A stretch of DNA of 64,000 nucleotides, from positions 171,076 to 235,075 of the forward strand of contig JAJYRN010000002.1 in assembly GCA_021794095.1 (NCBI GenBank). Direction: 5' to 3'. Position numbers and translations under genes: made by a program. The notes beneath the pieces were generated by a model. It worked only from the letters and a program-made list of their open reading frames with translations. It did not search any database and had not been told where the DNA came from. The DNA comes from Acidobacteriota bacterium (lineage in GTDB: Bacteria; Acidobacteriota; Holophagae; Holophagales; Holophagaceae). How positions within the stretch are numbered: position 1 is the first letter of the stretch; every line of letters begins with the position of its first letter. Below are positions 1-64,000 of this stretch, piece after piece.

Positions 1-487
1 GCACCCGACTGAGGGCGGAGAAGATCTCCTGCTCCGAGGAATTGAAGTCCACCACCCCGGCCGCCTGCTGGAGCGCGCCCTGCAGGGCCGTGGGGACCGT
101 CACGCCACCGTACTCGGCGAAGAGTTTGAGTTCCGTGACTTCCCGGTGGTAGGCGCCGTTCCGGTCGGGCAGGTTGGTGGCGCTCTCGTTCGAGACGGAG
201 CTGCCCGGGAACCCGCCGATGCCATCCTGCACCACCTGCTGGTCGATCAGGGACCAGGAAGTGTGGCGGTTGGGGAACAGCCGGTTGAACAACACGAAGT
301 GCGGATTCTGGACCGTGGCGATGGCAAGCTCGCTCTCCACGGATTCCACGCGCATCGCGCCACCGCCGGTGAGGGCGGTAAGCTGCGTCCCAGCCTGGGT
401 GCTGGAAAGGGCCTTGACGATATTGCGGATACGGGGATCCGCGCTTGACTCGGCCATCTGACCGAGGATGGAAACCACATCGAGCAT
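1..487 (-). CDS. Probable phage major capsid protein, N-terminal part (runs off the window)
   Basis: Reads leftward from an ATG at 487 with a GGAGG ribosome site just upstream; 162 codons are visible before the window edge. The protein begins MLDVVSILGQMAESS and contains HREVTELKLFAEYGG. No capsid motif is decisive. The call rests on position: it directly follows a prohead protease and an acidic scaffold gene on the same strand, the usual protease-scaffold-capsid order of tailed phages. It could instead be a decoration protein. Confidence 0.55.
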   Translation of the reverse strand, partial: MLDVVSILGQMAESSADPRIRNIVKALSSTQAGTQLTALTGGGAMRVESVESELAIATVQNPHFVLFNRLFPNRHTSWSLIDQQVVQDGIGGFPGSSVSNESATNLPDRNGAYHREVTELKLFAEYGGVTVPTALQGALQQAAGVVDFNSSEQEIFSALSRV

Positions 488-544
488 GTGGAACCTCCAA
501 GATTCGGCACAAAGCCGAGAGGGTGGTGGAAGAGGGGTTGGTTA

Positions 545-1332
<788 letters not shown>

Positions 1333-1336
<4 letters not shown>

Positions 1337-2184
1337 GGGCGCAGCATGGTGAGGAGCACGGCCATGGCGTGCTCGGGGGGGATGCCGCGCTGGCCGGCCA
1401 GGTCTAAGAACCCGTCCACACCTAGATCCGGCTGCGCGTCGTTGAGGGTTTGGAGGATGGCGATCACATCCGGATCACCAGCTTTTGGAGTCGGTAGCGT
1501 TTCGAGCGTGAGCCCGCGGCCAGGCACGAAGGAGCCGAGGGCTTCCTCCAGGTCCGCCCGAGAGGCAAACGCCTTGGCGAATGCACGCACCGGCATGGTC
1601 GTGACTGGACCAACGGTGTGGTTGACCGGGGTCCGCGACAAACCGATGGAATGCCACCGTATGCCCCGAATTTCCTGGGTATTTCGCCCGTCCTCGACGG
1701 TGGGCGCCTCGGCAAAGACATCGCCGGCGATGGAGGGGTACCAGACGGTCGGGGGAGAAGTCTGCAGGCTGTCCCAGAAGAGGTCGGCCGCCTCCGTCCA
1801 GCGGTTGCCGGAACCCCTGGCCGTGAAGATCGCAGCCTTCACCCAGACGGAATCGCCGTCCACGCGTGCGTCCAGCGGCTTCCCGATCTCATAAGCGTAG
1901 GGGTTGACCTTCTGGCCTCGAATTTCACCAAGGACCGAGGCGTGATCCAGATCAATGCGACCGTACTGGAGGAAGTAGGGGATTGACTTCGCCAAGGCCG
2001 AAAGGAGCACCTTCTCGCCCTGGAGGTCGCGGACCTCCGAAGAAGCCTGCATGTAGAGGATCCGCTGGCCGGCCTCTTCGGCCACCTGGGCCTTGAGCGC
2101 AACCCGCGAGAACTGGAAGGCGACAGGCAGTGCCGGAGCCCCGATGGGGGCTGCAATGGCAGCTGCAAGGCCGAGAACGCTCAT
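1333..2184 (-). CDS. Prohead protease-like protein
   Basis: 283 aa from the ATG at 2184; a GTG at 2256 would add 24 residues, and neither start has a strong ribosome site. The core (ILYMQASSEVRDLQGEKV, then DHASVLGEIRG, then GIRWHSIGLSRTPVNH) resembles XkdF / HK97-type prohead serine proteases, in which a His and a Ser in a GxSxxxxPxN-like segment form the active site. It lies just before the scaffold and capsid genes. Expected role is to trim scaffold and capsid during head maturation. The family assignment is by motif pattern and context. Confidence 0.7.
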
Positions 2185-2312
2185 GCCGCCGATTCTTTGC
2201 GGCAACAGCGCATTTCTACTGGCTACCTGTCCCCTGGGTGCCCCATGTTGAGCCACCAGGGACGCCGGAGGGAGGGACCGAAACCCAACCTTGGCGGTAG
2301 ACAGGAGCCAGG

Positions 2313-2555
2313 ATGTCCGCTCGTCAGACCAACCGGGCCACGGCCAATAGTGATGGGTCGGTAACCGTTGAACTCACGAGAGGGAAAATCTGTCTGGTGG
2401 ATGCCGACCAGTGGGAGGCGATCCGAATCACAAAAGACCGACTCACCAGATTCCTTGGGCACTTCGCAACCAAAGAGGAAGCCGCACGGGCTTACGACCG
2501 CGCGGCAATCGAGCTTCATGGGGAATTCGCCCGTCTCAACTTCCATACCCAATAA
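2313..2555 (+). pseudogene. Internally deleted AP2/HNH homing-endonuclease fragment (80 aa)
   Basis: The reading frame is open and has a good ribosome site (AGGAG 5 nt before ATG). Its start, [17 protein letters not shown], looks like the N-terminus of HNH-AP2 homing endonucleases, and its end, [19 protein letters not shown], is the C-terminal half of an AP2 DNA-binding domain. The HNH catalytic domain and the first AP2 strand, normally between them, are missing. It ends 10 bp before the 1303-aa gene. It is either a relic or a small DNA-binding protein kept for regulation. Confidence 0.65.
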
Positions 2556-2565
2556 GGAGATTCAA

Positions 2566-5500
2566 ATGATGACTCAGCGAGAAACCAGGGCGATCCTCAA
2601 AGCAATCGTGAAAGGCCATATTCGCGTGGTGAACGGCAAGACCGTTTACGTCCACGAATACGACAATCACAACCCCATTGGCAGACCGGCCGAGCTTCAC
2701 GAGCGCACGGTGGTTGGGAGACATAGGAGTGGCGCACACTACCTCCGCGCCACGGACGCCGAAGATGGCGCCCAGATCCAGGCAGCCGCCGACCGCCTCG
2801 GCATCAAGACCGAGAAACGCCGCGCGGGAGCCAACCACCTCGGCCGCGTCGGGGCCTACGATCACCACTTCGTCGAGAGCCCCGAGCATGCGCTGGCGAT
2901 CCACAACGAACTGAAGAAGCACGCGCCCGAGGTCGAGGGAGAGAGCCACCCTCCACTCACTGTCACCCGGGCAGACGGCAAGAAGGTCAATGTGTCCGTT
3001 CCGGCCAACACCAAGCGCGAGAGCCTCGGAGATGGCCGCAAGCGGCTCAATGCGGGGAAGGCGAGCAGAGATGCGGAGAACGCCACCAAGGACGCTGAAG
3101 GGAATGGGCCCAAAGGGCACGCCAAGGCCGCCGAGGCCCACAATAAGGCCGCCCAGCAATGGCACGATCTGGGAGAAGAGACTATCGCCAAGCGCCATCT
3201 GGATATCGCGGCCAGCCACGCCGAGGCAACCGCCGCACCAACCAAAAAGCAGGCACCTGTCGCGGGTGGCGATCCCAACTATCTGCTGAAGCAGGACTGG
3301 TACAACAAGGACGGCAAGAAGTCGGGCGGAAAGAGCGCCGAGCAACTCCGAAAGGAAGATCAGGGCCAGAAGGCCCACGGCAACGCCTCGGCCGGCGGGA
3401 ATCCTCCAAGCAAGAAACCCACACCCCAGGAACTGAGCAACATCGCCCACGAGGCCAGCCGAAAGACAGGAACGGGTGAGCGCACCCACGGGGACGCCGC
3501 TGCTGCCCACTACGAAGCATCCGAGGCCCACTTCGGAGCCGCCGCTGGCGCCGGAGAGCCACCAACCCAGTCCCCGAAGGTCGCCACGGGGGGCGAGGAC
3601 GAGAGCCCCAAAGCCAAGTCCGATAAGGCATGGGAAGCCACGACCCACGCCGCCAACAAGGTCAAGGGCGAGGAAGGGTATGCAGAGGGCCACGGAAGGG
3701 CTGCTGGCCTCCACGAAGCCGCTGCAGACATCCATGCCCTCGCCCACGATGCAGGAAAGGGCCGCGACCACTACTACGAAGCCAGTCGCCACTATGCCCA
3801 TGCCGAAAGCCACGCCGCCCGGACCAACACGCCCGAAGCACACGCTGAATACACATCAAAGGTCGCCGGGAAACTCGGCTTTCATGCCGACAGCCAGACC
3901 CTCGGCGACAACTACGAATCCCATGGTCGTCACGCTGAGAAACACCTGCTGGCCATCGAGGCGCATGGCCGTGCGAGGTCCGCACATCAGAAGGCTGCCG
4001 AAGCATCCTTCTACGACAACAAGCAGAGCTATGACGATCACATGAAGAAGGCCGACTTCCATCACGCAGAGGTCCAGCGCCATAACGACGAGATGGGCAA
4101 AGGGCACAAGGAGATCGAGACCAGGCGGGAATCCGCCTTCACCGCCAGCAAAACGGCCAACCAGGAGAATACCCCCGAGGCCCATGCGGCTGCTGCCGAG
4201 GCGCATCGACACGCGGCCAAGATCAACTACGACGAGGAAAGTCGAGGCGAACACGAACAGAAGGCCAAGGAGCACGAGAGGGAGGCCGAGAAGGCCAAAC
4301 CTGCCGAGGCCCCCCAGCACTCCCCCGCCATCGCCAAGGGCATCAAGCAGGGCGACTTCCGCCATATCCTGGACAGTGGCACGGCCCGGAAGGCAGCTGA
4401 TTGGGAGGAGACGAAGCAGGCGAGCAAGCCCGTCAAGGGGAACGAGGACGAGGTTGCGGCCCTGCGCCTGCTCCACGAGAAGCACGGTGCCCATCCCGTC
4501 CGAACCCCTGGCCGCGATGTGATCGACCACCCCGGGCGCGATGCCGAGGGCAAGCCGCCCATGGAATTCATCGCCAAGGCTCCCGACGGCAGCCACCACT
4601 ACGTCAACACCGAGGGCTACGGCTACCCCCGCTACACCCGGCACATCCCTGACGATGTGGCCCAGAAGGCGGGGATCACCCAGCCGAAGGCCGCGGACGA
4701 GCCAACCACGGTTCGCCCCGCCGACGAGCCCGAGGGCCACGCTCTCCCGCCCAAGCCCACCGCGCCGCCTCCCGTCGCCGGCCCCCGCCCAACCGAGGCC
4801 CAGAACTTGGGGAATGAGGCTGGTCAGACCCACCAGAGCGCCATGCACATGCGCGATGCCGCGCGAGGCGCAGCCCACGAGCCGAAGGCCATCCGGGCCA
4901 TGAACTCATCCAATGACGCCCACCTCAAAACCGTCCAAGCCAAGGACGCCGCCGGGCACGGTCGTGCCAGGGCCGCGCACATCGCCGCCATGCATGCGCA
5001 CGAGGAGGCGGCAGGACACGCCTACACCCCCTCTCTACGGAACGGCCACCAGAGCATTGCCGACGCCCACAGCAAGCATGCTGACGCCCACGCGAAACTG
5101 GCCGACTCCATGAAGCCAAAGGAAGAGTTTGTCCCACCCATGTATCAGAACCCACACACCAAGGAGGCTGACAACCTCGTGGCCCAGGGGATGACGGGCA
5201 AGGTCGCATCCGATGCCAGCCACCGAGCCATCCGGGCCACCGGAGACGCCGTGACCAGTGGGAAGAAGGAGGACCACGACGACGCTCGGGCATTCCATCG
5301 CCTCGCCGCGACCGAGCACCGGGAGCACGCGAAGCGTCAGGCCCCCGACTCCAAGGAAGCGGCCCACATGGAGAAGGTCGCCCAGGCCCACGACAAGGCC
5401 GCCGACTGGCACAACGAGCGCGGGAACACACTCGCCAAGCCCAGCGACTTCGCCACCCCGGAATCCACGGACGCCTTCTACCAGAAGCGCGATGGCGATG

Positions 5501-6477
5501 CCCACAGCCAAGCCAGGAAGGACACCGAAGCCATCGCGGCCGGAACCCACAAGCTCGAGGACGGGAAGGTGGTGCCGAAGGGGGATGAGCCAGCCAAGAA
5601 GGTCGAGATCGCCCCCATGCTCAAGGCTGACCACCCGGCCCGAAAGGCTTCCGCGGCCGCCGCCAAGGGAGAGAACATTCCCCACTCCTACCTCCAGGGC
5701 GGAGTGAAGCAGAAAACCACCACCACCAAGGCCACCAGGGACGCCCTACTCACCAGCCAGATCGCAGAGCACAGCGGCACCGCCGAGCACCACGAGATGG
5801 CCTCGAACGCCCACTGGGTCGCAGCTGGAGCCCACGAGCACGCCAAGGGCACCAAGAAGGGCGGCTTCTACTACAGCAGCCACAGCGCGGCCCAGGGGCA
5901 CCACTCCGACGCGGCGATCTACCACAGCCAGAAGGCGCAGGAACTGCGTGACAGCCAGGATGCATCACCCGAGCAGATGGCGGAGTACCGTGCCAACCAC
6001 CCTCTGATGGGTGGGAGGAAGAAAACGCCTGCCGAGATCGACGCCATGCTGGCCAAGGCGAAGGAGAAGGGCAAGGAAACCGCGAAGCGCGAAGCAGCGG
6101 AGGATCGACGCCCGGGAAAAGCTGAGGGGGCCTCGCAGGCCCCCGCCTCCCCCATCAAGGGCTCCGCGAACCACCTGACCGCAGCTGAAGCCGAAGCGAA
6201 CAACGCTGGTGGGGGAACCCTCGCCTACGACCGGAAGTGGGACAAGGACAAGGGCAGCCCGAGCACCGGGAAGGCCATGGACGCATCATCCCGCCTCATG
6301 CAGCAGGACGGCACCGCCGAGGCCCATGCCGAGGCCGCCAAGCACCACCGCTCCGCAGCCAGCGAGTACCGCCTCGGCCAGCACGACAAGAGCATCGGTG
6401 AACGGAAGGCCCGGCTCCGCGCCGCCTACCACGACGCCATGGCCGAACACCACGAGAATCATTCGGGAAAATCCTAG
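2566..6477 (+). CDS. 1303-aa His/Ala-rich helical phage protein (polyvalent/MuF-associated type)
   Basis: Start ATG 2566 has an AAGGAG site six bases upstream. The first ~100 residues carry a basic segment ending NGKTVYVHEYDN; the rest is many alpha-helical, low-hydrophobicity segments with A-H-E-A periodicity (for example AEAHRHAAKI, ADAHAKLADS), spaced by Pro/Lys linkers. I recognise no catalytic domain in this frame. Length, repetition and its place among polyvalent proteins suggest a protein packaged in or attached to the head, possibly a structural arm for the nuclease encoded in the -1 frame at its 3' end. It stops two codons after a slippery heptamer. Function is unknown. Confidence 0.75.
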   Translation: MMTQRETRAILKAIVKGHIRVVNGKTVYVHEYDNHNPIGRPAELHERTVVGRHRSGAHYLRATDAEDGAQIQAAADRLGIKTEKRRAGANHLGRVGAYDHHFVESPEHALAIHNELKKHAPEVEGESHPPLTVTRADGKKVNVSVPANTKRESLGDGRKRLNAGKASRDAENATKDAEGNGPKGHAKAAEAHNKAAQQWHDLGEETIAKRHLDIAASHAEATAAPTKKQAPVAGGDPNYLLKQDWYNKDGKKSGGKSAEQLRKEDQGQKAHGNASAGGNPPSKKPTPQELSNIAHEASRKTGTGERTHGDAAAAHYEASEAHFGAAAGAGEPPTQSPKVATGGEDESPKAKSDKAWEATTHAANKVKGEEGYAEGHGRAAGLHEAAADIHALAHDAGKGRDHYYEASRHYAHAESHAARTNTPEAHAEYTSKVAGKLGFHADSQTLGDNYESHGRHAEKHLLAIEAHGRARSAHQKAAEASFYDNKQSYDDHMKKADFHHAEVQRHNDEMGKGHKEIETRRESAFTASKTANQENTPEAHAAAAEAHRHAAKINYDEESRGEHEQKAKEHEREAEKAKPAEAPQHSPAIAKGIKQGDFRHILDSGTARKAADWEETKQASKPVKGNEDEVAALRLLHEKHGAHPVRTPGRDVIDHPGRDAEGKPPMEFIAKAPDGSHHYVNTEGYGYPRYTRHIPDDVAQKAGITQPKAADEPTTVRPADEPEGHALPPKPTAPPPVAGPRPTEAQNLGNEAGQTHQSAMHMRDAARGAAHEPKAIRAMNSSNDAHLKTVQAKDAAGHGRARAAHIAAMHAHEEAAGHAYTPSLRNGHQSIADAHSKHADAHAKLADSMKPKEEFVPPMYQNPHTKEADNLVAQGMTGKVASDASHRAIRATGDAVTSGKKEDHDDARAFHRLAATEHREHAKRQAPDSKEAAHMEKVAQAHDKAADWHNERGNTLAKPSDFATPESTDAFYQKRDGDAHSQARKDTEAIAAGTHKLEDGKVVPKGDEPAKKVEIAPMLKADHPARKASAAAAKGENIPHSYLQGGVKQKTTTTKATRDALLTSQIAEHSGTAEHHEMASNAHWVAAGAHEHAKGTKKGGFYYSSHSAAQGHHSDAAIYHSQKAQELRDSQDASPEQMAEYRANHPLMGGRKKTPAEIDAMLAKAKEKGKETAKREAAEDRRPGKAEGASQAPASPIKGSANHLTAAEAEANNAGGGTLAYDRKWDKDKGSPSTGKAMDASSRLMQQDGTAEAHAEAAKHHRSAASEYRLGQHDKSIGERKARLRAAYHDAMAEHHENHSGKS

Positions 6478-6509
6478 CGCCCGCCGCCCCCGCCACCCCG
6501 GACGGGCGC
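6465..6509 (+). promoter_or_regulatory. Candidate programmed -1 frameshift signal
   Basis: The heptamer GGGAAAA (6465-6471) is read in frame as G GGA AAA, matching the X XXY YYZ rule. Five bases later GCGCCCG (6477-6483) can pair with CGGGCGC (6503-6509) to form a 7-bp stem. The zero frame stops at 6475-6477. The -1 frame is open from there into the nuclease to 7223. The arrangement is that of known -1 frameshift sites. A sequencing or mutational indel in the G/A run is the alternative. Confidence 0.6.
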
Positions 6510-7223
6510 ACCACCACCAAGGCACTGCTGGAGAGGGTCCACGCCCTCTCTGGCGGGCTGCGGGCGCTAGTGAAGGCACAGCGGCACCAGCCGAAGGGTG
6601 CCGTGAACTCCAAGGGAGAGAGGATCGGAGGTCAGTTCGCATCACCCAACAAATTCGACTTCGTCCCAGCGCCAGGAGGCGGAAAAGATTGGTGGCACAT
6701 CGATGACGACACAGCCCGAAAAGCGGGGTTGGAGAAGGGAGGAGCCATCCGAGTCCAACACGGATTCCAAGACCCCTCCAAACCTAGCAAGGGATTTGGA
6801 ATCACCCACCTCGACTTCCGCCACAAGGACGACTACAAGGCCGCTGGATTCCAAGACGCTCGAGAGTTCCTGGCCCACATTCTCCAAGAAGGGTCTGAAG
6901 TCTGGTCCCATACAGAGCACGGGGAGAAGCTCCTTGTTATCGGGCGCGGGACCAAGGCGGGATTGGCATCCATCCAACTCCGACGCGAGCGAGGCGGATT
7001 CTTCACGGTGGTTACGGCATTCCCATTTCTTCCACCAACAAAATCAGGGCACATTCCCGACAACGCCAAGACTCGCCTCAAGTCATGGCAAGCCCCGGGT
7101 GGGAGCCTGAATCCCCACCACCCAACCCGTGTAACCGGGTGCCTCAAAGACTCCACCTCTGGCCAAACCACGGGGCCATGGGAGCAGTCAAGCATTGAGG
7201 CCGGGACTGCAAGACAAGGTTGA
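6471..7223 (+). CDS. BECR-fold (barnase-EndoU-ColicinE5/D-RelE) nuclease domain, probably made as a -1 frameshift fusion
   Basis: In the -1 frame, 250 codons follow the slippery site. A linker (ALLERVHALSGGLRALVK, then NSKGERIGGQFAS) leads to a compact domain: GITHLDFRHKDDY, then EFLAHILQEGSEV, then GGFFTVVTAFPF. This order (an H-RH motif, a helix, then a strand ending in TAF/TSY) is typical of phage BECR nucleases described in polyvalent proteins. Without frameshifting the only plausible start is GTG 6570, which has no ribosome site. A nuclease on a packaged protein could attack host RNA or DNA on entry (inference). The domain call is by motif. Confidence 0.6.
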   Translation: MLAPAAPATPDGRTTTKALLERVHALSGGLRALVKAQRHQPKGAVNSKGERIGGQFASPNKFDFVPAPGGGKDWWHIDDDTARKAGLEKGGAIRVQHGFQDPSKPSKGFGITHLDFRHKDDYKAAGFQDAREFLAHILQEGSEVWSHTEHGEKLLVIGRGTKAGLASIQLRRERGGFFTVVTAFPFLPPTKSGHIPDNAKTRLKSWQAPGGSLNPHHPTRVTGCLKDSTSGQTTGPWEQSSIEAGTARQG

Positions 7224-7252
7224 TCCCTTCCTCACCCTCGCGCAACCCCCTT
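7216..7252 (+). repeat. Leader repeat, copy 1 (upstream of the DUF6582-like gene)
   Basis: The segment starting AAGGTTGATCCCTTCC and ending near CCCCCTT lies 28 bp before ATG 7280. A near copy occurs at 9118-9153 before the helicase gene. The two copies share most positions over about 37 bp. Confidence 0.7.
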
Positions 7253-7279
7253 TCCAAACCCCCATTCCCAGGAGCCCCC

Positions 7280-8251
7280 ATGTCCGATCTCGCCACCCTC
7301 AACCCCTACGACCCCCAGGCCCTCGGCAACGTGGCCCTGGCGGCCATCACAGCGCTGGCCCAGGCCAAGGGGCGGTCCACCAACTACCTCACCCCCCTGG
7401 CCGCCATGCCGGAGGCCGAGGACGCCCGCCAGGCCCTCAAGGCCGCCATCGAGGCCGGCTGCCCGAAGGAGCACCTCCGCAATCTCATGAAGGCCGCCTT
7501 CGGCATGGACCTCGCCGGGCAGGCCAATGCCACCATCGGCGAGGCCGCCCTCTTCCCCGCCATGGAGCCGGAGATGGCCCAGGCCAGCCTCATCCCCGAC
7601 CACGAGGAGGGCCTGGAGCGCGCCCTGGCCAAGGCCATCCAGATCGCCACGACGCCCCGCGCCGTGGAGAAGGCCCAGGTCGGCGCCTACACCCGCACCC
7701 ACAACGGAAAGGTGATCCAGGTCCACGAATACCAGACCCGCCGCCAGGGCAGCATGAACGCCACCAAGGCCGCCCACGCATCCTCCGACGAGGCCCTCAA
7801 GAGTCGGAAGCCGGAGGATCACCAGAAGGCCAGCGCGGCCCACCTCGAGGCCCTGCGCCAGCACACCGAGGCCCACGAACTCAGCCCCGCCGATGTGGCC
7901 CAGGACCACAAGGAACTCATGGACCACCACCGCGCCGCGGCCCGGTGGCACTCCGACAAGGCCAAGGGCGCCACGGCAGCCTACGGCACCGAGAAGGTGG
8001 AGGCCCACAGGGGCGCCGCCAAGTCCTGGGACGAAGGGCGCCGGGAGGAACTGAAGGCCGGGAAGATCAAGGGCGCCTTCGCGGGGCCGCACGAGAGCTT
8101 CCCCATCGCCGGGCCCGAGGACGTCACCCACGCCTGGGATCTGGCCGGCCACGCCGAGAACCCCCAGGAGATCCGCGAGAACATCCGCCGGATCGCCAAG
8201 GATCACGGCTGGCAGCATGCGCTCCCTGGATCCGCCAAGCCGAACGCATGA
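7280..8251 (+). CDS. Phage protein with DUF6582-like C-terminal segment
   Basis: 323 aa; start ATG 7280 with AGGAG at spacing 6. Three parts are visible: an Ala-rich helical first ~125 residues; a middle with the shared tag-like motif VGAYTRTHNGKVIQVHEY (about residue 135) and His/Ala-rich helices like those of the 1303-aa protein; and a C-terminal ~50 residues (GPEDVTHAWDLAGHAENP, then IRENIRRIAKDHGW) like DUF6582, a small domain found in phage head/MuF regions. No enzyme motif is seen. It is probably a virion or internal protein. Confidence 0.7.
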   Translation: MSDLATLNPYDPQALGNVALAAITALAQAKGRSTNYLTPLAAMPEAEDARQALKAAIEAGCPKEHLRNLMKAAFGMDLAGQANATIGEAALFPAMEPEMAQASLIPDHEEGLERALAKAIQIATTPRAVEKAQVGAYTRTHNGKVIQVHEYQTRRQGSMNATKAAHASSDEALKSRKPEDHQKASAAHLEALRQHTEAHELSPADVAQDHKELMDHHRAAARWHSDKAKGATAAYGTEKVEAHRGAAKSWDEGRREELKAGKIKGAFAGPHESFPIAGPEDVTHAWDLAGHAENPQEIRENIRRIAKDHGWQHALPGSAKPNA

Positions 8252-8305
8252 CCCCTTGACAGTCCCAATGCGCATGCTCCGATGACGGGCCCTCGGGGAG
8301 GATCC

Positions 8306-8410
8306 ATGAAACGCGCCGCCGGAACCATCCTCGTCTGCGTCGGGTTGGCCCTCTGCCTCCCCGGCGTCCTCGTCGTCATGGCCGGCCAGTGGCTCCAGGA
8401 GCGCGCATGA
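8306..8410 (+). CDS. Small single-span membrane protein (34 aa)
   Basis: ATG 8306 has a GGGGAGGA ribosome site. The peptide is short: a KR start, then a hydrophobic stretch (TILVCVGLALCLPGVLVVM) and a short polar tail. Its stop overlaps the next ATG (ATGA at 8407), so the two are probably translationally coupled. No function is recognised. Confidence 0.6.
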   Translation: MKRAAGTILVCVGLALCLPGVLVVMAGQWLQERA

Positions 8411-9045
8411 ACCTCGATGCCCTCTTCACCCTGGCCGAGCACCTTGCCCGCGACCCCGAGGCGGCACGGGCCATCCAGAAGGCGCAGGCCGAGGAGCGCC
8501 CCATCGAGAAGTCGGACTACGACCAGAACCGGCGGGGTCGGATCGTCCACGTCCACAACAAGGTGCTTCCGCGAGGGCAGGAACAACTACCCGCCGGGGT
8601 CGTACGGGGGGGGAAGGCTGAGATCGCTGCATTACTCAACAATGCGGCCAATGGGTTCACGGCAGTGCGATTCGGGGATGTGGATACAAATCAAGCAAGG
8701 CGCATCCATAACGCTACTGGATTCGAGGTGGAGGGATTCCACCACAGGATCGATTTGGCTGCCATCAACCACGTAAGGAAGCACCATGGTCCCGGCCGCG
8801 AAGATGACCCGGCCCTGGAACCGATCACGGACGACGACATCCTCGCCATCCAGTCCATTGTTGCGAATCCAGACCACATCGAGCGGGGAAAGGACCAAGA
8901 CACAGGACTGCCCAGCATCATCTACACGAAGAAGATGGGTGACACATTCGTGATGGTCGAGGAAATCCGCTACGGCAGGCGAGAACTGGCCCTCAAAACA
9001 CTTATGAAGCGCCGAGCAAAAAACGACCCGGGGGGGAGGCCATGA
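8407..9045 (+). CDS. Phage BECR-like (PBECR-type) nuclease protein
   Basis: 212 aa from ATG 8407, overlapping the preceding stop. After a short helical start comes a variant of the shared tag (NRRGRIVHVHNKV, about residue 45). The second half reads INHVRKHHGPGRED, then PITDDDILAIQSIVANPDHI, then DTFVMVEEIRYGRRELALKT. Conserved H-x-x-x-H near the start of the domain, a 'pdxI' helix and a terminal T-x-x-K strand are the layout of phage barnase-EndoU-ColicinE5/D-RelE-like nucleases. Expected activity is on RNA. It sits between other polyvalent-type genes, suggesting delivery with phage DNA (inference). Confidence 0.65.
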   Translation: MNLDALFTLAEHLARDPEAARAIQKAQAEERPIEKSDYDQNRRGRIVHVHNKVLPRGQEQLPAGVVRGGKAEIAALLNNAANGFTAVRFGDVDTNQARRIHNATGFEVEGFHHRIDLAAINHVRKHHGPGREDDPALEPITDDDILAIQSIVANPDHIERGKDQDTGLPSIIYTKKMGDTFVMVEEIRYGRRELALKTLMKRRAKNDPGGRP

Positions 9046-9117
9046 CGCGAGTCTGTGCCTTTCGGCCCACCTCATACGCCCAAAGCGTTTCGGCTGGGGC
9101 TCCCCACCGGGCACTTA

Positions 9118-9153
9118 AAGGTTGATCCCTTCCACCCCCACCCGCAACCCCCT
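9118..9153 (+). repeat. Leader repeat, copy 2 (upstream of the giant helicase gene)
   Basis: Near copy of the segment at 7216-7252, again starting AAGGTTGATCCCTTCC and ending in a C-rich run before the gene start (16 bp before ATG 9169). It may be a duplicated 5' leader carrying a shared promoter or translation element. Confidence 0.7.
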
Positions 9154-9168
9154 TCTCCAGAGCACCCC

Positions 9169-12100
9169 ATGACCCAGCCCATCACATTCTCCGACCTGGC
9201 CGGCAACGTCCTCGACTGGATCCCGGTGGGATGGGACGCCCTCATCACGCCCAAGCCCCTCACCACCCCCGACCTCCACGCCCGCGCCCAATCGGCCCAG
9301 CCCCCCACCCGCATCCGCAAGGACCAGGCCGTCCCCAGCTACCCCAGGGCCCGCGTCGTCTTCCACGGCATCCCCATCGTCATCGAGAACCCGAAGGGCA
9401 GCGTCCGAAGCGGCATCGGCCAGAACGGAAATCGGTGGCGGACGGTCATGGCCCACGACTACGGGTTCATCGCCCGGACCTTCGGGGCGGACGGAGACGG
9501 GGTGGACGCCTTCATGGGCGATGACCTCAAGAGCGAGGCCGTGTTCGTGATCCATCAGGTGGATCCAGCGACCGGAGAATACGACGAGGACAAGGTGATG
9601 CTGGGCTTCCCCGACGAAGCCTCGGCCACGGCGGCCTACCTCGCCAACTACGAGCGCGGGTGGAAGGGCCTCGGGTCCATCCAGAAAATGAGGGTTGGCG
9701 ACCTCAAGGCATGGCTGCGGGAGGGCCAGGAGGGGCGCCCCATCCAGAAATCCGAACCGGAGCCAGATGGCAGCCGATGGGTCACCGTCCACCATGGGAG
9801 CGGGGAGGGCCAGCCGATCAAGGTCATGCCAGCCAAGGGCCACAAGGGCGTCTGGAGAGTAGTTGGCGGGGCCGGGGGGGCCCTCAACGGTCTCCGCCTA
9901 CACGGGCTCAAGAGCCCGGAGGAATACCAGAAAGAGGCCCGGGAGAAGGCCAAAGAGAAGCGCGCCGCGGAGCGAGAGGCCCTGTCCAAGATGACCCCCG
10001 AGGAACGCGCCCAATACAAAGCCGAGAAGGCCGAGGGGAAAGAGAAGCGCCGCCAGGCGGAGGATGCCTTCGCAGACAAGGTGCTTGGTCCCGAGCAGAA
10101 GGGGCTCCTGGGAGAGGACGGGGAGCCGGAACCAGACGACCCAAAGGCCCAGGCCGAGGCGCGCCGGGAGCGCCTGAAAGCGGCCCATGCGGCCGTGCGG
10201 GAGGCCGAGCGCAAACTGGTGCTCGACGTGGACGCCCGGGTCCAGGCTGGAATTCCGGTCATCGGGGGATATGGCCCCCACGGGCTGGACATTGACGACC
10301 TCGTCTCCGAGGCGGACCCCAAGGGCCCTGGCTACCAGCGGGCCCTGGCCAAGCGGGCCGAGATGGCCGGCCTCAGTGCCGACAAACTGGCGGAGCAGGT
10401 GGCCGACATCAAGGAGCGCCGTGCGGCGGCAGAGGGACGGACCATCCCAGAGCCTTCCGGGCGGGAGGAGGGGGAAGGGAGGACGGAAGAACCAGCCCCC
10501 GAAGGCCAGCAGACCCCCCTGCCGGGCATGGGAGGAGCCGTGCCCAAGGATGACCACCAGGCCACCCAAGCGGCCAATGTGGAGGCCCACAAGGCCAGCA
10601 AGGAGCTGCAGGCCCACAAGGCCGCGGCCGTCCGCGAGGCAGTGAAGGAGGCCGTCCAGAAGAACGAGCGCCTCGCCACGCTCCTCCAAGCTCGCCGAGA
10701 ACTGCGCGAAGCCTACAAGGCCAGCACCCCACAGGCCAAAGAGCGAGTGTTCGAAGAGGGTTATCAGATGCCCATCGAGGAAGTGGCCGAGGCCGCCGCC
10801 CAGGACGTCTACCAGCAGATGCTCACCAAGAACATGGTCGGGTTCCTGCAGGAGGTCGGGGAAGCCTACCCGGAAGGTGAGCCCCTGGACCGGTTCGACC
10901 CCCAGCCGATGGACGGCCTCCATGCCACCCGCGGGGCGGCCGCCTTCGATGCCCTCCACGAGGTCGCCCTGGCGGCCGTGGGCCAGGGAATGATCGAGCG
11001 CGATGTGGTGGAGGCCATAGGCCCGGAGGGCGCCGCCCAGCTGGTTGCCCGTGGCATTCGGCGGGAATTCAGCCCCGACGACCAAGCCGCCATCATTGAG
11101 GCCCTGGAGCATCACCACTTGCAGGAGCAGGAGGAACTCCCGAAGGTGATGGACGAGGCCCAGGCCCTGCGCGCCGAAGCCAACCGGCTGCGGGCGGATC
11201 TCGCGGAGAACCCCCGGGATCTCTCCCTGGCAGTCGAGATGCAGAAGAACCGCCTAGACATCCTGAAGGAAGCCAGGCGCACCCTGGGAGGCACCCTGGG
11301 ACGCATCGAGGCCCGGGCAGCTCTGATCGCCTCGCTGCAGGCGGGGAAGGATCAGGAGAACCTCACTCTCCCCCTCGGGAAGATGACTCCCGAGAAGGCC
11401 GTCCAGACCGCCGCGGCCCTGGGCCTCAAGGAAGGCGACTACAAGATCGACCACGAGGCCGGCGAAGCCGTGATCCACCTCAACGGCCAGGGGCAGGACC
11501 GCCTCGTGGCACCCATCGACACCGCCGCCCTCCACGAGCGCGACCTCGCCCTGGCCATAAAGGGTGGACAGCTGGACCGCCCGGGATACCTTCCCGCCGG
11601 GTTCGCGGATCGCACCGACAGCCGCTATGACCACCCTATCCAGGAAGCCCCCCAGTTCCGCCAGCGCCTCCAGATCCAGGACGACATGGGCCCCGAGCAG
11701 GTGCGGGACGCCCTCATGGATCATGTGGGCAGCCGCCTCGCAGACGGGGAGCGCCCGGCAGACATCCTCAACGACGTCATGTCGGGCACCTTCATGGCGT
11801 CCAGCGTGCCAGAGGGGGCCCTCAAGTCCTATGTGAACGCCCTGTCGGAGGTCTTCCCCCTGCAGGAGCATGTCAAAGACAAGGAGGGGAACCCGATCTA
11901 CCAGAAGGCAGAGGATGGGACCGAGTACCCAAAAATGCGCCTGCGGACCATGGACGAACTGGCAGGCCACTTCGACCAGACGCTGGACCGGTTCCTGGAG
12001 AAGCAGGGCGCAGCCGCGGACACGGCCCTCGCCCGGCAGTGGGTGGATGCCGACAGCCCCGACTTTGCAGAGGCCGTCCACCGGGCACTGGCGGAGGATC

Positions 12101-15100
12101 CCCGAACCACGGCGGCCTTCACCCCCGCCGGCGAACTCAGCGCCGAGCAGCAGGCCCACATCCGCGACTACTTCTACCGGGAGGTGAAGGGAATCGACCC
12201 GGATGCCGCCCCGGCAGGTGTCAAGGAATCCTTGACTACTCCAGTCGGTGATAAAACATCACCGACTGCCCAGCCGCAGACCAAGGAGGACAAGGCCCAG
12301 GCCCGCGCCATGGAGATCGCCGGCCCCGAGCCCGAACAGTGGGAAGTGGACATGTTCGGGGAGCAAACCCACTCCCCGGTCTGGGTGGACTGGAAGTCCC
12401 GCTACGACGCGGCGAAGGAAGCCGTGGAAAACGGCCAGGACGCCGACATGGAGGCCAATGCATCGACCTACGTCGCCCCGAGCGGCCAGAAAGTCACAGC
12501 CGCGGCCGTCGCCACTGCCCCAGAGGACAGCCCGTGGGCGCTCTACGTCCAGGCTATGGGAGGGCTCAAGCAGGCCCAGGCTGCCGTCCAGGACCAGATG
12601 AAGGGGGCCTTCGCAGAGAGGTTCAAGGCCCACCACGAGCGCCTCACAGGGAAGGGCCTGAAGCTGGGCAAGACCGAGCTGGCCCACCGCGACCGGTTCC
12701 TGGGAGCCACCATGGACCCCGAGCGCCTGGCGGCCTTGCGGAAGAACCAGTCCAGCCTCGCCACCAGCCTCCGGAAGCGCGACAGCCGCGGCCGCCTCCT
12801 GGAGGGGGGGGTGGCCGATCAGATGGACGAGGCCCGCCGGAAGCGCGAGGCCGCTCTGCAGGGCCAAAGCGCCCTCTTCGAGAAGGAAGAGGAGCCGGGC
12901 CTCCGCCAGACCCTCGGGCCCACGCTCGAGGCCCAGATCCGGGCCCACATCCCCGGCCTCGCCGCAGCATTCCAGGGCACCCGTCGGGCCGTGGACGTGC
13001 ATGAAGGTGTCCGGATGGACGGTGACCGCGTGGGCCAGCAGCGGGCCATCCAGGCCATCACGAAACTCAAGCGCATCGGGCTCTTCCTGGGAGCCGGGTG
13101 CGTCTACGGCGGGACAGAACTGAGATGCGAGAAACGCGGTATCACACGCTCGTTCTATGACTGGTGGATATCCGGAGAAACGCCTTGGGTCCAGACGATC
13201 CAACCGGATGGGACCACCGGCATCCGCAAATCGTCCCATGTGTTCATCAAGGGGATGGGGAGGATGGTCCGGATAGTCTGCTCAAATGGGACATCCATGG
13301 TCGTCACACCGGGGCATAGGTTCCTCGGTGAGTTTGGATGGATCGCCGCAGGGCTTATTCAACCGGGGACCAGACTGCTCGAATCCGGTGAGCCATCCGA
13401 AACAGAGAATGACCCGCTACTAGATCTCGTCACGCAAGCGTGCCGTCTGGATTCCGTTTGCGCCGGAGAGCGCGAAGGCGTTGCTTCTCCCGCTCTTCAT
13501 CCGTCCACACACGCCGAGGAATGGGGGAATTCTTCCACCGCTCCTTCATCTGCACACGCGCTCTTTCACGCCGCTCATCGGTCCATTCTGGATGGCACTC
13601 TGGACGGCCCCCATTCTCACGCATTCGAGCCAGCCCTTGCGGAGAATGTCTTGGAACGCGGCCTAAAAGTTCTTCTCGAAGATGGTCTGAATTCGCTGCA
13701 TACAGAGACAGATTGTCTGGATGGTTGTTCCCTCGATTTGAATCCAAGTGATGAACAACCTCATCGGGAAGAAGATGGCGCCCCAGTTTCTGCTCCATCA
13801 CAAGGCGGTGCTCACGCACATATCCATTTGAATTTGCATGAGGATGATCCGGACAGTGGACCAGGACATACCCGGATTTATCGACCGTCCTTCCGCCACG
13901 CCAGCATGGATTTTTTGACCCGAAACCTGGCCGTGCAGGACGACGAGGAATTCCGGCCTGTTCAAGCCGAGCCCCAACCGAACCACCAGTCAACCCGAAG
14001 CGCTTCCCAATCTCGGAAGTGCTCAACTCCTCGTCTACATACAAAGCGCGGAGAACATCGACAGGGATCACAACCTTGGGGGGCCTTCCCATACACCACC
14101 GTCCTTTCAGTCGAGGAAGCAGGAGAACACATCATCTTCGATATCTCAGTCCCGGTTGAGCATAACTATACATCAAGTGGCCTGATTAGTCATAATTCGG
14201 GCAAGACGCCCGTCATGCTGGGAGCCCTCACGGAACTCCAGAAGGCCGGCAAGGTGCAGAAGTCCATCCTGGCGGTCCCGTCCATCGTGCAGAAGCAATT
14301 CGGAGCCGAGGCCATCCGGTTCATCGACCCAAACAGTGGGTTCCATGTCCACGCCCAGCCCGGGGAGAGTTTCGAGGAGCGGCTCCGGGCCTACCAGGAT
14401 CCCGACCAGCATGCCGTGGTGATCACCCACCAGGCACTGCGGGACGACACCCTGCGGATCCTCCAGAACCACCTGGGCATGGACCCGCAGCAGACCCACG
14501 AATGGGCCATGAGCGTGCCGAAGGACAAGCTGGCCGCCACCGTGAAGGAAGCCTTCGCCAAGCACGGCATCAACTTCCAGGCTCTCATGGTGGACGAGGC
14601 CCATGGCGCCCTGGACCGGGAAGGGAAGGCCGACAGCACCTTCTCCAGGATCCTGAACGCCCACAGCCGGAACGTCAGCCACATGGTCATGGCCACTGGG
14701 AACCCCATCAAAAATGACACCAGCGAGGCGTGGTCGGACCTCCACCACCTGGATCCCTACCGCTACCCCGAGGAGAGCAAGGACGAATTCATGCGCCGAT
14801 ATGGGACGGACGCAGACCTGTCCCGCCGGAGCCTCGCCCAGCAGCTGACGAGATACTGGGTGAACGCCCGCCTCAAGCTGCCCACCGAGGCCAACCGCCT
14901 GGACGACAAGATCCCCCTCGAGGCCCACCAGCATGCGGCGATCGAGAAAGTGGAAAGGGCCGCAGGCAAGCTCCGCACCGGAGCGGGAGGGGACGAGCGC
15001 ATGAAGTGGGCCAAGGAACTGGCCCCCGAAGCCTTCGAAGGGCACCCCGAAAGCGACCACGAGGCCATCGCCAAGATGGTGGCCCGCAGCGTCGGAACCT

Positions 15101-15675
15101 TCCGAGAGGCGGCCATGAACCGGGCGATCAACCTGGACCCCGCCGGCGGCAAGATGAAACGAGCCGTGGGCATCGCCAAGGATGCGGCCGCAGAGGGAAA
15201 GCTCGTCGTGATGTTCGCCAGGAACCTCGCCGCGGTGGAGGCCCTCCACAAGAACCTCGAGGCCGCGGGCCTGAAGGTGGCCAGCCTGACCGGCAAAGAC
15301 TCCTCCAAGAGCAAAGGTGAGAAGCTGGCTGCCTACCAGCGGGGCGAGCACCAAGTCATCGTCATGAGCGATGCTGGAAGCACCGGGGCCAACCTGCAGA
15401 TGGGCAAGGTCATGGTCCACATTGACCAACCCATGACGGCCATGACCATGCAGCAGCGGGACGCCCGGATCCACCGCCTGGGCCAGAAGGACAACGTGGA
15501 GATCCACCACCTGCTGGCCGACCACGAATGGGAACGCGCCAATGTGGAGCGGGTGAAGCGGAAGGACAGCCTCGGAGCCGTGTACCAGGCCCCGGAGGGA
15601 TACCTGGACGATTCGGGCATCGCCGGCACCCTCCGCGAGATCCGGGCCCGGCGGAATCAGGAGCGTGTGGCATGA
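9169..15675 (+). CDS. Giant polyvalent protein: pyrophosphatase-like domain plus SNF2-type helicase, with intein
   Basis: 2168-aa precursor from ATG 9169 (an in-frame ATG at 9055 is less likely). Residues ~90-185 contain AHDYGFIARTFGADGDGVDA, then DEDKVMLGF, matching the inorganic-pyrophosphatase-like domain of phage polyvalent proteins. A tag-like PIQKSEPEPDGSRWVTVHH follows, then a long charged, coiled-coil-rich middle. A helicase begins near residue 1300: Walker A GAG/SGKT (split by an intein, residues 1311-1676), Walker B VDEAH (~1807), a GSTGANLQMGK motif and a QQRDARIHRLGQ motif VI typical of SNF2/RapA proteins. Splicing would leave ~1802 aa. Such proteins are thought to enter the cell with phage DNA. 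DNA remodelling or anti-defence is plausible but inferred. Confidence 0.85.
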   Translation: MTQPITFSDLAGNVLDWIPVGWDALITPKPLTTPDLHARAQSAQPPTRIRKDQAVPSYPRARVVFHGIPIVIENPKGSVRSGIGQNGNRWRTVMAHDYGFIARTFGADGDGVDAFMGDDLKSEAVFVIHQVDPATGEYDEDKVMLGFPDEASATAAYLANYERGWKGLGSIQKMRVGDLKAWLREGQEGRPIQKSEPEPDGSRWVTVHHGSGEGQPIKVMPAKGHKGVWRVVGGAGGALNGLRLHGLKSPEEYQKEAREKAKEKRAAEREALSKMTPEERAQYKAEKAEGKEKRRQAEDAFADKVLGPEQKGLLGEDGEPEPDDPKAQAEARRERLKAAHAAVREAERKLVLDVDARVQAGIPVIGGYGPHGLDIDDLVSEADPKGPGYQRALAKRAEMAGLSADKLAEQVADIKERRAAAEGRTIPEPSGREEGEGRTEEPAPEGQQTPLPGMGGAVPKDDHQATQAANVEAHKASKELQAHKAAAVREAVKEAVQKNERLATLLQARRELREAYKASTPQAKERVFEEGYQMPIEEVAEAAAQDVYQQMLTKNMVGFLQEVGEAYPEGEPLDRFDPQPMDGLHATRGAAAFDALHEVALAAVGQGMIERDVVEAIGPEGAAQLVARGIRREFSPDDQAAIIEALEHHHLQEQEELPKVMDEAQALRAEANRLRADLAENPRDLSLAVEMQKNRLDILKEARRTLGGTLGRIEARAALIASLQAGKDQENLTLPLGKMTPEKAVQTAAALGLKEGDYKIDHEAGEAVIHLNGQGQDRLVAPIDTAALHERDLALAIKGGQLDRPGYLPAGFADRTDSRYDHPIQEAPQFRQRLQIQDDMGPEQVRDALMDHVGSRLADGERPADILNDVMSGTFMASSVPEGALKSYVNALSEVFPLQEHVKDKEGNPIYQKAEDGTEYPKMRLRTMDELAGHFDQTLDRFLEKQGAAADTALARQWVDADSPDFAEAVHRALAEDPRTTAAFTPAGELSAEQQAHIRDYFYREVKGIDPDAAPAGVKESLTTPVGDKTSPTAQPQTKEDKAQARAMEIAGPEPEQWEVDMFGEQTHSPVWVDWKSRYDAAKEAVENGQDADMEANASTYVAPSGQKVTAAAVATAPEDSPWALYVQAMGGLKQAQAAVQDQMKGAFAERFKAHHERLTGKGLKLGKTELAHRDRFLGATMDPERLAALRKNQSSLATSLRKRDSRGRLLEGGVADQMDEARRKREAALQGQSALFEKEEEPGLRQTLGPTLEAQIRAHIPGLAAAFQGTRRAVDVHEGVRMDGDRVGQQRAIQAITKLKRIGLFLGAGCVYGGTELRCEKRGITRSFYDWWISGETPWVQTIQPDGTTGIRKSSHVFIKGMGRMVRIVCSNGTSMVVTPGHRFLGEFGWIAAGLIQPGTRLLESGEPSETENDPLLDLVTQACRLDSVCAGEREGVASPALHPSTHAEEWGNSSTAPSSAHALFHAAHRSILDGTLDGPHSHAFEPALAENVLERGLKVLLEDGLNSLHTETDCLDGCSLDLNPSDEQPHREEDGAPVSAPSQGGAHAHIHLNLHEDDPDSGPGHTRIYRPSFRHASMDFLTRNLAVQDDEEFRPVQAEPQPNHQSTRSASQSRKCSTPRLHTKRGEHRQGSQPWGAFPYTTVLSVEEAGEHIIFDISVPVEHNYTSSGLISHNSGKTPVMLGALTELQKAGKVQKSILAVPSIVQKQFGAEAIRFIDPNSGFHVHAQPGESFEERLRAYQDPDQHAVVITHQALRDDTLRILQNHLGMDPQQTHEWAMSVPKDKLAATVKEAFAKHGINFQALMVDEAHGALDREGKADSTFSRILNAHSRNVSHMVMATGNPIKNDTSEAWSDLHHLDPYRYPEESKDEFMRRYGTDADLSRRSLAQQLTRYWVNARLKLPTEANRLDDKIPLEAHQHAAIEKVERAAGKLRTGAGGDERMKWAKELAPEAFEGHPESDHEAIAKMVARSVGTFREAAMNRAINLDPAGGKMKRAVGIAKDAAAEGKLVVMFARNLAAVEALHKNLEAAGLKVASLTGKDSSKSKGEKLAAYQRGEHQVIVMSDAGSTGANLQMGKVMVHIDQPMTAMTMQQRDARIHRLGQKDNVEIHHLLADHEWERANVERVKRKDSLGAVYQAPEGYLDDSGIAGTLREIRARRNQERVA
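13099..14196 (+). other. Intein inside the helicase Walker A motif
   Basis: In-frame insertion of 366 codons. It begins with Cys (CVYGGTELRCEKRG), has a block-B-like segment (NGTSMVVTPGHRFLG) and ends with a block F/G segment (HIIFDISVPVEHNYTSSG, then LISHN) followed by extein Ser. Removing it joins GAG to SGKT, restoring a perfect P-loop GAGSGKT. The recognisable splicing parts are about 107 aa at the N-terminus and 34 aa at the C-terminus, the size of a mini-intein. The middle ~220 codons are simply the reverse reading of an antisense HNH gene. Confidence 0.92.
13430..14092 (-). CDS. HNH homing endonuclease encoded antisense within the intein
   Basis: 220 aa on the strand opposite the intein, fully inside it. 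ATG 14092 has AAAGGA upstream. Residues ~10-50 form an HTH (LSTSEIGKRFGLTGGSVGAR). The catalytic region is YVREHRLVMEQKLGRHLLPD, then EVVHHLDSNRGNNHPDNLSL, a complete HNH_3-type motif with the HH pair and Asn residues. The C-terminus is basic and helical. It occupies the place where inteins normally carry their endonuclease domain, but reversed and as a separate gene, while the sense frame stays open. It presumably cuts intein-free alleles of the helicase gene to spread the intein. Confidence 0.88.
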   Translation of the reverse strand: MGRPPKVVIPVDVLRALYVDEELSTSEIGKRFGLTGGSVGARLEQAGIPRRPARPGFGSKNPCWRGGRTVDKSGYVLVHCPDHPHANSNGYVREHRLVMEQKLGRHLLPDEVVHHLDSNRGNNHPDNLSLYAANSDHLREELLGRVPRHSPQGLARMRENGGRPECHPEWTDERRERARVQMKERWKNSPIPRRVWTDEEREKQRLRALRRKRNPDGTLA

Positions 15676-16004
15676 CCAAACTACAGGAAAAGCCCCAGCA
15701 AGCCCCCCAGGAGGGCCAGGAGGCCCCCAAGGGGATGGCCCCGGCCCCGGTTGACCCGACCGACGATGGGCGCCGTCTCCTGGCCTCCCTCGAGGCCGAA
15801 ATCCGAGACGGGGAGGCCACCCTCACCCGGACACTGCACGAGGGCGCCGGGCACTTCCGCGCCGGCATGGAGAAGGCCACCAAGGGCCTCCAGGATGCCC
15901 ACCTGGACGGATGGACCCACCAAGCCGCGGCCCTCGCGCGGGTGGGGAGCGCCGCCGGGAGCACCCGAATGCCGCCACAGGACGCCCCGCAGAAAAAAAG
16001 TTAA
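15672..16004 (+). CDS. Small hypothetical phage protein (110 aa)
   Basis: ATG 15672 overlaps the helicase stop (ATGA), so it is coupled to it. The N-terminus is Pro/Gln-rich, followed by a helix (RRLLASLEAEIRDGEATL) and an amphipathic His/Ala stretch; the end is Lys/Gln-rich. No family recognised. It may be a partner of the giant protein, judged only by coupling. Confidence 0.6.
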   Translation: MTKLQEKPQQAPQEGQEAPKGMAPAPVDPTDDGRRLLASLEAEIRDGEATLTRTLHEGAGHFRAGMEKATKGLQDAHLDGWTHQAAALARVGSAAGSTRMPPQDAPQKKS

Positions 16005-16089
16005 AGATTGTTGGGGTTGAGGCTGGACTTTGGACGGCGAGCGCCCAAAGTATAGATGCGCCCCGAAAAGCGCCCCACAGGAGCCCACG

Positions 16090-16296
16090 ATGACCACCAC
16101 CAGCGCCACCAGGAAAGCCGGCCTCCTCCTCCACTACATCAAGTCCGGATCCGGATGGAGCGCCACTGCAGCCTGCGGGCGCCGGTTCCCCCGCCTGGGC
16201 AACGGCACGCCCGACAAGGCCCGCTTCCTCGCCGAGCCCATCGAGTTCACCTGCGACAAGTGCCGGGCCGCCATCGCCAAGAAGGAAGGGAGGTAG
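16090..16296 (+). CDS. Small Cys-containing phage protein (68 aa)
   Basis: ATG 16090 with AGGAG seven bases upstream. It carries single cysteine sites AACGRRF and TCDKC, which could form a loose zinc site. The preceding 85 bp hold no gene. Function unknown. Confidence 0.6.
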   Translation: MTTTSATRKAGLLLHYIKSGSGWSATAACGRRFPRLGNGTPDKARFLAEPIEFTCDKCRAAIAKKEGR

Positions 16297-16298
16297 CC

Positions 16299-16529
16299 AT
16301 GACCACCACCCTCACGATCCGGATCCACCGCTGCCGGGACCACCGGTTCCAGGTTCGCCTCTCCGCCCCCGCCGGCCACTTCGACACGCTGCCCGAGCCG
16401 ATCAAGCTCCAGTGCCAGCGCTGGGTCAAGACGGTCCCGACCCTCAAGGCGGCCAAGGAGATCGCTGCCGAAACGAAGTCCTACCTCCAGACCTGGGGGT
16501 TCTCCGCCACCTGCACCCGCACCGCCTAA
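16299..16529 (+). CDS. Small hypothetical phage protein (76 aa)
   Basis: Starts two bases after the previous stop, with GGGAGG upstream. The product (starts MTTTLTIRIHRCRDHRFQ) is basic and beta-rich at the start, then helical (TLKAAKEIAAETKSYLQ). No family recognised; part of a run of short co-oriented genes. Confidence 0.6.
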   Translation: MTTTLTIRIHRCRDHRFQVRLSAPAGHFDTLPEPIKLQCQRWVKTVPTLKAAKEIAAETKSYLQTWGFSATCTRTA

Positions 16530-16563
16530 CCCACCACGCGCCCGAAAGCGCACAGGAGACACC

Positions 16564-16878
16564 ATGAATATCACCATCACCAACCCGGTCCTCGACCACT
16601 TCCTCGCCGCCTTCCGGGCGCAAATCTCCGACATGGAGGATCGCATCGCCGAGGAGCGGGACAGCCTCTCCGACTGGCGCAAGTGCGAGGCCGAAGTCCT
16701 CTGCCTGACCGACGAGGAGCAGGACCGCTTGCCAGCCCTCCGGATCCTGGCCGCCGCGCCCGACATGCTGGAGGCCCTGAAGGCCATCCTGGACCCCGCC
16801 ACGAACGGCGACGAGAGCCTCTACGCCCACAGCCGCGAGATGGCCCGGGCCGCGGTCGCCAAGGCCGAGGGGAGGTAA
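16564..16878 (+). CDS. Hypothetical phage protein (104 aa)
   Basis: ATG 16564 preceded by AGGAGACACC. Mostly helical and acidic. The segment ILAAAPDMLEALKAILDP is a motif common in small phage proteins of unknown function. No enzyme signature. Confidence 0.65.
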   Translation: MNITITNPVLDHFLAAFRAQISDMEDRIAEERDSLSDWRKCEAEVLCLTDEEQDRLPALRILAAAPDMLEALKAILDPATNGDESLYAHSREMARAAVAKAEGR

Positions 16879-16881
16879 ACC

Positions 16882-17208
16882 ATGACTCTCGAGCCCCGCA
16901 CCGCCGCCAACCCCCAAGGCCCCTGGGAGGTCGCCGCCGACTTCCACATCCCCGAAGGCTTCTCGGACAGCAGCTACGAGAACGATGTGAACCCTAGCGT
17001 CACCTGCGATACCACGGGCCACATCCTCTACTGGGACACCGAGAACTTCGCCAACATGCGGGCCGAGGGCGCCACCTGGGACCATCGCTTCTTCGTGGTC
17101 CACGCCGACACCAGCGCCACCCTCTACTCCGGGAACGACCTCCAGGAAGCCATCCGCATCACCCGGGATACGCCATGTGGCTCTGCTACGGGGGGAGGTA
17201 GGCCATGA
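16882..17208 (+). CDS. Hypothetical phage protein (108 aa)
   Basis: Follows the previous gene by 3 bp with GGGAGG upstream. Contains NPQGPWEVAADFHIPE and FFVVHADTSATLYSGND, a beta-rich small protein. No family recognised. It overlaps the next start by four bases. Confidence 0.6.
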   Translation: MTLEPRTAANPQGPWEVAADFHIPEGFSDSSYENDVNPSVTCDTTGHILYWDTENFANMRAEGATWDHRFFVVHADTSATLYSGNDLQEAIRITRDTPCGSATGGGRP

Positions 17209-17399
17209 CCCGCGCCGAACACAACGCCCACTACGGAGTGGCGCGGCAGAGGAACGAACAGGTCTGCAGCGCCACCTTCGGATACGGAGAACTCAGCCAA
17301 TACGATGCCCGGTGTTCCTGCTGCTGGGTTGGCTGTCCCCACGACTGGGATCGCCACGACGCATCGATCCTCCGATCCAGGGAGACGGAGAAGCCATGA
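17205..17399 (+). CDS. Small Cys-rich phage protein (64 aa)
   Basis: ATGA overlap with the preceding gene. Cysteines at QVCSA, ARCSCCWVGC suggest a metal-binding knuckle. Function unknown. Overlaps the next gene by four bases. Confidence 0.6.
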   Translation: MTRAEHNAHYGVARQRNEQVCSATFGYGELSQYDARCSCCWVGCPHDWDRHDASILRSRETEKP

Positions 17400-17629
17400 G
17401 GACCGGACGCCCCCTCACCCTCCCGCCCGGGCCGTACGCCGACCTCGTGGCGGCCATCGGAACCCTCGGCAAGACCGCCGAGGCCCTGAAGGTCCGGCGC
17501 CAGACCATCACCGCAGCCGCCAAGGCCGGGCGATGGCTCACCGGAGAGCCCGGGATCCGCCTCCACACCCTCTGCAGGGCCTACAAGGTCCAGGTGTCGG
17601 AAGGGATGAGGCCCAGCTGGATCCGGTAG
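17396..17629 (+). CDS. Small HTH-like regulatory protein (77 aa)
   Basis: ATG 17396 overlaps the preceding stop. LGKTAEALKVRRQTITAAAK has the spacing of a helix-turn-helix of the Cro/YdaS type: a short helix, a turn at the Val-Arg-Arg, then a recognition-like helix. It is the last gene of the plus-strand block. Target unknown. Confidence 0.55.
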   Translation: MRTGRPLTLPPGPYADLVAAIGTLGKTAEALKVRRQTITAAAKAGRWLTGEPGIRLHTLCRAYKVQVSEGMRPSWIR

Positions 17630-17825
17630 GCCGCCATGGAATATCGCCCGCAATGGGCGGCATTTGGCACACCCGATTTGACCCATTTTGACCCCGGATT
17701 GGCCCCCATTCGATAACACCGGAACGGCATAACACAGGAGCTGCGCGGCATCCAGAGCGAGGCCGCCGCCATTTGCAATTGCCCCGCGAAAATGGCCACC
17801 CGAATAGGGCATTCCGAGCACGAAA

Positions 17826-17847
17826 AGGCCCCCGTCTCCGGGGGCCC
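17826..17847. terminator. Likely bidirectional transcription terminator
   Basis: GGCCCCCG-TCTC-CGGGGGCC forms a strong GC hairpin with A residues on the left side and no long T run. It lies between the plus-strand block ending 17629 and the minus-strand Ro60 gene ending 17898, so it may serve both. Apart from this hairpin I see nothing in 17630-17897. Confidence 0.55.
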
Positions 17848-17897
17848 CGCCTGCTGACGCTCTCTCAACTTCGTCAGCACTCTAGAAGGAACCCAGC

Positions 17898-19508
17898 CTA
17901 CCCGAGTCGTCGGATGAGTTCCACAGGGGTCTCATCGAACCGCTCGAACTGCTGGTAGACCAAGGGGGTGATGGCCTGGATGACGGTCACCCGGTCGGCC
18001 CCGTCGTGGGCCATGTGCCACTTGGTGTTGGAGACGTTCACCACCACCAGCCGGGCGCGCCCGTTGACGCCGCGGAGGTAACCGCGCCACTGGTCCAGGC
18101 CCCGGATCTGGCCGTTCTGCTGCTCGTCGGTGAAGAGGAACAGCACATCCACGGGCGCCTGATCATGGAACCACCGGATGGCATCGCCAATGCTGGTTCC
18201 GTTGGTTTGGTTGACGTCCACTGGGAGTAGGTTGTGCAGGATGGCCTCGGGGGGACAGCCCTTGAGGTAGGGCAGGCGCATGGCCGGGCGGCGACCGTAG
18301 TGTAAGGGGGAAGGCTGCAGATCGCCCCCCTCGGGGTGCGGAAGATTGTCGAAGAACACCAGATGGCGATCCGCGCAGGACGCAAGGATCGGGGTGGCCA
18401 TGGTGGCCGCCAGATACCAGCAGGAGGCACCATCCTCCTGGTAGGCATCCGCCATGGAAGGGCTGATATCCATGGCAACGCCCACCCGCTTGCCCTCGAG
18501 GCCCGGGAGGGGCCGCGCAGCCAGGCGCGAAAGGAAGGCCACCAGGGGCTCTCGGAACCGATTCGGGGCGAAAGCGATGGGGCGCAGCACATCGTGGGGC
18601 ACCAGGCGGAGACGCCCAAGATCCTGGGCGGCCAGGAACTGGTCCAACTGCTCGGGGGTGATGACCCCCTTCTCGTCCAGGGACCGCAGGTTGAGGAGCA
18701 CCTGCAGGGGCGACATCTCACCCAGGATGGCCTTCCAGACCACCTGCCGCCCAGCCGGAACAATGCCCTTGGTGACATTGAAAGGAAGATGGTTGAACCC
18801 GATGAGGGAGGCCGCCATCTCGTCGTCCACGCCGTCCTTGAGGGCCTCCAGGGCAGCCTGCCGCGGGGTGGCCGCAACGCGATCATCCCCGAGCACGTAG
18901 CGGAAGGGAGCGGCCTGCAGCACGTTCAACCCAACAGGATGCACCAGCCGGAGCAGGCGCCGGAGATCATCCCGATCCGAAAGGGTCATGTCCTCCAGGC
19001 GCTGAGGCTTCATGCCGGCCAGGGCCCGGCCAAGGACACGCTGCGCCCGGCGCCCGAGGCCACGGCCGAACACCTTGCCCTTGAACACGAGGGCAAGCTC
19101 GAGCAGCTGCCCAGCAGAGTAGGTCTGAAGGAGATCCACCACCTGGGCCTCGAATTCCGGAGTCCACCGCGGACCAGGGCCCTCAGCTCCCTCGGGTTCA
19201 AGGGTCGAGACGAGGGCGCCCACGGCCAGCTTCGGAAGCAGCTTGAAATTGGCCCGGCGGCTCACCTTCGCCGCGGAGAGGAGGAAACCGGGATCGTCCT
19301 GGGCGGCCTGACGGCAGAGGTCCACCATCTCCTGGGTCTGCTCGGCCTCCTTCACATAGAACCCGTCCTTGAGCACGCCCGTGAGGGCCACGCGGGCCAC
19401 GGACTGCTGCAGGTTCTCGGAGAAGGCCGACAGGCCCTCGTGGTTGGTAGCGTCGGGCTGGGCAAGCCCGGTTGGGCGGGTGAGGCCCTGGGTCTGGGCG
19501 AAGCGCAT
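17898..19508 (-). CDS. rsr: Ro60 / Rsr RNA-binding protein (TROVE plus vWA)
   Basis: 536 aa; start ATG 19508 has GGAGG ten bases upstream. Residues ~1-340 are the HEAT-repeat TROVE domain (SENLQQSVARVALTGVLKDG, DPGFLLSAAKVSRRANFKLL, FNHLPFNVTKGIV). The C-terminal third is a von Willebrand A fold with a MIDAS motif (VAMDISPSM) and later NQTNGTSIGDAIRW. Ro60 rings bind Y RNAs and misfolded or decaying RNAs, often with polynucleotide phosphorylase. Four Y-RNA-like genes lie directly upstream on the same strand, so this is a complete Ro60-Y RNA locus inside a prophage. Confidence 0.93.
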   Translation of the reverse strand: MRFAQTQGLTRPTGLAQPDATNHEGLSAFSENLQQSVARVALTGVLKDGFYVKEAEQTQEMVDLCRQAAQDDPGFLLSAAKVSRRANFKLLPKLAVGALVSTLEPEGAEGPGPRWTPEFEAQVVDLLQTYSAGQLLELALVFKGKVFGRGLGRRAQRVLGRALAGMKPQRLEDMTLSDRDDLRRLLRLVHPVGLNVLQAAPFRYVLGDDRVAATPRQAALEALKDGVDDEMAASLIGFNHLPFNVTKGIVPAGRQVVWKAILGEMSPLQVLLNLRSLDEKGVITPEQLDQFLAAQDLGRLRLVPHDVLRPIAFAPNRFREPLVAFLSRLAARPLPGLEGKRVGVAMDISPSMADAYQEDGASCWYLAATMATPILASCADRHLVFFDNLPHPEGGDLQPSPLHYGRRPAMRLPYLKGCPPEAILHNLLPVDVNQTNGTSIGDAIRWFHDQAPVDVLFLFTDEQQNGQIRGLDQWRGYLRGVNGRARLVVVNVSNTKWHMAHDGADRVTVIQAITPLVYQQFERFDETPVELIRRLG

Positions 19509-19567
19509 GAGGGGGGCGCCTCCAAAGAGAAGCCCCGGCGCACGGGCCGGGGCGAGGTGGAGAAGAA

Positions 19568-19668
19568 CGGAGACGAAGGAAGGGGACGGGATCAGGTGGG
19601 TTCGAACCACCGGGCTCGGTTTGCACCGAGTTCTATCCGCAGATGAAGCCCGACACAGGGCGTCTCCG
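19568..19668 (-). ncRNA. Y-RNA-like ncRNA, copy 4 (nearest to rsr)
   Basis: The ends pair perfectly over 8 bp (5' CGGAGACG with 3' CGTCTCCG). Inside the 5' arm is the conserved motif GACGCCCT-...-TTCATC, and the 3' arm has CCCCTTCCTTCGTC. A second helix pairs CGGG with CCCG next to a T-T mismatch. The apical part holds a hairpin (CTCGG/CCGAG) and a T-arm-like hairpin (GGTGG-TTCGAAC-CCACC) but no D-arm. Confidence 0.72.
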
Positions 19669-19676
19669 AAGGGCTC

Positions 19677-19742
19677 CACGACGGTGAGGGAAGGCGGGGG
19701 GTTTCTATCATGGCAAGATGAACCCCCGCCGAGGGCGTCGTG
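19677..19742 (-). ncRNA. Y-RNA-like ncRNA, copy 3 (short form)
   Basis: About 66 nt. The ends pair (5' CACGACG with 3' CGTCGTG) and the 5' arm again carries GACGCCCT-...-TTCATC. The apical part is a single GC hairpin (GGCGGGGGTT with AACCCCCCGCC), without tRNA-like arms. This resembles the simple stem of Y RNAs lacking the tRNA-mimic module. Eight to ten bases separate it from its neighbours. Confidence 0.68.
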
Positions 19743-19752
19743 AAAATTGCGT

Positions 19753-19884
19753 GGGGGACGATGAAAGGGCCTCGGCAACCCTGAAGGGTCATTTGCTCTA
19801 CCAACTGAGCTACCCAGGTTCCTTGCGGGCCTGAGACTGGACTCGAACCAGCGACACGATGAAAGCCGAAACAGGGCGCCCCCC
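19753..19884 (-). ncRNA. Y-RNA-like ncRNA, copy 2, with permuted tRNA-like module
   Basis: Ends pair as GGGGGGCG with CGTCCCCC (one G-U). The 5' arm has GGCGCCCT-...-TTCATC; TTTCGGC pairs with GCCGAGG in the 3' arm. The apical module reads in permuted tRNA order: T-arm (GCTGG-TTCGAGT-CCAGT), an acceptor-like helix CTCAGG/CCTGGG closed by an inner GCAA loop, then a canonical D-arm (TAGCTCAGTTGGTAGAGC). This is the layout expected of YrlA-type Y RNAs that mimic tRNA. Confidence 0.78.
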
Positions 19885-19892
19885 TGATTGGA

Positions 19893-20030
19893 ACCCCATG
19901 ACGATGGAAGGTGGACAGCATTTGTAGGCGCTCTACCACTAAGCTACAGCCGCCGAAGCCGCTGGCAGGATTCGAACCTGCGCTCTCCCGCTCCCAAAGC
20001 GATGAACGCTGACCAAGGGCGTCATGGAGT
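19893..20030 (-). ncRNA. Y-RNA-like ncRNA, copy 1, with permuted tRNA-like module
   Basis: Ends pair over 11 bp (5' ACTCCATGACG with 3' CGTCATGGGGT, one G-U). The 5' arm has GACGCCCT-...-TTCATC; GGTCAGC pairs with GCTGTCC around a T-T mismatch. The apical module runs T-arm (GCAGG-TTCGAAT-CCTGC), an acceptor-like helix CAGC..GCTG closed by a TTCG tetraloop, then D-arm (TAGCTTAGTGGTAGAGC). It begins 21 nt after the end of tRNA-Pro, so the two may share a transcript. Confidence 0.78.
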
Positions 20031-20051
20031 GATCTGGTTTCAAAGAACTGG

Positions 20052-20125
20052 TCGGAGCGGGAGGATTCGAACCCCCGGCCTTCTGCTCCCAAAGCAGTCG
20101 CGCTACCAAGCTGCGCCACGCTCCG
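20052..20125 (-). tRNA. tRNA-Pro (anticodon TGG)
   Basis: Full cloverleaf on the minus strand: acceptor CGGAGCG/CGCTCCG with discriminator A, D-arm GGCGCAGCTTGGTAGCGC, anticodon loop TTTGGGA, T-arm CGGGG-GTTCGAA-type. CCA is not encoded. It lies just upstream of the Y-RNA array. Confidence 0.92.
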
Positions 20126-20403
20126 AAGGGGCCCTGGGCCGCTTGCCCTGACTCCACACCGGAAAACCGGGGGCTCACGTGGGGCCGCGCCTTGCTGAAG
20201 GGAACCCGCCAGCAACGGGCGCCCAGGGAAGGGATCGCAGGGCACCCGGGAGTGCGCCCGGGCCGGCGCTGCGCCAGCGGCGACCGTTGCCCTGCGAAAT
20301 GCTGCTGGGTGGCGGCCGGACACCAGGCGTCCCCGGCGAAGGCTCATCGCTCATCCGCCGCCCCCTTCCGGGATCTGCGGCACCCAGCGGAATCAAGGAT
20401 TCG
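20126..20403 (-). other. Structured RNA region of unknown class between two tRNAs
   Basis: No convincing gene. On the minus strand several strong hairpins follow one another: GCTGGGTG with CACCCAGC as an outer stem; GCAGGGCA with TGCCCTGC enclosing CCCGGG-CGCACT-CCCGGG; GCGCC..TTGCTG with CAGCAA..GGCGC; and CCGG-TTTT-CCGG. It contains GACGCCTGGTGTCCGG, reminiscent of the Y-RNA 5' motif but without TTCATC. It may be a processed non-coding RNA or just GC-rich spacer. Confidence 0.4.
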
Positions 20404-20477
20404 TGGCAGGGGCGGGATTCGAACCCGCGGCCTCTTGGGTATGAGCCAAGCGAGCTACCAGACTGCTCCACCCTGCG
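20404..20477 (-). tRNA. tRNA-Met (anticodon CAT), initiator-like
   Basis: Cloverleaf on the minus strand with acceptor arms GCAGGG/CCCTGC, D-arm GGAGCAGTCTGGTAGCTC, anticodon stem-loop CTTGG-CTCATAC-CCAAG and T-arm GCGGG-TTCGAAT-CCCGC. The first base pair is an unpaired C-C and the D-loop is initiator-like, but only two of the three G-C pairs of the initiator anticodon stem are present. CAT could also be an Ile2 tRNA. Confidence 0.85.
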
Positions 20478-20509
20478 TCGAGGCACCCCCTCGAGGGCGC
20501 AGGGAGAAG

Positions 20510-20550
20510 CATGGGATAGAATTCGAACCCGCGCAACCCCAAAAAACACC
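20510..20550 (-). other. Possible tRNA-like relic
   Basis: The minus strand reads GCGCGGGTTCGAATTCTATCC, a T-loop (TTCGAAT) with an imperfectly paired stem. No D-arm or anticodon arm can be placed around it. It may be a decayed tRNA 3' half. Confidence 0.3.
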
Positions 20551-20577
20551 CTAGACAAACCCAATAAATACCCCATC

Positions 20578-20618
20578 GTGTCTCGTGCCGCCCCGAAAGC
20601 GGCACGAACAAGAGACAC
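20578..20618 (+). promoter_or_regulatory. Nested inverted repeat before the 20620 gene
   Basis: GTGTCTC and GTGCCGC on the left are matched by GCGGCAC and GAGACAC on the right, around CCCGAAA. It ends two bases before ATG 20620 and separates the divergent RNA cluster from the plus-strand genes. Operator, translational control hairpin or attenuator are all possible. Confidence 0.5.
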
Positions 20619-20619
20619 C

Positions 20620-20952
20620 ATGGATCCAGCAGAAGATCACACACCTGGCGCCAGGCTGATGCGCGCCGCCACATGGGTGTTCGTGATGGGAGGATTCCTC
20701 CTCGTCTTTGTGGCCGTCGGCCAGAACATCTGGCGCGCCCATGCCCAGCAGAGGGCCATGGAGCAGCAAACCATCGAGCAGATCCAGCAGGTGCAACGCG
20801 CCCTCCGCGAATGGAATTCCGGGAGGGCCGAACGCCAGCACGAGGCCGCCGAATACCAGGAGTGCATGCGCGAGGCCATCGCCGCGCAGAAGGCCATCAA
20901 CGCGAAGCTCGCCGCCCGGGCAAAGCAGGTGGGAGTCCGGACTGAACGATGA
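20620..20952 (+). CDS. Membrane-anchored coiled-coil phage protein (110 aa)
   Basis: ATG 20620. Residues ~17-36 form one membrane span (WVFVMGGFLLVFVAVGQNIW); the rest is a charged, Gln/Glu-rich coiled coil (QQRAMEQQTIEQIQQVQRAL). This is the shape of spanin-type (Rz) or other phage inner-membrane proteins, but no partner Rz1 lipoprotein is visible, so lysis is only a possibility. Overlaps the next gene by four bases. Confidence 0.6.
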   Translation: MDPAEDHTPGARLMRAATWVFVMGGFLLVFVAVGQNIWRAHAQQRAMEQQTIEQIQQVQRALREWNSGRAERQHEAAEYQECMREAIAAQKAINAKLAARAKQVGVRTER

Positions 20953-21200
20953 GCGCCCTCGCCTACCGCGCCAGGAAGGATCGCATCGACCTCCGAATCG
21001 TGGCCTACAGACCGTATCTCACCCCCGTGCCAGAGGACCACCTTCGGGTGGTGGTCCAGGCGGTCGAACACGGGCGCCCCATCGCAGAGGATCCGCTGCA
21101 CATCGAAGTGATGCCCGTCCTCGAGCTGGCCAGAGCCCTTCACATCAGCCGGAACGAGGGCTGGGATATCCAGCCGTGGGAGAACCGCCATGGCAACTGA
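20949..21200 (+). CDS. Small hypothetical phage protein (83 aa)
   Basis: ATGA overlap with the preceding gene. Basic N-terminus, then beta/alpha segments (LRVVVQAVEHGRPI, PVLELARALHISRNEGW). No family recognised. Overlaps the next gene by 11 bp. Confidence 0.55.
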   Translation: MSALAYRARKDRIDLRIVAYRPYLTPVPEDHLRVVVQAVEHGRPIAEDPLHIEVMPVLELARALHISRNEGWDIQPWENRHGN

Positions 21201-21462
21201 ATTCGACAGCCTGCCGCTCTTCGCGCCCCAGCCGGGGGCAGAGATGAGGCCGGAGATCGCCCGATTCGATACCCGGTGGGCAACAGATGAAGCGACCGGA
21301 TGCCACAACTGGACGGGCCCGATCAATCGCTGGGGATACGGCCTGTCCGGCGTCAAGGGGCAGACACAAAACGCGCACCGATGGGCCTACATCCTGAAAG
21401 TTGGCCCCGTCCCAGAAGGCATGGTGGTCGAGCTTCGCCGCACCCGCGACGAGGCCGCCTAA
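21190..21462 (+). pseudogene. Truncated HNH homing-endonuclease-like gene (90 aa)
   Basis: ATG 21190. The middle (ATGCHNWTGPINRWGYG, then AHRWAYILKVGPVPEGMVV) is the N-terminal half of phage HNH endonucleases that begin TGCW.W.G....GYG and continue to a conserved H.CD..CVNP..L. Here the sequence switches after MVV to an unrelated short tail and stops, so the catalytic HNH residues are lost. It ends in a GCCTAAC core like those of the attC sites downstream. Confidence 0.6.
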
Positions 21463-21478
21463 CCACACAAGGAGCCCT

Positions 21479-21622
21479 ATGTCCAACTCATCCTCCTCTT
21501 CCTCCGGTGGCATCGGATTCTCCGGCCTGCTGACCATCGTGTTCATCGTCCTGAAACTGGTCGGGAAGATCGATTGGTCATGGTGGTGGGTGCTGGCCCC
21601 CATCAAGGACGCTGCGGTCTAA
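21479..21622 (+). CDS. Small transmembrane phage protein (47 aa)
   Basis: ATG 21479 with AAGGAG upstream. A Ser-rich start leads to GFSGLLTIVFIVLKLVGKID and then WSWWWVLAP, a one-to-two-span peptide common in tailed phages (often labelled transmembrane fragile-X-F-like protein). Role unknown. Its stop codon is inside the first attC core. Confidence 0.7.
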   Translation: MSNSSSSSSGGIGFSGLLTIVFIVLKLVGKIDWSWWWVLAPIKDAAV

Positions 21623-21713
21623 CGAGAAAGCTAACCGGCCCCGCCGTGGGCCTGGAGGATGAACATGACGAAAGACAATGCAGGCGGGGTCCGAGTTGAG
21701 CGCACGGTTAGGC
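21617..21713 (+). repeat. attC-like recombination site 1
   Basis: Outer core GTCTAAC at 21617 and inverse core GTTAGGC at 21707. The arms GCTAACCGG and CCG-A-GTT-G-AGC pair with two unpaired bases (A and G), the hallmark of integron attC hairpins. Confidence 0.72.
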
Positions 21714-21946
21714 GCAATCTCCCCTTTCTGGGCCTTCTGTCTCCCGAGAAGACCGAGGCCATCATGCGCGGAGAGCGTGTGCAGATCACCGCCGAGGAGT
21801 CGGGCATGTTCCGCGCCCAAATGGAGCTGCTCCATGACCGGGAAAGGGACCGCTACCAGAAGGCCCTCCGACAGATTCGTGAGTATGCGAAGGGGACCGA
21901 CGCCTTGCTTTTCAAACTCGCAGACGACGCGCTGGAAGGCGCCTAA
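21665..21946 (+). CDS. Cassette-borne protein 1 (93 aa)
   Basis: ATG 21665 has GGAGG six bases upstream, but this start lies inside attC 1, so the first ~16 residues are translated from the site; an internal ATG at 21764 is an alternative. Contains NLPFLGLLSPEKTEAIMRGE and a helical end. The stop (TAA) falls in the next GCCTAAC core. Function unknown. Confidence 0.55.
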   Translation: MTKDNAGGVRVERTVRRNLPFLGLLSPEKTEAIMRGERVQITAEESGMFRAQMELLHDRERDRYQKALRQIREYAKGTDALLFKLADDALEGA

Positions 21947-22037
21947 CGGAGCCAGTTCACCGGACCCGCAGCCGGTGAACCACAACCTTTCAAATATCGG
22001 AATTGCTGCGGGGTCCGAGTGGAACGAGAGGTTAGGC
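21941..22037 (+). repeat. attC-like recombination site 2
   Basis: Cores GCCTAAC (21941) and GTTAGGC (22031). Arms GTTCACCGG and CCG-A-GTG-G-AAC pair with the same two unpaired bases as site 1. Confidence 0.75.
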
Positions 22038-22039
22038 GC

Positions 22040-22207
22040 ATGTGCGAATCAAGGATGAGTCGTCTTTTTAGTGTCCGAGGCACCACGGTTTGGTATGCAG
22101 GCAGGAGGTTCCTCTATCGCGGGATTTGGGCGTGGATGGGATCCAAGAATGTGCGCGTCGTCCCGTTTAACAAGTTCCGCAACTGGACAGGTAGAAGCAA
22201 CGACTAG
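22040..22207 (+). CDS. Cassette-borne protein 2 (55 aa)
   Basis: ATG 22040 begins two bases after the attC core GTTAGGC, as in integron cassettes. Basic and aromatic (TTVWYAGRRFLYRGIWAWMG). It stops one base before the next GCCTAAC core. No family recognised. Confidence 0.55.
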   Translation: MCESRMSRLFSVRGTTVWYAGRRFLYRGIWAWMGSKNVRVVPFNKFRNWTGRSND

Positions 22208-22208
22208 C

Positions 22209-22306
22209 GCCTAACTTCGGCCTTAACCGGCCCCAGCGTGGAACCACAACAAAACCGTAGGACCAAGCAATGACGCTGGGGTCCGAGTTGAAGGGCCTGG
22301 TTAGGC
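22209..22306 (+). repeat. attC-like recombination site 3
   Basis: Cores GCCTAAC (22209) and GTTAGGC (22300). Arms CTTAACCGG and CCG-A-GTT-G-AAG pair with unpaired A and G; CCCCAGCGT and ACGCTGGGG extend the stem. Confidence 0.78.
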
Positions 22307-22319
22307 CCGGAGTTCAAAG

Positions 22320-22547
22320 ATGAGCGAATCATTCCGAGATAAGCTGGAAAACCTGATCAATGCCCACAGCATGGAGAACGGGAGTGACACGCCCGACTTC
22401 ATCTTGGCCGAGTTCCTGGCCGGTTCCCTCCGTGCCTTCGACAAGGCAACGAAGGAGCGGAGCCGCTGGTATGGCCACATCGCCCGTGAGAAGGCCGTGT
22501 TGAATTGCGAAGTCCCCGGCCTGCCCAACGAAACTCCAAGGGCCTAA
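22320..22547 (+). CDS. Cassette-borne protein 3 (75 aa)
   Basis: ATG 22320 with GGAG upstream. The sequence (FRDKLENLINAHSMENGSD, then TPDFILAEFLAGSLRAFDKA, then WYGH) belongs to a widespread family of small phage/plasmid proteins of unknown function. The stop TAA is part of the GCCTAAC core of attC 4. Confidence 0.7.
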   Translation: MSESFRDKLENLINAHSMENGSDTPDFILAEFLAGSLRAFDKATKERSRWYGHIAREKAVLNCEVPGLPNETPRA

Positions 22548-22639
22548 CGGCAGGCATAACCGGCCCGATAGCCGAGCCGGATCTTCAAACCACGCGGACC
22601 ATTAAGGCTATCGGGTCCGAGTTCATGCAGAGGTTGGAC
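22542..22639 (+). repeat. attC-like recombination site 4
   Basis: Cores GCCTAAC (22542) and GTTGGAC (22633). Arms CATAACCGG and CCG-A-GTT-C-ATG pair with two unpaired bases; CCCGATAGCC and GGCTATCGGG form the stem. Confidence 0.72.
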
Positions 22640-22642
22640 GCG

Positions 22643-22813
22643 ATGCAAATTAAGCAAGAGCCCTCATTTAAGCCCGTGGTGATCACTCTTGCAACACGCG
22701 AAGAGGCGGAAGACTTCTGGGGGATCCTGCTGGCAAAGGAACCGGCCCTCGGGAGTGGCCCCAAGGCCCTGGCAATCAAATTGAGTAACTGGTTCACGGA
22801 GCATTACCGATAG
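22643..22813 (+). CDS. Cassette-borne protein 4 (56 aa)
   Basis: ATG 22643 lies three bases after the GTTGGAC core. Contains PVVITLATREEAEDFWGILL and a helical C-terminus, a compact alpha/beta fold seen in small phage proteins. Stops just before the next core. Confidence 0.6.
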   Translation: MQIKQEPSFKPVVITLATREEAEDFWGILLAKEPALGSGPKALAIKLSNWFTEHYR

Positions 22814-22814
22814 C

Positions 22815-22913
22815 GCCCAACGAGAAAGTTGAGCGGCCCGATAGCCAGAGCCGCCGAAACCCCAAAACTACCGACCCGTGGCTATCGGGTCCGACTCGAA
22901 CGAAAGGTTAGGC
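22815..22913 (+). repeat. attC-like recombination site 5
   Basis: Cores GCCCAAC (22815) and GTTAGGC (22907). Arms GTT-GAG-CGG and CCG-A-CTC-G-AAC pair with unpaired A and G; CCCGATAGCC pairs with GGCTATCGGG. Nearly identical to site 6. Confidence 0.8.
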
Positions 22914-22915
22914 CG

Positions 22916-23092
22916 ATGCCCCACCCAATCCTAGCGACCTTCATCCTCCTGTTTCTCCTGGCAACCGCCGCATTCTGGTGGCACATCCCGAACAATGAGG
23001 AAGGGCTGGCGCGAATGATCGGCTCTGTAATCACGGGCGCAATCACCCTCATCCTCAGCATCGTCTGGATCATTCTATGGTTGCGGCGGTAG
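22916..23092 (+). CDS. Cassette-borne membrane protein 5 (58 aa)
   Basis: ATG 22916 follows the core by two bases. Two hydrophobic segments (ILATFILLFLLATAAFWW and SVITGAITLILSIVWIILWL) separated by NNEEGLARM indicate a two-span membrane protein. No family recognised. Confidence 0.65.
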   Translation: MPHPILATFILLFLLATAAFWWHIPNNEEGLARMIGSVITGAITLILSIVWIILWLRR

Positions 23093-23113
23093 CTGATGAC
23101 CACGCTTCCAGAC

Positions 23114-23212
23114 GCCTAACGGAAAAGTTGAGCGGCCCGATAGCCATAGCCGCCGAAACCTCAAAACTACCGACCCGTGGCTATCGGGTCCGACTCGAAC
23201 GAAAGGTTAGGC
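23114..23212 (+). repeat. attC-like recombination site 6
   Basis: Cores GCCTAAC (23114) and GTTAGGC (23206). Same arms and stem as site 5 with very few differences, suggesting recent duplication of the cassette boundary. Confidence 0.8.
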
Positions 23213-23214
23213 CG

Positions 23215-23439
23215 ATGACTTTGATTCAGCGCCTCCAGAATAGCCCCATCACAAGTTGGGCTTGGCAGATGCAACGGACGCCCGAAGGTGAAATTAGGCT
23301 GGTGAATATCATCCGCTGGCTGCTTTGCCGCTTGGGCTTGCATGACTGGCGCTATGCCTCGCGCTACACCAAGCCGGGACTCGAAAGCCATGCGCGGTGC
23401 CAGTCGTGTGAAACGAGGAAGTGGGTCGCATCGGCCTAA
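23215..23439 (+). CDS. Cassette-borne Cys/His protein 6 (74 aa)
   Basis: ATG 23215 follows the core by two bases. The end LLCRLGLHDWRYASRY, then ARCQSCETRKW is a small HDW/CxxC zinc-ribbon-like pattern seen in many phage and cassette proteins. The stop TAA is inside the next GCCTAAC core. Confidence 0.65.
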   Translation: MTLIQRLQNSPITSWAWQMQRTPEGEIRLVNIIRWLLCRLGLHDWRYASRYTKPGLESHARCQSCETRKWVASA

Positions 23440-23534
23440 CCTGACATTATGCGACACCTGCGCCCCCGTCTCACGCCGCCTAACGCGGGGGCGGGCCGCG
23501 CAAGCGGAGCGGGTGCAAGGGCGCGGGGTTTAGA
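23434..23534 (+). repeat. Degenerate or incomplete attC-like site at the array end
   Basis: GCCTAAC occurs at 23434 and again near 23478, followed by GC-rich inverted segments and GGTTTAGAC at about 23527. No clean arm pairing with the two unpaired bases can be drawn, so the last site looks truncated or recombined. The following ~60 bp to the next gene contain nothing else recognisable. Confidence 0.4.
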
Positions 23535-23595
23535 CAAACCTAAAAAAACAGGGATCAGGAGGAGATGTGAGAGAGAAGGGTAGAGAAGACTACGC

Positions 23596-23943
23596 ATGAG
23601 CTACTGCCGATTCTCCTCCGATTGCTACGGATCCGATGTCTACGTCTACGAGTCGTGCCACGGCCCCTTCGTCATCGAGGTAGCCAGCAGCCGCTACCAG
23701 AGCGCCGAACCCAGGCCCGTCTATCCCGAGGCAGGAACCGTCGGCGAATTGGCCGACTACCACCGCGCGACCCAGGCATGGGTGCAGAGTGCCCACCTCG
23801 TCCCCATCGGCATCCCCAACGATGGCGACCACCTGGAGGCCGATGGACCCGAGGAAGCCGCAGAGCTTCTGGAGCGCCTCCAGACTCTCGGCTACCACAT
23901 CCCCGCCGGGGTGATTGAAGTCCTGCGAGAGGAAGCCGAATGA
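23596..23943 (+). CDS. Conserved hypothetical phage protein (115 aa)
   Basis: The start MSYCRFSSDCYGSDVYVYES is a recognisable opening of a phage protein family of unknown function. It continues with an acidic helical C-terminus (EEAAELLERLQTLGYH). Overlaps the next start by four bases. Confidence 0.75.
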   Translation: MSYCRFSSDCYGSDVYVYESCHGPFVIEVASSRYQSAEPRPVYPEAGTVGELADYHRATQAWVQSAHLVPIGIPNDGDHLEADGPEEAAELLERLQTLGYHIPAGVIEVLREEAE

Positions 23944-24128
23944 CCCCCATGTCACCGTCCATCTGCCTCCGATGCGAGAAGGAGGATGCATCCCTAGGAT
24001 CCTTCTTCTGCCCGTCCTGCCAGGCAGCCCTAACCGCGACCGAGACGCCGCGCATCGAGCGGGGGAAACCCGTCGCGCGCCGCACCGGACCCCAGCACAA
24101 CCGCAAATTCAATAGACCCACTTTCTGA
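23940..24128 (+). CDS. Small zinc-ribbon-like protein (62 aa)
   Basis: ATGA overlap with the previous gene. Two CxxC knuckles (CLRCEK and CPSCQ) are spaced as in a zinc ribbon, followed by a basic tail. Likely a nucleic-acid-binding small phage protein. Confidence 0.65.
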   Translation: MTPMSPSICLRCEKEDASLGSFFCPSCQAALTATETPRIERGKPVARRTGPQHNRKFNRPTF

Positions 24129-24140
24129 GGCAGGCATCTG

Positions 24141-24554
24141 ATGCGGTCGGTCAAGACATACTTCACCGGGGACATCTGCGACAGGTGGCCAGACTTCCGC
24201 TACCTGGTGCCAATTGCCCAACCCCTCGATTACATAATGCGAACGAACGACCCCTACGGCGACGGCCGCATCCTCCCCGACCGGGAATTCCCGCGCACCA
24301 CCAAGGTCGTCCCCTTGGGATGCAGGACAGAGAAGCGCCTGGACCTCGAGGTCAACCTCGTGCAGAAGAGGGACCGGAGCCAGCGCGCATTCGATGTGTC
24401 GGTCTGGGCACTCCCGCGGCCCGGCATCACCGAAGCCACCGAGGCGCGGTGCCTCCTCTGCGGGCTGACCGCCTCAAGGGAACTGCCGACCCAGGAGATC
24501 GTGGACTGGGCCACACAACAACTGGTCGATCTGACCAGGATGGGAGGCGCATGA
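24141..24554 (+). CDS. Hypothetical phage protein (137 aa)
   Basis: ATG 24141. Beta-rich (VKTYFTGDICDRWPDFRYLV) with a C-terminal cysteine pair (CLLCGL) and helix. No family recognised. Overlaps the next gene by four bases. Confidence 0.6.
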   Translation: MRSVKTYFTGDICDRWPDFRYLVPIAQPLDYIMRTNDPYGDGRILPDREFPRTTKVVPLGCRTEKRLDLEVNLVQKRDRSQRAFDVSVWALPRPGITEATEARCLLCGLTASRELPTQEIVDWATQQLVDLTRMGGA

Positions 24555-24778
24555 GCCACGCCGACCAGCCACCCTACATCCGCGGCCGGTGGATGGTCAC
24601 GGGCCCGAATTACCCCGACGGGACCGGATGGAGCCTCTGTCAGCAGGTGGACGGGAAGTGCCAGCGCTGCGTGGCGGAGTTCTCACTCCAGGACGATGCC
24701 GAGCTTGCAGCGGCTGTCCTGGCGGATCACGAGACGTTGGGCTCCACCACGAGCGTGGCCACCCGCGAGGCCACCTGA
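24551..24778 (+). CDS. Hypothetical phage protein (75 aa)
   Basis: ATG 24551 overlaps the preceding stop. Contains GWSLCQQVDGKCQRCVAEF, with three cysteines. It is the last plus-strand gene here, and its 3' end overlaps the convergent gene at 24727 by 52 bp. Confidence 0.55.
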   Translation: MSHADQPPYIRGRWMVTGPNYPDGTGWSLCQQVDGKCQRCVAEFSLQDDAELAAAVLADHETLGSTTSVATREAT

Positions 24779-25020
24779 CGCCCCGGAGAGGCGTCCACCA
24801 CCTGCAGCTGGTAGACCCCGGGGGCCGGGAAATCGAGAGCGCCGACCTGGTAGGCGATCTGACCAGCAGCCCCATTGACGATACCGGCAGGGATGGGGAT
24901 CGGCTTCACCACTGGCGCACCGCCGGGCGCCTTGATGACGAGGTTGACCGCTGTGGCGGTGCTGAGGTCCAACCCGGACTGGAGGGTGAGAACGTAACCG
25001 AAATTGCCTGCCTGAATCAT
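24727..25020 (-). CDS. Ig/BppU-like phage structural protein (97 aa)
   Basis: ATG 25020. The pattern (FGYVLTLQSGLDLSTATAVN, then NLVIKAPGG, then APGVYQLQVVDA, then VATLVVEP) resembles the N-terminal beta-sandwich of baseplate upper proteins (BppU), which joins fibres to the baseplate. Placed beside fibre-like genes. Assignment by pattern only. Confidence 0.55.
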   Translation of the reverse strand: MIQAGNFGYVLTLQSGLDLSTATAVNLVIKAPGGAPVVKPIPIPAGIVNGAAGQIAYQVGALDFPAPGVYQLQVVDASPGRQVASRVATLVVEPNVS

Positions 25021-25021
25021 G

Positions 25022-25681
25022 TCAGAACTCCAGAGAGAAGGATGGGGCAGGGAAGGCAAGTGCCGGGGCCACGGCCACAGGGAAAGGGACAGCCGCGGTG
25101 CCAGGGAGAAGAATGGCCACCACTGCAGGCAGCAAGGCCCCAGAGGCCAGATTGGGGACGCCGGGCGCCAGGAAAGGCAACGTGGCCGGGGGTGGGGCAT
25201 CGGGAGCGAGCGTCGGGGCCGTGGGCGCCAGGAAAGGCACATCAGTGGGGCCCGCAGGGGGAATGGCCACCACAGCAGGGGGAAGCGCATCCAGGGGCAA
25301 ATCTGGGGCACCAGGTGCATCCGCAGGCACCTCGACGGCACCATTCTGAGGGGCAGGACCATCCGCCAGGATGAAGCCCAGGCTGAAATCGGCAGGAGAA
25401 CCCGTGCTGGCGCCCACCACGCGCCCTCGGATCTGGTACTCGCCAGCGAGCAGCCCAGCAAGGGGCACACGGCCGCCCAGGGTGGCGCCAGATGGGCCCC
25501 AAGAGGCCATGGGCACCGACGTCGCCGTGCCAGTCGAGACGCACTGGAGGGCCAGCTGGCCGCCCACCCCGGATGGATCCTGCACGGCGTGGATGCCGTC
25601 CACGAGGCTCAGCGCCTCTGATGCCTCGAGCCCGATCCAGAGGTCGGGCAGGCTGCCACGGAAGAAGGTCGGGAGACTCAT
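25022..25681 (-). CDS. Phage structural protein with Pro/Ala-rich repeat tail (219 aa)
   Basis: ATG 25681. The first ~115 residues form a beta-rich domain (GEYQIRGRVVGASTG, DFSLGFILADG). The rest is a low-complexity run of PFLAP, APTL and PPAV units, like a flexible stalk. Probably a tail or fibre accessory protein. Confidence 0.55.
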   Translation of the reverse strand: MSLPTFFRGSLPDLWIGLEASEALSLVDGIHAVQDPSGVGGQLALQCVSTGTATSVPMASWGPSGATLGGRVPLAGLLAGEYQIRGRVVGASTGSPADFSLGFILADGPAPQNGAVEVPADAPGAPDLPLDALPPAVVAIPPAGPTDVPFLAPTAPTLAPDAPPPATLPFLAPGVPNLASGALLPAVVAILLPGTAAVPFPVAVAPALAFPAPSFSLEF

Positions 25682-26508
25682 GCGCGCACCAGCCAGAAGG
25701 AAACCGAAAGGGGATTAATGGCAACACCCGAAGCATTCCCAAGGACATTCACCCAAACAGCAGAGGATGCACTGACGCCCACCGCACCGCTGGAGGCGCC
25801 TGTCGCAAGCAGGGAACCATGAGAGACGGCGTAGATGGCAAGGTCTTGGCCCGAGGCCGCACCCGCAATCGGGGGGACGGAGGCAGCAGAGGCCCCCGCC
25901 ACCCCATGGGCACCGACCGCAGATCCAGACACAAAGGGCAGATCGCAGGCAGAAACGATGCCGGCCACTTGCCTTGCAGACGCAGACCCAGAGAGAGAGA
26001 AGGCAGCCGAGGACCAAGCCGCCACCCCATGGGATCCTGCCGCAGTGCCAGCCGCCAAAAGGTGAGCTGCACTCGCCCCAGCCGCCCCGTGCGCGCCTAC
26101 AGCTGCTCCACTGACAAGAATGTGCTGGGAGGAGGATGCGTTTTCACCCACGGCAGCGTATGCCGTGCCCCCCAGATAGATGGCGGAACCCGAATTGACC
26201 GATACCCCGTGTGTTCCCGCAGCGGCCCCGACCACGAGAACCAAAGAGGACGCCGCCCCAGAGATTCCAGTGTCTCCCCAGGCCGATCCCACTATCGAGG
26301 CAACCGCCACAGAGGATCCACCAACACCCAGGGCCCCTGTCGCGCTTCCCGCCACCCGCAAAACAACAGGACTACTACCTCCAACGCCATGGGCACCACC
26401 AGCGCTCCCGCCGAAGCGAAGCGCGCCATTGCTGCCACCAGAAACAACCAGCAGCGCCGAAAGAGCCGCATTCAGGGCCACAGAATTAAGTGCGCTGCCG
26501 TTCAGCAC
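25678..26508 (-). CDS. Gly/Ala/Ser repeat fibre-like protein (276 aa)
   Basis: Almost the entire protein consists of repeats of about 17-20 residues of the form GSAxGAHGVxGxSxxxxxxx, alternating with a hydrophobic strand (for example ILVSGAAVGAHGAAGASAAH). Such spacing suggests a beta-solenoid or glycine-rich fibre. It lies between fibre-type genes and overlaps the downstream gene by four bases. Function in the tail is inferred. Confidence 0.6.
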   Translation of the reverse strand: MLNGSALNSVALNAALSALLVVSGGSNGALRFGGSAGGAHGVGGSSPVVLRVAGSATGALGVGGSSVAVASIVGSAWGDTGISGAASSLVLVVGAAAGTHGVSVNSGSAIYLGGTAYAAVGENASSSQHILVSGAAVGAHGAAGASAAHLLAAGTAAGSHGVAAWSSAAFSLSGSASARQVAGIVSACDLPFVSGSAVGAHGVAGASAASVPPIAGAASGQDLAIYAVSHGSLLATGASSGAVGVSASSAVWVNVLGNASGVAINPLSVSFWLVRA

Positions 26509-26556
26509 GAGCTATGCCTCAGAAGTGGGTGGCAAAGTAGGGGATCATGGAAACTA

Positions 26557-27519
26557 TTAAAGCAGATAAGCCTGAACCGTGCGTCCAAATGAAGCGTTTG
26601 ATGCTCCCGCATACCTGAAAAAGTAAAAAATAGTATTCATTGTGCTTGAAGTATTGTCGTAAAGGTGCAGGCCAAAATATGCAGGAGTTATTGAAAGCGC
26701 GATTGTTATTTCTGTCCACACGCACCCCTCAATCGACCATGCGAAATAATAAGTAGTTCCAGACCTTCTAACCCTTAGATAGTAGTTCGAAACCGTTGCT
26801 CCGCTATTTGTATAGCTTCCATCTGTGCTGAAGTTTGTAACATTGCGGCCCATCCATCCATATCCGTTGAAATTCTGCCAAACGAACTGATTTCCAGACC
26901 CTGCCGCATTCGTGGTTGACAGGATGATACCTGCTGCCGAATAGGAGCTTGGGTGGTCGCAAAATATTTTTGCAATCACGCTGAAGTCACCCGCCGGAAG
27001 TGGTTGCAGGATTGCCCTGTATGTTGCACCACCACCACCAGCCATAACGGAAGAAAGAACACCGTTCACGAGATTGGTCGTATGCAATGGAGAAGTGCTT
27101 GACCAATTAACCAACGTCCACTTGGATGCCAGTGATGCTCCATCGAACTCATCATCTAGCGTAGATGGTGATGCCTGCGGAGCGTCGGCAGAAAAATAAG
27201 ACCAGGGTGTTCCACTGGGCCCCCACGTGGACAAAGTCCCTGCCGTGAGCCTCAGTTCAGCCTTCGCGCCGGCTGCCCACGCCGCAGCCGTGGTGCCCTC
27301 CTGGGCACGGACGACAGTGATGGTGTTCATTGATCGCGCCGTGACCTTTACGATCTCCCAGTTGCTCTCTGGCGTCCCGGAAGCCAGCGTGAGTAGAAAG
27401 AAGTCGGAACCCGAAGGCGCCGGGAAGGAGGATCCATCGACAATGGTGAGCGTGGTGTCGGTGGACGCAGCAGGAGATGCCAGCGTGGTGGTGGCGTTGT
27501 TGGCGAAAAGCTGGGCCAT
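26557..27519 (-). CDS. Tail fibre / receptor-binding protein with lectin-like domain (320 aa)
   Basis: The N-terminal ~100 residues (TDTTLTIVDGSSFPAPSG, then WEIVKVTARSMNTITVVRAQ) match a common phage tail-fibre attachment module. The C-terminal ~190 residues begin LDDEFDGASLASKWTLVN and form a jelly-roll (concanavalin/LamG-like) domain. The DNA of the C-terminal part is clearly more A/T-rich than its neighbours, suggesting a swapped receptor-binding module. Confidence 0.65.
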   Translation of the reverse strand: MAQLFANNATTTLASPAASTDTTLTIVDGSSFPAPSGSDFFLLTLASGTPESNWEIVKVTARSMNTITVVRAQEGTTAAAWAAGAKAELRLTAGTLSTWGPSGTPWSYFSADAPQASPSTLDDEFDGASLASKWTLVNWSSTSPLHTTNLVNGVLSSVMAGGGGATYRAILQPLPAGDFSVIAKIFCDHPSSYSAAGIILSTTNAAGSGNQFVWQNFNGYGWMGRNVTNFSTDGSYTNSGATVSNYYLRVRRSGTTYYFAWSIEGCVWTEITIALSITPAYFGLHLYDNTSSTMNTIFYFFRYAGASNASFGRTVQAYLL

Positions 27520-27529
27520 CGGGCCCTCC

Positions 27530-27919
27530 CTACATCGACCGGACGAAAGACGTTACGTCGATTGGGGCGCCGGAGACGATGGAGGTGGTGTTCAACTGCA
27601 GATCGCCTCCACCACCAGTGGCCGTCACGGTACCCTGCTCGATCACCGTCGCGCCATTGAGCACCCGGTAGAAGGTGGCCGCCCCGGTCGCCACGGCATT
27701 GGCCTGGGCAATGGCGTTGGCCGCCATGGAGCCGGCCGCGGCCGCCCCGAAGGCGGTGGCTCCGAAGGTCACGGTGCCCAGCAGGGTCTGGCCCGAGAGC
27801 GCCGTGTCGGCGTCCGCCGGGACCGCGCCGGCGAAAATCTCGAGGGAGGCTCCATTGAAATTCGTGCCGTAGCTGGTCAGCAGGGCATCACGGGTGGCAA
27901 CAGCGATGGAAAGGGACAT
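27530..27919 (-). CDS. Phage structural protein (129 aa)
   Basis: ATG 27919. Ala/Gly-rich beta protein (ASLEIFAGAVPADADTALSG, then FGATAFGAAAAGSM). This type is widespread in phage head/tail regions without a known function. Follows MuF and precedes the fibre gene. Confidence 0.6.
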   Translation of the reverse strand: MSLSIAVATRDALLTSYGTNFNGASLEIFAGAVPADADTALSGQTLLGTVTFGATAFGAAAAGSMAANAIAQANAVATGAATFYRVLNGATVIEQGTVTATGGGGDLQLNTTSIVSGAPIDVTSFVRSM

Positions 27920-27938
27920 GGGGGCCTCCAGGGAAAGG

Positions 27939-29000
27939 TCAGGATTTCAGAGGGGCGCGGCGGAGCACCCAGGTACACCCGCAATTCGGGTGCGCCGGGA
28001 TCGTCGGCCACCACATCTCGTCCCGGTCACGGAAGCGCTGCTCCTTCCGTGACCAGCGATGGGCAGAGCGCCCGATGTTGGACTTGCCCACCCAGATCTG
28101 CGTGTCACCGTCCTTGCGGGAGGCGTCGGCGGGGACCACCCGGAACCGACGACCGGCCATGGCCCGGCAGTAGGGGCAGGCGTTCTTGACAGCCTTCCAC
28201 TCGGCCATCCAGCCCTCCGCGGGATCCACCGATGCGATGGCCCCGTTGGACACGGCCAAGGCGGTCTCAGTGAGCGCCACCCGGCGCCAGTCCCGGTTCA
28301 GGCCAGAGAACGAGTCGAACAACCGCTGCTGCAGCTTGCCCACCCCATCGCCGGCCTCACGGGAGGCAGAGAGGGTCGAGAGCAGGGCGTGCCGCGCCTC
28401 GGCGGTCAGATTGGTCATGTGCTCCGCCGCCCGGGCCTTCGTCCACTGCATGGCCGTGGAGGCTGCGGATGAGGGTGCTTCACGAAGCGCCTGCCCCCAG
28501 GACGGGAACCGCTCGGGATGGGCCACCCGCTCCCCGGCCCGGTGGAGGAGGGAGGCCCGGAGGGCCAGGGCCTGGGCGGACTGCTCCTGCGTGTCGCCGG
28601 GCAGGAGAGCGCTGACCAGGCGGTCGATCACGGTCTGCCAACCCTGCATGAGCCGCTCTGGCTCGAGGTCCGAGCGGAATAGGTCCACGATCTTGCCCCA
28701 GCCTGGAACCTCGGGCGGCTTCGGCTGGAAAGCCTTCTGCAGCGACCGAACCCGGCGCCCCAAGGCATGAGAGAGCAGACCGCGGAGGAAAGCCTCACCC
28801 ACCCCCCAGAACTGGTCCTCAAGGTAGGCGATCTCTGGATCCGGGTGAGGGCCCCAGAAAGGACGCTCCGCCTCGACCTGGGCAGCCGTCGGCGGTGTCA
28901 GCGGCACGCGGCCGCGGCGAAGGGCCTTGAGCACCGGCCGTCCCGAAGCCACGCGGACGTCATTCAGGACGGCCCCGAAACGCGGATCAAGGGCGACCAT
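27939..29000 (-). CDS. MuF-like head morphogenesis protein
   Basis: 353 aa. The C-terminal third has the MuF signature: ALTETALAVSNGAI, then WKAVKNACPYCRAMAGRRF, then TIPAHPNCGCTWVL, with paired cysteines and the PxHPNCxC motif. MuF proteins sit in the head near the portal and can be injected. It follows portal, in the usual order terminase-portal-MuF. It is relevant that large polyvalent proteins, often linked with MuF, occur elsewhere in this prophage. Confidence 0.85.
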   Translation of the reverse strand: MVALDPRFGAVLNDVRVASGRPVLKALRRGRVPLTPPTAAQVEAERPFWGPHPDPEIAYLEDQFWGVGEAFLRGLLSHALGRRVRSLQKAFQPKPPEVPGWGKIVDLFRSDLEPERLMQGWQTVIDRLVSALLPGDTQEQSAQALALRASLLHRAGERVAHPERFPSWGQALREAPSSAASTAMQWTKARAAEHMTNLTAEARHALLSTLSASREAGDGVGKLQQRLFDSFSGLNRDWRRVALTETALAVSNGAIASVDPAEGWMAEWKAVKNACPYCRAMAGRRFRVVPADASRKDGDTQIWVGKSNIGRSAHRWSRKEQRFRDRDEMWWPTIPAHPNCGCTWVLRRAPLKS

Positions 29001-29106
29001 GGCGGGCCTCCCCCTCCTCCAGCACCACCAGGAACAGCTGCCAGCACCACCAGGCGCCTACCAACAGGAGTGCCCCGACGCGGAGGACCAGCACCCCTCT
29101 GATCAC
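28987..29106 (-). CDS. Small membrane protein between portal and MuF (39 aa)
   Basis: GTG 29106 overlaps the portal stop (GTGA) and its end overlaps the MuF start. It is one hydrophobic segment (VLVLRVGALLLVGAWWCW, then QLFLVVL) and a short polar tail. Tight overlaps on both sides support it being a real, coupled gene. Confidence 0.5.
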   Translation of the reverse strand: MIRGVLVLRVGALLLVGAWWCWQLFLVVLEEGEARHGRP

Positions 29107-30989
29107 TGGCCACCCCCCACGCCGGGGACAGGATGGAGGTCACCGAGGGCGCCGGCGATCTGGCCGGCCTTGCCATCCGGTGCCTCGGGCTCTTCGCCAT
29201 CTTCGGCGCCCAGATCATCGGCCGAGAAAGATGACCCAGCAGGGCCGCCCTCGCCTCCCTCGCCACCCCCGTCCTGCGCCTCGGCGCCCAGCGCCCCAAG
29301 GGCCTGCTGGTAAGCGGTCTGGAAGGAGGGGTTGAGGGGGGCGTTCCCCAGGATGGGATCCGGATGAGGTTCGAAACCCCAGAGCTTCCGGCCCTCGTTA
29401 AGGGTGCCCACGGCATTCTGGCGGGTAAACTCGGCCTGGATGAGCCCGGGGTCCGCGGGCATCTGGCCAACCCACGGAATGGGGTAGGGATCCATCCCGA
29501 GGGAGGTCCGAAGCTCGTCAATGCTCTGCAGACGCTCTTTGGTGATGCGCTTGGCAGCCACATCCCCGGGATCGATACCGGTGAACGAGAACCGTGCCTT
29601 GTCCCAGTAGCGGGACAGGATGGCATCGGAGATGAACGCCTCGATGTCAGAGAGCAGGGGATCCAGCCCCTTGTCCCGGGCCGCAGCCAGGCGCTCCGCG
29701 GTGTCGTCCCCAGCCAGGGGGCTCCGGCCGGCGGCGGTGAAAGGCTCCATGCCGATCTCGGCAGGATCCATCCCATAGATCGAGCACATAATGGCGGACT
29801 GAAGGCTTATCCACTTTGCGAACGCCATCTCCGAAAAAGGAGCGTTTGTCTGGATGTACTCCGCAGCCGCCTGCTGGCCCCGGGATTGGAGGACGGGGAG
29901 GGTGAAGGCGTTGGAGGCTCCACGGATCTTCGCCTGCCACCCCGCCTCAAACGCAGCCATCTGCTCCCGGGGGAACTGGCCAGAGAGGACGAGGATGCCG
30001 CGGGGAATGGCGTTGTTGTCGAGGCCCTCCCGGGTGTAGGCCATCGCAGAGAGGAAATTCGTCAGCGTCTCAAGGCTGGACTCCAGCTCCGACATCCCAT
30101 ACCCGTACCGCTCGAGGTCGGAGGACCGATTCCGCTGGAACAGGGCCGCCTCCTCGTAGGTGAACTCGACCGAACCAGGCGCGCCCATCCCGTTTGTTGA
30201 GGCGTCCTGCACGACGAAGATGTCGTCCGAATCCTCCTCGCCGAAGGTAGAAGCGAGATAGAACGTGGCGGAGTCGCGTACCCAGAAGCAGTCCAAGCCG
30301 CCCTGGTCGCTGGGCCCCACATAAGGCACGGTCTCCACCGCTACATGGTCCAGAGAGAGGGTGTCCTCCGTGAGCATCGCCAGGAAGTCCCGAAAGCCGA
30401 CGCGCCCGCGCCGCCGCCGCTCCAGCTGGTCGAACTCGAGGCCCCCTGACATGAGCACCTGCTGGAGCCAGGAGAAGTAGGCCGCATCCTGTTCGGTGGG
30501 CTTGTGGCGGGGGTCCATGTGGCGGATGCGCCAACCGACCTCGTCGTCTTTCTGGGAAGGCGACGCGAACCGCAGCACCTGCCGCCTCCGGGTGCGGTGG
30601 ATGGCCTGCGCCACCTCAATTCGCTGGGACAGCTGCCGGAGGGCGGAGAAAGGGATGCCGGGCTTGGGCAAGTAGCGGCCGCCGGCGCCGAGGCCCTGCA
30701 GGAGGGGTTGCGTACGAGCCTTCGGGTCCGCCGCCTCCACCCGGCTCATGGCCAGGGACTTCTGCACCTGCCGCTCCGCCTTCTGGAGGTTGACCCAATC
30801 CAGCATCATCCGAGCAAGATCGGGCGGGGCCAAGCTGGGGTCGGCATAGGACTTCAGCACCTCGCGGTTGGCGTCCGCAACCTCGTCCAGTGGCGCCCGG
30901 GCATCATAGGCGGTATGCTCCGCCGGGCCGAGATGCCCGAAGGGAGAGCCGCCATTCGCAGGCTGGAAGGACCAGAGGGAGCCCGTCAT
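29103..30989 (-). CDS. Phage portal protein
   Basis: 628 aa. Placed directly after the large terminase with a 10-bp gap. Features fit portal proteins: the N-terminal helical wing (VNLQKAERQVQKSLAMSRVE), the central stem-like region and a conserved helical segment (RERLQSIDELRTSLGMD-like: KERLQSIDELRTSLGMDPYP) and an acidic C-terminus. The portal dodecamer is the DNA entry vertex. Motifs are weak, as usual in this family; order is the main support. Confidence 0.85.
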   Translation of the reverse strand: MTGSLWSFQPANGGSPFGHLGPAEHTAYDARAPLDEVADANREVLKSYADPSLAPPDLARMMLDWVNLQKAERQVQKSLAMSRVEAADPKARTQPLLQGLGAGGRYLPKPGIPFSALRQLSQRIEVAQAIHRTRRRQVLRFASPSQKDDEVGWRIRHMDPRHKPTEQDAAYFSWLQQVLMSGGLEFDQLERRRRGRVGFRDFLAMLTEDTLSLDHVAVETVPYVGPSDQGGLDCFWVRDSATFYLASTFGEEDSDDIFVVQDASTNGMGAPGSVEFTYEEAALFQRNRSSDLERYGYGMSELESSLETLTNFLSAMAYTREGLDNNAIPRGILVLSGQFPREQMAAFEAGWQAKIRGASNAFTLPVLQSRGQQAAAEYIQTNAPFSEMAFAKWISLQSAIMCSIYGMDPAEIGMEPFTAAGRSPLAGDDTAERLAAARDKGLDPLLSDIEAFISDAILSRYWDKARFSFTGIDPGDVAAKRITKERLQSIDELRTSLGMDPYPIPWVGQMPADPGLIQAEFTRQNAVGTLNEGRKLWGFEPHPDPILGNAPLNPSFQTAYQQALGALGAEAQDGGGEGGEGGPAGSSFSADDLGAEDGEEPEAPDGKAGQIAGALGDLHPVPGVGGGQ

Positions 30990-30998
30990 ATCTCCAGA

Positions 30999-33900
30999 TC
31001 ACCAGCCCGACTCGTCCTCCCAACCATCGGTTGGTCCACCCTGCGCGGGGTAGTGCGCGAGACAGGACGGGTCCGACGCCTTCACCCGGAATCCATGGCC
31101 AGGGTATTTACAGACCCCCCCAAGGGCATCCGAGAAGTGCATGCAGTCCCCACAGGTGCGCCGACGCACAATGGCCCGCTCCTGCGCCACCTCGGCAACC
31201 AGATCGCGGCCGCCGGTCGAGGTCGACACCGGGAGCCGGTCGGGATGGGCGCCGACAGGTAGGGGGGGAGGGAAAGAGGAGGGTAGGTCTGGCGCCCCTT
31301 CGCTGACGAGGGGAAGCGCGGGGAGCGCAGAAAGAGTCGGGAACCCGGCCCGGTCGGACCCATCCACCCCCTCGAGGCCCCACCCGGAACGCCCCAGGGT
31401 CGCCAAGTAAACCCCGATGGCCAGGGACATCACCCGGTCGTCATGCGCGCCAGGGAGGGCCTCCGGCTTGCCCAGAGGGTTCCGGTGGAATCGGAGGGCC
31501 TCCAGCCAGAAACGCAGATCAGGACAGTCCAACTGACCGGTGCGGATCACCTCAGCCAGCGCATCGAGGATCATGGGGCGCGTCTTGGTGTCGGTGGGGA
31601 ACCCAGCCCGCAGGAACCGAGCCCCAGCCGCATCATATTCGAGGTGGCGGTAGACCTCTGGGTAGCGGGCCTCCTCGAGCACATGGACCACCGTGTGCCC
31701 GTGGTTGTTCCGCTCCGGGGCCACGCAGGCGCGATAGGCGCGCCCAAGGGTGTCCATGCGCCGGGCGAACTCCACCGGTGGAATCCGGCCGTGCAGGGCA
31801 GCCACCACCCGAAGGGTCCGTACCCGGAGGACGTAGGCCGCGCAGAAGTCCGTACCCCCCTGCTCGGGATCCCCCACACGGGTGGCGCCGCGGTCGATCC
31901 CCTCGGCAATGTCCGCCACGAGGAGGTAGGTCTCCCCAGGCAGGTAGGGCTCCCAGATGGTCGAGCCCGCGGGCCCGGGCACCGAGGACACCGGGTGCTT
32001 CTGCAGGGCCTCGATCCGGGCAGCGACCACCTGCTGGTCGAAGTAGGGACGGCCCGAAGTCAGGAAGGCCCCGGCCAGCGTCTCGGGGTACTCCTGCTGG
32101 AAGGTCTCCCCAACCTCACGCATCTTCGCGCGCCGCCAGGCGATCTGCTGCAGGTCCAGCCCGTGATTCGCCATGAGGGCCACCTCCTCCGAGGAGAGGG
32201 GGCCCTGGGTTGCGGGGTCAAAGGGGCGCCGATACTCAGGGTGCTCGTACCATGCGTAGTAGACCACCCGCCAAGGCATGGATGGATCACCCTCCTGCTC
32301 CAGGGCGGCCATGACGTCGGAGTAGTAGAGGTTCTGCCCGTTGGCGGTCGTCTCGAGGATGGCATTGCCAGAGGCCGGGACGGCCTGCAGGTAGCTGTTC
32401 TTGAACCCCTGGTAGTCCCGGTAGAAGGCGGCCTCGCTGTTGTGGACCACGCCGGAGAGCGTGCAATAGGAGTGCGGATCCTCGGAAAGGCAGAGGTCAT
32501 ACATCACGGGAGGCGCTGGCACCTCCTCGATCTGCTTCACCTGCGCCCAGTAATACTTGTCGCCGCGCCGCCAAGAGTGCCTGCCATACCCATGATTCCA
32601 GCGAGGCGAGTCGGGACGCTTGTCGAGGTAAGCCTGGAACATTCCGCCACGGGGAGGCAGAGGCTTTCCGAGCATGCGACGGAGTTTCACGTTGGCAGGG
32701 CCGAAGAAGTCCACCACCCAGCGATCCTGCTCCCGGCGACCATGGCGAAGGCCGGCATCGGTGATCTGGATAGATGGAAGGCCGATCCGCATATTGATGG
32801 CCAGGCGCTTCAACTGGACGGCCAGCTGCGGACGGGTGGTGCAGAACGACACCCTGCTAGGGTCAACAAACGAACCATCGCCCTCAATCAACCCCGCGAG
32901 GAGCCCCTCTAGGAAGGGGCGAGGATACTTAAAGAAGGCATCGGGGATCCGCTTCGAGTCGGTCTCGCCAACCAGACCAACAACAAGATCGGCGAAAGAT
33001 CCCCCGTGGAGCGTGATATGGGTCGTCAAACTGTTGGCGCGGTCAGTCACACGAACGCTTGTGAAGAATCCGGCATCAACATACGGCTGCACCACAGCCA
33101 TGACCTGGGCGGTCTCGTCTCGGTGGATGGCAAGCCCAATCCCAGACAGGAGGTCGCCATTCCGGAAGGCCCAACCCTCGGCCAGATACCAACCGATCAA
33201 CGCACCAAGGCCACGATCAGCGTCCACCGTCGCAGGAACATGAATGCAGTTCTTCCGGTGCGGGACATCAAGCACCTTGGACCTGCACTCCCCCATCTTG
33301 GTGATGGGGAATCCAATGTAATCCCCCTTCGTCAATTCGTCCGCACGTTTCCAGACGGGCTTCCCGGTCTTGAACTCCCGGGTGAGAACCCGGTGATCCC
33401 GCGTGAGAGTCAGGGGGAACGGCGCATTACCAAAGGTTGTGACACGAAGCGCGGCCTCTCCGACGTGAGGCGTCTCGGCCACACTCTGGACAGAGATCAT
33501 AGATCCACATCCATCTCTAACCATTGCGGGCGGGGAAGCGATAGGGAACACGAACCCGTCCTTGCCGATGACAAGGGTATCGGGACCGAGACATGCGTGC
33601 AGGTTGTGGATCACGCCACCGCGCCAGGGATGTCCAGCCTCGGTGTCGATCACGAACTTGCTGGGCGGATTGAGGGTCTGGTCCCCAGGGAACACGATCT
33701 CGAATTCGTACTTGGTGTCTGAGGACAACTGCAGGCCGGCCTTGAGGGAGGGCGGCAGGTGATCCCAGAACAGACGGTAGGTCTCCAGCAGGATCTCGGC
33801 AATGTCGCGGTCATGGGCCAGGATCACCGAAACGCGCCCGGGGTTGAGGAGGCCGTCGTCAAAGAACAGTGACGCGATGAATGTCGAGAACCCCAACTGG

Positions 33901-34208
33901 CGTGGCTTGACGATCAGATCCCGGATCCCGCGGAATCGATCAGGCCCCCGACGGGGATCCTGCAGATGACGCTTCCGCAGGCTGGAGCGGTAGCGCCGCT
34001 GGATGGGATTGAGGACAAAGGGCCAGAGGGGACCACCATCCTTCACACGGACCTGGAGGGCCTGGGCACAGAACAAGAGCAGGCTGTGGCCCACGGCCCG
34101 GATCTGGTCATCTTCTGGCAGCGCATTCAGGGGTTCCAAGAGCCGCCGCTGCGCGGCAATGGCCTCCTCACGGGTCACGGGGGTTGGGAAGGCGTCTAAA
34201 GCACGCAT
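30999..34208 (-). CDS. terL: Large terminase with LAGLIDADG intein
   Basis: 1069-aa precursor. ATPase part: Walker A-like KPRQLGFSTF (residues 101-110) and Walker B interrupted by an intein between ...IHNLHA and SEAAFY. Nuclease part: RNase H-like acidic residues in YLLVADIAEGID, ERNNHGH and AHDDRVMSLAIG. The C-terminus has an extra cysteine cluster (CGDCMHFSD, VCKYPGHG) not needed for terminase function. Splicing leaves 684 aa. It cuts and pumps DNA into proheads with the small subunit at 34716-35432. Confidence 0.94.
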   Translation of the reverse strand: MRALDAFPTPVTREEAIAAQRRLLEPLNALPEDDQIRAVGHSLLLFCAQALQVRVKDGGPLWPFVLNPIQRRYRSSLRKRHLQDPRRGPDRFRGIRDLIVKPRQLGFSTFIASLFFDDGLLNPGRVSVILAHDRDIAEILLETYRLFWDHLPPSLKAGLQLSSDTKYEFEIVFPGDQTLNPPSKFVIDTEAGHPWRGGVIHNLHACLGPDTLVIGKDGFVFPIASPPAMVRDGCGSMISVQSVAETPHVGEAALRVTTFGNAPFPLTLTRDHRVLTREFKTGKPVWKRADELTKGDYIGFPITKMGECRSKVLDVPHRKNCIHVPATVDADRGLGALIGWYLAEGWAFRNGDLLSGIGLAIHRDETAQVMAVVQPYVDAGFFTSVRVTDRANSLTTHITLHGGSFADLVVGLVGETDSKRIPDAFFKYPRPFLEGLLAGLIEGDGSFVDPSRVSFCTTRPQLAVQLKRLAINMRIGLPSIQITDAGLRHGRREQDRWVVDFFGPANVKLRRMLGKPLPPRGGMFQAYLDKRPDSPRWNHGYGRHSWRRGDKYYWAQVKQIEEVPAPPVMYDLCLSEDPHSYCTLSGVVHNSEAAFYRDYQGFKNSYLQAVPASGNAILETTANGQNLYYSDVMAALEQEGDPSMPWRVVYYAWYEHPEYRRPFDPATQGPLSSEEVALMANHGLDLQQIAWRRAKMREVGETFQQEYPETLAGAFLTSGRPYFDQQVVAARIEALQKHPVSSVPGPAGSTIWEPYLPGETYLLVADIAEGIDRGATRVGDPEQGGTDFCAAYVLRVRTLRVVAALHGRIPPVEFARRMDTLGRAYRACVAPERNNHGHTVVHVLEEARYPEVYRHLEYDAAGARFLRAGFPTDTKTRPMILDALAEVIRTGQLDCPDLRFWLEALRFHRNPLGKPEALPGAHDDRVMSLAIGVYLATLGRSGWGLEGVDGSDRAGFPTLSALPALPLVSEGAPDLPSSFPPPLPVGAHPDRLPVSTSTGGRDLVAEVAQERAIVRRRTCGDCMHFSDALGGVCKYPGHGFRVKASDPSCLAHYPAQGGPTDGWEDESGW
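32439..33593 (-). other. Intein with LAGLIDADG endonuclease in the large terminase
   Basis: 385 codons (precursor residues 206-590). Starts CLGPDTLVIGKDGFVF, has a block-B-like PLTLTRDHRVLT, two dodecapeptides LGALIGWYLAEGW and LLAGLIEGDGSFV, and ends with PHSYCTLSGVVHN followed by extein Ser. Removal restores the conserved S-E-A of the terminase Walker B region. A typical bifunctional intein, contrasting with the helicase intein. Confidence 0.94.
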
Positions 34209-34723
34209 GCTCCTCCTTCCACCTCGAGTTGCCTAGCAGCGATGCTCCGGGCCACCTCGTCATCCACCGATAACCGGCGAAGCAAATCCTGAGACGAGCC
34301 ATCTGGCACCAGCAGGTAGATGGCCATGCGGGCCTTGCGATGGATATCGAAGGCAATCCCCGCAGTAGGGTGCTCAGGCTCTTGCAACCCGAGGACGCCA
34401 GCCAGGTGCAAGGAGGCGCACCCAATTTGCAGCCACCATGCGATCTCGGCGCCCAGAGCCATAGGCACGGAGTCGCCCCCATCCGACCCAATCCCCGCGG
34501 CCAGCCGCGCGAATGGAGGCCCACAGAGGGCGCCCAAGGCCCTCTGGCTGCTCTCGCGTATGGAATCTAGGGTTTGGGATAGACGGTGGACCGTCTGCAC
34601 CCGTCGGTAAAATGCATCCAGCGCCGCAGCATGGGCCACCACCTGCGACCACCATAGAGACTCAGGATGCGCCGAGGGCGCAGGCACAACCAGCAGATCG
34701 AACTGCGGACCCAGGTCAGCCAT
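34196..34723 (-). CDS. Hypothetical phage protein between the terminase genes (175 aa)
   Basis: ATG 34723 has GAGGAGG nine bases upstream. Helical throughout (QVVAHAAALDAFYRRVQTVH, then DSVPMALGAEIAWWLQIGCA). No family recognised. Overlaps both terminase genes by a few bases, so it is expressed with them and may assist packaging. Confidence 0.65.
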   Translation of the reverse strand: MADLGPQFDLLVVPAPSAHPESLWWSQVVAHAAALDAFYRRVQTVHRLSQTLDSIRESSQRALGALCGPPFARLAAGIGSDGGDSVPMALGAEIAWWLQIGCASLHLAGVLGLQEPEHPTAGIAFDIHRKARMAIYLLVPDGSSQDLLRRLSVDDEVARSIAARQLEVEGGACVL

Positions 34724-35432
34724 CAAGATCCTCCTCAGGTATGACGTCAATGACGCCCGATGGGGCATCCGAAGGGATACCCTCCCGCAGAAGCAGCCAC
34801 CGAGCCCCCCCCACTGCAGCGGCAACTTCCTTGTCGAGGTCCGGGTTGACAGCCCGCTCGGTCACCCGGAGCCCACGATCGAAGGTCGCCAGCGCCCGGT
34901 GGAGGTCGAGCATGTCCACATGCTCATCCCGAAGTTTGTCAATGACCTTCCTGACTCCCAGGCGAGCCCCTGCGTGGATCTCCTCCCGCACGGCCGCCTG
35001 CTGCATCCCCAGCTTCCGGGTCGCCAGGAGCTTCGACCGCTCGATGACCCCGGCCTGGAATTCCAGGCGCTTGTCGCCCCAGCCCTCCAGCCGGGATCGC
35101 TCCTCGAGGGCGCGGGCGGAGACGCCGAGCGCCTCAGCCACCTCGCGCAGAGGCTCGAAGCGCGGCAGGGAGCCTTCCAGGGCATCCGGGGGCGTGAACC
35201 CCTGGATATACCGAATCCTTGCCGTATTGATTGCATCACTTACGCGCCGTTTCTCAACAGCCTTCGATTGTCGCGCGGAGGCTCGAGCAGCGCGGACTTC
35301 GGGCGGCAATGGCGGACGCCCAACCGGGCGAGGAGAGGATTTTTCAATCACACGCGGAACACGGGATTTTTCCGGAGCCTCCGAGGATGGCTTGGCGGTC
35401 TTCCGGGCCCGCTTCGGAGCAGCCCTCTTCAT
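34716..35432 (-). CDS. terS: Small terminase subunit
   Basis: 238 aa. A basic Lys/Arg/Pro-rich start is followed by an HTH (LREVAEALGVSARALEERS) and a long helical oligomerisation region (EIHAGARLGVRKVIDKLRDE). This is the usual DNA-binding plus ring-forming design of small terminases, and it precedes the large subunit gene. The adjacent genes overlap by 4-8 bp. Confidence 0.78.
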   Translation of the reverse strand: MKRAAPKRARKTAKPSSEAPEKSRVPRVIEKSSPRPVGRPPLPPEVRAARASARQSKAVEKRRVSDAINTARIRYIQGFTPPDALEGSLPRFEPLREVAEALGVSARALEERSRLEGWGDKRLEFQAGVIERSKLLATRKLGMQQAAVREEIHAGARLGVRKVIDKLRDEHVDMLDLHRALATFDRGLRVTERAVNPDLDKEVAAAVGGARWLLLREGIPSDAPSGVIDVIPEEDLDG

Positions 35433-35656
35433 CCACGCCAGTCCGTCTGGGTGGTGAGATCGCGCTCACCAGACCCCATGGCCTCAACCTCGTCAAGCGC
35501 CCGAAGGAGCACCCGGGCGGACAACTCGGGGCTCAAGACCCCGGTCTCGAGCCCATGGATCACACTCTGCGTCTTCCCGCGCAGGTGGGTCAGCTGGGCA
35601 GTGCGGAGCCGGAGACGGAGCCCAGTGGGGCAGATGGGAGCACATTCGGTATTCAT
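35429..35656 (-). CDS. Small hypothetical phage protein (75 aa)
   Basis: ATG 35656 with GGAGG at spacing 9. Contains TQSVIHGLETGVLSPELSAR, a helix-rich segment. No family recognised; coupled by overlaps with genes on both sides. Confidence 0.55.
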   Translation of the reverse strand: MNTECAPICPTGLRLRLRTAQLTHLRGKTQSVIHGLETGVLSPELSARVLLRALDEVEAMGSGERDLTTQTDWRG

Positions 35657-35850
35657 GAGCCAGCCTCCAGGCGAGCGACAGGGAGGAACACACCACCAAG
35701 GAAGGGCGTCCACCACCCATCACTGAAGGGGAATCGAGGAATCCGACCGCGCACCAGCTGGGACGAGGCCCAAATCTGAGCCATCTGATAGAGCTGATCC
35801 CCGGATAGATCCTCGAGGGCAGCCGAGGCGAATCGGGAATCAGGGATCAT
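35653..35850 (-). CDS. Small hypothetical phage protein (65 aa)
   Basis: ATG 35850 with GGGAGG upstream. Contains LSGDQLYQMAQIWASSQL and an aromatic, Gly/Pro-rich C-terminus. Function unknown. Confidence 0.55.
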   Translation of the reverse strand: MIPDSRFASAALEDLSGDQLYQMAQIWASSQLVRGRIPRFPFSDGWWTPFLGGVFLPVARLEAGS

Positions 35851-36077
35851 GCGACCTCCCAATCTGTGGCGAGAAGATCGGGGCTGGTGGCGTGCCAGGG
35901 GGAGCCCCACGGCTGGTCGGGGTTGCTCACCTCAAGGATGGGGGGGGGGAGCACCACACGACCTCCCATGTGAATCAGGGGAGGAGCCGCCAGGTAGACA
36001 CGACGCCCAGCACTCCACCTCTGCCTCCGCAAGGATCTCCCGGCACGGATGGCCTCAAGAGCCTCGCTGAAGGTCAT
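35847..36077 (-). CDS. Tad2-like (DUF2829) protein, candidate anti-Thoeris factor
   Basis: 76 aa: starts MTFSEALEAIRAGRSLRRQR, ends SPDLLATDWEVA. The F-x-x-A-L-x-x-(I/L)-(R/K)-x-G start, an R-x-x-W near residue 20 and the closing D-L-L-A-x-D-W are the DUF2829 signature. DUF2829 members include Tad2, which sequesters the cyclic ADP-ribose-type signal of Thoeris defence. The family contains other proteins too, so the activity is an inference. Confidence 0.68.
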   Translation of the reverse strand: MTFSEALEAIRAGRSLRRQRWSAGRRVYLAAPPLIHMGGRVVLPPPILEVSNPDQPWGSPWHATSPDLLATDWEVA

Positions 36078-36307
36078 GGGAGCACGGCCGCAGCAAGGTG
36101 CCGGGCAGTGGAGATGGTGGTGGATTCAGGGGGGGGCACCCTCACATCGAAGGCGACGGTGCTCGCGCCCGTGAGCGGATCATCCACCCGGCAGGCAGTG
36201 ACGGCATAGCGTACCTGCTCCTGGAGGGTGGGGGCCCCATTCGAAACCACGGTGGCTCCAGCCACGATGAGGGACGCAATGCGGGTGAGATGGAAGGGGC
36301 GGGGCAT
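36074..36307 (-). CDS. Small hypothetical phage protein (77 aa)
   Basis: ATG 36307; overlaps the next gene by four bases. It starts with a possible hydrophobic segment (IASLIVAGATVVSNG) and continues as a beta-rich polar region. No family recognised. Confidence 0.5.
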   Translation of the reverse strand: MPRPFHLTRIASLIVAGATVVSNGAPTLQEQVRYAVTACRVDDPLTGASTVAFDVRVPPPESTTISTARHLAAAVLP

Positions 36308-36723
36308 CAGTCCTCCACAGATAGGAGCCGGCGGACCAGCTCGAGCAGGTGCAGATCGTCCCCATACCGGGCAACGAAGTCGACCTCGTGCAGGTGCCTA
36401 GAGAGCACCCCGGGCTTGCCGCCGCGGTGATGGGCTGGGCACAGGGGGATGATCTCGAAGTGGCTGGCCCGGGCGCTGGTCCCGTAGCTCTGCCCATCGG
36501 GGCGAAGGCGGGAGTGATGGATCTCCGCCGGGGTGCCCTCCCACCCATCCAGGAGGCAGGCCAGGCATCCAAGCTCGGCCACGGCCAGCAGGTGGGCGTC
36601 CTCGGCCTGGGTGTGGGCGGGGCGCCGGGCCCTCGGCCGCGGGGAGCGCCCGGGCCGGGAGCACCGGAGGGTGGACCGGGAACGGAGGGGAGCCCGCCGG
36701 AGGAGGGGACGTCGGCGCCTCAC
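36307..36723 (-). CDS. HNH nuclease (Ref/DUF968-like)
   Basis: 138 aa from GTG 36723, which overlaps the upstream stop. After an Arg-rich N-terminus come LGCLACLLDGWEG, EIHHSRLRPDG and IIPLCPAHHRGG, a Cys/His HNH site like that of phage Ref and DUF968 nucleases. These act in recombination or DNA processing. It lies in the early operon. Confidence 0.75.
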   Translation of the reverse strand: MRRRRPLLRRAPLRSRSTLRCSRPGRSPRPRARRPAHTQAEDAHLLAVAELGCLACLLDGWEGTPAEIHHSRLRPDGQSYGTSARASHFEIIPLCPAHHRGGKPGVLSRHLHEVDFVARYGDDLHLLELVRRLLSVED

Positions 36724-37031
36724 CAATCACCCCCTGCCTGGATAATTTCGGTAGTCACCTGCTCGGATAGGCCATGGCGCTTGCAAACAGCCATCAACCG
36801 TCTGGAAGTTTCCGGGACTGGACGACGGAAGAGGAAGCCCGGACCTTTATCGGATTTTTTCGCAAGGCCCATGGCCGTAAGGGTGCGGACATGCTGGTGG
36901 ACCGCCGACACGGAGCCGCCATAGACAGAGGCAACCTCCCGGATCAGCACGGCGCGCCCAAGGGTCTTGAACTGGATGAGCCCGGCATCCAGCACCCGGC
37001 GGAGGGTGGGGGACAGGTCAGTAGTGCTCAT
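36720..37031 (-). CDS. Winged-helix DNA-binding protein (103 aa)
   Basis: ATG 37031. AVLIREVASVYGGSVSAVHQ followed by VRTLTAMGLAKKSDKG is a winged-helix pattern with the recognition helix at SVSAVHQHV. A likely transcription regulator of the early region. Overlaps the neighbours by four bases. Confidence 0.6.
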   Translation of the reverse strand: MSTTDLSPTLRRVLDAGLIQFKTLGRAVLIREVASVYGGSVSAVHQHVRTLTAMGLAKKSDKGPGFLFRRPVPETSRRLMAVCKRHGLSEQVTTEIIQAGGDW

Positions 37032-37261
37032 GGGATCCCGATCTGAGGGCCAGGCGGAATGACCGTCGGCATGACCAAGCGCATGGCAAGACCACCGTCG
37101 GGGATGGGCACGGCCTGCAGGCCACATTGCCGGGCCACAAAGAGGTCGTCCCCTGTGATGGCGGCCTCACCCCCCAGCCGGATGAGGAGGGCCCGCACGA
37201 CCTCCCCCATCAAGAGGAGGTCGCGCTGGGCCTGGGCCACTGGCTCAAGCTGAAGGGGCAC
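37028..37261 (-). CDS. Small hypothetical phage protein (77 aa)
   Basis: Probable GTG start at 37261; no strong ribosome site. Contains AQRDLLLMGEVVRALLIRLG and a Pro-rich end. The start is uncertain; an internal ATG is possible. Confidence 0.45.
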   Translation of the reverse strand: MPLQLEPVAQAQRDLLLMGEVVRALLIRLGGEAAITGDDLFVARQCGLQAVPIPDGGLAMRLVMPTVIPPGPQIGIP

Positions 37262-37272
37262 ATCAGGGCGGC

Positions 37273-37389
37273 TCAACGAGGGCCCCCAGGGAGGCGCGAT
37301 CCACGGTGCCCCAGATGCACGCCGAAAAGGAATGCGGCCAGGACCACCAAGCCGAAAATCGGGAGGAGGAAGGCTATCAAGGTGCTCAC
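37273..37389 (-). CDS. Tiny membrane protein (38 aa)
   Basis: GTG 37389 with AGGTGG upstream, overlapping the preceding stop (GTGA). The first ~25 residues are one hydrophobic span (TLIAFLLPIFGLVVLAAFLF), then a basic tail. Holin- or spanin-like size, but no proof of a lysis role. Confidence 0.5.
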   Translation of the reverse strand: MSTLIAFLLPIFGLVVLAAFLFGVHLGHRGSRLPGGPR

Positions 37390-37490
37390 TGACGCCACCT
37401 ATTCCGAAACTCGCGGCCGTGATAGAAGCCCACCCACCATCCAAAAACGAAGGCCAGGAGCAGATTCAGGATGAGCACACCAGGACGCAT
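37386..37490 (-). CDS. Tiny membrane protein (34 aa)
   Basis: ATG 37490 overlaps the methyltransferase stop. One membrane span (GVLILNLLLAFVFGWWVG) and a basic tail. Overlaps its neighbour by four bases, forming a pair of tiny membrane genes. Confidence 0.5.
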   Translation of the reverse strand: MRPGVLILNLLLAFVFGWWVGFYHGREFRNRWRQ

Positions 37491-38839
37491 CAGGCCCCCT
37501 TCCCGGGCTTCACCCGGATGGGCGGCTGCCCCGTGAGGGCCTCCCACCGGAGCGCGATCACATCGCAGAACTTTGGGTCAAGCTCGACCAGGGCCGCACG
37601 CCGCCGAGCAAGGTGGCAGGCCACAAGGGTGGATCCAGACCCCCCAAAGCCATCCGCCACGAGATCTCCAGGCACGGAGGACAGCTTGAGGGCCTTGTCG
37701 AGCAGGGCGACGGGCTTCTGGGTGGGGTGGACGAGGTTCTTCGCTCCGTCCCGACCTACCTCCCAGACAGTCGTCTGGGTGCGCCCGCCCTTCCAGGTCG
37801 GCTTGGCCTCGGGATCAGTCGCGTAGGCCCCCTGAATGTGGTCCTCCACCACGAGCCCGCGCTGCAGGACGTCCACAGCCGCCCCACCATCCGGGTTGTC
37901 GGCCAGGAAGGCGTTCTCGTGGCGCCGGCGGAATTCGTCCATCCCAAGCCCCGCGGAGGGCTTGACCCAGATGATCTGGGACTTGACCCGCAGGCCCGCG
38001 GCCTCCAGGGCGTTCTGGAACTCCCGCTGCCGGTGGTAGGAGTGCCACACGTACCACGCTGCCTGCTTCTTTGACGCCGCCCGGATGCAGGCGAAGGCCC
38101 GGACGAGCAACTCCTCGAGGTTGGCCCGGTCCAGGGCGTCGTTCTTGATCTTGCCGCCCGCGGTGCCCTTGGCGTTGGACGAGTAGTCCATGCCGTAGGG
38201 TGGATCAGTGAGCACCAGATCAGGCTCCTCCCCGGCAAGGAGGGCCCTCCAGACGAATGGATCCGTGCTGTCGCCACAGATCAGGCGGTGGGGCCCAAGG
38301 AGCAGGATCTCGCCCGGCACGGTCTCAGGGGTCTCTGGGCAGGGGGGTGCGGCGTCGGGATCCGCCTTGGGATCGGTCGCCCCCCCGCCCGGGAGGGCAC
38401 CGAACAGATCCTCGATGGCCTCCAGGGTGAAGCCGGTGGCTTCGAGGTCGAAAGAGCCGTTGTCCAGGCCGGCCAAGATCTCCTGCAGGGAGGTCAAGGA
38501 CCACCCAGAAAGATCGGTGAGCCGGTTGTCGGCCACGGTGTAGGCCGTCGCCCCCTGGTCGTCCAGGTCCGCGACAACCACCGGGATGAGCGCCTCCCCA
38601 TGCCCCGCATCGAGGAGGGCCTGGAGCCGACCATGCCCCGCCAGCAGGCGGTTCGTGCCACGCTGGACGACCGGGAGGGCCACCAGGCCATGGGAAGCAA
38701 TGCTCTTCTGAATGAGCCGAAGCTGCTCGGCCGTATGCTCCCGCGGGTTCCCGGCCCAGGGGCGAAGATCCTTCACGGCCATCTGGACTACCTCTGGCAC
38801 ACGGAGGGATGGGGCGGGTGCGCTCTTTTTAGACGGCAC
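37490..38839 (-). CDS. ParB-like / DNA methyltransferase fusion
   Basis: 449 aa; start GTG 38839 preceded by TGGAG, overlapping the upstream gene. N-terminal ParB/Srx-like domain: LRPWAGNPREHT, then LLAGHGRLQALLDAGH. C-terminal N4/N6-amino methyltransferase: catalytic VLTDPPYGMDYS and, late in the chain, DGFGGSGSTLVA for S-adenosylmethionine, an order typical of the beta class. Phages use such fusions to modify DNA against restriction. Target site unknown. Confidence 0.85.
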   Translation of the reverse strand: MPSKKSAPAPSLRVPEVVQMAVKDLRPWAGNPREHTAEQLRLIQKSIASHGLVALPVVQRGTNRLLAGHGRLQALLDAGHGEALIPVVVADLDDQGATAYTVADNRLTDLSGWSLTSLQEILAGLDNGSFDLEATGFTLEAIEDLFGALPGGGATDPKADPDAAPPCPETPETVPGEILLLGPHRLICGDSTDPFVWRALLAGEEPDLVLTDPPYGMDYSSNAKGTAGGKIKNDALDRANLEELLVRAFACIRAASKKQAAWYVWHSYHRQREFQNALEAAGLRVKSQIIWVKPSAGLGMDEFRRRHENAFLADNPDGGAAVDVLQRGLVVEDHIQGAYATDPEAKPTWKGGRTQTTVWEVGRDGAKNLVHPTQKPVALLDKALKLSSVPGDLVADGFGGSGSTLVACHLARRRAALVELDPKFCDVIALRWEALTGQPPIRVKPGKGA

Positions 38840-39248
38840 GATCAACTCCAGAGGCGAGGCCACGGGCCCGGGACGCATAACCCCAGGCATGGCGGCGGAA
38901 GAGGCCAAAGCTCCACGGTTTGAGGCCACGGGCCAGGGCCATCTCCCGGAAAATGGGATAGCTGTAGAGGAGTGGGGTGTCGGGCCCCATCGCCCGCAAG
39001 GTCCAGCGCGCCACTCGGTTCGCCAGAACCCGGTTGGCATGGGAGGACGCAATGTGCAGCACATGGGCCCGGCTCAAGAAAATGAACCGCTTCGTTTTCG
39101 ACTGGGCAGCCCGCCGCGCTATGGCATCCAGGAGCACATGCTGGTCGGGGCGCTGCCCTGTGACGTCTTCGATGACGTCCACGAGGCGCCCCAAACATAC
39201 GTAGATGCTCTGGTCAATGTCCAACGGCGAATCCCAGCGACCGGGCAC
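38829..39248 (-). CDS. Hypothetical basic phage protein (139 aa)
   Basis: GTG 39248 without a good ribosome site; a TAG precedes it directly. Contains DVIEDVTGQRPDQHVLLDAI and a basic C-terminal half (ANRVLANRVARWTLRAMG). Looks like real coding sequence but no family recognised. Confidence 0.5.
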   Translation of the reverse strand: MPGRWDSPLDIDQSIYVCLGRLVDVIEDVTGQRPDQHVLLDAIARRAAQSKTKRFIFLSRAHVLHIASSHANRVLANRVARWTLRAMGPDTPLLYSYPIFREMALARGLKPWSFGLFRRHAWGYASRARGLASGVDRAV

Positions 39249-39270
39249 CTAACCACGAGGATTGAGACTG

Positions 39271-39387
39271 TCAACCCCCAACCTGCGCCGCCGATCGGGA
39301 CAACTGCACCAACTCCGACTCAAGGCGCCAACCCTCCCGCCACCAATCCGAATGGAGTGTCCCCTCCTTGTGGGGGCACGCGGTCAC
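39271..39387 (-). CDS. Possible very small phage protein (38 aa)
   Basis: GTG 39387 opens a frame reading TACPHKEGTLHSDWWREGW. The ribosome site is weak. It fills part of the 209-bp gap between 39249 and 39457; the rest of that gap shows nothing. Confidence 0.3.
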   Translation of the reverse strand: MTACPHKEGTLHSDWWREGWRLESELVQLSRSAAQVGG

Positions 39388-39457
39388 TGGAAGGCCCTGC
39401 CGGAAGCTGGACCGCCCGGCGAAGATCTCGCCCGCCCGGGCGCTGGCCTCACGATGG

Positions 39458-39766
39458 TTACTCCTGGCCACGCGCGGCCTCCCGAGCAAGCCGGGCCTGC
39501 ACCCGGGAAAGATCAGAACTGGCTCCCCGCGGCTGGGAGCACCACCTGCAGATCCCATCAGAGTCCTTCTCGATGATCACCTTCGAAGGCCAGCGGTAGA
39601 CATCGGGGTGCTCCAGGTGGAGGTCGGTGTCGAGCGACCAGAGGGTGGGCTGGCCCCAGATCCTGACCACCCGCATGCCCTCGGGCGCACCGCACTTCCG
39701 GCAGCACCGGAGGCCCAGCTGGGCATGGGCCTGGAGAGTGAGGCTTGTTCGGTCAACCCGCGGCAC
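39458..39766 (-). CDS. Small zinc-binding-like phage protein (102 aa)
   Basis: GTG 39766 with TGGAGGA upstream. Four cysteines as two pairs (LRCCRKCGAPEG and GICRWCSQP) suggest a zinc ribbon split by ~40 residues. Overlaps the upstream gene by 14 bp. Function unknown. Confidence 0.6.
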   Translation of the reverse strand: MPRVDRTSLTLQAHAQLGLRCCRKCGAPEGMRVVRIWGQPTLWSLDTDLHLEHPDVYRWPSKVIIEKDSDGICRWCSQPRGASSDLSRVQARLAREAARGQE

Positions 39767-40097
39767 GGAGATCCTCCACCTGCACCACGGGTGGGAAACC
39801 CGACATCCGGCGGCACAACCACACCTCGACCCGGGCCCCACGGCTCTCCTCCCAACCAGGGATGGGCACGAGGAAGTCGCAGCGCCGCAAATTGGCGAGG
39901 CACTTCCGCATCGCCACCCTCCAGACCTCCTCGGGGGTGGCACCGCGGGGCTCCAGGATGTGCGCGTGAGGCACGAAGGCGACATACGGCCCAAGGCTCT
40001 CAATGTGCCGACCGAAGGCGAGGGCCCGCTCCCGGCGAAGCTCCATGACCTCGGGGGACGGGTGGGTCAGCGGGCCAGCGACGTAGACAAGCTTCAC
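39753..40097 (-). CDS. DUF4406-like nucleoside deoxyribosyltransferase-fold protein
   Basis: 114 aa: starts MKLVYVAGPLTHPSPEVM and contains CLANLRRCDFLVPIPGWEES. The YVAGPxT start and the conserved D-x-x-x-x-(L/V)PGWxxS place it in the DUF4406 / deoxyribosyltransferase superfamily. Members act on nucleosides or nucleotides; substrate unknown here. Confidence 0.75.
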   Translation of the reverse strand: MKLVYVAGPLTHPSPEVMELRRERALAFGRHIESLGPYVAFVPHAHILEPRGATPEEVWRVAMRKCLANLRRCDFLVPIPGWEESRGARVEVWLCRRMSGFPPVVQVEDLRAAG

Positions 40098-40594
40098 GGC
40101 AAAACCTCCTGGAGATCATCCACGGACCAAATCACCCCGACGCAGGCACCTGCGCCATGCATGGCATCCAGGAACCCAAGCTGCTGGGCAGAGGGCTTCC
40201 CGGCGGCCTCCACCTGCCGGAACCCCCCACCCGGGGAAGGCTCCAGGTGCTCCGGGGCCTTCAACTCAAGGAACAAGGGGATGCCCCAAGGGAAGTCCAG
40301 GCGGTGAACCGAGCGAGGGATGACGCCGATGATGTCAGCCAGGCCCGCAAACCCCGCCCCCGTCTGCCCCTTGAGGCAGGCGGTCGAGGCCCCCGCCCGG
40401 CGGAGAGCCCCATAGGCCCTCCCCCGAAGCAGCTTCGCGCCGGCGTCCACCGGCATGGCCGGGATCCCCAAGAACGAGAGCTTGGACAGGCATGCGGCCT
40501 GGACATCGTCCTCCGACGGGCGCAAGCAGAGCCAGGAGGCGGGGTAGCGGGAGCGGTCCCAGCGCCAGAGGTAGGGGTGTGCGTCAGAAAGCAC
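40094..40594 (-). CDS. VRR-NUC domain nuclease
   Basis: 166 aa; GTG 40594 with AGGGAGG upstream. Core: GFAGLADIIGVIPRS, then PLFLELKAPEHL, then RQVEAAGKPSAQQLGFLDAM. The D...ElK with a following Q-rich helix is the PD-(D/E)XK pattern of VRR-NUC nucleases, common in phage replication regions. Probably cuts branched DNA. Confidence 0.8.
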   Translation of the reverse strand: MLSDAHPYLWRWDRSRYPASWLCLRPSEDDVQAACLSKLSFLGIPAMPVDAGAKLLRGRAYGALRRAGASTACLKGQTGAGFAGLADIIGVIPRSVHRLDFPWGIPLFLELKAPEHLEPSPGGGFRQVEAAGKPSAQQLGFLDAMHGAGACVGVIWSVDDLQEVLP

Positions 40595-40796
40595 GACGGA
40601 CCTCCCTGCGGTAGACCCATAAGGAAAAGGCGATTCCCACAAGGGCTTCAGGGACAGTCCGCCAAGCGGGAGCCCAACCATTAACCATGCGGCGGACAGA
40701 TTCCTGGAGCCCCCAGACGTCGAGCTGGAGGGACAAGGACGCTATAGAAAAAACCATCCCAGCCATAAAGCAAAGGAGAGGATCAGGGCGCTTCAT
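40584..40796 (-). CDS. Small membrane protein (70 aa)
   Basis: ATG 40796 with GGGAGG upstream. Hydrophobic segments LLCFMAGMVFSIASLSLQL and PEALVGIAFSLWVYRR flank a polar linker. Two-span membrane protein of unknown role. Confidence 0.6.
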   Translation of the reverse strand: MKRPDPLLCFMAGMVFSIASLSLQLDVWGLQESVRRMVNGWAPAWRTVPEALVGIAFSLWVYRREVRRAF

Positions 40797-41116
40797 ACCG
40801 TCCCCTCCCATCCACCAGGCCGATTCGTGTTGCAGATACAGGGGCATCCGAAGCCCACGGCCTGCATGTAGCTGTGGGTCACCTTCCGGCCGCAATCCAC
40901 GCACATGTACACATACTCAGGGCCAAGATCCCGAGAGCGAGGAGGCGCGACATCCTGGATGGCTCGGCGAAGAACCGGATCCTGAACCCAGTTCCGGTCC
41001 TGATCTAGAAGGGCACACAAATGGGCCACCTGGATCTCAAGTAGGCATTCGTTTACGGGGCGCCCAGCGAAAGCACCGAAAGCCGGGTTGTCGGGCATGA
41101 GAAACGGATCAGACAC
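40793..41116 (-). CDS. Hypothetical Cys-rich phage protein (107 aa)
   Basis: GTG 41116 preceded by GGAGG. Helical N-terminal half (LEIQVAHLCALLDQDRNW), then a cysteine-rich end (YMCVDCGRKVTHSYMQ, then CPCICN). Possibly zinc-binding. Overlaps both neighbours. Confidence 0.6.
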   Translation of the reverse strand: MSDPFLMPDNPAFGAFAGRPVNECLLEIQVAHLCALLDQDRNWVQDPVLRRAIQDVAPPRSRDLGPEYVYMCVDCGRKVTHSYMQAVGFGCPCICNTNRPGGWEGTV

Positions 41117-42146
41117 GACCCACCTCCGGGAAGGCCAAGTGCTCCACGCCATCGAGGAGGCGGCCGGCGGCGTGCTTGCCTGTCTTGACGATGTATTGGT
41201 GGGGGTCATGTGCGAATGAACCAGCCACACGCCAGTTGTTACGCCCGGGCCATTCCCCTCCGGCACCCATCGGGAACCATTCCCCCCACTGCTTGAATAG
41301 GAAGGGCACGCCGGCCGCGGCGCACTGGTCGCGCAGGCCCCGGGCCCAGTCCGGGTGCATGGGGCGGGCGTGGGGGCCGGACTCACCGCCGCAGATCACC
41401 CAGTCGAGGTGCATGGCACCGGGGGCCAGGGCGTCGAGGCCGAGCCGGCCACCGCCGGGGTTGTGGTAGGGGCTCACGCAGCGGAGATCCACGGGCCCCA
41501 GCAGGGGCTCACAACTCAGGAACCGCACGGCCGCGGGCACCTGGAGCAGGGCCGGGATCCGCTGGTCCGCCCGCCCCTGGTCCTCCACAGTGGTCCCCAG
41601 CCAGACATTGGCGGGGGCGTTGCCGTTATCCAGCCAGTCATAGAGCCAGGACCGGAGTTCCATGAGCCGCGGGCCGGGTCGGTTCCCCACCAACAGGTCT
41701 GCCTGGATCCCATTTTGGGCCCGGGTCAGCAGTTCCCGGATCTTCTCCGGCCGCTTGGTGAGGATGAGCCAGTCCAGGTGCGGCGTCTGCCGGATCACGT
41801 CCAGGGCCTCGAGGCGGGCGCCATCCAGGTCTCGTCGGTCCTCGAAGAAGTCGCTCATGCTGTTGGTGAACACCCGGAACCGCCGACCCTCGGCCACAGC
41901 GCGGCGCTCATAGCGCAGGGCCTCCCGGCGGGCGGCATCCACACGGAGCAGGCGCGGGGCGTCCGGGCCCCAATGAGAGGATCCAGCCTTCTCGCCTTGG
42001 AACCGCTCCTTCCAAGGAATACCGGGGTGGAAGTGGGCATCCTGGCGCTCGGCGTAGCAGTTCGCGCAGGCCGGGCTCACCTTCGTGCAGCCCCACCAGA
42101 AGTTCACCGTGTGGTCGCACCAAGCTATTTTCGTGTCCTGGGCCAT
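41109..42146 (-). CDS. Gp37/Gp68-like protein (DUF5131), radical-SAM-like
   Basis: 345 aa: starts MAQDTKIAWCDHTVNFWWGC and contains TKVSPACANCYAERQD, then WLILTKRPEKIRE, WLGTTVEDQ, RFLSCEPLLGPVDL and WVICGGESGPHARPM. These blocks are diagnostic of the phage Gp37/Gp68 family, distant relatives of radical SAM proteins with a C..C..C cluster. Enzyme activity is unknown, though frequent in phages. Confidence 0.9.
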   Translation of the reverse strand: MAQDTKIAWCDHTVNFWWGCTKVSPACANCYAERQDAHFHPGIPWKERFQGEKAGSSHWGPDAPRLLRVDAARREALRYERRAVAEGRRFRVFTNSMSDFFEDRRDLDGARLEALDVIRQTPHLDWLILTKRPEKIRELLTRAQNGIQADLLVGNRPGPRLMELRSWLYDWLDNGNAPANVWLGTTVEDQGRADQRIPALLQVPAAVRFLSCEPLLGPVDLRCVSPYHNPGGGRLGLDALAPGAMHLDWVICGGESGPHARPMHPDWARGLRDQCAAAGVPFLFKQWGEWFPMGAGGEWPGRNNWRVAGSFAHDPHQYIVKTGKHAAGRLLDGVEHLAFPEVGRV

Positions 42147-42685
42147 CAGGCACCCTCCCCGATTAGCGCCTGCATCCGGTCGTACATCCCCGGATCCCGC
42201 CGCTGGAGCATCGCCGTCAACTCGTCCCAGGCCGCCACGAGGGGAGCCCAGCGTGGATACTTGGCCGCCACCTCTCCGAGCCGGGAGCGCCAGGCAGGAA
42301 CCACAAGGAGCAGGCGGTGGCACCGCTGGAAGTCGGCGGGATCTTGCGGGAGAGCCCCCAGCCGATCCCGCGCAAATCCGAGGGGAGGATGCCCCTGGAG
42401 CACCGCGAAGATGGTCCCAGAGGATGAACCCACGAAAAGGCCGCGCTCCCACTCCCCGGGAGAGGTCTCGAGCTTCAAGGTAGGGCTGCTCTCGGTCTCC
42501 TGGCAGCGGGCGTGGGCCTTCTCGAAAGCCACCCCGTGCGCGATGAATCCAGCCCAGGCAGGCGAGTTGATGGGTATGCCTTGGCGCTGGTCGTCATGGA
42601 TCACCCTGTCCCGAGCGCCACAGTGGAAACAGACGATGTCCCGGTCGTGCAGGCTCACATGGGCAACGCCGACCCCCCTAGCCAT
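42146..42685 (-). CDS. Hypothetical phage protein with a CxxC start (179 aa)
   Basis: ATG 42685. Contains HDRDIVCFHCGARDRVIHDD and a later helical part (VVPAWRSRLGEVAAKYPRW). One CxxC only. Overlaps both neighbours by a few bases, so it is in the early operon. Function unknown. Confidence 0.55.
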   Translation of the reverse strand: MARGVGVAHVSLHDRDIVCFHCGARDRVIHDDQRQGIPINSPAWAGFIAHGVAFEKAHARCQETESSPTLKLETSPGEWERGLFVGSSSGTIFAVLQGHPPLGFARDRLGALPQDPADFQRCHRLLLVVPAWRSRLGEVAAKYPRWAPLVAAWDELTAMLQRRDPGMYDRMQALIGEGA

Positions 42686-43679
42686 TGGCAACCTCTGGGG
42701 CAACCTGAACCTCGGAATCTGGCAGGAGCGCCACGAACTCGGCCGGGAGGCCGGCGAGGCCGCGGGCCTCGGTCAGCCCCAGGAACTCCAGGACCAGATC
42801 CCCGATGGCGCGCTCCACGCCCCGGATGGCGTCCATGCGGTCCAGCAGCCGCGCCTCCAGGTCGCCAGTGGCGCCACGATCCTCCGGGAACTCCAGGGAG
42901 CCCACCTTCAACCACGCCCGATTCAGCGTGAGGGAGCAGGTGTCCTCGCCGGCGACCAAGGTGAACCGGGCCGACTGCACCCGCTGCCCGTTGGCCATGG
43001 CCTTCTCGAGCACTTCCTCGAGGCCCTCGCTGGATTCCCCCTGGAGCGAGAACCCCTCGCCGTCGGCATTGCGGAACACCACCTGCCGGAGTGGCCAGCA
43101 GTGGGCATGCCCCATGGGGTGGTCCTCATGGAGCCCGGACCAGATGAGCCATTCGAGGAAACGCGGGGGCGCCTCCTCGTACAATGGGCGCATGCGGAGC
43201 GCGCTGATCAGCCAGCCATGGATGCCACCAGGGCCATCGAGCAGGACCAGGCCGCGCGGGACGTCCACCACGGCGATGCCGTGCGTGGGCTTCGGCTTGG
43301 CCTGCTGGTTCAACTCGAAGCGGACCTCGGCGCCGATCTCACGGATGCGCTTCTTGGAGGGCTTCCCGCCACAGGTCTGCAGGTAGTCAGCCACGGCACG
43401 GGCGGTCTCGGCCTTCACCAGCTGCCCAGGGGCCCGCTTGGTGTCCCGCCGGAGGCCCACGGCGTAGAGGTCCGGGTCGCCATCCAGATAGCCCCGGTCG
43501 ACCGGGCCATCCAGGAGGGAGCGCCAGGAGCAGGTGCCCATGGCCTCGAGACGAGCCTCGTCCTCGACAAGGGCCCTGAAGCCGATCTCACCCAGGAGGC
43601 CGTCCAGGGCATGGGAAAGGTCGGGAAGGTCAGAGATCCAACGGGTGTAACTGGTGGTCTTGCCAGACAGGAAGGTCAT
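42678..43679 (-). CDS. RdgC-like recombination-associated protein
   Basis: 333 aa of typical RdgC length. Signs: ADYLQTCGGKPSKKRIREIG in the middle, then HGIAVVDVPRGLVLLDGPGG and a C-terminal FTLVAGEDTCSLTLNRAW region. RdgC forms a ring on DNA and modulates RecA. Phages often carry copies next to RecT-type genes. Family assignment is moderately confident. Confidence 0.6.
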   Translation of the reverse strand: MTFLSGKTTSYTRWISDLPDLSHALDGLLGEIGFRALVEDEARLEAMGTCSWRSLLDGPVDRGYLDGDPDLYAVGLRRDTKRAPGQLVKAETARAVADYLQTCGGKPSKKRIREIGAEVRFELNQQAKPKPTHGIAVVDVPRGLVLLDGPGGIHGWLISALRMRPLYEEAPPRFLEWLIWSGLHEDHPMGHAHCWPLRQVVFRNADGEGFSLQGESSEGLEEVLEKAMANGQRVQSARFTLVAGEDTCSLTLNRAWLKVGSLEFPEDRGATGDLEARLLDRMDAIRGVERAIGDLVLEFLGLTEARGLAGLPAEFVALLPDSEVQVAPEVANG

Positions 43680-43689
43680 TTCGGGAACC

Positions 43690-45072
43690 TCAGAGATCGT
43701 CGCCGTAGGCGTCGGAGCGCCTGTCAGCAGAAGGGGTGGAAGGGGCCGTCTCCCTGGACATTTCCAGGAAGCGGAAGAATTTCAGGTCGGCCACAAGGGG
43801 AACGATCCCCGTCGGGCCGTTGCGGTTCTTGGCGATGACCAACTCGAAGGAGGCGTCTTCTCCATCCCCGCGCCGATGCACGAACACCACGACGTCGGCA
43901 TCCTGCTCCACGGCCCCGGAATCCCGGAGGTCGGAAAGCTGAGGGCGACCGCCGGAACGGTGCTCCACCTCGCGGTTGAGCTGGGAGAGCAGAACCACTG
44001 GCAGGCCGAGATCCTTGGCCATGAGCTTGACGTCCCGGGAGATCTCCCCGATTCGGGTGGCCTCGTTCTGCTTGGCCCCGCGGCTGCCTGCGGCACTGCT
44101 CAGAAGCTGCAGGTAGTCGATCCCGACCACCGTGAGTCCGCCGCGGGTGAGCGCCGATGAAGAAAGGGCCCGTATCTCGGGGATGGTAATGCTGGCCTGA
44201 TCGCAGATCGAGAGGGGCAGCCCACGCAGGCGCTCCCGGGCGGACACCAAACGCTGCACCGCAGAGTGGTCGAGGCGCCCAGACAGGATGAGCCCGCTAG
44301 GGACACTCGCCTCGGAGCCAATGGCCCTCGTCCAGATCTCCTCGTCGGCCATCTCGAGGGCGAAGAGGGCAGCAGGGCCATGATGGGAGGCGATGTGGCG
44401 GAGCCACTGCACCAACAGGGTGGACTTCCCAACGCCAGGCCGGGCAGCCAGGACCACCACCTGCCCAGGCTGGAAGCCGCCACCCAGGAGCCAGTCTAGA
44501 CGCCCGAAACCGGTTGGAACCCCAGCAGAACGACGCCCCTCTCGCACATCCTCGATACGGGCCCAGGTCCGTTCGTCCAGATCGGCCACTGGGACGAGGC
44601 CCTTCCGATGGGCGCCCTGGGCCAACCCAGCCAGGACGGCCGACGTTCCGGAGATCAACTCCGCAGAGGCTGCCTCTTCGGCAGCGGCGGAGCGCATGAG
44701 GCTGGCGCCGACATGGACGAGCCGACGCAAGCGGGACTTCTCGAGCAGGTGGGCAGCGAGGGCCTGGGGGCGCCCGACATCCTCCGCAGCCAGGAGGTCA
44801 ACAAGGCCAGAGAATCCACCCACACGGCCAAGCATGGCCGCCTCTTCCAGGGCGATCTTGAGCGAGAGGGCATGGATCTCCTCGCCACGGGAAAGGAGGG
44901 TCAGGAGGGCCGAGAACACGGCCTGGTGGGCCGGGTGGACGAAGTCCGAGGGGGACATGCCCACCACGGCCTCCGAAGCCAGAGCCTCAGCCCCCGGCGC
45001 GCAGCAGGTAGCCAGGAAGCTCCGCTCGGCCTCCAAGTCCTCGGGGAGACGGTCGGGGACACGGTTAGCCAT
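43690..45072 (-). CDS. dnaB: Replicative DNA helicase DnaB
   Basis: 460 aa. N-terminal helical domain (LEAERSFLATCCAPGAEALA), RecA-like core with Walker A ARPGVGKSTLL (~207-217), Walker B region LTVVGIDYLQLL and the DnaB motif ARIGEISRDVKLMAKDLGLP with VVLLSQLNREVE. Complete. It overlaps the upstream initiator gene by eight bp, the classic initiator-helicase pair of phages. Confidence 0.95.
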   Translation of the reverse strand: MANRVPDRLPEDLEAERSFLATCCAPGAEALASEAVVGMSPSDFVHPAHQAVFSALLTLLSRGEEIHALSLKIALEEAAMLGRVGGFSGLVDLLAAEDVGRPQALAAHLLEKSRLRRLVHVGASLMRSAAAEEAASAELISGTSAVLAGLAQGAHRKGLVPVADLDERTWARIEDVREGRRSAGVPTGFGRLDWLLGGGFQPGQVVVLAARPGVGKSTLLVQWLRHIASHHGPAALFALEMADEEIWTRAIGSEASVPSGLILSGRLDHSAVQRLVSARERLRGLPLSICDQASITIPEIRALSSSALTRGGLTVVGIDYLQLLSSAAGSRGAKQNEATRIGEISRDVKLMAKDLGLPVVLLSQLNREVEHRSGGRPQLSDLRDSGAVEQDADVVVFVHRRGDGEDASFELVIAKNRNGPTGIVPLVADLKFFRFLEMSRETAPSTPSADRRSDAYGDDL

Positions 45073-45976
45073 TCACGGCCCCCGGGAGCGAGGGCTGCGC
45101 GTCAGACGCACCCATGGGAGGGCAGCCGGCCTGGATCCAAGCAGCGGCGGCGTTCTGCCAGGGGTTGGCCTTGGGGCCATCCACCGTCGAGAAGAAGTTC
45201 TCGATGGTGGGCACATTCAGATGGGTGGAAGTCCGCTCGGCATGCCGATGCCGGGCAGCCACGAAGAACAGGGCGACGTCAGCCAGATCGACAGCCGTGA
45301 GCTTTGGGCCACGGGGAGTCGCGACGGTGTTGTGCTCCAGAATCTCCTGGAACCTCTTGGCGGCCCCCTCCTGGTTGGTCCTACGTCGACCCCAGACCTT
45401 CTGGTCGCTGTGCCACGCCTGGGTGGGCCAAGCACCCCAAGCGCGAAGGAACTGGCCCCGGACATCCTCAGCCATGCTCGTGAGGGTCAACCCATAAGAC
45501 CGCCCCTTCGGCTTCCTCCCCCCTGCAAGGGGGGTAGGGGGGTTAGTACTTTCTGTACTCTGACTCTGACTAGCATGGGAAACGCATTGCCTTCGCATTG
45601 CCTTCGCATTGCCTTCGCTATGCGAACGCATAGAGTCTAAATGCTTGTCCCACCGCTTCTTGGCTGATTCGCGAGCCTTGGCTCCACGTAAATCTACATC
45701 AACACGCTCAAGTTCCAACCGGGGTGAAACAAGGCGAGTTGGGTCAGACGGGTGCTTTACGAAGAAGGTCGCAATCCAATCGCAATGCGTTCGCATTGCG
45801 TTCGCATCAATCCGAAGGAGGCCGCCAAGCAGCTCGGGATCAGACGGAATGCTTCCCTCCTCCCAGGCATAGGCCCAGAGGGTTTGGAGGATGCCCCGCC
45901 GCTCGTACGAGAGCATGGCGATTTTGGCGTCTGCGAGGTAATCCTTGGACCAGAATTTAAACCACAGCTGCGCCAT
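45065..45976 (-). CDS. Replication initiator / helicase-loader-like protein with internal iterons
   Basis: 303 aa; ATG 45976. N-terminal ~100 residues (FKFWSKDYLADAKIAMLSYE, then GILQTLWAYAWEEG) are a winged-helix DUF1376-type domain seen in phage initiators. A Ser/Arg/His-rich linker (KAMRRQCVSHAS) is encoded by tandem 11-bp repeats. A C-terminal helical part follows. Gene position just before dnaB and the repeats inside the gene mirror lambda O. Confidence 0.7.
   Translation of the reverse strand: MAQLWFKFWSKDYLADAKIAMLSYERRGILQTLWAYAWEEGSIPSDPELLGGLLRIDANAMRTHCDWIATFFVKHPSDPTRLVSPRLELERVDVDLRGAKARESAKKRWDKHLDSMRSHSEGNAKAMRRQCVSHASQSQSTESTNPPTPLAGGRKPKGRSYGLTLTSMAEDVRGQFLRAWGAWPTQAWHSDQKVWGRRRTNQEGAAKRFQEILEHNTVATPRGPKLTAVDLADVALFFVAARHRHAERTSTHLNVPTIENFFSTVDGPKANPWQNAAAAWIQAGCPPMGASDAQPSLPGAVNG
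45583..45632. repeat. Iteron cluster A inside the initiator gene (candidate origin)
   Basis: Three tandem copies of GCATTGCCTTC followed by a partly related GCTATGCGAACGC. They lie in the middle of the initiator gene, which is where lambdoid phages have their origin. Confidence 0.65.
45774..45812. repeat. Iteron cluster B inside the initiator gene
   Basis: Overlapping copies of TGCGTTCGCAT, including ATCGCAATGCGTTCGC and TTGCGTTCGCATC, about 150 bp from cluster A. Shares GCATTGC and TTCGC words with it. Confidence 0.6.
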
Positions 45977-46215
45977 CAGGCACCCCGTAAAAGCAAGTCG
46001 GCGGCCCGCATTAACAACAAGGCAACAGCCTCGCGGTCGGCAGAACAGGAAGGCTCTAAGACGAGCACCTCTTCCTCGCCACGGCATCGGATAGAGATGG
46101 CCACCGAGCCCGTCTCGGCGTTGTGGGACACCTGACATTGGCTCCGGGAACCATAGAAATCTTCCCACTCACCAGAAGCCTTGAGCACATAGGGGGAACC
46201 CAAGACGCCACTCAT
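45976..46215 (-). CDS. Small hypothetical phage protein (79 aa)
   Basis: ATG 46215. Beta-rich start, then CSADREAVALLLMRAADLLL helix. Overlaps the initiator start and the upstream gene stop. Function unknown. Confidence 0.55.
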   Translation of the reverse strand: MSGVLGSPYVLKASGEWEDFYGSRSQCQVSHNAETGSVAISIRCRGEEEVLVLEPSCSADREAVALLLMRAADLLLRGA

Positions 46216-46370
46216 TTGGCACCGTCTGACCGATACCCACGCCGCTGGGCGCGTTTCCACGCCTCCCGGGCCCAGGAAGGGCGATTGGGATCCTCCTCCG
46301 GGCAGAAGGGGGGGCGAAGCCCAAGCAGGGCGCGTAGGCGGCGCCAGGCGCTACGAAGCAGGGAAATCAC
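46212..46370 (-). CDS. Small basic phage protein (52 aa)
   Basis: GTG 46370 overlaps the previous stop region. Sequence ISLLRSAWRRLRALLGLR, then SWAREAWKRAQRRGYRS: an amphipathic, Arg-rich peptide. Stop overlaps the next start (ATGA). No family recognised. Confidence 0.5.
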   Translation of the reverse strand: MISLLRSAWRRLRALLGLRPPFCPEEDPNRPSWAREAWKRAQRRGYRSDGAK

Positions 46371-46624
46371 GACGCCTTCCTCCTCCGCAGGGGAGCATTG
46401 GTGGTCTCGGCGTTGTTCCGCTCCAGGAAGGCGCTAACCTCGGACATGAGCCAGTAGCGCCGTCCCGTGACGGGATCCCGGTGGAACGGAAGCCCCTTCT
46501 TGGTGGCGGAGACGATGTAGGGGATGCCCACCATCGGCTCCTTGCGCCCATCCACAAGGGGAAGGCCCTTCATCCGGGCGAAGAAGCGCCGGAGGGCCGC
46601 CAGATTCATCCAGGGCTCGATCAT
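46367..46624 (-). CDS. Small HTH (excisionase/AlpA-like) protein (85 aa)
   Basis: ATG 46624 with GGAGG six bases upstream. VGIPYIVSATKKGLPFHRD followed by RYWLMSEVSAFLER resembles the MerR/AlpA wing-and-helix layout, including a closing 'vxxfLer' helix. A possible excisionase or regulator. Confidence 0.55.
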   Translation of the reverse strand: MIEPWMNLAALRRFFARMKGLPLVDGRKEPMVGIPYIVSATKKGLPFHRDPVTGRRYWLMSEVSAFLERNNAETTNAPLRRRKAS

Positions 46625-47013
46625 AGTTGACCTCCGCCCTGCAGACCGCGGAGAAGGACCAGCAGGTGGTCGATCTTCTGGTCCATGAGGGCCTGCTGCT
46701 GCTGCACCACCGAGATGCCCTGCTCGATGAGGAGCAAGCGCGTGGGGTCGGCAGATTCGTGTGGGATATCGATGAGGGAGGTAGCCACACCGCCCTGACC
46801 ATCCGGCACAGCGTAGGAATTGCGGCGCAGGTGGAGGATCTCACCAGCGCGCTCGGCGGTGTGGAGGATGTCATGGAGGGTGGAGTAGCCGAAATGAGGA
46901 TCTCGGCGCCGGCAGAGGCTCAAGAGATCCACGAAGCTGTAGGAGCGGTCGGGAGAAAGCCCCGACCGCACCTCCGCGAAAATTGCCGAGAGATTGCGTG
47001 ATGCACGCGTCAC
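46621..47013 (-). CDS. Hypothetical phage protein (130 aa)
   Basis: GTG 47013 with GGAGG upstream. Helical: YSTLHDILHTAERAGEILHL looks like a small winged-helix, and the C-terminus is a coiled coil (QQQQALMDQKIDHLLVLL). No family recognised. It follows RecT. Confidence 0.55.
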   Translation of the reverse strand: MTRASRNLSAIFAEVRSGLSPDRSYSFVDLLSLCRRRDPHFGYSTLHDILHTAERAGEILHLRRNSYAVPDGQGGVATSLIDIPHESADPTRLLLIEQGISVVQQQQALMDQKIDHLLVLLRGLQGGGQL

Positions 47014-47016
47014 GGC

Positions 47017-48192
47017 CTATTCCTCCGGCCAACCAGGATCATCACCAGGAGGGACAGCCATCCCGTCCTGGGAAGAGGTCTGTTGGAGAGGATTCCCCCA
47101 CGCCTCGTGCGACTCGAAAGCGGCCCGGATCTTGGCGTCGTCCTTGCTGAACAACTGATCCATGAAGGCCCGTGAACTCGCCTTGTCGCTGATTGAAACA
47201 GCGGCAATGACGCGCCGGCTGGAGTCGTGGTGGAGCTTGAGACGGTCGGCATGGCCCTTGGCGGTGTTCACCTGGGCCGCAGAGAGCGCGGGGCCATAGT
47301 GGTAATCCGCGCTGGGCGCCACCTCTCCCGAAGGAGTCTGGACAGGGGGAGGAACGGGGGCTTCCGGCGCAGCAGCGGCAGGAGCAGGAGCAGGATCCAC
47401 CACCATGTGGGCACCCTCCACAACCACAGGCATGGGCTCCACCGGGATGTGTTCGCCACCCTCCGCTGCAGCCTGAAGGTCCAGGGCCCGGGCGAGAGCC
47501 GACGTCTTGGGAAGGCGCTTGCACAGCCGACGGAGCACGGTCTTTCGGCCCATCTCGGCATAGTCGGTTTCCCACGGGCCCTTGGCGCCACGCTTCTTCT
47601 CTAGGGCGCGGGCCTTGATCTTCTCGACCGCGGCACGGCCCATGACTTCGAATTGGGTGGTGCCATCCTTGAAGAAGGCCACGGCGTAGAAGGCCACGAT
47701 CTCGTCGTCGGGGCGCTCCTCCCCCAGCATGGTCAGGTCGGGCTTGTGGCGGAGGAACGGGGAATCCCCCAACTGGTAGTCGAAGCTGTCCCCCTTGTAG
47801 ACGGGCTCACAGGTGACCCGAGCTACATTTCCCGTCTGGAGCACCAGCTTCACGAGGCCCTGGTAGCCCGGCTGCGACTGCGCCTCGTAGACTTTGAGGT
47901 CGTTGTTGTAGTAGGGAACCGCATGCAGTTCCTGCAAGGGCCCAGCAACCTCCAACCCGAGCGTGGCCCCGTCCTGTAGCACGCGCAGGATGGAGAGTGG
48001 CGTGCATTTCTGGAGGTAGGGGTTCCGCGAGGCCGCCGAGCACACGATGCCTATGGCGCGCGAGGGGTCGAGGTTGGACGCCACGCGCTTGAGGACGACG
48101 GAATTGCTCTCAAGAAAGCGCCGAAGCGTGGCGGGATCGGGCGCAGGGCGGTTTGGGTCCATGGATGGACGGGTTGCGACAGCGGTTGTCAC
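47017..48192 (-). CDS. recT: RecT-family single-strand annealing protein
   Basis: 391 aa. Core: NPYLQKCTPLSILRVLQDGA, then GLEVAGPLQELHAVPYYN, then QPGYQGLVKLVLQTGNVARV and an ETDYAEMGRKTVLRRLCKRL block, the RecT signature. The C-terminal ~130 residues are Pro/Ala-rich. It pairs with the exonuclease at 48189-49316 (4-bp overlap) for recombination. Confidence 0.93.
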   Translation of the reverse strand: MTTAVATRPSMDPNRPAPDPATLRRFLESNSVVLKRVASNLDPSRAIGIVCSAASRNPYLQKCTPLSILRVLQDGATLGLEVAGPLQELHAVPYYNNDLKVYEAQSQPGYQGLVKLVLQTGNVARVTCEPVYKGDSFDYQLGDSPFLRHKPDLTMLGEERPDDEIVAFYAVAFFKDGTTQFEVMGRAAVEKIKARALEKKRGAKGPWETDYAEMGRKTVLRRLCKRLPKTSALARALDLQAAAEGGEHIPVEPMPVVVEGAHMVVDPAPAPAAAAPEAPVPPPVQTPSGEVAPSADYHYGPALSAAQVNTAKGHADRLKLHHDSSRRVIAAVSISDKASSRAFMDQLFSKDDAKIRAAFESHEAWGNPLQQTSSQDGMAVPPGDDPGWPEE

Positions 48193-49316
48193 TTGGTCTC
48201 CTTGACGGTTAGCACAGAGTAGGAATCGCCCCGCGAGACGACCTTCGCGGCCACCTCCGGGAACTGGGACTTGAGCGTCTTGAGGTCGGCGGACTCCCGC
48301 CCCTGGCGCTCCGAGAGCGAGACGATGCGGCCAGAGGGCAGGACGCCCTTGGAGAGCCCCAGGGCCTCTCCGCGCTTCTTGAGGGCATCCTTCACATCCT
48401 CGAAGCGGTCGGCCTCGGGCTTGAGGGACAGGTATTCATCCGCCAGGGCCTCGAAATCTGGAACCTCGTCGGGAGGAATGACGGTGGTGGTCCCCGCCGC
48501 AGCCCGGACGGCGACCATGGCGGGACATTGATCAGCGATGGGGCACGAGGAGCAGTAGCCACGATCCGTCTCGGGCTCGGGCATACCGGCATCTTCAGTA
48601 AGGAGGCCCTGCCGGATGCGGTCCACGGCCGCCATGATCCGGTGCGAACGCCCCTTCATGGCGTCAAACTGCTCAGTGTCGGCCTGCAGGAAGAACACCT
48701 CGGTATCGGAGAGGTTCTCGCGCGATCCAACGACCGCCAGACCCCACGAGAAACCCTGACCGCCCATCTGAACCTGGGTCTGGCCCTGGTAGGCGAGATT
48801 GAGGCCCTCCTTGCGGAAACGACGCAGCTGGTGGCTGCTGGCGGTCTTGATCTCCAGAACTCCATCACCCGAAGGGATCTGGTCGAGGTAGATCCGAGCC
48901 CCGGATGCCAGCAGGACAGGCACACGGCCCCATTTGAGGGGCTCCAAGACAGAGGCCAGCAGCCTCCCGTCGGGATGGAACCGGATCGGTGCGTCCTCGA
49001 CAACGATCTCGCTCTGATTCGCGCCAGTCTCGCGCACCTGCCCCTTCAGGGCCAGCCGCACCATCTGGACGTACTCGTTCTCGAGCACCTGCCCGGCGCG
49101 CATGCGCCCCGCAGCCTCGGGGTCGAAGGTGTTGGCCTCGGGATGGAGCTTCCGCCACGCCACAAGGCGCATGCATGTGCCCACCTCGGAGGCTCCGACG
49201 TACTGGTCGCGCCCAGGGAACTCCCGGGCCCCAGCGTGCCGCTCCAGCAGAGCAGCATGGAGGGCCTCCACGGAGAGGATGGAGGTAGGTTGGGGAACTG
49301 CGATCCCATCAAGCAT
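48189..49316 (-). CDS. RecB/Cas4-like exonuclease
   Basis: 375 aa; ATG 49316. PD-(D/E)XK features: GASEVGTCMRLVAWRKLHP near the start, then ARIYLDQIPSGDGVLEIKTA (D and ExK), then a Q-x-x-x-Y-like YQGQTQVQ. A cysteine cluster GYCSSCPIADQCPA at ~residue 270 could hold an iron-sulphur cluster, as in Cas4 and AddB. Works with RecT to resect DNA. Confidence 0.85.
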   Translation of the reverse strand: MLDGIAVPQPTSILSVEALHAALLERHAGAREFPGRDQYVGASEVGTCMRLVAWRKLHPEANTFDPEAAGRMRAGQVLENEYVQMVRLALKGQVRETGANQSEIVVEDAPIRFHPDGRLLASVLEPLKWGRVPVLLASGARIYLDQIPSGDGVLEIKTASSHQLRRFRKEGLNLAYQGQTQVQMGGQGFSWGLAVVGSRENLSDTEVFFLQADTEQFDAMKGRSHRIMAAVDRIRQGLLTEDAGMPEPETDRGYCSSCPIADQCPAMVAVRAAAGTTTVIPPDEVPDFEALADEYLSLKPEADRFEDVKDALKKRGEALGLSKGVLPSGRIVSLSERQGRESADLKTLKSQFPEVAAKVVSRGDSYSVLTVKETK

Positions 49317-49551
49317 TGGCGACCTCCCCAAGAGAACGCCGACGGGCCACGAGGGCCTCCCTGTGGGCGCAAGTGGGGCAGGATGCCTGCCGGGCAGCCT
49401 CAGCGACAGAAAGCCCGGGCGGGAATGGCGCAGGAACCGGGGACGAGTGGCCGCACCGGAACTCCCAGGCCAAGCGGCCACCGAAGAAGGAAAGACGGGG
49501 CAGCGTGAGCTTGGGCAGGCTCACGCCCCCGCGATGAGAGAGATTGGGCAC
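49309..49551 (-). CDS. Small zinc-ribbon-like phage protein (80 aa)
   Basis: GTG 49551 preceded by AGGAGG. Contains LAWEFRCGHSSPVPAPFPPG and ASCPTCAHREALVARRR, a possible C-H/CxxC zinc site. First gene of the minus early operon downstream of the control region. Confidence 0.55.
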   Translation of the reverse strand: MPNLSHRGGVSLPKLTLPRLSFFGGRLAWEFRCGHSSPVPAPFPPGLSVAEAARQASCPTCAHREALVARRRSLGEVANA

Positions 49552-49955
49552 GGGGCCCTCCTGATGAACGGGCTTTCTAGACCCGGTGTTCCCCTCAATG
49601 GGAGGGTGCCAGGGGCTAGAAAGCCTCATCAGAAGGCCGAGCTTATTGACTGGACCGCCGTGCCGAAGCACCGTCCCGGCGTATTCGCTGCACCCCTGGC
49701 CTTCACAGAATAGGCCGACAGGTGCAGGAGTGCTACCAGAACGAGATGAGGGCTTTCTAGACCCACTCGTGAGTGTGCTTACACGAAAGGACCAAGCAAG
49801 TCCTTTCTCACCATTCACACACAAAAAAAATCGGTGCCCGGCGGCCGAAAACTCAACAGGAGATGAGCCCCCAGTTTTTCCCCGCAGGGTGTTGTATGGC
49901 TGGAGACGCCGGGCGCATCCAGCATGTGCCTTGATGGGGAAGAAGGCAAGCCACC
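49552..49955. promoter_or_regulatory. Control region without genes, carrying operator-like repeats
   Basis: About 400 bp with no convincing gene. GGCTTTCTAGACCC occurs at 49571-49584 and 49751-49764, with an inverted relative GGGGCTAGAAAGCC at 49612-49625. Such 14-bp repeats between an antirepressor gene and the early operon suggest operators for a phage regulator and promoters for the minus-strand operon. A stretch of A residues lies near 49821. Confidence 0.55.
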
Positions 49956-51122
49956 TCATGCCACACCTCGCGCGGCAGCCCACTTCCGCTGCAGCCAGAT
50001 CTGGCCCTTGCCGGTCACGAGCGTCTGGGGCACCGGCACATTCCCAATGGCCGAACCCATGTAGATCACATTCTCTACGACCCGGAAATACCCCAACTCC
50101 AGGTACCGCTGGAAGGGGATATTCGCCTTCCCCTGCTTGAAGAGAATCTGCGCCTCCCGCAACCAGCGGTAGAACTTGACCTCCCCTACACCCAGGATTT
50201 TGGCGAACTTGCCGACCGACAAGGTGTCGTCGCAGTTCCGCACCGCCATGGCGAATTCGACTTTGGGAGCGTCCTCCTGGATCTTGGTGGCCTGCTCCTC
50301 CACCTTGTCGGCCAGAATCGCCATGCTGCGAAGGGCCTCCGACATCGAGCGTGGAACCCGCATTTCCAAGTCGCCCACCCGGTAGATCGGATCAAGGGGT
50401 TCCATCTTGTAGGCCCCGGTCTTCCGGATCGCCGGAAGCACCTCGCCGGCAATCCACCGCTGGAAGGGCAGCGCCGCGGGCTTGTCCGAACGGGCGAGGA
50501 AGAAGTAGAGACCATGCTCGGAGAGGCAGAGCATCGGCTGGGTGCCCCCAGGGGTATGAATCGGATTCACCCCCCTCCAGTCATCGGGCACATGCGCGAA
50601 AAGCCTAGCGGCGTTGCTGGTCTCAGCGTAGCCCAGCCGCTCGGCCACATCCTTGGCCACGAACCATGGGGCGCCGCCGATCTCGACCGTGCGGACGGGA
50701 GCACCCTCGAAGGAGAAGGTGTTTACGGAAAAATTCGGGACAGGGCTCACGCTGGCCTCCACGGGAAGGTAGAGAGAGGGGGAAACAGATAGGGAGGGAA
50801 TCGCCGCAGGGAACACCTCGGCCGCCAGCCACCGCCGAAGGGCGCTTCGCTGGGACACAGCCACACGCCTCTCGAAATGGAGGTAGGCGTAGGCAGCCTC
50901 CTCGTTGAAGGAGGACTCGCCGCGTCGAGCCGCAGGCTCGAATTTGGCCTGCCAGATCCCCCTCTGGATCTGCTTGATGGCCGGGATCGCACCATCCCAA
51001 CTCACACCGAGAGCAGCCACCAGATCCTGGGCCGATACGACGACCCCACCCTTCCAGTGCCCCACAAGCACGCGCACATCTGCGCCTCCCGGAGTACGGA
51101 AAACCCTAACGCCGCTCACCAT
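49956..51122 (-). CDS. Phage antirepressor (tandem BRO-N domains plus KilAC)
   Basis: 388 aa. A first BRO-N-like unit (VRVFRTPGGADVRVLVGHW ... HFERRVAVSQRSALRRWLAA), then a complete BRO-N (FEGAPVRTVEIGGAPWFVAK, then DVAERLGYAETSNAARLFAH, LFFLARSDKP-type SEHGLYFFLARSDKPAALPF). C-terminal KilAC/ANT domain (TLSVGKFAKILGVGEVKFYR, then WLREAQILFKQG). Antirepressors release lytic genes from repression. Two BRO-N copies in one protein is unusual. Confidence 0.85.
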   Translation of the reverse strand: MVSGVRVFRTPGGADVRVLVGHWKGGVVVSAQDLVAALGVSWDGAIPAIKQIQRGIWQAKFEPAARRGESSFNEEAAYAYLHFERRVAVSQRSALRRWLAAEVFPAAIPSLSVSPSLYLPVEASVSPVPNFSVNTFSFEGAPVRTVEIGGAPWFVAKDVAERLGYAETSNAARLFAHVPDDWRGVNPIHTPGGTQPMLCLSEHGLYFFLARSDKPAALPFQRWIAGEVLPAIRKTGAYKMEPLDPIYRVGDLEMRVPRSMSEALRSMAILADKVEEQATKIQEDAPKVEFAMAVRNCDDTLSVGKFAKILGVGEVKFYRWLREAQILFKQGKANIPFQRYLELGYFRVVENVIYMGSAIGNVPVPQTLVTGKGQIWLQRKWAAARGVA

Positions 51123-51395
51123 GCGGCCTCCTGTAGTTGACGGGTGTCTAGCCCGTTTATGTCATCCAGAATCAGCCTGGAAGCCGGGGAGTTAGACACC
51201 GCTACAGGAACGGCCCCAGGGATTTCCGCCGCGAACGGACGGTCTTGTATTTCCTGGGCTCCCCGACCATGGTTGGCCGATGGAATGACTTTTCTGTAGG
51301 AGGTGTCTACGCTCCCGGTAGAGAGCCTAACTCTTCCCGCAGGACGCGCAAGGGGGAAAGTGATAGCCTGGGCGGATTCGCACCCAGGAGTCGAA
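51123..51395. promoter_or_regulatory. Divergent intergenic region with GGTGTCTA repeats
   Basis: GGTGTCTA is found at 51143-51150 and 51302-51309, with its inverse TAGACACC at 51193-51200. It separates the antirepressor (minus) and the 51396 gene (plus). Likely operators or promoters for both; the repressor is unknown. Confidence 0.5.
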
Positions 51396-52226
51396 ATGGC
51401 CTCCGAATTCCAGGAGACGATGGAGCGCCTCTTTAAGGAAGCCTTGGATGAGGCTGCATCCGGGCCGAAGGCCAACACCCCATTGGCCATGCGAGAAGTG
51501 GTGAAGGGATGGTTCACCAAGATCGAAGAGACATTCGGGCCCAACGAATTCGAGGAGAACGTGGCTACTGTTCTCGCTCCAATCAAAGAAGGGGCTTCCG
51601 AAAACCCGGAAGAGGAGACAACCGAACTCGTATGGCAGATGGAGCAATTACTGGAGGAGCGCCGGAATCTCAAGCGCATCGTGAGAGGGGCTGTGGATGC
51701 CATGGCCCCATTCCAAGGGCAGATCCCCAATGCGGCCCCAATCCTCCAAGGCGCGCTGCTAGAGGCTCTGATCGCCGAGATAGCCGCACTCCCGCCAGAA
51801 CAGAGGTCGGAGCGCATTGAAAGCATCAAGGCCCGATCAGCCGAGAACCAAAGGCGGAACGAAGAATTCGCCAAGGAGATAGAGGCCAAGGAACAAGCGT
51901 GGCAACAGGCCCGCATCGCCAAAGAGGAGGAATGGCGCAGGCGATCCTTCCGGTGGCTCCTGTTCCCCGTCCCCGGATGGGACGAAAGAACCGAGGAGGT
52001 CAAAGCGACATTTCCGCCGTTCTCCACCGAGGAAGTGGAGGCGATCCGCGCCGTCGCCTTCTCCTGGGAGGCATCAGACCAGCGCCAGAAGCTGCACGCC
52101 TGCCTGTTCGACCACTTCTCCCACCTGAATGCAGATTGGGAATCTATCGTCCGATGGGAAAACGGGTTGGCGTTAGCCTTCCTGTATGAAAGGGAGCCTC
52201 CGTCTGGAGCCATCAACGTCTGGTAG
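51396..52226 (+). CDS. Hypothetical coiled-coil protein (276 aa)
   Basis: ATG 51396 with AGGAG at spacing 5; an earlier in-frame ATG at 51303 is less likely. Long helices (RRNLKRIVRGAVDAMAPF, KEIEAKEQAWQQARIAKEEE) and an alpha/beta C-terminus. No family recognised. It stands alone on the plus strand in the control region, a position often used by lysogeny cargo genes. Confidence 0.6.
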   Translation: MASEFQETMERLFKEALDEAASGPKANTPLAMREVVKGWFTKIEETFGPNEFEENVATVLAPIKEGASENPEEETTELVWQMEQLLEERRNLKRIVRGAVDAMAPFQGQIPNAAPILQGALLEALIAEIAALPPEQRSERIESIKARSAENQRRNEEFAKEIEAKEQAWQQARIAKEEEWRRRSFRWLLFPVPGWDERTEEVKATFPPFSTEEVEAIRAVAFSWEASDQRQKLHACLFDHFSHLNADWESIVRWENGLALAFLYEREPPSGAINVW

Positions 52227-52230
52227 CTCA

Positions 52231-52470
52231 TCACGCGGCCCTCCCGGCAAGCCGATACCGCGCCCCACGACGGCAACCATCCACCTCCACGACGCCCTGC
52301 CGCACCAACCCACGAAGGGCCACCATCACATCAGCCCTAGCCCAATCCCCGATGACGGCAGAGAGCGCCATGGCGCCGATGCACGCCTCGCGCGCCAGGG
52401 CATCCAGAACGCGATCCTGGATGCGAGCGACGGCATTCAGGCGGTACGGGGATTGGAGCGCCTTGCTCAT
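52231..52470 (-). CDS. Small winged-helix-like regulator (79 aa)
   Basis: ATG 52470. RVLDALAREACIGAMALSAV, then ADVMVALRGLVRQGVVEVD and a basic wing (RRGARYRLAGRAA) form a winged-helix pattern. Overlaps the upstream Ner/Cro-like gene by four bases. Confidence 0.6.
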   Translation of the reverse strand: MSKALQSPYRLNAVARIQDRVLDALAREACIGAMALSAVIGDWARADVMVALRGLVRQGVVEVDGCRRGARYRLAGRAA

Positions 52471-52778
52471 GGCTTCCCATCCTTCGGCTGCCGCCCTGTC
52501 GCAAAGTGGGGCCAGACCTTCGCAGGAGGCACCCGAAGGATTCCTGCGACGAAGTAGCAGATCGCCCGGCTGTTGCCCTTGGATATGGCAGCCTGGACCG
52601 CCGGCTGGGAAACTTCGAGCGCCCGCGCAATAGCCGACTTGTTCCACCCCTCCTCAAGCAATAGATAGGTAACTTTCCTGGCCGTCCAAACCCGGGGTGG
52701 ACGAACAGGGCGACTGGATGCATCCTGTTGGGTTGCAAGCGAAGTTGGAGGCGCTTCGGATTCAAATTCACTCTTCAT
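52467..52778 (-). CDS. Ner/Cro-like DNA-binding protein (103 aa)
   Basis: ATG 52778, divergent from the CI-like gene. After a polar N-terminus comes NKSAIARALEVSQPAVQAAI, a helix-turn-helix, and RAICYFVAGILRVPPAKVW, the Ner/Nlp-type continuation. Probably the lytic-side counterpart of the CI-like repressor. Confidence 0.72.
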   Translation of the reverse strand: MKSEFESEAPPTSLATQQDASSRPVRPPRVWTARKVTYLLLEEGWNKSAIARALEVSQPAVQAAISKGNSRAICYFVAGILRVPPAKVWPHFATGRQPKDGKP

Positions 52779-52808
52779 GAACCCAAAACTAACCCTTAAG
52801 GAGATCGG
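52779..52808. promoter_or_regulatory. Very short divergent region between the lytic and lysogenic regulators
   Basis: Only 30 bp separate the start codons of the Ner/Cro-like and CI-like genes. It holds AAGGAG for the CI gene. Promoters must therefore extend into the coding sequences. Operators are not obvious by eye. Confidence 0.5.
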
Positions 52809-53798
52809 ATGCAACCCGAAAATGCACCCATGGGCACACAGGTGAAACTTCCCGAAAGGATCCGATGGGCAAGAAAAGCAGCCGGTCTCACACAAAAGGA
52901 ACTTGGGATTGAAGTTGGAGCCGGGACGGGCATGGCCCCCAAATGGGAACTTGAAGAGAACAACACGAGCTATCGCTGCCCCAACCCGGAGACACTGGAA
53001 GCCATCTCCCTGGCCACCGGGATTCGCCTCGAATGGATCAAGACGGGCAAAGGGGAGCCCTACGACCCAAAGCGCCGGGAGCTGGCCCAGCGCATCCACG
53101 CCCTCATCCTCGAGCAAGGGAGTGGCCAGACGGCGGGGTTCCAGCGGTCGGGCATCGAGCGGCTGGTCCGATCCACTGGCGTCGAAGAGTCCGTCTGGAG
53201 ACGCTGGGAACGTGCCGGCCCCAGGAACCTCCAGGAAGCCATGATCCTCGAGGACGCCATCGGGAAGATCAAGAACCCGGCCTCAAATGCGATCCCCACC
53301 CTTCTCCGCAGCCTCCATGGCGAGGCAATCGCGCCGGTCGCTGACCTCAACTCTCCACGCGTGATCCGCACCCCCCGCGACCAATGGGTCGATGTCCCAC
53401 TGCTGACCACGTGGGCGGCCGCAGGCTTGGGATACGAGAACGGCCAAGCGGAAACCGAAACCGAAATCCGCCTGAGCGCTTCCCATATCCGGAGCGTGCT
53501 GCGGGTTCCTCCGCAGGCCCTCTATGCGATCCATGTCGAGGGCGATAGCATGACCCCCATACTCCAGCCAGGCGATGCGATCTTCATTGACACCCGCGCC
53601 AAGCAAATGGGCGCCGACGGAATCTACCTCATCCGCCAGGACGAGGCCCTCATGGTCAAGCAGCTTCAACGCCTGCCTGGCGGCAACATCCAGGTCGTCT
53701 CCAGAAACCCGGCCTACGCGGCCTACACCATCACCCCTGACAACCACCACGGCTTCGAGATCGTGGGAAGAGTTGTCGGAAAATGCGGGAGGTTGTGA
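52809..53798 (+). CDS. CI-like phage repressor with S24 peptidase domain
   Basis: 329 aa; ATG 52809 with AAGGAG. N-terminal HTH (RWARKAAGLTQKELGIEVG) and a middle linker. C-terminal LexA/CI-like serine protease region: LYAIHVEGDSMTPILQPGDA (Ser in GDSM), then a Lys in EALMVKQLQRLPGG, the catalytic dyad. Self-cleavage during DNA damage would induce the prophage. Directly precedes the A/T-rich gene and integrase. Confidence 0.93.
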   Translation: MQPENAPMGTQVKLPERIRWARKAAGLTQKELGIEVGAGTGMAPKWELEENNTSYRCPNPETLEAISLATGIRLEWIKTGKGEPYDPKRRELAQRIHALILEQGSGQTAGFQRSGIERLVRSTGVEESVWRRWERAGPRNLQEAMILEDAIGKIKNPASNAIPTLLRSLHGEAIAPVADLNSPRVIRTPRDQWVDVPLLTTWAAAGLGYENGQAETETEIRLSASHIRSVLRVPPQALYAIHVEGDSMTPILQPGDAIFIDTRAKQMGADGIYLIRQDEALMVKQLQRLPGGNIQVVSRNPAYAAYTITPDNHHGFEIVGRVVGKCGRL

Positions 53799-53801
53799 AT
53801 A

Positions 53802-54365
53802 ATGAGGATAAATATTATTCCATGGTCTATCGCTGGTGCCATGGCTATTGCGTCAGCAGTTTCTGTATTTTCAATAAAAACAAAAAACAAAACAATAGAA
53901 ATACAATCTAAACAAATAACAGAATTAAACAGTAGAATGAAAATCATTGAAGATGAAATAAACAAAGATAAAAAAGAAAAAGAATTAATGGGGAAAGTCA
54001 AGGAAGAAGTTAAATTTGCAGACAAAATAGCGCGTAATATGTCTGTTGGACGTGGCGAAAAGCAGAAAATTGTATGGTTTGATTCAATTGTTTTAACAAA
54101 ATCAGAATATCAATATCTAAAAATTCTTGAAGATCTGGTTAATGATGGTCAACTGACAGGATTTAGGGCTTATCAAGTATTCAAGAAAGCACTTCTTGAT
54201 AATAGAGCGAATAAGGCGCCGCTGGGAGAAGAAATAAATCATGGATTTGGGTGGGACGGCCCCGAATTCACCCTTACACCTGTGGCGGTAAGAGTTTCTC
54301 AGTATTTTGAATATTTAGACAATCAACACTACATAAAAAACAGAAACAAGAAGATGGTTATGTAA
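53802..54365 (+). CDS. A/T-rich membrane-anchored coiled-coil cargo gene (187 aa)
   Basis: ATG 53802, three bases after the CI stop, with GGAGG upstream inside CI. An N-terminal hydrophobic segment (IIPWSIAGAMAIASAVSVFS) is followed by a Lys/Glu coiled coil (KNKTIEIQSKQITELNSRMK) and a globular C-terminal half. Its DNA is much richer in A/T than the flanking phage genes, a sign of recent transfer. Its place in the lysogeny operon suggests a superinfection-exclusion or defence protein (inference). No family recognised. Confidence 0.7.
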   Translation: MRINIIPWSIAGAMAIASAVSVFSIKTKNKTIEIQSKQITELNSRMKIIEDEINKDKKEKELMGKVKEEVKFADKIARNMSVGRGEKQKIVWFDSIVLTKSEYQYLKILEDLVNDGQLTGFRAYQVFKKALLDNRANKAPLGEEINHGFGWDGPEFTLTPVAVRVSQYFEYLDNQHYIKNRNKKMVM

Positions 54366-54368
54366 ATC

Positions 54369-55478
54369 ATGACAAACTTATACAAGCACGGCCGCGTCTG
54401 GTATTACCGCTTCATGTGGAGCGGAAAGCGATACCACGGCTCCACAGGGTGCGAGGACAAGGCCCTGGCCGTGAAATGGCTGAAGGACTTCCGAGACGGG
54501 TTGGTGGAGGGCACCAGGGACAGCCGCGGCCGGAGCACCGTCCCTACGCTCCTGCAGGCCCTGGAACACATGGAGAAGGATCGGACAACCGGCCATAGCG
54601 AGAGCCACCGCGAGAACATCCGCAGCGACGTCCAGGCCCACATGCAGGCCATCCACGACAAACCCCTGGACGAGATCACCACCCAGGACGTGAAAGCCAT
54701 CCTGAACGGATACCTCGCCAAGAAGAACGTCACCGGGCGCTACAACACCGCCGGGGGAGCAAACCATGTCCTCCGCAGCCTCGGGGCCATCATGGCCTGG
54801 GCCGAGGAAGGGGAGGTCATCGAGCGGAGGGCCTACCGGGTGAAAGCCATCAAGGTCCAGGAAGTGCCGCGGCCCAGCCTCACCCTCGAGCAGCTGGGGC
54901 CCTTCCTGGCGGCGGTCGAGCAGGTGGCGCCCCCGGACGCCCGCGACCTGATTATCCTCGAGGCCGGCATGGGGTTGCGGGAGAGCGAGGCCCGCCACGC
55001 CTTGGTCCAGCACGCCAACCTGCAGCGCATGGAGTTCACCCCCTACCACCCCGAGGTCGGCACGAAGGGGAAGGAGGCGAAGCCGGTTCCCATCCCCGAG
55101 TGGACCAGGCCGCACCTCGCCCGCATGATCGGCGGCCGCAAAGCCGGGTTGCTGGTTCCGGGCCACGGGGAGAACGGAGCCCACGGGCGCCTCTACACCC
55201 TTCACTACGTCAAGCTCGCCGGCGCCCTGATCGGGGTGGTGAACCTCACGCCCCATCGCCTGCGGGCCACCTACGCCACCCTCCTCAGCGCCCAAGGGGT
55301 GCCACCCCGGGAGATCCAGGAGGCCCTGCGCCACAAGCACCTCAAGACGACCTTGCCCTACCTCGTGGCCCAGGGCGGCGATGCGGTGCGCCGCGCTGCT
55401 GACCAGATCGGAACTGCCGCGGGGCTGGTACAGGATTTGGACAACAAATCCAACAGGCAGCCTTTATTCGTGCAATAA
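54369..55478 (+). CDS. int: Tyrosine recombinase (phage integrase)
   Basis: 369 aa. N-terminal SAM-like core-binding domain (TLLQALEHMEKDRTTG), catalytic domain with Arg in ILEAGMGLRESEARHAL, H-x-x-R in LTPHRLRATYATLL, and the final H/Y pair in RHKHLKTTLPYLVAQG. Ends about 12 bp before the tRNA-derived att segment, the usual place for an integrase using a tRNA target. Confidence 0.95.
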   Translation: MTNLYKHGRVWYYRFMWSGKRYHGSTGCEDKALAVKWLKDFRDGLVEGTRDSRGRSTVPTLLQALEHMEKDRTTGHSESHRENIRSDVQAHMQAIHDKPLDEITTQDVKAILNGYLAKKNVTGRYNTAGGANHVLRSLGAIMAWAEEGEVIERRAYRVKAIKVQEVPRPSLTLEQLGPFLAAVEQVAPPDARDLIILEAGMGLRESEARHALVQHANLQRMEFTPYHPEVGTKGKEAKPVPIPEWTRPHLARMIGGRKAGLLVPGHGENGAHGRLYTLHYVKLAGALIGVVNLTPHRLRATYATLLSAQGVPPREIQEALRHKHLKTTLPYLVAQGGDAVRRAADQIGTAAGLVQDLDNKSNRQPLFVQ

Positions 55479-55489
55479 AAACACTTAAA

Positions 55490-55563
55490 AATCGAAAATC
55501 ACGATTGGAAATCGTGTAACGGTCAAAAGCCGTTCGAGGGTTCGAATCCCTCACTCTCCGCCA
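55490..55563 (+). other. Attachment site: 3' fragment of tRNA-Ser(GGA)
   Basis: The sequence reads the anticodon arm CACGATTGGAAATCGTG (anticodon GGA), a long variable arm, T-arm GAGGG-TTCGAAT-CCCTC and the acceptor end with CCA. No tRNA 5' half lies upstream: integrase coding ends a few bases before. This is a displaced 3' copy; the intact tRNA-Ser should be at the left end of the prophage. Confidence 0.9.
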
Positions 55564-55565
55564 AC

Positions 55566-55597
55566 AAACCCCCGTCACCACTAGGTTTCGGGGGTTT
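55566..55597 (+). terminator. Terminator after the tRNA-Ser fragment
   Basis: AAACCCCCG and CGGGGGTTT pair around TCACCACTAGGTTT, followed by TTTC-like residues. It fits the original terminator of the tRNA gene. Confidence 0.7.
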
Positions 55598-55631
55598 CGG
55601 CATCCGGCTGGGGCTCTCATTCAAACAGCTG

Positions 55632-56411
55632 TCAATCCAGGGCCCGGCTCGCATCGGCCTGAACCGGGCCGGTCAGGGGACGGGGTTCTGTGGGCCAGGG
55701 TTGGCCGAGGACATAGCCTTGGCCCCAGGGCACGTCGGCGTCCATGACGGCTTCGAGTTCTTCCAGGGTTTCGATGCCCTCGGCGATGAAGCCGATGCGC
55801 ATCCGGTTCGCGAAATGGGCGAGGGCATTCAGCAGGGCGGCTTGGTAGGGGCGGCGGTGCACCTGCTCCACCAGGCTGCGGTCCGCCTTGATGAAATCGG
55901 GCGCGAGCCGGGCCATGTGGCTGAGGCTGGCCACGCCTGCGCCCAGGTCGTCCACGGCGATGCGCAGCCCCGCGTCCCGCAGGCGCGCGGAATAGCCCCG
56001 GAGGGCGTCCATATCGTGGATGCGCTGACCCTCGGTGAATTCCAGCACCACCCGGTCCGGCGGGAAGGGCAGGGCCTCCAGCCAGCGGGGAAGCGCTTCC
56101 CAGAAGCCAGGGGCTTCGAGGCTGAGCGGTTCGAGGTTCACGAAGTGGAGCAGGTTCGGCACGTCGGTGACCGCCACGGTGCGAAACGTCTCCTCCAGGA
56201 ACCGGAGATCCAGGATCAGGCGATGGGCGGGCTCCAGATCCTGGGCCTGGAGGATGGCGCCCACCGGATGGGCCTCGCCCGTGGGGTCGAGGTGCCGAGT
56301 CAGGTACTCCTGAGCCATCCGCCGGTTGTCCCGAAGGCGGTACATGGGCTGCACATGGGCGACGATCGGGCGTTCGCCGTTCAGCAATCTTTGGAGGATG
56401 CCCTTCGGCAT
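55632..56411 (-). CDS. EAL-domain protein (c-di-GMP phosphodiesterase family, variant motif)
   Basis: 259 aa; ATG 56411 with GGAG at spacing 6. EAL-fold motifs: FVNLEPLSLE, VVLEFTEGQRI, IAVDDLGAGVASLSHM, FIKADRSLVEQ and IAEGIETLEELEAV. The name motif is EYL (RMAQEYLTR) instead of EAL. Most catalytic acidic residues and the Lys are in place, so c-di-GMP cleavage or binding is plausible. First host gene after the prophage. Confidence 0.8.
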   Translation of the reverse strand: MPKGILQRLLNGERPIVAHVQPMYRLRDNRRMAQEYLTRHLDPTGEAHPVGAILQAQDLEPAHRLILDLRFLEETFRTVAVTDVPNLLHFVNLEPLSLEAPGFWEALPRWLEALPFPPDRVVLEFTEGQRIHDMDALRGYSARLRDAGLRIAVDDLGAGVASLSHMARLAPDFIKADRSLVEQVHRRPYQAALLNALAHFANRMRIGFIAEGIETLEELEAVMDADVPWGQGYVLGQPWPTEPRPLTGPVQADASRALD

Positions 56412-56508
56412 GGGGGACTCCGGCACAGGGCCTATTCAGTCTACTGCTTCGGCTGGAGGTGCCTTCGAGTCAAGCCCGGCCGGCGGTAGGCTTTGGGGGG
56501 GAGGCGGC

Positions 56509-57837
56509 ATGAGGACGGTCGTAATGGGTGCAGGGCGATCCGGGCTGACGGCGGCCCGCTATCTGGCGGCGCACGGGCGCGAGGTGGTGCTCACGGACAT
56601 CCGCCCGGATCCTGGCGCCGAGCTGGCGGCCCAGATGGCGCGGGACGGTGTGCCCGGCGTCTGGGGTGGGCATCCCCTGGCCCTCCTGGAGGGCTGTGGC
56701 GAAGTGATCATCAGTCCAGGCATCTCCCGCGGGGTGCCTTTCGTGGTGGAGGCCTCGCGCCGCGGCATCCCCGTGATCGCCGAAGTGGAACTGGCCCACC
56801 GCGTCCTGCGGGCCCGGGCGAATGGCGGCTCCATCCTGGCCGTCACGGGCACCAACGGCAAGAGCACCACCACGGACCTGGCGGCGCACCTGCTGCGCGC
56901 GGCCGGGCTGCCTGCGGTGGCCTGCGGCAACCTGGGCCAGCCCTTCCTGGAGGCGGTGGAGGGCGCGGGGCCCGGCACCCGGTTCGTCGTGGAACTCAGC
57001 AGCTACCAGCTGGAATCCGTGGTGGAATTCCATGCGGAAGCTGCGGCCTTCCTGAACCTCACGCCGGATCACCTGGCGCGCCATGGCGACCTGGAAGGCT
57101 ACCGCCGCGCCAAGCTGCGGATCTTCGAACGGCAAGTCCATGGCGACCTCCGGGTGGTGCCCGAAGCCCATTCCGAATGGTGGGAGGATGCCCCCGGTGC
57201 CGCGGCGACGACCCGCTTCGGCTGGTCCCCCTGCGAGGCCTGGTGCGACGCCGGCGGCACCCTCCACCTCGATGGGGTGGCGCTCCTGTCCCGCCGCGAG
57301 CTGCGGATCCCCGGCGACCACAACGTGGAGAACGCCCTGGCGGCGGCGCTGCTGGCCCGCCACGGCGGCGCGTCCCTCAAGGCGATCCGGGAGGGCCTGC
57401 GCACCTACGCCGGCCTGGCCCATCGCATCGCGTTCTGCGGCGAGAAGGGCGGTGTGCAGGCCTACAACGATTCCAAGGGCACCAACGTGGATGCCACGCT
57501 CACGGCCATCCGGGCCCTTCCGGGACCGCTGGTGCTGCTGCTGGGCGGTACCGACAAGGGCGCCAGCTACGCCCCCCTGCGGGAGGCCCTGGAGGGCAAG
57601 CTGCGGCGGCTGATCTTCCTCGGGGAAGCCATTCCCAAGCTGCAGCGGGACTTGGCGGATCTACCCCATGAGACCGTGCCCGCCTTCGATGATGCGGTGC
57701 GACAGGCGTTGTCCATCGCCCAGGCCGGGGACCAGGTGCTGCTCAGCCCCGCCTGCGCCAGCTTCGACCAGTTCAACAACTTCGAGGAACGGGGCGAGCG
57801 GTTCGAGGCCCTGGTGCGCGACTGGGCCACGGCCTGA
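56509..57837 (+). CDS. murD: UDP-N-acetylmuramoylalanine--D-glutamate ligase
   Basis: 442 aa; ATG 56509 with GGGGAGG. N-terminal nucleotide-sugar site (MRTVVMGAGRSGLTAARYLA), ATP loop LAVTGTNGKSTTTDLAAHLL, ELSSYQLE, the Mur ligase HNVENALAA and C-terminal AYNDSKGTNVDAT followed by LLGGTDKG. Adds D-Glu to UDP-MurNAc-L-Ala in peptidoglycan synthesis. It stands alone here, outside a dcw cluster. Confidence 0.95.
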   Translation: MRTVVMGAGRSGLTAARYLAAHGREVVLTDIRPDPGAELAAQMARDGVPGVWGGHPLALLEGCGEVIISPGISRGVPFVVEASRRGIPVIAEVELAHRVLRARANGGSILAVTGTNGKSTTTDLAAHLLRAAGLPAVACGNLGQPFLEAVEGAGPGTRFVVELSSYQLESVVEFHAEAAAFLNLTPDHLARHGDLEGYRRAKLRIFERQVHGDLRVVPEAHSEWWEDAPGAAATTRFGWSPCEAWCDAGGTLHLDGVALLSRRELRIPGDHNVENALAAALLARHGGASLKAIREGLRTYAGLAHRIAFCGEKGGVQAYNDSKGTNVDATLTAIRALPGPLVLLLGGTDKGASYAPLREALEGKLRRLIFLGEAIPKLQRDLADLPHETVPAFDDAVRQALSIAQAGDQVLLSPACASFDQFNNFEERGERFEALVRDWATA

Positions 57838-57856
57838 AAAACAGGGTGTACGCGGG

Positions 57857-57880
57857 AAGGCCCCCGGAACCGGGGGCCTT
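57857..57880. terminator. Bidirectional terminator between murD and ccsA
   Basis: AAGGCCCCCGG-AA-CCGGGGGCCTT is a perfect hairpin between convergent genes. Confidence 0.75.
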
Positions 57881-57900
57881 CCTGTGGCAAAGCGCCGGGA

Positions 57901-59679
57901 TCAGGCCCCTGGGCGCGGCTTGGAGGCGAGATTCGGCACCGGCATGAGGCAGAGGCCCATCATCACCACCTGGGTGGCGATGAAGACCGCCAGGGCCGTG
58001 AACCCGCTATCCGTGAAGCCGTAGGAATGCAGGCCCACGCCCAGCATGTTCACGCCGAACCAGGAGAGGCTCGTGATGATGTTGCCGAAGATGGCCATGG
58101 CCATGATGCCCCGCTCCCGGATGTAGCCGGCCCAGCGGGCGTGCAGGATGATGGCGTTCCACAGGACGATCAGCAGGGCGCCGTTCTCCTTGGGATCCCA
58201 GCCCCAGAAACGGCCCCAGCTCTGGTCGGCCCAGATGCCGCCCAGCACGGTACCGACGAAGCTGAAGAACAGCGCAAAGCAGATCACGCCGTAGGTCATG
58301 TCCACCAGGGCGCGCGCGGTTTCGCGATCCTCGCCCGCGCCGGAAAGGCCGCGGATCCAGCGCCAGAAGGTGTACCCGATGGCGAGGGCGCCGGCCAGGA
58401 AGGTGCCGCTGTAGCCGATGGTGATGGTCACGACATGGGTGGCCAGCCAGAAGTTGGAATCCAGCACCGCACGCATCATCTCCATGGTGTCGCCATCGGT
58501 GGCCAGGTGCTGAGCCACGATGAGGGAGGCGAAGCCGGCGGCGGCGGCCACGGCGGTGCCGAAGCCCTTCTTGTAGAGCCGTTCGAGGACGATGCCGAGG
58601 ATCACCGCGCCCCAGCCCACGAAGACGGCGGAGGAGTAGAGGTTGGTCACCGGCGGCCGGCCCTGGAGGATGATCCGGAAGGCGAGGCCGAAGGTGTGGA
58701 CGAGGGCGCCCACCACCAGCAGGGCGAAGGCCGTGGGCTGGAGGATTTCAGGCTTCCACATCCAGGAGATGAAGAGGGCCAGCAGCGCCGCGACGTAGAT
58801 CACCATGCCCAGGTAGAAGGGCTGGGTGCGGTTGAAGAGGGCCTCGTGGTCCGCCTCGCGGACGAAGGCGGGATGCCCGGTCTCGACGCGCGTTTCGAGC
58901 TGCCGGGTGGCCGCGTTGAAGCCCTGGGCATCGCCGGTGGCGTAGGCGGTGCTGGCCTGGGCCAGAAGCGTGAGATCCGGGCGCAGAGGGCTCCCCGCCG
59001 CGGCGGATTGGAGCGCCTCACCGACACTCTGCCAGGCATCCGGGCTCTGGCCCGGGAGGGGCGGCAGGATGCGGAACTGGGCGAACCGCACGAGATCCGC
59101 CTGGCGCTGGGCGGCATCAGGCGTCCCCACGGTCTGGAGTTCGAAGGCAAGGCCGGGGGTGCCGGCGAGTTGCAGGGTGTTGCGCAGCTTGTAGTAGAGG
59201 TAGACCCGGTCGAAGAGGTTCACCACGGCGCTCTGGAAGCGGGTGCGCTGCTTGGGGTCAATGGCGCTGGCCGTCTGGGCCTGGTCCTGGATCTCCTGGA
59301 GGTGGGGCCCCAGGTCGTTGAAGGTGAAGTAGCGGTTGGAGGTCTGCTTCAGGCCGATGAGGCCCAGCACATCGGGATCGTTGATGACGAAGACCGGCTG
59401 CTGGTCGGCCACCGTGGGCCGGAACATCAGGTCGAGCAGCCATTCATCGGCGCTGACGGTATGGCCCTGGTACCGGAACTCCTGCTGGCTCCGGATGACC
59501 AGGAGCGAGTTCCGGGCCACGGAATCCATGGGTTTGACGCGGCCGCCTTCCAGCACAGGCAGGCTGGCGAACCGGCCGATGGCGAAGCCACGCACCTTGC
59601 CCGAGGGCAGCATGGCGGTGACGACGGAGGCCAGGGCCAGGGCCGCGGCCAGCCAGGGGAACAGCTTGGCGAGCTTCAT
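57901..59679 (-). CDS. ccsA: Cytochrome c maturation protein CcsA-like (System II)
   Basis: 592 aa with about eight C-terminal membrane spans and a large N-terminal extracytoplasmic part. The heme-handling loop is SWGRFWGWDPKENGALL, a WWD-type tryptophan-rich motif, with conserved His in LHARWAGYIRE. Exports and attaches heme to apocytochromes with CcsB (next gene, 3-bp gap). Confidence 0.88.
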   Translation of the reverse strand: MKLAKLFPWLAAALALASVVTAMLPSGKVRGFAIGRFASLPVLEGGRVKPMDSVARNSLLVIRSQQEFRYQGHTVSADEWLLDLMFRPTVADQQPVFVINDPDVLGLIGLKQTSNRYFTFNDLGPHLQEIQDQAQTASAIDPKQRTRFQSAVVNLFDRVYLYYKLRNTLQLAGTPGLAFELQTVGTPDAAQRQADLVRFAQFRILPPLPGQSPDAWQSVGEALQSAAAGSPLRPDLTLLAQASTAYATGDAQGFNAATRQLETRVETGHPAFVREADHEALFNRTQPFYLGMVIYVAALLALFISWMWKPEILQPTAFALLVVGALVHTFGLAFRIILQGRPPVTNLYSSAVFVGWGAVILGIVLERLYKKGFGTAVAAAAGFASLIVAQHLATDGDTMEMMRAVLDSNFWLATHVVTITIGYSGTFLAGALAIGYTFWRWIRGLSGAGEDRETARALVDMTYGVICFALFFSFVGTVLGGIWADQSWGRFWGWDPKENGALLIVLWNAIILHARWAGYIRERGIMAMAIFGNIITSLSWFGVNMLGVGLHSYGFTDSGFTALAVFIATQVVMMGLCLMPVPNLASKPRPGA

Positions 59680-59682
59680 GGA

Positions 59683-60849
59683 TCAGCCCTCCTTCTTGGG
59701 TTGCCGCCGCTTGATGGAGCGGCGCAGGGTGATGCCGAAATGGATCAACAGCCCGATGGTGACCAGCACGCAGGAGATGTAGGGGATCAGCCAGCCGGGG
59801 TTGCCGACCACCTGGAGGATCGAAAGGGTATCGCCCCGTCCGAAGCTGGCCTGGTAGAAGGCCTTGCCGTCGTAGCGCAGGGGCTGGTTCATGTAGATCA
59901 GCACATCGCGCTCTTCGTGGGTGTTCGGGTTGGACAGGTGGATGAGGCTCGAGAAGTTCTTGGGGATGTCCGTGCCGGGATAGACGTCGTGGCTGAACTT
60001 CTTCAGGGTGATGGCGTAGGGCAGGTAGACGCGCAGGGGGCGGATCAACAGGCGGTAGCTGTGACCCTCGAAGGTGAAGCCCTGCGGCGCGGCGATATCC
60101 GTGGAGACCAGCCAGGTGCCGAAACTCCGGCCACCGGCCATGGGCTCGACGAAGGCCGTGGTGTGGTTGACATCGTTGTCACGGGTGATGGGGGCCTTGG
60201 CGACCACCTTCACGCCCGTGCCGACGCCAGCGGTGGCCATGGTGGGCGGATCGCCGGGGCCCAGGCGGCTCAGGGCCGCATTGCGGAAGAACCGCTTTAC
60301 CCGGATGGTCAGGGGCGTGCCGGGAATGGCGACGGTTCCTTCCCGGGCCAGGGTGGAATCGGGAATCGAATAGACGTCGTCATAGGAGGGGTTGGTCGTG
60401 TCAATGACCGCCAGCTCCATCAGGCGGGGGCTTTCCACGAAATTGACCGTCTGGCCCACCTGGATGGCCATCTGGGTGTCCATCTGGAAGGCGCCGGTGG
60501 CGAATTCACCCGCGATGAGGAGGATCAAGCCCGCGTGGACGATCCACAGGCCCATCTTGCGCCAAGTGAAGTCGAGCCGCTGGATGGTGGCTGCGATGAG
60601 GTTGAGCACCAGGGCGGCGCCCACCAGGATGCCCCCGGGGAAGACCGGGATGGCGATGTTCGAGGCCTGGGGTTCCCACCACACCAGGAAGGAGTGCATG
60701 TAGGCGTTCACCGCGCCCAGGGTGCCCAGGTGGACCTGGGCGATGGTGCAGAGGAACACCAGGGCCATCAGGAGGGCCAGGGAGACGATGGTGAGTTCGA
60801 AGGAGCCGAGGGCCTTCCAGAGGCGGCGGAGGAGCTTGGTCTCAGTCAA
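59683..60849 (-). CDS. resB: ResB/CcsB-like cytochrome c biogenesis protein
   Basis: 388 aa. First span FELTIVSLALLMALVFLCTI, further spans at VLNLIAATIQRLDFTWRKMG and the C-terminus (IPYISCVLVTIGLLIHFGIT), with a big periplasmic domain. Domain order and pairing with CcsA fit ResB. Forms the System II synthase with the preceding gene. Overlaps the next lipoprotein gene by eight bases. Confidence 0.85.
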   Translation of the reverse strand: MTETKLLRRLWKALGSFELTIVSLALLMALVFLCTIAQVHLGTLGAVNAYMHSFLVWWEPQASNIAIPVFPGGILVGAALVLNLIAATIQRLDFTWRKMGLWIVHAGLILLIAGEFATGAFQMDTQMAIQVGQTVNFVESPRLMELAVIDTTNPSYDDVYSIPDSTLAREGTVAIPGTPLTIRVKRFFRNAALSRLGPGDPPTMATAGVGTGVKVVAKAPITRDNDVNHTTAFVEPMAGGRSFGTWLVSTDIAAPQGFTFEGHSYRLLIRPLRVYLPYAITLKKFSHDVYPGTDIPKNFSSLIHLSNPNTHEERDVLIYMNQPLRYDGKAFYQASFGRGDTLSILQVVGNPGWLIPYISCVLVTIGLLIHFGITLRRSIKRRQPKKEG

Positions 60850-61501
60850 GGTGGATACTCCCCATCAGGCGCATGAACTCGGGCTTGGCCTGCTCCACGG
60901 GACCTGGATCCCCGGCCATCTTCAAAAACCAGGTGTTGCCATCGGAGGCGGTGATCAGGCCCGCGACCATCCGGCCCTTGTCGGGTGCCTGGCCGGTGAA
61001 ATCAAACACGGCCAGATCGCCGGCCTTGGTCTTCAGGACCTTTCGCTGGGCCGTTTCGGCCGCCGCATCGAAGGGCGGAAGGCCCATCTGTCCGCGCCAG
61101 CGGTTCACGTTCGCCAGCTCTCCGCCCGCGGGGCCAGGCAGGACGATGACGGAGACATCGAGCTTGCCCGTCACCGGCGGCTTCAGGGTGGCGAAGCGCA
61201 TGCCGCTGCCGGGCTCCTGGCGCCAGCCCTTGGGCAGCGTCCAGCGCAGGCTGGCGCGCGCAGGCTGGGTTGCGCCCGCATCCGCCTCCGGCATGCCAGG
61301 CATGCCCATGGGAGGCATGCTGGCGGTTGGCGCGGCCTCGCCGCTCTTGGGCACGCGGTAGTGGGCCACCTGGTCGCGGTTGCAGCCGACGGCCAGCAAG
61401 AGGAGCGCAGAAGCCAGGAGCGCGGGCTCGATCGCGCGGGAACTCCCGGGGTGCCGGGAGCGGTCACTCAGAGATAGGGGGGTGGGAAGAGGGGTCCGCA
61501 T
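60842..61501 (-). CDS. Predicted lipoprotein (219 aa)
   Basis: ATG 61501. The signal ends with lipobox LLLLAVGCNRD. After a Met/Pro-rich linker (SMPPMGMPGMPEADAG) comes a globular domain (WTLPKGWRQEPGSGMRFATL, then AVFDFTGQAPDKGRMVAGLI). Its overlap with the ResB gene suggests a role in the same envelope pathway. Family unknown. Confidence 0.7.
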   Translation of the reverse strand: MRTPLPTPLSLSDRSRHPGSSRAIEPALLASALLLLAVGCNRDQVAHYRVPKSGEAAPTASMPPMGMPGMPEADAGATQPARASLRWTLPKGWRQEPGSGMRFATLKPPVTGKLDVSVIVLPGPAGGELANVNRWRGQMGLPPFDAAAETAQRKVLKTKAGDLAVFDFTGQAPDKGRMVAGLITASDGNTWFLKMAGDPGPVEQAKPEFMRLMGSIHLD

Positions 61502-61627
61502 GCCTGCCAGCCTACCGTCAGTTTCTGTCGAAACACAGGGCTGGATGATGCGTGTCACAGAAGTAAAGTGCATGACAAATGCCTGACAAATAGAGTGATG
61601 TCGGCATAGAGCTTGTAGAGTGAAGGA

Positions 61628-62443
61628 ATGAACGCCTTCGACCCATGGATTCCCTACCGCGATCTCCGGTTTGCCGGGATCCGGGATCACCCCGTGTTCG
61701 GGCCCTGTTTCATCGCAGAGGGCCGCATTCTGGTCGAGGATCTCCTGGCCTCCACCGCTCGAGGCGGACCGCAGGTGATCTCGGTGGCCGCTACCCCCTC
61801 CGCCGCCGAAGCCTTGGCGGACCGTCTCCCGACGGGCACCGAACTGTTGGTGGCCGGGGCCGCCGAACTATCGGACCTGGCCGGATTCCCGTTCCACCGG
61901 GGCCTCATGGCTTGCGCGGTCGTGCCGCCCTCGCCGCCCGAGGAGGATCTCCTCCTCACCCGGCGCCTGCTTGTGCTGCCGCGCCTGTACGACAGCGAAA
62001 ACCTGGGCCTGCTGCTGCGAAGCGCCGCCGCCCTGGGCCTGGATGGGGTGCTGGCGGGCCCGGGGCCGGGTCTCTGGACTCGGCGCACGGTGCGCGTCTC
62101 CATGGGCGCGGTCTGGCGCATTCCCGTCTGGCGGAGGGAAGACCCCTGGACGCTGCTGGCCCGCTGGCGCGAGGCCGAACCTGGATCGGAGGCTGTGGCG
62201 GCGGCGCTGGTACCGGCGGCCGAGGATGCCCGTACCTGGCGGCCCGCACCTCGCTGCGCCCTGGTGATGGGGCCCGAAAATACCGGCCTGGAGGCGGCCC
62301 ACGTGGCCCGCTGCGATCGCGCCGTAGCCATTCCCATGGCCTCGGGGATGGACAGCCTCAACGTGGCCGCCGCCGGGGCGATCCTGATGTTCCAGATGGG
62401 GCACCCCGGAGCTGCGGCCCCCGATCCGCCCCAGGCTGGCTGA
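61628..62443 (+). CDS. TrmH/SpoU-family RNA 2'-O-methyltransferase
   Basis: 271 aa. Knot-fold motifs: NLGLLLRSAAALGLDGVLAG, then RRTVRVSMGAVWRIPVW, then LVMGPENTGLE and DSLNVAAAGAILMFQM, the three SPOUT blocks. Methylates ribose in tRNA or rRNA; specific target not visible. Confidence 0.88.
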   Translation: MNAFDPWIPYRDLRFAGIRDHPVFGPCFIAEGRILVEDLLASTARGGPQVISVAATPSAAEALADRLPTGTELLVAGAAELSDLAGFPFHRGLMACAVVPPSPPEEDLLLTRRLLVLPRLYDSENLGLLLRSAAALGLDGVLAGPGPGLWTRRTVRVSMGAVWRIPVWRREDPWTLLARWREAEPGSEAVAAALVPAAEDARTWRPAPRCALVMGPENTGLEAAHVARCDRAVAIPMASGMDSLNVAAAGAILMFQMGHPGAAAPDPPQAG

Positions 62444-62501
62444 GGGCCCCCGCCCGGGTGGTCGGCAGCACGGGAATGGGTGCGGAGCCGCGATCCGCCG
62501 T

Positions 62502-63071
62502 TCAGGGCTCCCGGCTGCTGGCGATGTCCACGAGGTGGAGGAGCTCGCTCACCACCTCGCGGCGGTTCCCGTCGGCCTCGTAGCGCGCGGCGACCTTTTT
62601 GCGGGCCGCGGCCACATCGCCGCAGGCCTTGCCCCGCGAGATCAACTCGCGGCAGGCTTCGGGCATGGGGCCCCAGTTCCCGCACTCCACGAAGCGGTCG
62701 CTGAGGAAGATGAACTTCGGGATGGCCTCGCCGCCGTTGGTGAGGAAGCGGGCGAACACGTCGGGCCACTGCTGGCGCGAGAGGTAGCGCACCTTCAGCA
62801 TGGGCGCAGCCTCGGCCAGGCGCTGGAGCACGGGCACGTGGCGCACCACGTCGCCGCACCAGTCCTCGGCGATGGCCACGATGTGCACCGGGCGGGGCAG
62901 GGCGGCCAGGAAGCCGGCCGCCTGGGGTTCCAGCGTGAGCGCCAGCCGCTGAGCTTCGAGCTTTTCGCGCTGCTCGGCGGATTCGGCGGCGGCCAACCAA
63001 GCGGGGTACTCCAGGCCGGAGTCGAACACGGCCTTCCAGTCGAGAAGGGGCAGGGTCGCGGGGCGGGGCAT
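62502..63071 (-). CDS. Thioredoxin-fold protein with a single active-site Cys
   Basis: 189 aa. VHIVAIAEDWCGDVVRHVPV is the thioredoxin-like WCGD motif; the second cysteine of a CxxC is absent. A later EAIPKFIFLSDRF holds the cis-proline-like region. This matches the small 'thioredoxin family WCGD' group, not classical thioredoxins. Activity unknown. Confidence 0.75.
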   Translation of the reverse strand: MPRPATLPLLDWKAVFDSGLEYPAWLAAAESAEQREKLEAQRLALTLEPQAAGFLAALPRPVHIVAIAEDWCGDVVRHVPVLQRLAEAAPMLKVRYLSRQQWPDVFARFLTNGGEAIPKFIFLSDRFVECGNWGPMPEACRELISRGKACGDVAAARKKVAARYEADGNRREVVSELLHLVDIASSREP

Positions 63072-63200
63072 GGGGCCTCCTTCGGAAGACGGGCATCCTA
63101 CCGCCGATCCCCGGCGGGCGGGATACGCACGTCGCGGTGCCTACTTCCCCCCTGCGGCTGCGGGGCCTAGAGTCAAAGCCTCTCGTTCTTTGGAGCCCCC

Positions 63201-64000
63201 ATGGCCACCGTCAAAGCCTTTGCCGCCGCCTCCGCCACCGCCCCGCTGGCGCCCTTCCAGATCGAGCGCCGGGAGGTGGGGCCCCACGATGTCCAGATCG
63301 AGATCGCCTACTGCGGCATCTGTCACTCGGATCTCCACCAGGTCCGCAACGAATGGGGCAATTCGATGTACCCCATGGTGCCCGGCCACGAGATCGTGGG
63401 CCGCGTGACGGCCGTGGGCGCCCATGTGAAGGGCTTCAAGCCCGGCGATCTGGCGGGCGTGGGCTGCATGGTGGACAGCTGCCGCACCTGCCCCAGCTGC
63501 CAGCGCAAGCTGGAGCAGTTCTGCGAGAAGGGCTGTGCCTGGAGCTACAACGGCACCGAGATGGACCGGACGACGCCCACCTTCGGCGGCTATTCCTCCA
63601 GCGTCGTGGTGGATGAAGCCTTCACGCTCAAGGTCTCGCCCAAGCTCGACCTCGCCGCCACCGCGCCCCTGCTCTGCGCGGGCATCACCACCTACTCGCC
63701 CCTGCGCCAGTGGCACACGAAGAAGGGCGACAGGGTGGGCGTAGTGGGCCTGGGCGGCCTGGGCCACATGGCCGTCAAGCTGGCCGCCGCCATGGGCGCC
63801 GAGGTGACGATGCTCAGCACCTCCAAGTCCAAGGAGGCGGATGCCCGCAAGCTGGGCGCCCACCACTTCGGCCTCACCTCCGACGAGGCCACCTTCAAGC
63901 AGCTGGCCGGTCAGTTCGATCTGCTCATTGACACCATCTCCGCGCCCCACGACTACAACAAGTACCTGGGGCTGCTCCGGGTGGAAGGCGCGATGGTGCT
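63201..64000 (+). CDS. Zinc-dependent alcohol dehydrogenase (partial; runs off the window)
   Basis: ATG 63201 with GGAG upstream; 266 codons visible. Catalytic zinc: AYCGICHSDLH and PGHEIVG; structural zinc cysteines in CRTCPSCQRKLEQFC; cofactor site VGVVGLGGLGHMAVKLA. The NADP-type YahK / cinnamyl-alcohol dehydrogenase subgroup fits best. Reduces aldehydes to alcohols. Confidence 0.9.
   Translation, partial: MATVKAFAAASATAPLAPFQIERREVGPHDVQIEIAYCGICHSDLHQVRNEWGNSMYPMVPGHEIVGRVTAVGAHVKGFKPGDLAGVGCMVDSCRTCPSCQRKLEQFCEKGCAWSYNGTEMDRTTPTFGGYSSSVVVDEAFTLKVSPKLDLAATAPLLCAGITTYSPLRQWHTKKGDRVGVVGLGGLGHMAVKLAAAMGAEVTMLSTSKSKEADARKLGAHHFGLTSDEATFKQLAGQFDLLIDTISAPHDYNKYLGLLRVEGAMV

Follow-up and report, generated by a model that had tools for sequence, protein, structure and literature searches.

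The heptamer of the lambda G/GT frameshift is G_GGA_AAG. Frameshifted structural genes are also found in gene 10 of phages T7 and T3 (10A/10B) and in Lactobacillus phage A2 and Listeria phages A118, A500 and PSA, where Ig-like extensions are added, and a review suggests that frameshifting rescues domains which recombination has placed out of frame (PMC5009743). In T7/T3, A2 and A118/A500/PSA a frameshift near the 3′-end of a structural gene gives a minor, C-terminally extended product, and in lambda G/GT a −1 frameshift near the stop joins two overlapping late ORFs (PMC5009743); the locus described here would resemble both arrangements. The PBECR domains of polyvalent proteins are another of the closest known systems, and they resemble the present cassette in being BECR-type predicted RNases that lie by virion genes and are mosaic and swappable (Iyer et al. 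2017, PMC5512222).

The DNA analysed here, hereafter the window, is a stretch of 64,000 nucleotides which sits in a 342-kb contig of a 3.0-Mb genome of an Acidobacteriota bacterium; one relative with a match is a metagenome-assembled genome of Acidobacteria. The first 16 kb of the window lie in the late region of a tailed phage, in which the minus-strand head genes are followed by a plus-strand cassette and then by the portal and terminase genes (Table 1). The gene for the long protein P0002 lies among these late virion genes, between the capsid, scaffold-like and protease genes and those for portal and terminase. An AAGGAG ribosome site precedes its ATG at 2566, giving 1303 aa (ATG 2569 would give 1302 aa), and the N-terminus of the protein is MMTQRETRAILKAIVKGHIRVVNGKTVYVHEYDNH. 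Orthologues of P0002 in related phages or prophages vary from 569 to 1613 aa, and no enzymatic domain was recognised in P0002, which had no Pfam or PHROG match. Just 3′ of the cassette, a 2161-aa protein combines InPase with SNF2/helicase domains, as is typical of the polyvalent proteins described in PMC5512222. Judging from this gene context, P0002 is probably packaged and injected. The InPase-SNF2 protein (9055-15675, + strand) also carries an apparent intein at the SNF2 P-loop (GAG/CVYGG...ISHN/SGKTP), for which the Pfam Intein_splicing profile gave E 6e-5, below its curated cut-off; the orthologues in two other loci, L053 and L016, have an uninterrupted GAGSGKT at this position. Elsewhere in the window (37490-39064, − strand), a ParB-like nuclease was found fused to a DNA methyltransferase.

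Table 1. Features of the late region and of the frameshift junction in the window.
Feature	Position	Strand	Remarks
Major capsid protein, scaffold-like gene, head maturation protease	1-2256	-	Late region
0-frame ORF P0002	2566-6477	+	1303 aa, His/Ala-rich repeats; adjoins head genes
Slippery heptamer G_GGA_AAA	6465-6471	+	Letters GGGAAAA, canonical phase
−1 frame extension P0001	6471-7223	+	250 aa; leader helix, linker KAQRHQPKGAVNSKGERIGGQF, putative PBECR-type nuclease domain
0-frame TAG stop	6475-6477	+	One sense codon (TCC) after heptamer
Putative stimulatory stem-loop	6477-6509	+	GC-rich; starts 5 nt 3′ of heptamer
Second strong hairpin in −1 leader	6521-6559	+	Would bury CTG codons 6525/6528
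Putative BECR-type core	6774-7040	+	ITHLDFRH, helix EFLAHIL, four predicted strands, VVTAFP
−1 junction in predicted fusion protein			HSGK followed directly by ILAPAAPATPDGR
Next late-region gene	7280-8251	+	Own ATG, AGGAG ribosome site
Independent PBECR3 nuclease gene	8409-9045	+	Own ATG, AGGAG site, leader MNLDALFTLAEHLARDPEAARAIQKAQ

A preliminary description of this DNA had proposed a programmed −1 frameshift that appends a nuclease to P0002. The 3′-end of the 0 frame reads TCG GGA AAA TCC TAG, so the heptamer is indeed in frame, although it stands one codon before the stop and not two as first described. The proposed 7-bp stem five bases downstream was recovered, and after a bulge it continues for 3 more base pairs (6477-6486 with 6499-6509); just 0.6% of the sites in that region reach its predicted stability, −19.2 kcal/mol for 36 nt. 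Between a stop at 6399 and position 7223 the −1 frame stays open, and its reported lack of a good start was borne out, the first ATG, GTG or TTG being the GTG at 6570, 31 codons past the 0-frame stop. The long product, earlier put at ~1552 aa, was computed as a −1 fusion of 1552 aa.

Programmed −1 frameshifting is in our view quite probably the best explanation of this junction, on the strength of its sequence signals, of their recurrence at other junctions and of selection on the −1 frame. Most ribosomes would end at TAG 6475 and yield the 1303-aa protein, and a fraction, slowed by the hairpin, would slip back one base on G_GGA_AAA, with tRNA-Gly re-pairing from GGA to GGG and tRNA-Lys from AAA to AAA; the slipped ribosomes would then read on beyond the TAG in the −1 frame and produce the 1552-aa fusion with a C-terminal nuclease-like effector domain. 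The effector would thus ride on a long polyvalent-type repeat protein encoded among the head genes, and frameshifting would hold its copy number low and keep it unavailable as a free protein. The frameshift efficiency, packaging, nuclease activity and control of the dose are what we infer.

Slippage during transcription was set aside, as a run of four A is short for it. A sequencing or assembly error was considered because of the short G/A run at the junction, and an extra base in other reads, or a relative with both parts in one continuous frame, had been named beforehand as evidence against frameshifting. The same junction sequence was present in a separate assembly, G027, with 1 mismatch in 1050 nt and no extra base; the downstream half was found in a further genome, G043, and equivalent junctions in other contigs. 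Such an error is therefore extremely improbable. Among the relatives that were found, some had the frameshift form and the others a separate gene, and none had both parts in one frame.

The copy in G027 (locus L007) belongs to a near-identical 5-kb block, about 2250-7250 of the window, with few mismatches, whereas the flank upstream of the block differs by ~10%. The gene pair was therefore recently exchanged as a unit, so that G027 checks the sequence and adds nothing on conservation over time. A comparison of the gene at 8409 with its counterpart in L007 (10409-11062) revealed that the N-terminal leader is kept and that the nuclease is PBECR3 in the window and PBECR1 in L007, which indicates that effector domains are swapped in this region while the leaders before them stay constant. 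L007 also contains, at 11604-12401, just upstream of the polyvalent gene, a free-standing gene resembling HNH/NUMOD4 homing endonucleases that is absent from the window. The G043 copy (L008) begins inside the heptamer, at a contig edge, and has ATG where the window has CTA (6567); its match ends abruptly at position 428, before transposase-like genes. On reading the ORFs, the genes at 428-3309 of L008 (G043 contig 158) look like an IS66-type element.

The BECR-nuclease label of the preliminary description turned out to be plausible and weaker than stated. P0001 gave no family above cut-off; its core was colinear with the Pfam profile PBECR2 over 77 positions at 12.7 bits, below the gathering score of 27.1. 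In a BECR fold a helix precedes four or five strands, and the active site has His and Ser/Thr residues; in P0001, candidate His and Thr active-site residues lie within ITHLDFRH, FLAHIL and VVTAFP. The structure model consists of a helix and then four strands, at low confidence (pLDDT 37), and a fold search with this low-confidence model found no PDB match; models were of low confidence for both nuclease families described here, and PDB fold searches with them were uninformative. The best support comes from context: the linker of P0001 resembles a linker that leads into true PBECR1 domains in L007 and L058, in genes that start at an ATG of their own, and because the linker elsewhere precedes such domains, P0001 is itself likely to be a nuclease. 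Searches of viral contigs, phage records and plasmids gave nothing usable as a homologue of P0001 or P0002. A Rhizobium plasmid match, which falls in an annotated inositol monophosphatase gene, and weak phylum-level genome matches with E about 0.005 were taken as chance. The nuclease profile A2 had 0 matches in 396 genomes of the phylum, in a search run without a positive control.

Relatives were sought by the N-terminus of P0002 in genomes of the same family and by the head protease in IMG/VR, and two further junctions were obtained, both in orthologues of the next late gene (7280-8251). In L028, from another genus, this gene ends GAG GGA AAA GCA AAG GGG GAC TGA, with the heptamer GGGAAAA (L028:5069-5075) 4 codons before TGA, and the −1 frame extends 203 codons beyond this stop, into an ORF that is nuclease-like. 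In L044 it ends TCG GGA AAA GCC TGA, with the heptamer 1 codon before the stop, and the −1 frame continues for 208 codons into an orthologue of the L028 ORF, 58% identical to it. No relationship was detectable between P0001 and this second ORF. The L028 ORF scored 15.8 bits with PBECR1, under the gathering score of 27.6, and the L044 and L053 ORFs had no PBECR1 profile match. At each of the three junctions the heptamer has the X_XXY_YYZ form in the 0 frame, inside the overlap of two ORFs. A stimulatory structure is expected about 5-9 nt 3′ of a heptamer, and the stems were observed at 5 nt (window), 6 nt (L044) and 4 nt (L028, a little short of that range), those of L028 and L044 being equalled in strength by 2.8% and 2.1% of sites in their own regions. 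The recurrence of heptamer and hairpin in other phages, with a different nuclease-like ORF behind them, leaves the −1 frameshift reading well supported; the site is conserved at three junctions in different phages, a small sample (n = 3) from one phage group.

The signal was also considered against chance. GGGAAAA alone is not rare in the window (5 seen, 7.5 expected). In long ORFs of these phages the in-frame frequency of G_GGA_AAA is 8.7 per 100,000 codons, from which about 4 genes in 10,000 should have one at most 5 codons away from a stop. A survey of 260 kb gave 14 −1 extensions that lack a start and span 150 codons or more, many of them spurious products of GC-rich sequence; only 3 of the 14 have a slippery heptamer close to the stop, and these are the three nuclease junctions.

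Ranked next after programmed −1 frameshifting, and so its main rival, is a separate nuclease gene with a non-standard start, translationally coupled to the upstream stop; we consider it unlikely. Its start would be a CTG overlapping TGA in L028 and L044, and CTG 6525/6528 or GTG 6570 in the window. Such a gene does exist in a fourth phage, L053, where the ORF of L028 and L044 is a separate gene whose own ATG overlaps the upstream stop as TGATG. At the CTGA overlaps of L028 and L044 the purine stretches upstream are weak (−4.4 and −4.3 kcal/mol). GTG 6570 in the window has a ribosome-site match of −5.3 kcal/mol, and in G043 there is an ATG at 6567. In the window, however, the stop overlap is CTAG, which gives CTA and no start, and the CTG codons at 6525 and 6528 lie inside a very stable hairpin, and their ribosome-site matches are slight or absent (0.7 and −2.8). 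Initiation at GTG would leave out conserved protein sequence, namely the leader in the window and the AIT..AHFSHDG block of L028 and L044. It would also leave unexplained why G_GGA_AAA and a hairpin occur at all three junctions and at no other startless ones.

Codon-level selection upstream of any standard start further backs programmed frameshifting. In the −1 ORFs of L028 and L044 no standard start occurs until a GTG, which lies 36 (L028) and 41 (L044) codons beyond the stop. In the 19 codons before it (RAIT..AHFSHDG.GGLHP), the differences between L028 and L044 are synonymous in 8 codons and non-synonymous in 3, and most fall on the third position (2/3/11 by codon position), which means that protein upstream of any standard start is under selection. 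The window ORF compared with L008 had 27 synonymous and 21 non-synonymous codons among 109 (positions 13/10/35), and by this comparison of sequences it is under purifying selection. A silent remnant, left by a fusion that had broken or by decay of a nuclease gene with its own start, would account for a startless ORF, for the lack of an in-frame relative among those found and for the interrupted copy in G043. Such a remnant is very improbable, given the purifying selection on the −1 frame, an ORF that is intact over 250 codons and the recurrence of the signal at two other junctions. The separate gene of L053 retains the conserved block of L028 and L044; having its own ATG, it indicates that a start codon was replaced or lost and that the frameshift form stands in its place.

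The descent of the junctions was examined by pairwise local alignment of their DNA, as a joint alignment mis-registered L028. The window and L044 junctions align over ~55 nt of heptamer and hairpin, though the genes on both sides differ, with a score reached by 9 of 2000 random pairs (better than 99.5%); the orthologous junctions of L028 and L044 have little in common beyond GGGAAAAGC. These alignments fit a shared recoding element that may have moved, and we do not claim independent origin; the window and L044 junctions may share descent and are therefore not fully independent. Since similar effectors are encoded in relatives by separate genes that have start codons of their own, frameshifting would be one of two interchangeable attachment modes. 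We put forward, tentatively and with rather more doubt than conviction, a transferable recoding element of ~50 nt (heptamer plus hairpin), common to non-orthologous junctions, which would attach interchangeable nuclease effectors to injected carriers at a fixed low dose and alternate with separately started genes.

The preliminary description called frameshift dosing of a nuclease a novel design. Both devices are already known singly, frameshift-extended late phage proteins from PMC5009743 and PBECR effectors of polyvalent proteins from PMC5512222. What is probably new is their combination, in which programmed −1 frameshifting would append swappable effector domains to polyvalent-type late proteins in tailed phages and prophages of Acidobacteria; in a literature search of open-licence papers, no nuclease joined to a protein through frameshifting was described. 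Frameshifting is known for setting ratios of assembly proteins and for coat decorations; if the present reading is true, it would here cap the dose of a toxin-like enzyme on its carrier. Gene finders would then miss the fusion, and the nuclease would either be listed as a separate, truncated ORF or go unannotated; startless −1 ORFs behind G_GGA_AAA and a hairpin in late phage genes would offer a search rule for hidden effectors.

In T7/T3, A2 and the Listeria phages, coat or tail proteins gain an Ig-like domain or another surface domain, whereas here a long polyvalent-type repeat protein would gain a nuclease-like effector. The lambda G/GT product serves as an assembly chaperone and is not part of mature virions (PMC5009743), in contrast to the effector domain that would be appended here. 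The PBECR domains of PMC5512222, a paper in whose text the word 'frameshift' is absent, are fused in frame or stand solo, unlike the nuclease-like domain of the window, which would be joined to its carrier by a −1 frameshift.

Follow-up and report, generated by a model that had tools for sequence, protein, structure and literature searches.

Can the same base pairs carry a protein-splicing element on one strand and, on the other, the endonuclease gene that would make it mobile? A helicase gene in the stretch of DNA analysed here (the window, 64,000 nucleotides of a 3.0 Mb acidobacterial genome) raises this question. The gene sits in a prophage, with portal, terminase, DnaB helicase and RecE-like genes at 29-49 kb of the window. 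Its product contains inorganic-pyrophosphatase-like and SNF2-type helicase domains (PF18823, 1e-46; Helicase_C, 8e-10; SNF2, 8e-5) and matches the phrog_62 DNA helicase (E 7e-53). The open reading frame continues across the whole of an insert that carries a second gene in reverse. The features are listed below, with carets marking intein junctions here and throughout.

9055-15675, plus strand: host gene (extein), an open reading frame for a giant prophage protein of 2206 residues, its Walker A motif broken by the intein.
13090-13098, plus strand: first half of the Walker A motif, GAG, identified from the sequence and an uninterrupted relative.
13099-14196, plus strand: intein of 366 residues, Cys1 to Asn366, supported by Pfam, a PDB sequence match, AlphaFold and Foldseek, with boundaries taken from the empty allele.
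13099-13398, plus strand: N-terminal splicing domain, residues 1-100, with Cys1 and the block-B His73 (13315-13317); mean pLDDT 84-98 per ten residues.
13399-14088, plus strand: intein linker in sense, residues 101-330, open across the antisense gene and predicted disordered (block-mean pLDDT about 38-61).
13430-14092, minus strand: complete gene for a putative HTH-HNH homing endonuclease of 220 aa, with its own ATG; supported by HNH_3, phrog_10730 and AlphaFold.
14089-14196, plus strand: C-terminal splicing domain, residues 331-366, ending HN^S; pLDDT 96-98.
14102-14107, minus strand: Shine-Dalgarno-like AAAGGA upstream of the HNH start codon; anti-SD duplex of -9.1 kcal/mol.
14165-14193, minus strand: candidate sigma70-like promoter ATGACT-17-TATAGT within the intein C-terminal coding sequence, the best site in the region.
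14197-14208, plus strand: second half of the Walker A motif, SGKT, identified in the same way as the first.

The insert has the anatomy of an intein. Splicing blocks A/B and F/G are present (Cys1, the block-B histidine, the terminal His-Asn and a serine at +1), and removal of the insert restores a conserved extein motif, GAGSGKT, in frame. An intein-free helicase homologue from another genus of the family (genome G055, locus L031) reads GAGSGKT at this site, which confirms the boundaries of the 366-residue insert. The match to Pfam Intein_splicing (E 1.8e-6) falls under the curated cut-off; a sequence match to the Mtu RecA intein reaches E 1e-4. An AlphaFold model built with an alignment of 42 inteins (A4), which proved too divergent for scanning substitution patterns, has very high confidence (pLDDT mostly >90) over residues 1-100 and 331-366 and shows residues 101-330 as disordered. 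The top Foldseek matches of this model are all inteins, the nearest solved structures being mini-inteins, with the RecA mini-intein 5i0a at E 6e-9, and C1, H73 and N366 are invariant among the 42 aligned sequences. By itself the Pfam score is weak. The identification becomes secure, as regards anatomy and fold, once profiles, structure and family are considered jointly, and splicing itself is inferred from them. Profile searches with the sense linker returned no family match, to an endonuclease or otherwise. A self-splicing group I or group II intron at the insert was also considered and rejected, as an Rfam scan of the window returned tRNAs only.

The protein read from the opposite strand matches HNH_3 (E 2.8e-8) and phrog_10730 (E 4e-28). 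Its AlphaFold model (mean pLDDT 87.6) has a three-helix N-terminal domain and an HNH core, for which I-HmuI is the nearest solved HNH fold, a weak match (Foldseek probability 0.93, E-value not significant). The residues of the HNH motif are invariant across the antisense family described below. We infer that this product is a homing endonuclease; cleavage of empty as opposed to occupied sites is likewise an inference, resting on population evidence only. In the window, the third codon positions of the HNH gene lie opposite the second codon positions of the intein.

Scans with a single protein as query, either the window intein or the helicase, found no family for this arrangement; HNH-based searches revealed a large one in phages, which overturned the idea that the window is unique. 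The family was collected by HNH-based and intein-only scans of IMG/VR, to which were added eight Pectobacterium-group phages and Pseudoalteromonas phage PHS3, the best phage matches to the window HNH protein. In phages Ymer and PHS3, the HNH gene is antisense within the large-terminase ORF, whose Walker A motif the intein interrupts, and it covers nearly the whole intein, N-terminal splicing blocks included, so that just 13 codons at the N-terminus lie outside it. Scanning viral contigs with the window, Ymer and PHS3 HNH proteins, plus a PHS3 scan, yielded 86 loci; 84 of them have the HNH gene running antisense within a long ORF, always in the same register, and dereplication left 70. The exteins of 57 scanned members are mostly large terminases (Terminase_6N, Terminase_3), alongside helicases and a clamp loader. 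Among these 57, Intein_splicing was matched in 47, Cys1 occupies the aligned position in 54, and every one ends in asparagine. The inteins are inserted within or at the P-loop, GxxR^SGKT and NQxGK^T being the typical sites. The total came to about 104 distinct HNH cores in antisense, and uninterrupted terminases are present in >870 phage records. Other intein loci retrieved from the window's own phylum showed no antisense relative.

The scan based on intein sequence alone recovered 69 viral inteins, 53 of which carry the antisense HNH gene, and none of the 69 has the same HNH family in the sense frame. The others include seven mini-inteins of 134-179 residues without HNH and a few conventional inteins with in-frame endonucleases. 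Five mini-inteins (L185, L188, L194, L213 and L225) belong to the same family, several of them in P-loops, and lack the linker gene; within a homing cycle, they look like a stage that precedes or follows the endonuclease gene. Public annotation of the family is uneven. In PHS3 (L065, KX912252) the antisense HNH gene was called, at the cost of a truncated terminase, and in Ymer (L064, OP748252) the intein-bearing terminase is a hypothetical protein and the HNH gene is unannotated.

A reading of the window without splicing would hold that the sense frame is open by chance and that the host gene is broken or restarted. In its favour, splicing lacks experimental evidence and the window's Pfam score is under the curated cut-off. 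We evaluated the open frame by permuting the synonymous codons of the HNH gene, keeping its protein and its own codons, and counting stops in the intein frame. The window has 0 stops where 4.4-4.5 are expected, and none occurred in only 0.2-0.3% of permutations (P about 0.0025); the two remaining antisense frames of the same gene contain 5 and 4 stops. Across 73 family members there are 0 intein-frame stops against 430 expected, the lowest of 400 permuted totals being 387, and a second set, consisting partly of the same members, has 0 against 183. Free-standing HNH controls show no such depletion (77 stops against 86 expected; further controls, 27 against 29). The permutations and these controls rule out a chance antisense ORF. 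The catalytic intein residues are also invariant, the splicing-domain fold is confident, and in terminases the insert lies in an essential ATP-binding motif, leaving the no-splicing reading very unlikely.

Several claims of a preliminary description, made from the sequence alone, are borne out by these results. It had proposed a helicase intein at 13099-14196 whose removal restores GAGSGKT, which the ORF, the empty allele, the profiles and the structure support; a complete antisense HTH-HNH gene at 13430-14092 with its own ATG and ribosome site, which HNH_3, phrog_10730 and the AAAGGA motif support; a sense frame open for ~220 codons over that gene; and HNH third positions opposite intein second positions. 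Its splicing blocks of about 107 and 34 residues are refined by the structure model to residues 1-100 and 331-366.

Substitution patterns in relatives show that selection acts on both proteins. Linker differences in the PHS3 group amount to 0.26, 0.18 and 0.46 per site at HNH positions 1, 2 and 3, and this excess at HNH third positions indicates that the HNH protein is conserved. In the C-terminal part, which only the intein occupies, the sense third position is instead the most variable (0.42). Where the HNH C-terminus overlies the splicing N-domain, all three positions vary little (0.12-0.20), as would be the case were both proteins important. The trends are the same in the Pectobacterium group, where changes are fewer. 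In the window, the sense linker is predicted disordered and appears to be mainly kept open, so the two frames constrain each other unequally; strong mutual constraint is found in relatives whose HNH gene extends over the N-terminal splicing domain. The preliminary claim that both frames constrain each other is corrected in this respect.

Only one close relative of the window intein was available, in a second species of the same genus (G027). The two inteins differ at three positions, one altering the HNH protein and one the sense linker, and because there is no other close relative, the case for selection in the window's own copy rests on stop avoidance and inference from the family. Across the family, the HNH-overlapping part of the sense linker (13433-14092 in the window) is slightly more hydrophilic than in synonymous permutations (60/71 members, p 7e-8), possibly reflecting weak selection for a soluble linker; the window intein itself does not show this lower hydropathy against its permutations.

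Signals for independent expression of the HNH gene are found throughout the family. Pairing with the anti-SD sequence before HNH starts has a family median of -6.4 kcal/mol, compared with -3.4 for out-of-frame starts (p 2e-14). In the intein C-terminal region, the sigma70-like score of the HNH strand averages 9.6 bits, against 5.7 in extein windows (p 4e-14), and this signal is strand-specific family-wide, the HNH strand scoring above the other (p 9e-11). One member (L104) has a perfect TTGACA-18-TATAAT upstream of its antisense HNH gene. In most members the promoter site is closer to the HNH start than it is in the window. Promoters inside the intein C-terminal domain are thus indicated by consensus signals only; no transcripts were measured, and antisense expression is inferred.

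Could the sense linker be the degenerate remains of an in-frame endonuclease, with an antisense HNH frame that is dead or fortuitous? In-frame endonucleases are common in inteins, including an HNH one in the same host genus (L053), and the HNH frame of the G027 copy carries one amino-acid change. Against this, the linker has no sense family match and is predicted disordered, the HNH frame has strong matches to HNH families and an intact motif, linker substitutions fall at HNH third positions, and expression signals lie upstream of the antisense start. Together these observations all but exclude the degenerate-linker explanation.

The preferred reading, which we consider very likely as a whole, is a two-strand splicing and homing element, with splicing, antisense expression, cleavage and homing each inferred. 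In this model, translation of the helicase would run straight on across the intein, whose disordered linker is the HNH gene read in antisense, and the splicing domain would excise itself and rejoin GAG to SGKT, as inferred from anatomy and fold. RNA polymerase would read the opposite strand from a promoter in the intein C-terminal domain, and the HTH-HNH protein would be made from its own ribosome site; here the signals are shown and expression is inferred. The HNH protein would then cut or nick intein-free P-loop codons, and repair would copy the intein in. Selection would keep both frames readable, HNH wobble positions absorbing most linker change, as is shown in relatives. A likely advantage, also inferred, is that endonuclease production would be uncoupled from the host protein and from splicing.

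Comparison of the window with G027 bears on mobility. The inteins are 99.73% identical (3/1098 differences) and the flanks 96.7% (92/2803 over 2.8 kb; Fisher p 2e-10), and this higher identity of the intein between two host species suggests its recent spread. Recombination or double coding could possibly explain the low intein divergence as well. At the 3' end of the helicase gene (15150-15675), the two copies align poorly, probably through an indel or local replacement.

A third alternative holds that a free-standing HNH gene inserted antisense into a mini-intein as a separate parasite, for which the intein is a refuge and is not specifically moved by the HNH protein. Related HNH genes do occur free-standing, same-family mini-inteins without HNH exist, and the gene forms a cassette complete with its own promoter and ribosome site. 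Against it stand the about 104 distinct members with very different exteins and one register in every member examined, the recurrence of P-loop insertion sites, and the PHS3 relatives, in which the HNH C-terminus overlaps the splicing domain and both are constrained. As an alternative to the two-strand element, the parasite scenario is unlikely and is better read as the origin of that composite element: a phage HNH gene probably entered a P-loop mini-intein, in antisense, at the place where an endonuclease usually sits. The uniformity of the register speaks for a small number of origins. The HNH tree leaves a single origin unproven, with weak support within the antisense group, three label changes and two free-standing rows inside it.

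How does this arrangement compare with known elements? Canonical mobile inteins, such as LAGLIDADG inteins and the in-frame HNH intein of the cyanophage CL131 dCTP deaminase (PMC6293099), share the splicing domain, insertion in a conserved motif and an endonuclease between N and C blocks. The window intein meets their criterion of a HINT-fold splicing domain (AlphaFold and Foldseek) and does not meet that of an endonuclease in the intein reading frame: its endonuclease is an independent opposite-strand gene with its own start and ribosome site, outside the spliced polypeptide, and disorder is predicted for its sense linker. Mycobacteriophage terminase inteins (PMC5050341) similarly sit in the ATPase domain of large terminases; the word "antisense" is absent from the main text of that paper. 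In fractured genes (Dassa 2009, cited in PMC6892783, which describes split inteins with a separate HNH gene; phage MIJ3 PolB), a separate endonuclease gene likewise lies between the N and C blocks of the intein. The host gene of such systems is two ORFs, whereas the window has one continuous ORF with both strands coding and so fails the split-intein criterion.

Myxomycete nuclear group I introns with antisense homing endonuclease genes (PMC9548176) resemble the window in having the gene opposite the strand of the host element. Because such an intron is removed as RNA, its host strand need not stay open as protein, whereas the window intein needs protein coding on both strands. The antisense protein meets the criterion of HNH motif and fold (profiles, motif and model), as do I-HmuI and PHROG HNH families 10730, 20891 and 7545, with an N-terminal HTH in this antisense family; I-HmuI differs in being intron-encoded, and the more distant HNH relatives checked are free-standing genes. 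The nearest known analogues are therefore antisense endonuclease genes in group I introns and the "fractured" split-intein genes.

The preliminary description knew of no antisense nested endonuclease, and we found no precedent for an intein with an antisense endonuclease gene in the literature searched. That search was partial, most subscription journals and bioRxiv lying outside it, and a prior description is possible; the window, in turn, is one case within a large phage family. The preliminary description had also named two findings that would refute it. The first, homologous inteins with an in-frame endonuclease in the same region, was not met (0/69 sense, 53/69 antisense). The second, an antisense frame neither conserved as protein nor expressed, was not met either, given HNH third positions that are the most variable in the linker, an invariant motif, and translation and promoter signals from which expression is inferred.

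Homing-cycle models place the endonuclease in the spliced protein or between split halves, and separation onto two strands alters the links between endonuclease expression, endonuclease loss and persistence of the intein. A bolder reading, which we regard as likely, is that these elements form a widespread, unrecognised class of phage mobile element, with splicing and homing on opposite strands of the same DNA, an endonuclease made from its own promoter inside the intein, independently of host-gene expression, and, in some members, selection on splicing domain and endonuclease alike from the same base pairs. With this family, about a hundred natural examples of double coding by two proteins in antisense become available, and their selective signature is measurable. 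Annotation errors come to light as well: phage terminases are truncated or labelled "hypothetical" wherever the HNH gene or the intein was picked. For protein engineering, the family offers compact inteins made of two ordered blocks and a disordered linker.

Further loci were observed beside the family. A close free-standing HNH relative (L072, 1779-2408) lies on the opposite strand adjoining a helicase gene with an intact GAGKT. In the host genus of the window, a thyX-like gene (L053, genome G009) carries an intein with an in-frame HTH-HNH, the conventional arrangement. UvrD/Rep-type helicase genes in four genomes (L052, L054, L055 and L057, from G055, G022, G028 and G008) share a common intein site, DEDQ^C...HN^SIYGWRGAD, which is occupied in only some species of the family searched.

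Follow-up and report, generated by a model that had tools for sequence, protein, structure and literature searches.

A divergent Ro60 and four Y RNAs, two of them tRNA-like, in a prophage of an Acidobacteriota bacterium

Introduction

What might a prophage gain from a Ro60 gene preceded by an array of small RNAs? Y RNAs have been known for decades, and Ro60 is the lupus autoantigen family. The window examined here, a stretch of 64,000 nucleotides of contig JAJYRN010000002.1 from an Acidobacteriota bacterium of the class Holophagae, was initially annotated as containing a prophage with a Ro60 gene and four Y RNAs directly upstream of it. That annotation made no mention of tRNA-like bodies, of the Y1 anticodon arm, of the differences between the RNA bodies, or of the tRNA-Met at 20403-20477; its interval, 17898-20125, also spans the Ro60 gene (17898-19508) and tRNA-Pro (20049-20125). 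A recent suspected case of a phage Ro60 with Y RNA is that of Listeria phage CKA15 (PMC12282133). In the following, the protein, the stem shared by the RNAs and the bodies carried on that stem are examined in turn and compared with other phage loci.

Results and Discussion

Locus and prophage setting

The gene order on the minus strand is tRNA-Met, a gap of 277 nt, tRNA-Pro, Y1, Y2, Y3, Y4, and the Ro60 gene (Table 1). The sizes of the four RNAs agree with the 66-138 nt first reported, and the original spacing of 8-10 nt holds with the earlier boundaries; with those adopted here the spacers Y1/Y2, Y2/Y3, and Y3/Y4 are 8, 7, and 5 nt. The 3′-end of Y4 is located 59 nt upstream of the Ro60 start codon, on the same strand. 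The array is surrounded by genes for a portal protein, terminase, tail fiber, RecT, integrase, and DNA methyltransferase, together with an S24-type repressor and an antirepressor, and all of the prophage genes are found on one contig of the 3.0-Mb genome. The array and the Ro60 gene are clearly part of a prophage, as had been proposed. The gap between the two tRNA genes (20126-20402) was considered as an additional structured RNA, which was not supported (z -1.0), and a search for a sigma-70-type promoter for the locus found none.

Table 1. Features of the Ro60 locus, in window coordinates
Feature	Position	Strand	Size or form	Basis
tRNA-Met(CAU)	20403..20477	-		ARAGORN; Rfam, 63.3 bits
tRNA-Pro(UGG), directly upstream of Y1	20049..20125	-		ARAGORN; Rfam, 61.9 bits
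Y1 RNA	19893..20030	-	138 nt	R1 covariance model; helices; identity to L006
Y1 terminal helix	20030/19893	-	11 bp	
Y1 anticodon arm	19987..20003	-	AUCGC-UUUGGGA-GCGGG (Pro UGG)	Sequence; geometry as in phage units
Y1 T arm	19965..19981	-	GCAGG-UUCGAAU-CCUGC	Sequence; R1 model
Y1 closed acceptor hairpin	19947..19964	-	7 positions, one G-G mismatch, UUCG tetraloop	Directly after T arm
Y1 D arm	19930..19944	-		Sequence; R1 model
Y2 RNA	19753..19884	-	132 nt	Rfam YrlA, below gathering score; R1 covariance model
Y2 terminal helix	19884/19753	-	8 bp	
Y3 RNA	19674..19745	-	72 nt (66-nt core)	Motif and helices
Y3 terminal helix	19745/19674	-	10 bp; 7-bp core at 19742/19677	
Y4 RNA	19568..19668	-	101 nt	Motif and helices; identity to L006
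Y4 terminal helix	19668/19568	-	8 bp	
Ro60 gene	17898..19508	-	536 aa	ATG at 19508

The Ro60 protein

Sequence models recognize the protein poorly. It scores 25.1 bits with Pfam vWA_Ro60, below the cut-off of 27.7, and is not matched by the Pfam TROVE model; phmmer against PDB sequences returned chance matches only, and its use as a direct tblastn query in IMG/VR and phage records gave no matches. Comparison of profiles using hhalign, by contrast, aligned it with four phage-type Ro60s over 407 columns (probability 96.2, E 2.3e-9), and the Ro60 of a related locus (L009, in a genome of another genus) does pass Pfam TROVE, with 62 bits. The MIDAS of the vWA domain is complete (D347-x-S349-x-S351, T438, and D461) and is invariant across 32 Ro60s. 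AlphaFold modeling from the single sequence reached a pLDDT of only 43, and the model built on the 32-sequence alignment (pLDDT 82, pTM 0.84) was used. This model has the layout of a HEAT-ring TROVE region plus a vWA domain, and Foldseek matched it to solved Ro60 structures with E-values of 5.6e-16 to 8.7e-10, a probability of 1.00 and TM-scores of 0.5-0.72 (0.69-0.72 at the E-value of 5.6e-16), at approximately 15-17% identity. The first matches are Ro60 complexes with misfolded pre-5S rRNA and the Ro autoantigen (1yvp, 2i91); the top matches also include Rsr of D. radiodurans and the Ro60 of Thermus phage phiLo. As the fold and the comparison of profiles both point to Ro60, the Pfam result is read as a sensitivity limit of sequence models. 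The product is a very divergent Ro60, distantly related to the human autoantigen, and the original naming of the gene is upheld.

The shared motif and stem

Each RNA had been described as possessing a common 23-nt motif at its 5′-end. This motif, GRCGCCCT-N9-TTCATC, occurs in the window exactly four times without mismatch, always on the minus strand (20023-20001, 19880-19858, 19739-19717, and 19664-19642), and is absent from 100 dinucleotide shuffles. In each RNA the 3′-end pairs with bases of GRCG and those preceding it, giving an outer helix. An inner helix is formed by the nine-base stretch that separates CCCT from TTCATC, whose partner bases lie just 5′ of a pyrimidine-rich CCYUYC strand; by reading, it contains a U-U mismatch in Y1 and Y4. 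Both helices vary in sequence among the four RNAs with pairing kept, these being copies within one locus and not independent loci. The terminal helices of 7-11 bp that had been reported are present in all four RNAs, but those of Y2 and Y4 are not significant by themselves. Chance values obtained by shuffling are 0.0014, 0.31, 0.0012, and 0.063 for Y1 to Y4 when a single helix is considered, and <0.0005, 0.078, 0.0015, and 0.063 for two helices; the case for Y2 and Y4 is therefore carried by motif and homology. Outer helix, asymmetric internal loop, inner helix, and UUCAUC make up a shared stem that would dock on Ro60.

The same stretch is found in a second genome of the same genus (L006), where it is 94-99% identical and the Ro60 gene 95.3% identical. 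Y1, Y4, and tRNA-Pro show no substitutions between the two genomes, Y2 and Y3 have five differences each, and tRNA-Met has seven. Two of the changes in Y2 keep pairing: a pair of the outer helix is G-U in the window and A-U in L006, and a pair of the acceptor is G-U in the window and G-C in L006. Apart from this sister locus, the docking motif of the window was absent from every locus fetched.

tRNA-like bodies

The bodies held by this stem are not alike. Inside the stem of Y1 the order is anticodon arm, T arm, closed acceptor, and D arm; the anticodon arm has the loop UUUGGGA in common with the neighboring tRNA-Pro(UGG), and is followed by a variable loop of 5 nt, AGAGC, which gives the exact spacing of a tRNA. 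By its predicted geometry Y1 is a tRNA that has been opened between positions 26 and 27 with both tRNA ends sealed. Y2 consists of the Y stem, T arm, closed acceptor, and D arm, followed by a small hairpin. Y3 possesses the two-helix Y stem and a hairpin only, with no tRNA part, and Y4 has the Y stem, a hairpin (CUCGG-UGCAAA-CCGAG), and a T arm, with no clear D arm. The permuted set of T arm, closed acceptor, and D arm inside a docking stem is thus confined to Y1 and Y2, and a canonical anticodon arm (7-nt loop, U33, a purine at position 37, at least 3 bp, 4-5 nt before the T arm) to Y1. Nearest-neighbor energies favor another fold of Y1 by 13 kcal/mol (-57.3 versus -44.3 kcal/mol for the cloverleaf), so that the cloverleaf rests on comparative evidence. 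An anticodon hairpin on the 3′-side, considered as a general feature, was rejected, being found in 30 of 79 units versus 29 in shuffles; the additional hairpin of Y2 thus probably does not represent a second class of anticodon arm.

The closest known RNA is YrlA (RF02553; Salmonella structure 6CU1), which is likewise encoded beside Ro60, has a terminal Ro60-docking stem, and carries T arm, closed acceptor hairpin, and D arm in the order seen in Y1 and Y2. The Rfam model matches Y1 with 28.4 bits and Y2 with 34.1 bits (E 5.9e-5, spanning 19872-19766), both below the gathering score of 69. On predicted structure both Y1 and Y2 mimic a circularly permuted tRNA in the manner of YrlA, with three differences. 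The docking loop of the window is GACG-CCCU...UUCAUC, versus GGCGA-AUGC...CUACA in YrlA; the anticodon stem of YrlA is made up of strands that continue into the Y stem (Rfam consensus), whereas the anticodon arm of Y1 is a separate and complete hairpin; and the Y stem of Y1, unlike that of YrlA, enters between tRNA positions 26 and 27.

YrlA has been reported to resemble the D, T, and acceptor arms of tRNA and to be modified by DusA and TruB (PMC8394870). In Deinococcus radiodurans a Y RNA tethers Rsr to PNPase (PMC7790460, PMC8394870), and by analogy Y1 and Y2 might tether host PNPase to the phage Ro60 for degradation of structured RNA. The established mechanism and the shared order of modules speak for such a machine; published YrlA bodies, however, are without an anticodon arm (PMC8394870), and a PNPase tether leaves the arm and the bias at positions 36-37 described below unexplained. 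The likeness to the D. radiodurans particle (RYPER) lies in a Ro60 ring with a Y RNA tether, which is deduced here by homology; the PNPase partnership, known for D. radiodurans, is for the window a conjecture. We regard a PNPase tether as possible, though less likely than not.

Y RNAs of other phage Ro60 loci

Searches with alignments of phage Ro60s yielded 182 loci in IMG/VR, in 142 of which a T arm is closely followed by a D arm. Phage loci repeat the gene order of the window, with Y RNAs directly upstream of Ro60. Permuted T/D units that are near phage Ro60 genes and also have a docking motif number 171. An anticodon arm (at least 3 bp, U33, a purine at 37) is present in 92 of these, against a mean of 4.8 and a maximum of 11 in 300 shuffles. 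It precedes the T arm by 5 nt in 69 units and by 4 nt in 23; each of the other distances tried had 0-4 units, and the predicted spacing of 4-5 nt is that of tRNA. An outer and an inner Y helix could be assigned in all 92, a count which is no test by itself as the helices were sought. The other units, about half of the 171, lack a canonical anticodon arm and are laid out like YrlA; by reading, the strand that precedes their T arm can pair with the one that follows their D arm, and the two continue into the Y stem.

An alignment of 39 diverse phage units has changes on both sides in 27 of 34 pairs, and 92.8% of its paired cells are filled by pairs, compared with 39-48% when the partner strand is slid by 1-3 columns. 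Both Y helices, the T stem, and the acceptor hairpin (7/7 pairs) covary strongly. In the anticodon stem, covariation is seen in two pairs but not in the outer three, since the UUC of the docking motif forms that strand. A covariance model built from these 39 RNAs of other phages (R1), which includes no sequence from the window, matches Y1 with 76.1 bits (E 2.6e-21) and Y2 with 43.6 bits (E 2.8e-11); the same search gave no match to Y3 or Y4. All phage units tested against RF02553 scored 30-51 bits, again below gathering. The motif, the pairing kept across copies, and the R1 matches to Y1 and Y2 bear out the original view that these are real Y-RNA genes.

These data also bear on whether the array might be a decayed tRNA cluster, or a set of intron-bearing tRNA genes, with no Y RNA function. 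The T and D arms are tRNA-like, tRNA genes are adjacent, and ARAGORN labels some of the permuted units as tRNA. Against this, the acceptor is closed on itself after the T arm and covaries in homologs at every pair, Y stems flank every unit, and two of the RNAs are unchanged between the two genomes. Decay is accordingly a most improbable origin of the array, and introns are ruled out by the sealed, covarying acceptor.

Phage Ro60 loci are often near tRNA genes, and in two of those searched the RNA ligase RtcB is encoded beside Ro60. L009 has four Y RNAs upstream of Ro60, 30 tRNA genes in the region, and RtcB downstream. Two of its RNAs, YB and YC, adopt in an unconstrained fold the order Y stem, D arm, anticodon hairpin, T arm, and closed acceptor; such tRNA bodies in normal order are rare, being seen in these two and in a few weaker cases. 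Together with the permuted layouts they indicate that the docking stem can sit at different joints of the tRNA cloverleaf. The proximity of tRNA genes and RtcB would suit a role in tRNA surveillance, in which Y RNAs gate the binding of damaged or misfolded tRNAs by Ro60 and RtcB carries out the repair in some phages, and in jumbo phages a ROT/TROVE protein has been grouped with RNA repair (PMC7824862). RtcB is, however, within the flanks of only two of the loci searched and is absent from the window, and we think surveillance an unlikely function here.

The initial annotation had stated that Ro60 loci usually have one or two Y RNAs and that four is striking, a claim which does not hold. There are at least five YrlA matches in Acanthopleuribacter pedis, which belongs to the same class as the host, and at least five in its relative, approximately five Y RNAs (by eye) in one IMG/VR locus, and five permuted units upstream of the Ro60 gene in Caulobacter phage CcrPW. 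Automated counting by motif and helix found 2.5 RNAs per locus versus 1.7 in shuffles, that is, too many chance matches; under strict thresholds it yields a lower bound only, and the distribution of array sizes is not firm. Four RNAs are within the range of other loci, and the anticodon-arm class is the more interesting part.

Anticodon bias

After removal of similar units, which filters kinship among the phages only in part, 67 non-redundant units with an anticodon arm were left. Position 36 is U in 39, G in 24, C in 3, and A in 1, that is, U or G in 63 of the 67, and positions 36-37 read UA in 39 and GG in 21. Ordinary tRNAs of the same loci have U 101, G 56, C 56, and A 75 at position 36; the difference (chi-square P 6e-8) is indicative, as shared phage ancestry partly remains. 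U36-A37 and G36-G37 are contexts in which ordinary tRNAs typically carry t6A and m1G.

Such a choice of loop raises the idea of a decoy or sponge, in which the tRNA-like bodies, chiefly their anticodon arms, would bait anticodon nucleases that hosts release against phages. Ro60 and the sealing of the acceptor might stabilize the bait, and cleavage of a Y RNA would be harmless to translation. A decoy predicts an anticodon arm, which a tether does not need, and complete arms with U33, a purine at 37, and a variable loop of 4-5 nt are what the survey recovered, at loci near tRNA genes and occasionally RtcB. Hughes et al. had put YrlA forward as a competitive inhibitor of the anticodon nuclease (PMC7790460). 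In the same work, however, fragments of Salmonella YrlA went undetected, so that it is not a nuclease substrate there; about half of the phage units, and Y2-Y4 of the window, have no canonical anticodon arm; and no nuclease has been matched to any anticodon. It is correspondingly a rather unlikely function, to which we would give about the weight of tRNA surveillance.

A proposed particle

What the sequence shows is a set of four RNAs with a stem in common, a tRNA geometry in Y1 and Y2, and a protein with the fold of Ro60. The locus probably encodes a prophage Ro60 ribonucleoprotein with tRNA-like adaptors. The RNAs would arise from one transcript comprising tRNA-Met, tRNA-Pro, Y1-Y4, and Ro60, and the divergent, ring-shaped Ro60 would bind all four by their common docking stem. 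This stem would hold different modules on the ring: in Y1 and Y2 a tRNA-like body whose acceptor end is sealed and whose opening lies away from it, in Y3 none, and in Y4 a T arm and hairpin. During infection, the tRNA-like bodies may recruit tRNA-recognizing proteins to the Ro60 particle, candidates being PNPase or another ribonuclease, modification enzymes, or an attacking anticodon nuclease. The arrangement suggests that phage Y RNAs act as bait or adaptors for tRNA-handling proteins; our confidence in any one protein partner is much lower than in the particle, and stays below even odds.

Phage-encoded Ro60s comparable to that of the window are found in Thermus phage phiLo (PDB 9l5y), Listeria phage CKA15, Caulobacter phage CcrPW, and the 182 IMG/VR loci, with Y RNAs close to the gene (only suspected for CKA15). 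The window differs from them in a protein too divergent for direct tblastn or phmmer matches and in a docking motif of its own. Phage Ro60 and tRNA-like Y RNAs are thus already known, and the anticodon-arm class, as predicted here, is apparently the new part: the literature covered contains no mention of a complete anticodon arm in Y RNAs, the primary papers of 2013-2018 lying outside its scope, where an earlier mention is possible.

Conclusion

It is, in our estimate, a rather unlikely proposition that phages carry a large unrecognized class of Y RNAs which are complete, circularly permuted tRNAs on a docking stem, whose U36-A37 and G36-G37 loops serve as bait for host anticodon nucleases or for position-37 modification enzymes. 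The same architecture is present in cultured Caulobacter phages, CcrPW and, presumably, CcrColossus. Should the Y RNAs of phages prove to be whole tRNA mimics with a selected anticodon, the anticodon would offer a specific and testable guess at the binding partner, and the Ro60 family would be linked to the fight between phages and bacteria over tRNA.

Flanks of tRNA-Met and an antisense endonuclease ORF in the window

A non-coding gap of 277 nt (20126-20402, minus strand) separates tRNA-Met from tRNA-Pro and is 97.8% identical to its counterpart in L006, the sister locus from a second genome of the genus. The predicted fold of this gap is very stable, yet not above that of shuffled sequences (z -1.0). 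The T-arm-like remnant GCGCGGGTTCGAATTC found upstream of tRNA-Met is perhaps a decayed tRNA. Elsewhere in the window, residues 1395-1714 of the large phage helicase protein form an intein-like insert, within which lies an antisense HNH_3 ORF.

Features of the window and of other Ro60 loci
Feature	Locus	Position	Strand	Remarks
Large phage helicase protein gene	Window	9055-15675	+	Helicase and InPase domain
HNH_3 endonuclease ORF	Window	13430-14092	-	33.7 bits (cut-off 24.8)
T-arm-like remnant	Window	about 20510-20535	-	
Four Y RNAs	L009	8061-8692		
Ro60 gene	L009	8778-10235		
RtcB RNA ligase gene	L009	10839-12005		
RtcB-like RNA ligase ORF	L051	3057	+	Directly 3′ of phage Ro60 gene
Chromosomal Ro60 locus	L007	8626-9742		Acanthopleuribacter pedis
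Chromosomal Ro60 locus	L008	4518-5504		A. pedis relative

Ro60 loci of other genomes

RNA ligase genes accompany Ro60 in L009, a relative from another genus, and in the phage locus L051; the L009 region 5812-13213, which carries 30 tRNA genes, is likely of phage origin. The chromosomal loci L007 and L008 each encode at least five YrlA-type RNAs, and in three of those in L007 the anticodon loops, as read by eye, are Met CAU, Ile GAU, and Lys UUU.

Several tRNA-like units with circularly permuted arms lie upstream of Ro60 in two phages available in culture, Caulobacter phage CcrPW (L041, 1910-2750) and L070, a 279,967-bp record that is putatively CcrColossus. In CcrPW, the stretch of the record inspected bears no RNA-gene annotation for them. 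Anticodon arms were recognized in two units of each phage, namely Leu UAG and Asn GUU in CcrPW, and Gln CUG and Asn GUU in L070.

Follow-up and report, generated by a model that had tools for sequence, protein, structure and literature searches.

Cassettes in which the gene runs opposite to its attC site are rare in ordinary integron arrays and often have a promoter of their own. Bottom-strand selectivity fixes the orientation of a cassette at attI for expression from Pc, which lies near attI (PMC8946536). Clusters of attC sites without an integrase (CALINs) are known from phages, as is their use by IntI1 (Qi et al. 2023, PMC9892861), and for one Shewanella prophage an attI site at a CALIN has been reported (PMC9892861). 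In the literature we found neither a uniformly flipped polarity of cassettes nor attI-like ends in unrelated phages without intI, translation starts carried by attC or a separate, shared cassette pool; a search for papers on integrons in Geothrix likewise returned none.

Here we analyze a window of 64 kb (by which we mean the whole stretch of 64,000 nucleotides) from a host of the genus Geothrix. We consider it probable that its cassette array is an integrase-less phage integron, i.e. an attI-like end and six attC cassettes located in an operon on the + strand of a Geothrix prophage, on which the integron integrase of the host (IntI) would act in trans. Sequence evidence for this comes from attC sites belonging to the family of the host, from the intact intI that the same genome encodes, and from flipped genes, attI-like ends, sharing and turnover of cassettes, and translation starts inside attC.

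The prophage and its cassettes

The window is a prophage with genes for terminase, portal, tail fibre, DnaB, an S24-type repressor and a tyrosine integrase, so that the packaging, structural, replication, repressor and integrase functions of a temperate phage are all present. The array lies within a run of small phage genes on the + strand (20673-24778). Between successive attC cores there is one small ORF of 55-95 aa, which ends at or beside the next core box. The polarity of the attC sites, as described below, is opposite to that of the genes and therefore the attC belonging to each of the cassettes c1-c6 is the one on its left (s1-s6, respectively), while the right end of the array is a bare core box at 23434-23440. 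Such a unit of one small ORF and one attC, bounded by core boxes, is recognized by ORFs locked to both boundaries, and c1 is found together with its upstream attC in most loci. Outside the 7-base box, complementarity is higher within cassettes than within sites (22/36 vs 11/36), with 7 of 720 permutations being equally good. No integron integrase is encoded in the window; the phage integrase (54369-55478) gives a match of 22 bits only. These results bear out most of an earlier note, which had described the array as lying inside a prophage, with six attC sites, one tiny gene per cassette from core to core, and no integron integrase. The end of the array, which that note had placed at 23534, has to be moved to 23440.

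Several other features of this phage deserve mention. A repeat of the form TAGACAAACC(C/T)A(A)TAAA brackets the small-gene operon (20552-20568 and 23531-23547) and is a possible promoter or regulatory element; its copy to the right of the array is retained in a sister prophage from another Geothrix species (genome G022; contigs C173 = L067 and C226 = L104). For the conserved gene in the right-hand flank our search found no viral relatives. A Ro60-like gene (vWA_Ro60/RNA-binding; 17898-19778 and 19590-20480, both on the - strand) is located beside two tRNA genes, with two sub-threshold matches to YrlA (Y RNA-like) nearby, at 19766-19872 and 19930-19982; together they possibly form a phage-borne Ro60-Y RNA module. 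The large terminase (30999-34208, - strand) contains an intein-like insert at about 32435-33595 (Intein_splicing, below cut-off), which is missing in viral relatives, where alignments skip about 1160 nt, and present in the sister prophage. A very long helicase-like protein is encoded at 9055-15675 (+ strand); its copy in the sister prophage (L104, 33-4469) appears to hold an intein at a GKT motif.

Structure of the attC sites

The six sites have core boxes of the type RYYYAAC/GTTRRRY, with 6-7 of 7 box pairs at each of them, and their L arms form 9/9 Watson-Crick pairs in 6/6 sites. All six also have two extrahelical bases on the same arm, namely A and G in five sites and A and C in the site at 22542, just as the earlier note had claimed. 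Paired core boxes are thus accompanied by L arms, one-sided extrahelical bases and unpaired spacers, the traits by which an attC is recognized. In the structure derived by hand, 145 of 150 cells pair (96.7%), and 9 pairs show double-sided changes; in all slid registers pairing drops to 22-46%. An independent structural finder, which accepts a site only if its core boxes and its L arms pair and one arm bears two extrahelical bases, returned exactly s1-s6 in the 64-kb window and no site in 10 Markov-shuffled windows. A scan of the window with Rfam matched only two tRNAs and no attC-like family, and s1 taken alone folds no better than its shuffled versions. The minimum folding energies of the DNA are similar for both strands of a site; the choice of the strand that is used therefore rests on the extrahelical bases. 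As these are located on the 3' (GTTAGGC) arm in s1-s6, the polarity of the attC sites is opposite to that of the genes. The coordinates of all features are given in Table 1, where R1 denotes a covariance model that we built from the six phage sites.

Table 1. Genes and recombination sites of the phage cassette array and its flanks (window coordinates)
Feature	Position	Strand	Remarks
Phage gene, left edge of array	21479-21622	+	47 aa, phrog_1374; TAA stop in left box of s1
attC s1	21617-21713	-	right arm (+ sense) carries extrahelical bases; loop with Shine-Dalgarno and start codon for c1
Cassette gene c1	21659-21946	+	95 aa, MNMTKDNAGGVRVER...; start inside s1, stop in left box of s2
attC s2	21941-22037	-	structure and R1 model
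Cassette gene c2	22040-22207	+	55 aa; no PHROG match
attC s3	22209-22306	-	structure and R1 model
Cassette gene c3	22320-22547	+	75 aa, phrog_18819, small phage protein of unknown function
attC s4	22542-22639	-	extrahelical C in place of G
Cassette gene c4	22643-22813	+	56 aa; complete body recurs in viral contig L143 at 76% nt identity
attC s5	22815-22913	-	structure and R1 model
Cassette gene c5	22916-23092	+	58 aa, hydrophobic, membrane-like
attC s6	23114-23212	-	95% identity to s5 across 105 nt
Cassette gene c6	23215-23439	+	74 aa; stop codon in terminal core box
attI-like core	23434-23455	-	GTCGCATAATGTCAG followed by GTTAGGC; degenerate, 15.7 bits; contains terminal core box 23434-23440
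Conserved phage gene, right of array	23596-23943	+	phrog_13573; 97% identical in sister prophage

The host integron and the attI-like end

The host genome contains an intact integron integrase gene, intI, on contig C14 (464.8 bits, cut-off 265). The best relative of its product with a solved structure is the Vibrio integrase IntI4 (PDB 2a3v), to which it is related over the full length. Apart from s1-s6, a search of the 3-Mb host genome with R1 returned only four sites next to intI and a single isolated site adjacent to tmRNA on contig C16. This lone attC is of the chromosomal type (G000 C16:410655-410784; L069 5657-5786), directly follows an apparent tmRNA gene and is itself followed by a BrnT-like toxin-antitoxin pair. 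Within the genus, R1 matches occur in 44 of 47 genomes, arrays linked to intI among them, and intI exceeds the cut-off in 29/47 congeners. In the integron of the host itself, the cassette nearest to attI is of the phage type: its attC has an identity of 0.83 to s1 vs 0.72 to the nearest chromosomal site, and its gene is flipped. This hints at a transfer from phage to chromosome.

Beside intI, the strand matched by R1 is always that of intI, opposite to the direction leading away from attI (C14 and the genomes G005, G008, G011, G018, G029, G030 and G041). By this rule, the attI end of the phage array lies on the right, and the genes read towards it. From 12 host attI cores upstream of intI (consensus CGTCYAATTCAAAG followed by TTAGGC) we derived a matrix, which gave 12 matches of at least 12 bits in 377 kb of phage loci. 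All 12 directly follow the last cassette, and both the end at which they lie and their integron-like orientation agree with the prediction; the best 10 of the 12 score above the best match in three shuffled sets, which reach 17 bits. The core in the window is degenerate and, at 15.7 bits, stays below this shuffle maximum, but occupies the predicted position, and in the sister prophage a near-consensus core (30.5 bits) is found at the same end of the array. Judged by sequence, nine other loci join the sister prophage in having a strong candidate attI at the array end, that of the window being degenerate. About a dozen phage arrays are thus closed by an attI-like core where an integron has its attI, which would make them integrase-less integrons rather than mere attC clusters.

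The description of the array as attC without integrase, similar to a CALIN, is right as far as it goes: with six attC sites and no intI nearby the array falls under the definition of a CALIN (at least two attC, no intI nearby). It is incomplete in that the host has an intact intI with a matching array, that the genes are flipped and that the attI-like core exceeds this definition. The intI in cis of a complete integron is lacking, the gene being located elsewhere in the host genome.

Gene orientation and translation starts inside attC

We scored the orientation of cassettes by ORFs locked to both core boxes, counting a cassette when it was readable in one direction only; the longest ORF as a proxy is ambiguous for many cassettes, hence this choice. 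In the phage arrays, attC lies 5' of the gene in 64 of 67 decidable cassettes, with 3 being canonical, so that the canonical orientation (attC 3' of the gene) is not that of the phage cassettes. In chromosomal Geothrix arrays it is the rule, with attC 3' of the gene in 46 of 48 decidable cassettes and 2 flipped. The difference (64 vs 3 against 2 vs 46) corresponds to a Fisher p of 6e-26, an optimistic value, since the sequences are related and the test overstates their independence. For 24 of 100 phage intervals there was no boundary-locked ORF on either strand. This comparison between phage and chromosome is internal and independent of textbook sites. When applied to the published phage TJE1, the structural finder gave no attC, and the canonical polarity that we assign to this phage rests on one intergenic site (1455-1520) read by eye.

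The flipped orientation places an attC in front of each gene, and 39 of 128 phage attC sites contain a Shine-Dalgarno sequence and an ATG, with a frame running through the right arm into the gene. On the reverse strand of the same sites this arrangement is never found (0/128), and among chromosomal sites it occurs once in 136. The leader MTKQNAPEAGSESSA or close variants of it are joined to unrelated bodies, e.g. an HNH nuclease; one attC, its leader peptide unchanged, continues in frame into several bodies that are unrelated to each other. Leader peptides such as MTKDNAGGVRVER are predicted for these attC-borne starts.

Exchange of cassettes between phages

In the sister prophage the flanks of the array are 89-95% identical to those of the window, but different cassettes are found at the same locus. 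One of them encodes an RNA ligase (phrog_14301, RLIG1; L067, about 16990-17545, - strand); this phage, too, has a Ro60-like gene. Other carriers of such arrays include contigs with genes for DnaB, DNA polymerase, portal, terminase, tail or integrase. None of the 17 viral records with such arrays, some of which are possibly fragments, contains intI above the cut-off. In viral relatives that are further removed from this phage (portal 74% identical) R1 detected no attC; where the contigs reach this region, it is filled by small genes with plain ribosome-binding sites. Several of the small genes in two of these relatives (L023, 18661-21361; L022, 15779-18499) are preceded by a repeat of the type TGTCCA..G.

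The cassette c1 occurs in five phage loci: the window, L118, L125, L126 and L127. L118, a Mu-like prophage of Geothrix fuzhouensis SG12 (NZ_JANHMQ010000002.1), has the whole c1 body; the viral contigs L125, L126 and L127 have relatives of mainly its 5' part. The attC upstream of c1 in the window is conserved in three of the four other loci (identity 0.76-0.83; 0.65 in L127), and the downstream attC shows background-level identity where measurable. Only 2 of 47 Geothrix genomes contain c1, both times in a prophage. The c1 proteins of the window, L125, L126 and L127 combine a constant N-terminal part (LPFLGLLS..KTEAIMRGERV.IT) with a variable C-terminal part, a pattern that we read as swapping inside cassette genes. 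For several shared cassettes the match of the bodies spans exactly the interval between two core boxes. Others, including c4, recur as homologous bodies flanked on either side by dissimilar attCs; plain unit insertion is therefore not the only process at work.

Taken together, the sister prophage speaks against fixed intergenic repeats in related phages, the finding that by the earlier note's own standard would have counted against its proposal. Its further suggestion, a vehicle moving cassettes between cells, agrees with their sharing between unrelated phages. The link to chromosomal integrons is where it falls short: the search it had proposed for the same cassettes there yielded no phage cassette gene or body in the sampled arrays. 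The traffic thus looks to be mainly from phage to phage.

Discussion

We propose that IntI is supplied in trans by the host and that its substrate is the folded + strand, the 'bottom' strand of attC in this array. The enzyme would thereby excise and insert cassettes; insertion could take place at the phage attI or at attC sites. Transcription would enter from the end opposite attI, so that only cassettes with a gene flipped relative to attC would be expressed. With such an entry, each cassette would come with a ribosome-binding site and, in many cases, a start codon of its own, situated within attC or directly behind it; attC may thus serve as a portable translation start. The outcome would be a phage pool of accessory genes that is largely separate from the chromosomal cassettes. 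Extending this to the other loci, we favour, with somewhat less confidence than for the window itself, the view that many unrelated phages carry a distinct integron platform, consisting of an attI-like site and head-first cassettes in which attC is at the same time a translation start, without an integrase; they would parasitize or share the host IntI and swap accessory genes among each other, in a pool separate from the chromosomal one.

Turnover at these loci might also result from homologous recombination between phages, by phage recombinases and template switching, with the attC repeats as short homologies and no part for IntI. The attC arms are indeed similar between cassettes, and both the bodies with unlike attCs on either side and the c1 relatives with the 5' part only point to non-unit exchange; in addition, the viral contig L146 encodes a Cas4-domain exonuclease. 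However, such recombination predicts neither attI-like ends nor a single polarity nor the pairing of boxes within, as opposed to between, cassettes, and it does not account for the bodies that match exactly between core boxes, so that we regard it as unlikely. A relic is a somewhat weaker candidate still: host cassettes would have entered the phage once and be fixed by now, with no role left for their hairpins but that of intercistronic mRNA structures or weak terminators. The hairpins do lie within an operon and can fold as RNA, and the degeneration of the attI-like core in the window would fit. But the different cassettes of sister prophages at the same place do not, and extrahelical bases and core boxes, which are relevant to IntI rather than to RNA, are kept in 6/6 sites; furthermore, about a dozen phages have attI-like ends, and the phage genes are flipped, unlike those of host cassettes.

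Least of all do we expect the array to be an ordinary phage CALIN in the sense of Qi et al. 2023, with an orientation that has no significance. Clusters of attC in phages are published, and 5 of 6 tested sites recombine with IntI1 (PMC9892861). Yet the one TJE1 site that we read by eye is canonical in polarity, whereas the flipped orientation is near-uniform in many phages of our set, and an attI-like site is present. Among these explanations an integrase-less phage integron served by the host enzyme remains the one we prefer.

Integrons are regarded as devices by which bacteria capture genes, the attC polarity ensuring that these face Pc (PMC8946536). The phage version keeps an attI-like end and attC and reverses the genes; it appears to borrow its enzyme, and its recombination site would start the protein. 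This reading would explain the reshuffling of small accessory genes in phages. It also makes two questions accessible to testing, i.e. the origin of new cassettes from genes and a coupling by the SOS response of cassette swapping to phage release, as SOS triggers both the integrase and the prophage in well-studied hosts.

The phage arrays resemble the sedentary chromosomal integrons of Geothrix, in this genome (C14) and its congeners, which have the same attC family, the same attI core and the same polarity from attI to attC. The chromosomal arrays differ in the presence of intI, in attC sites of mostly 110-139 nt and in canonical genes (46 vs 2), and those sampled have no cassette body in common with the phage pool. 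The reversed-gene cassettes of ordinary arrays resemble the phage cassettes in that the gene is opposite to attC, but flipped genes are the rule in the phages, where attC itself often provides the ribosome-binding site and the start. With the phage CALINs of Qi et al. 2023 (PMC9892861) the phage arrays analyzed here share attC cassettes without intI, small genes and attC sites of the integron type. They are set apart from them by the attI-like end, the flipped genes that often start in attC, a matching intI in the host genome and cassettes common to unrelated phages.
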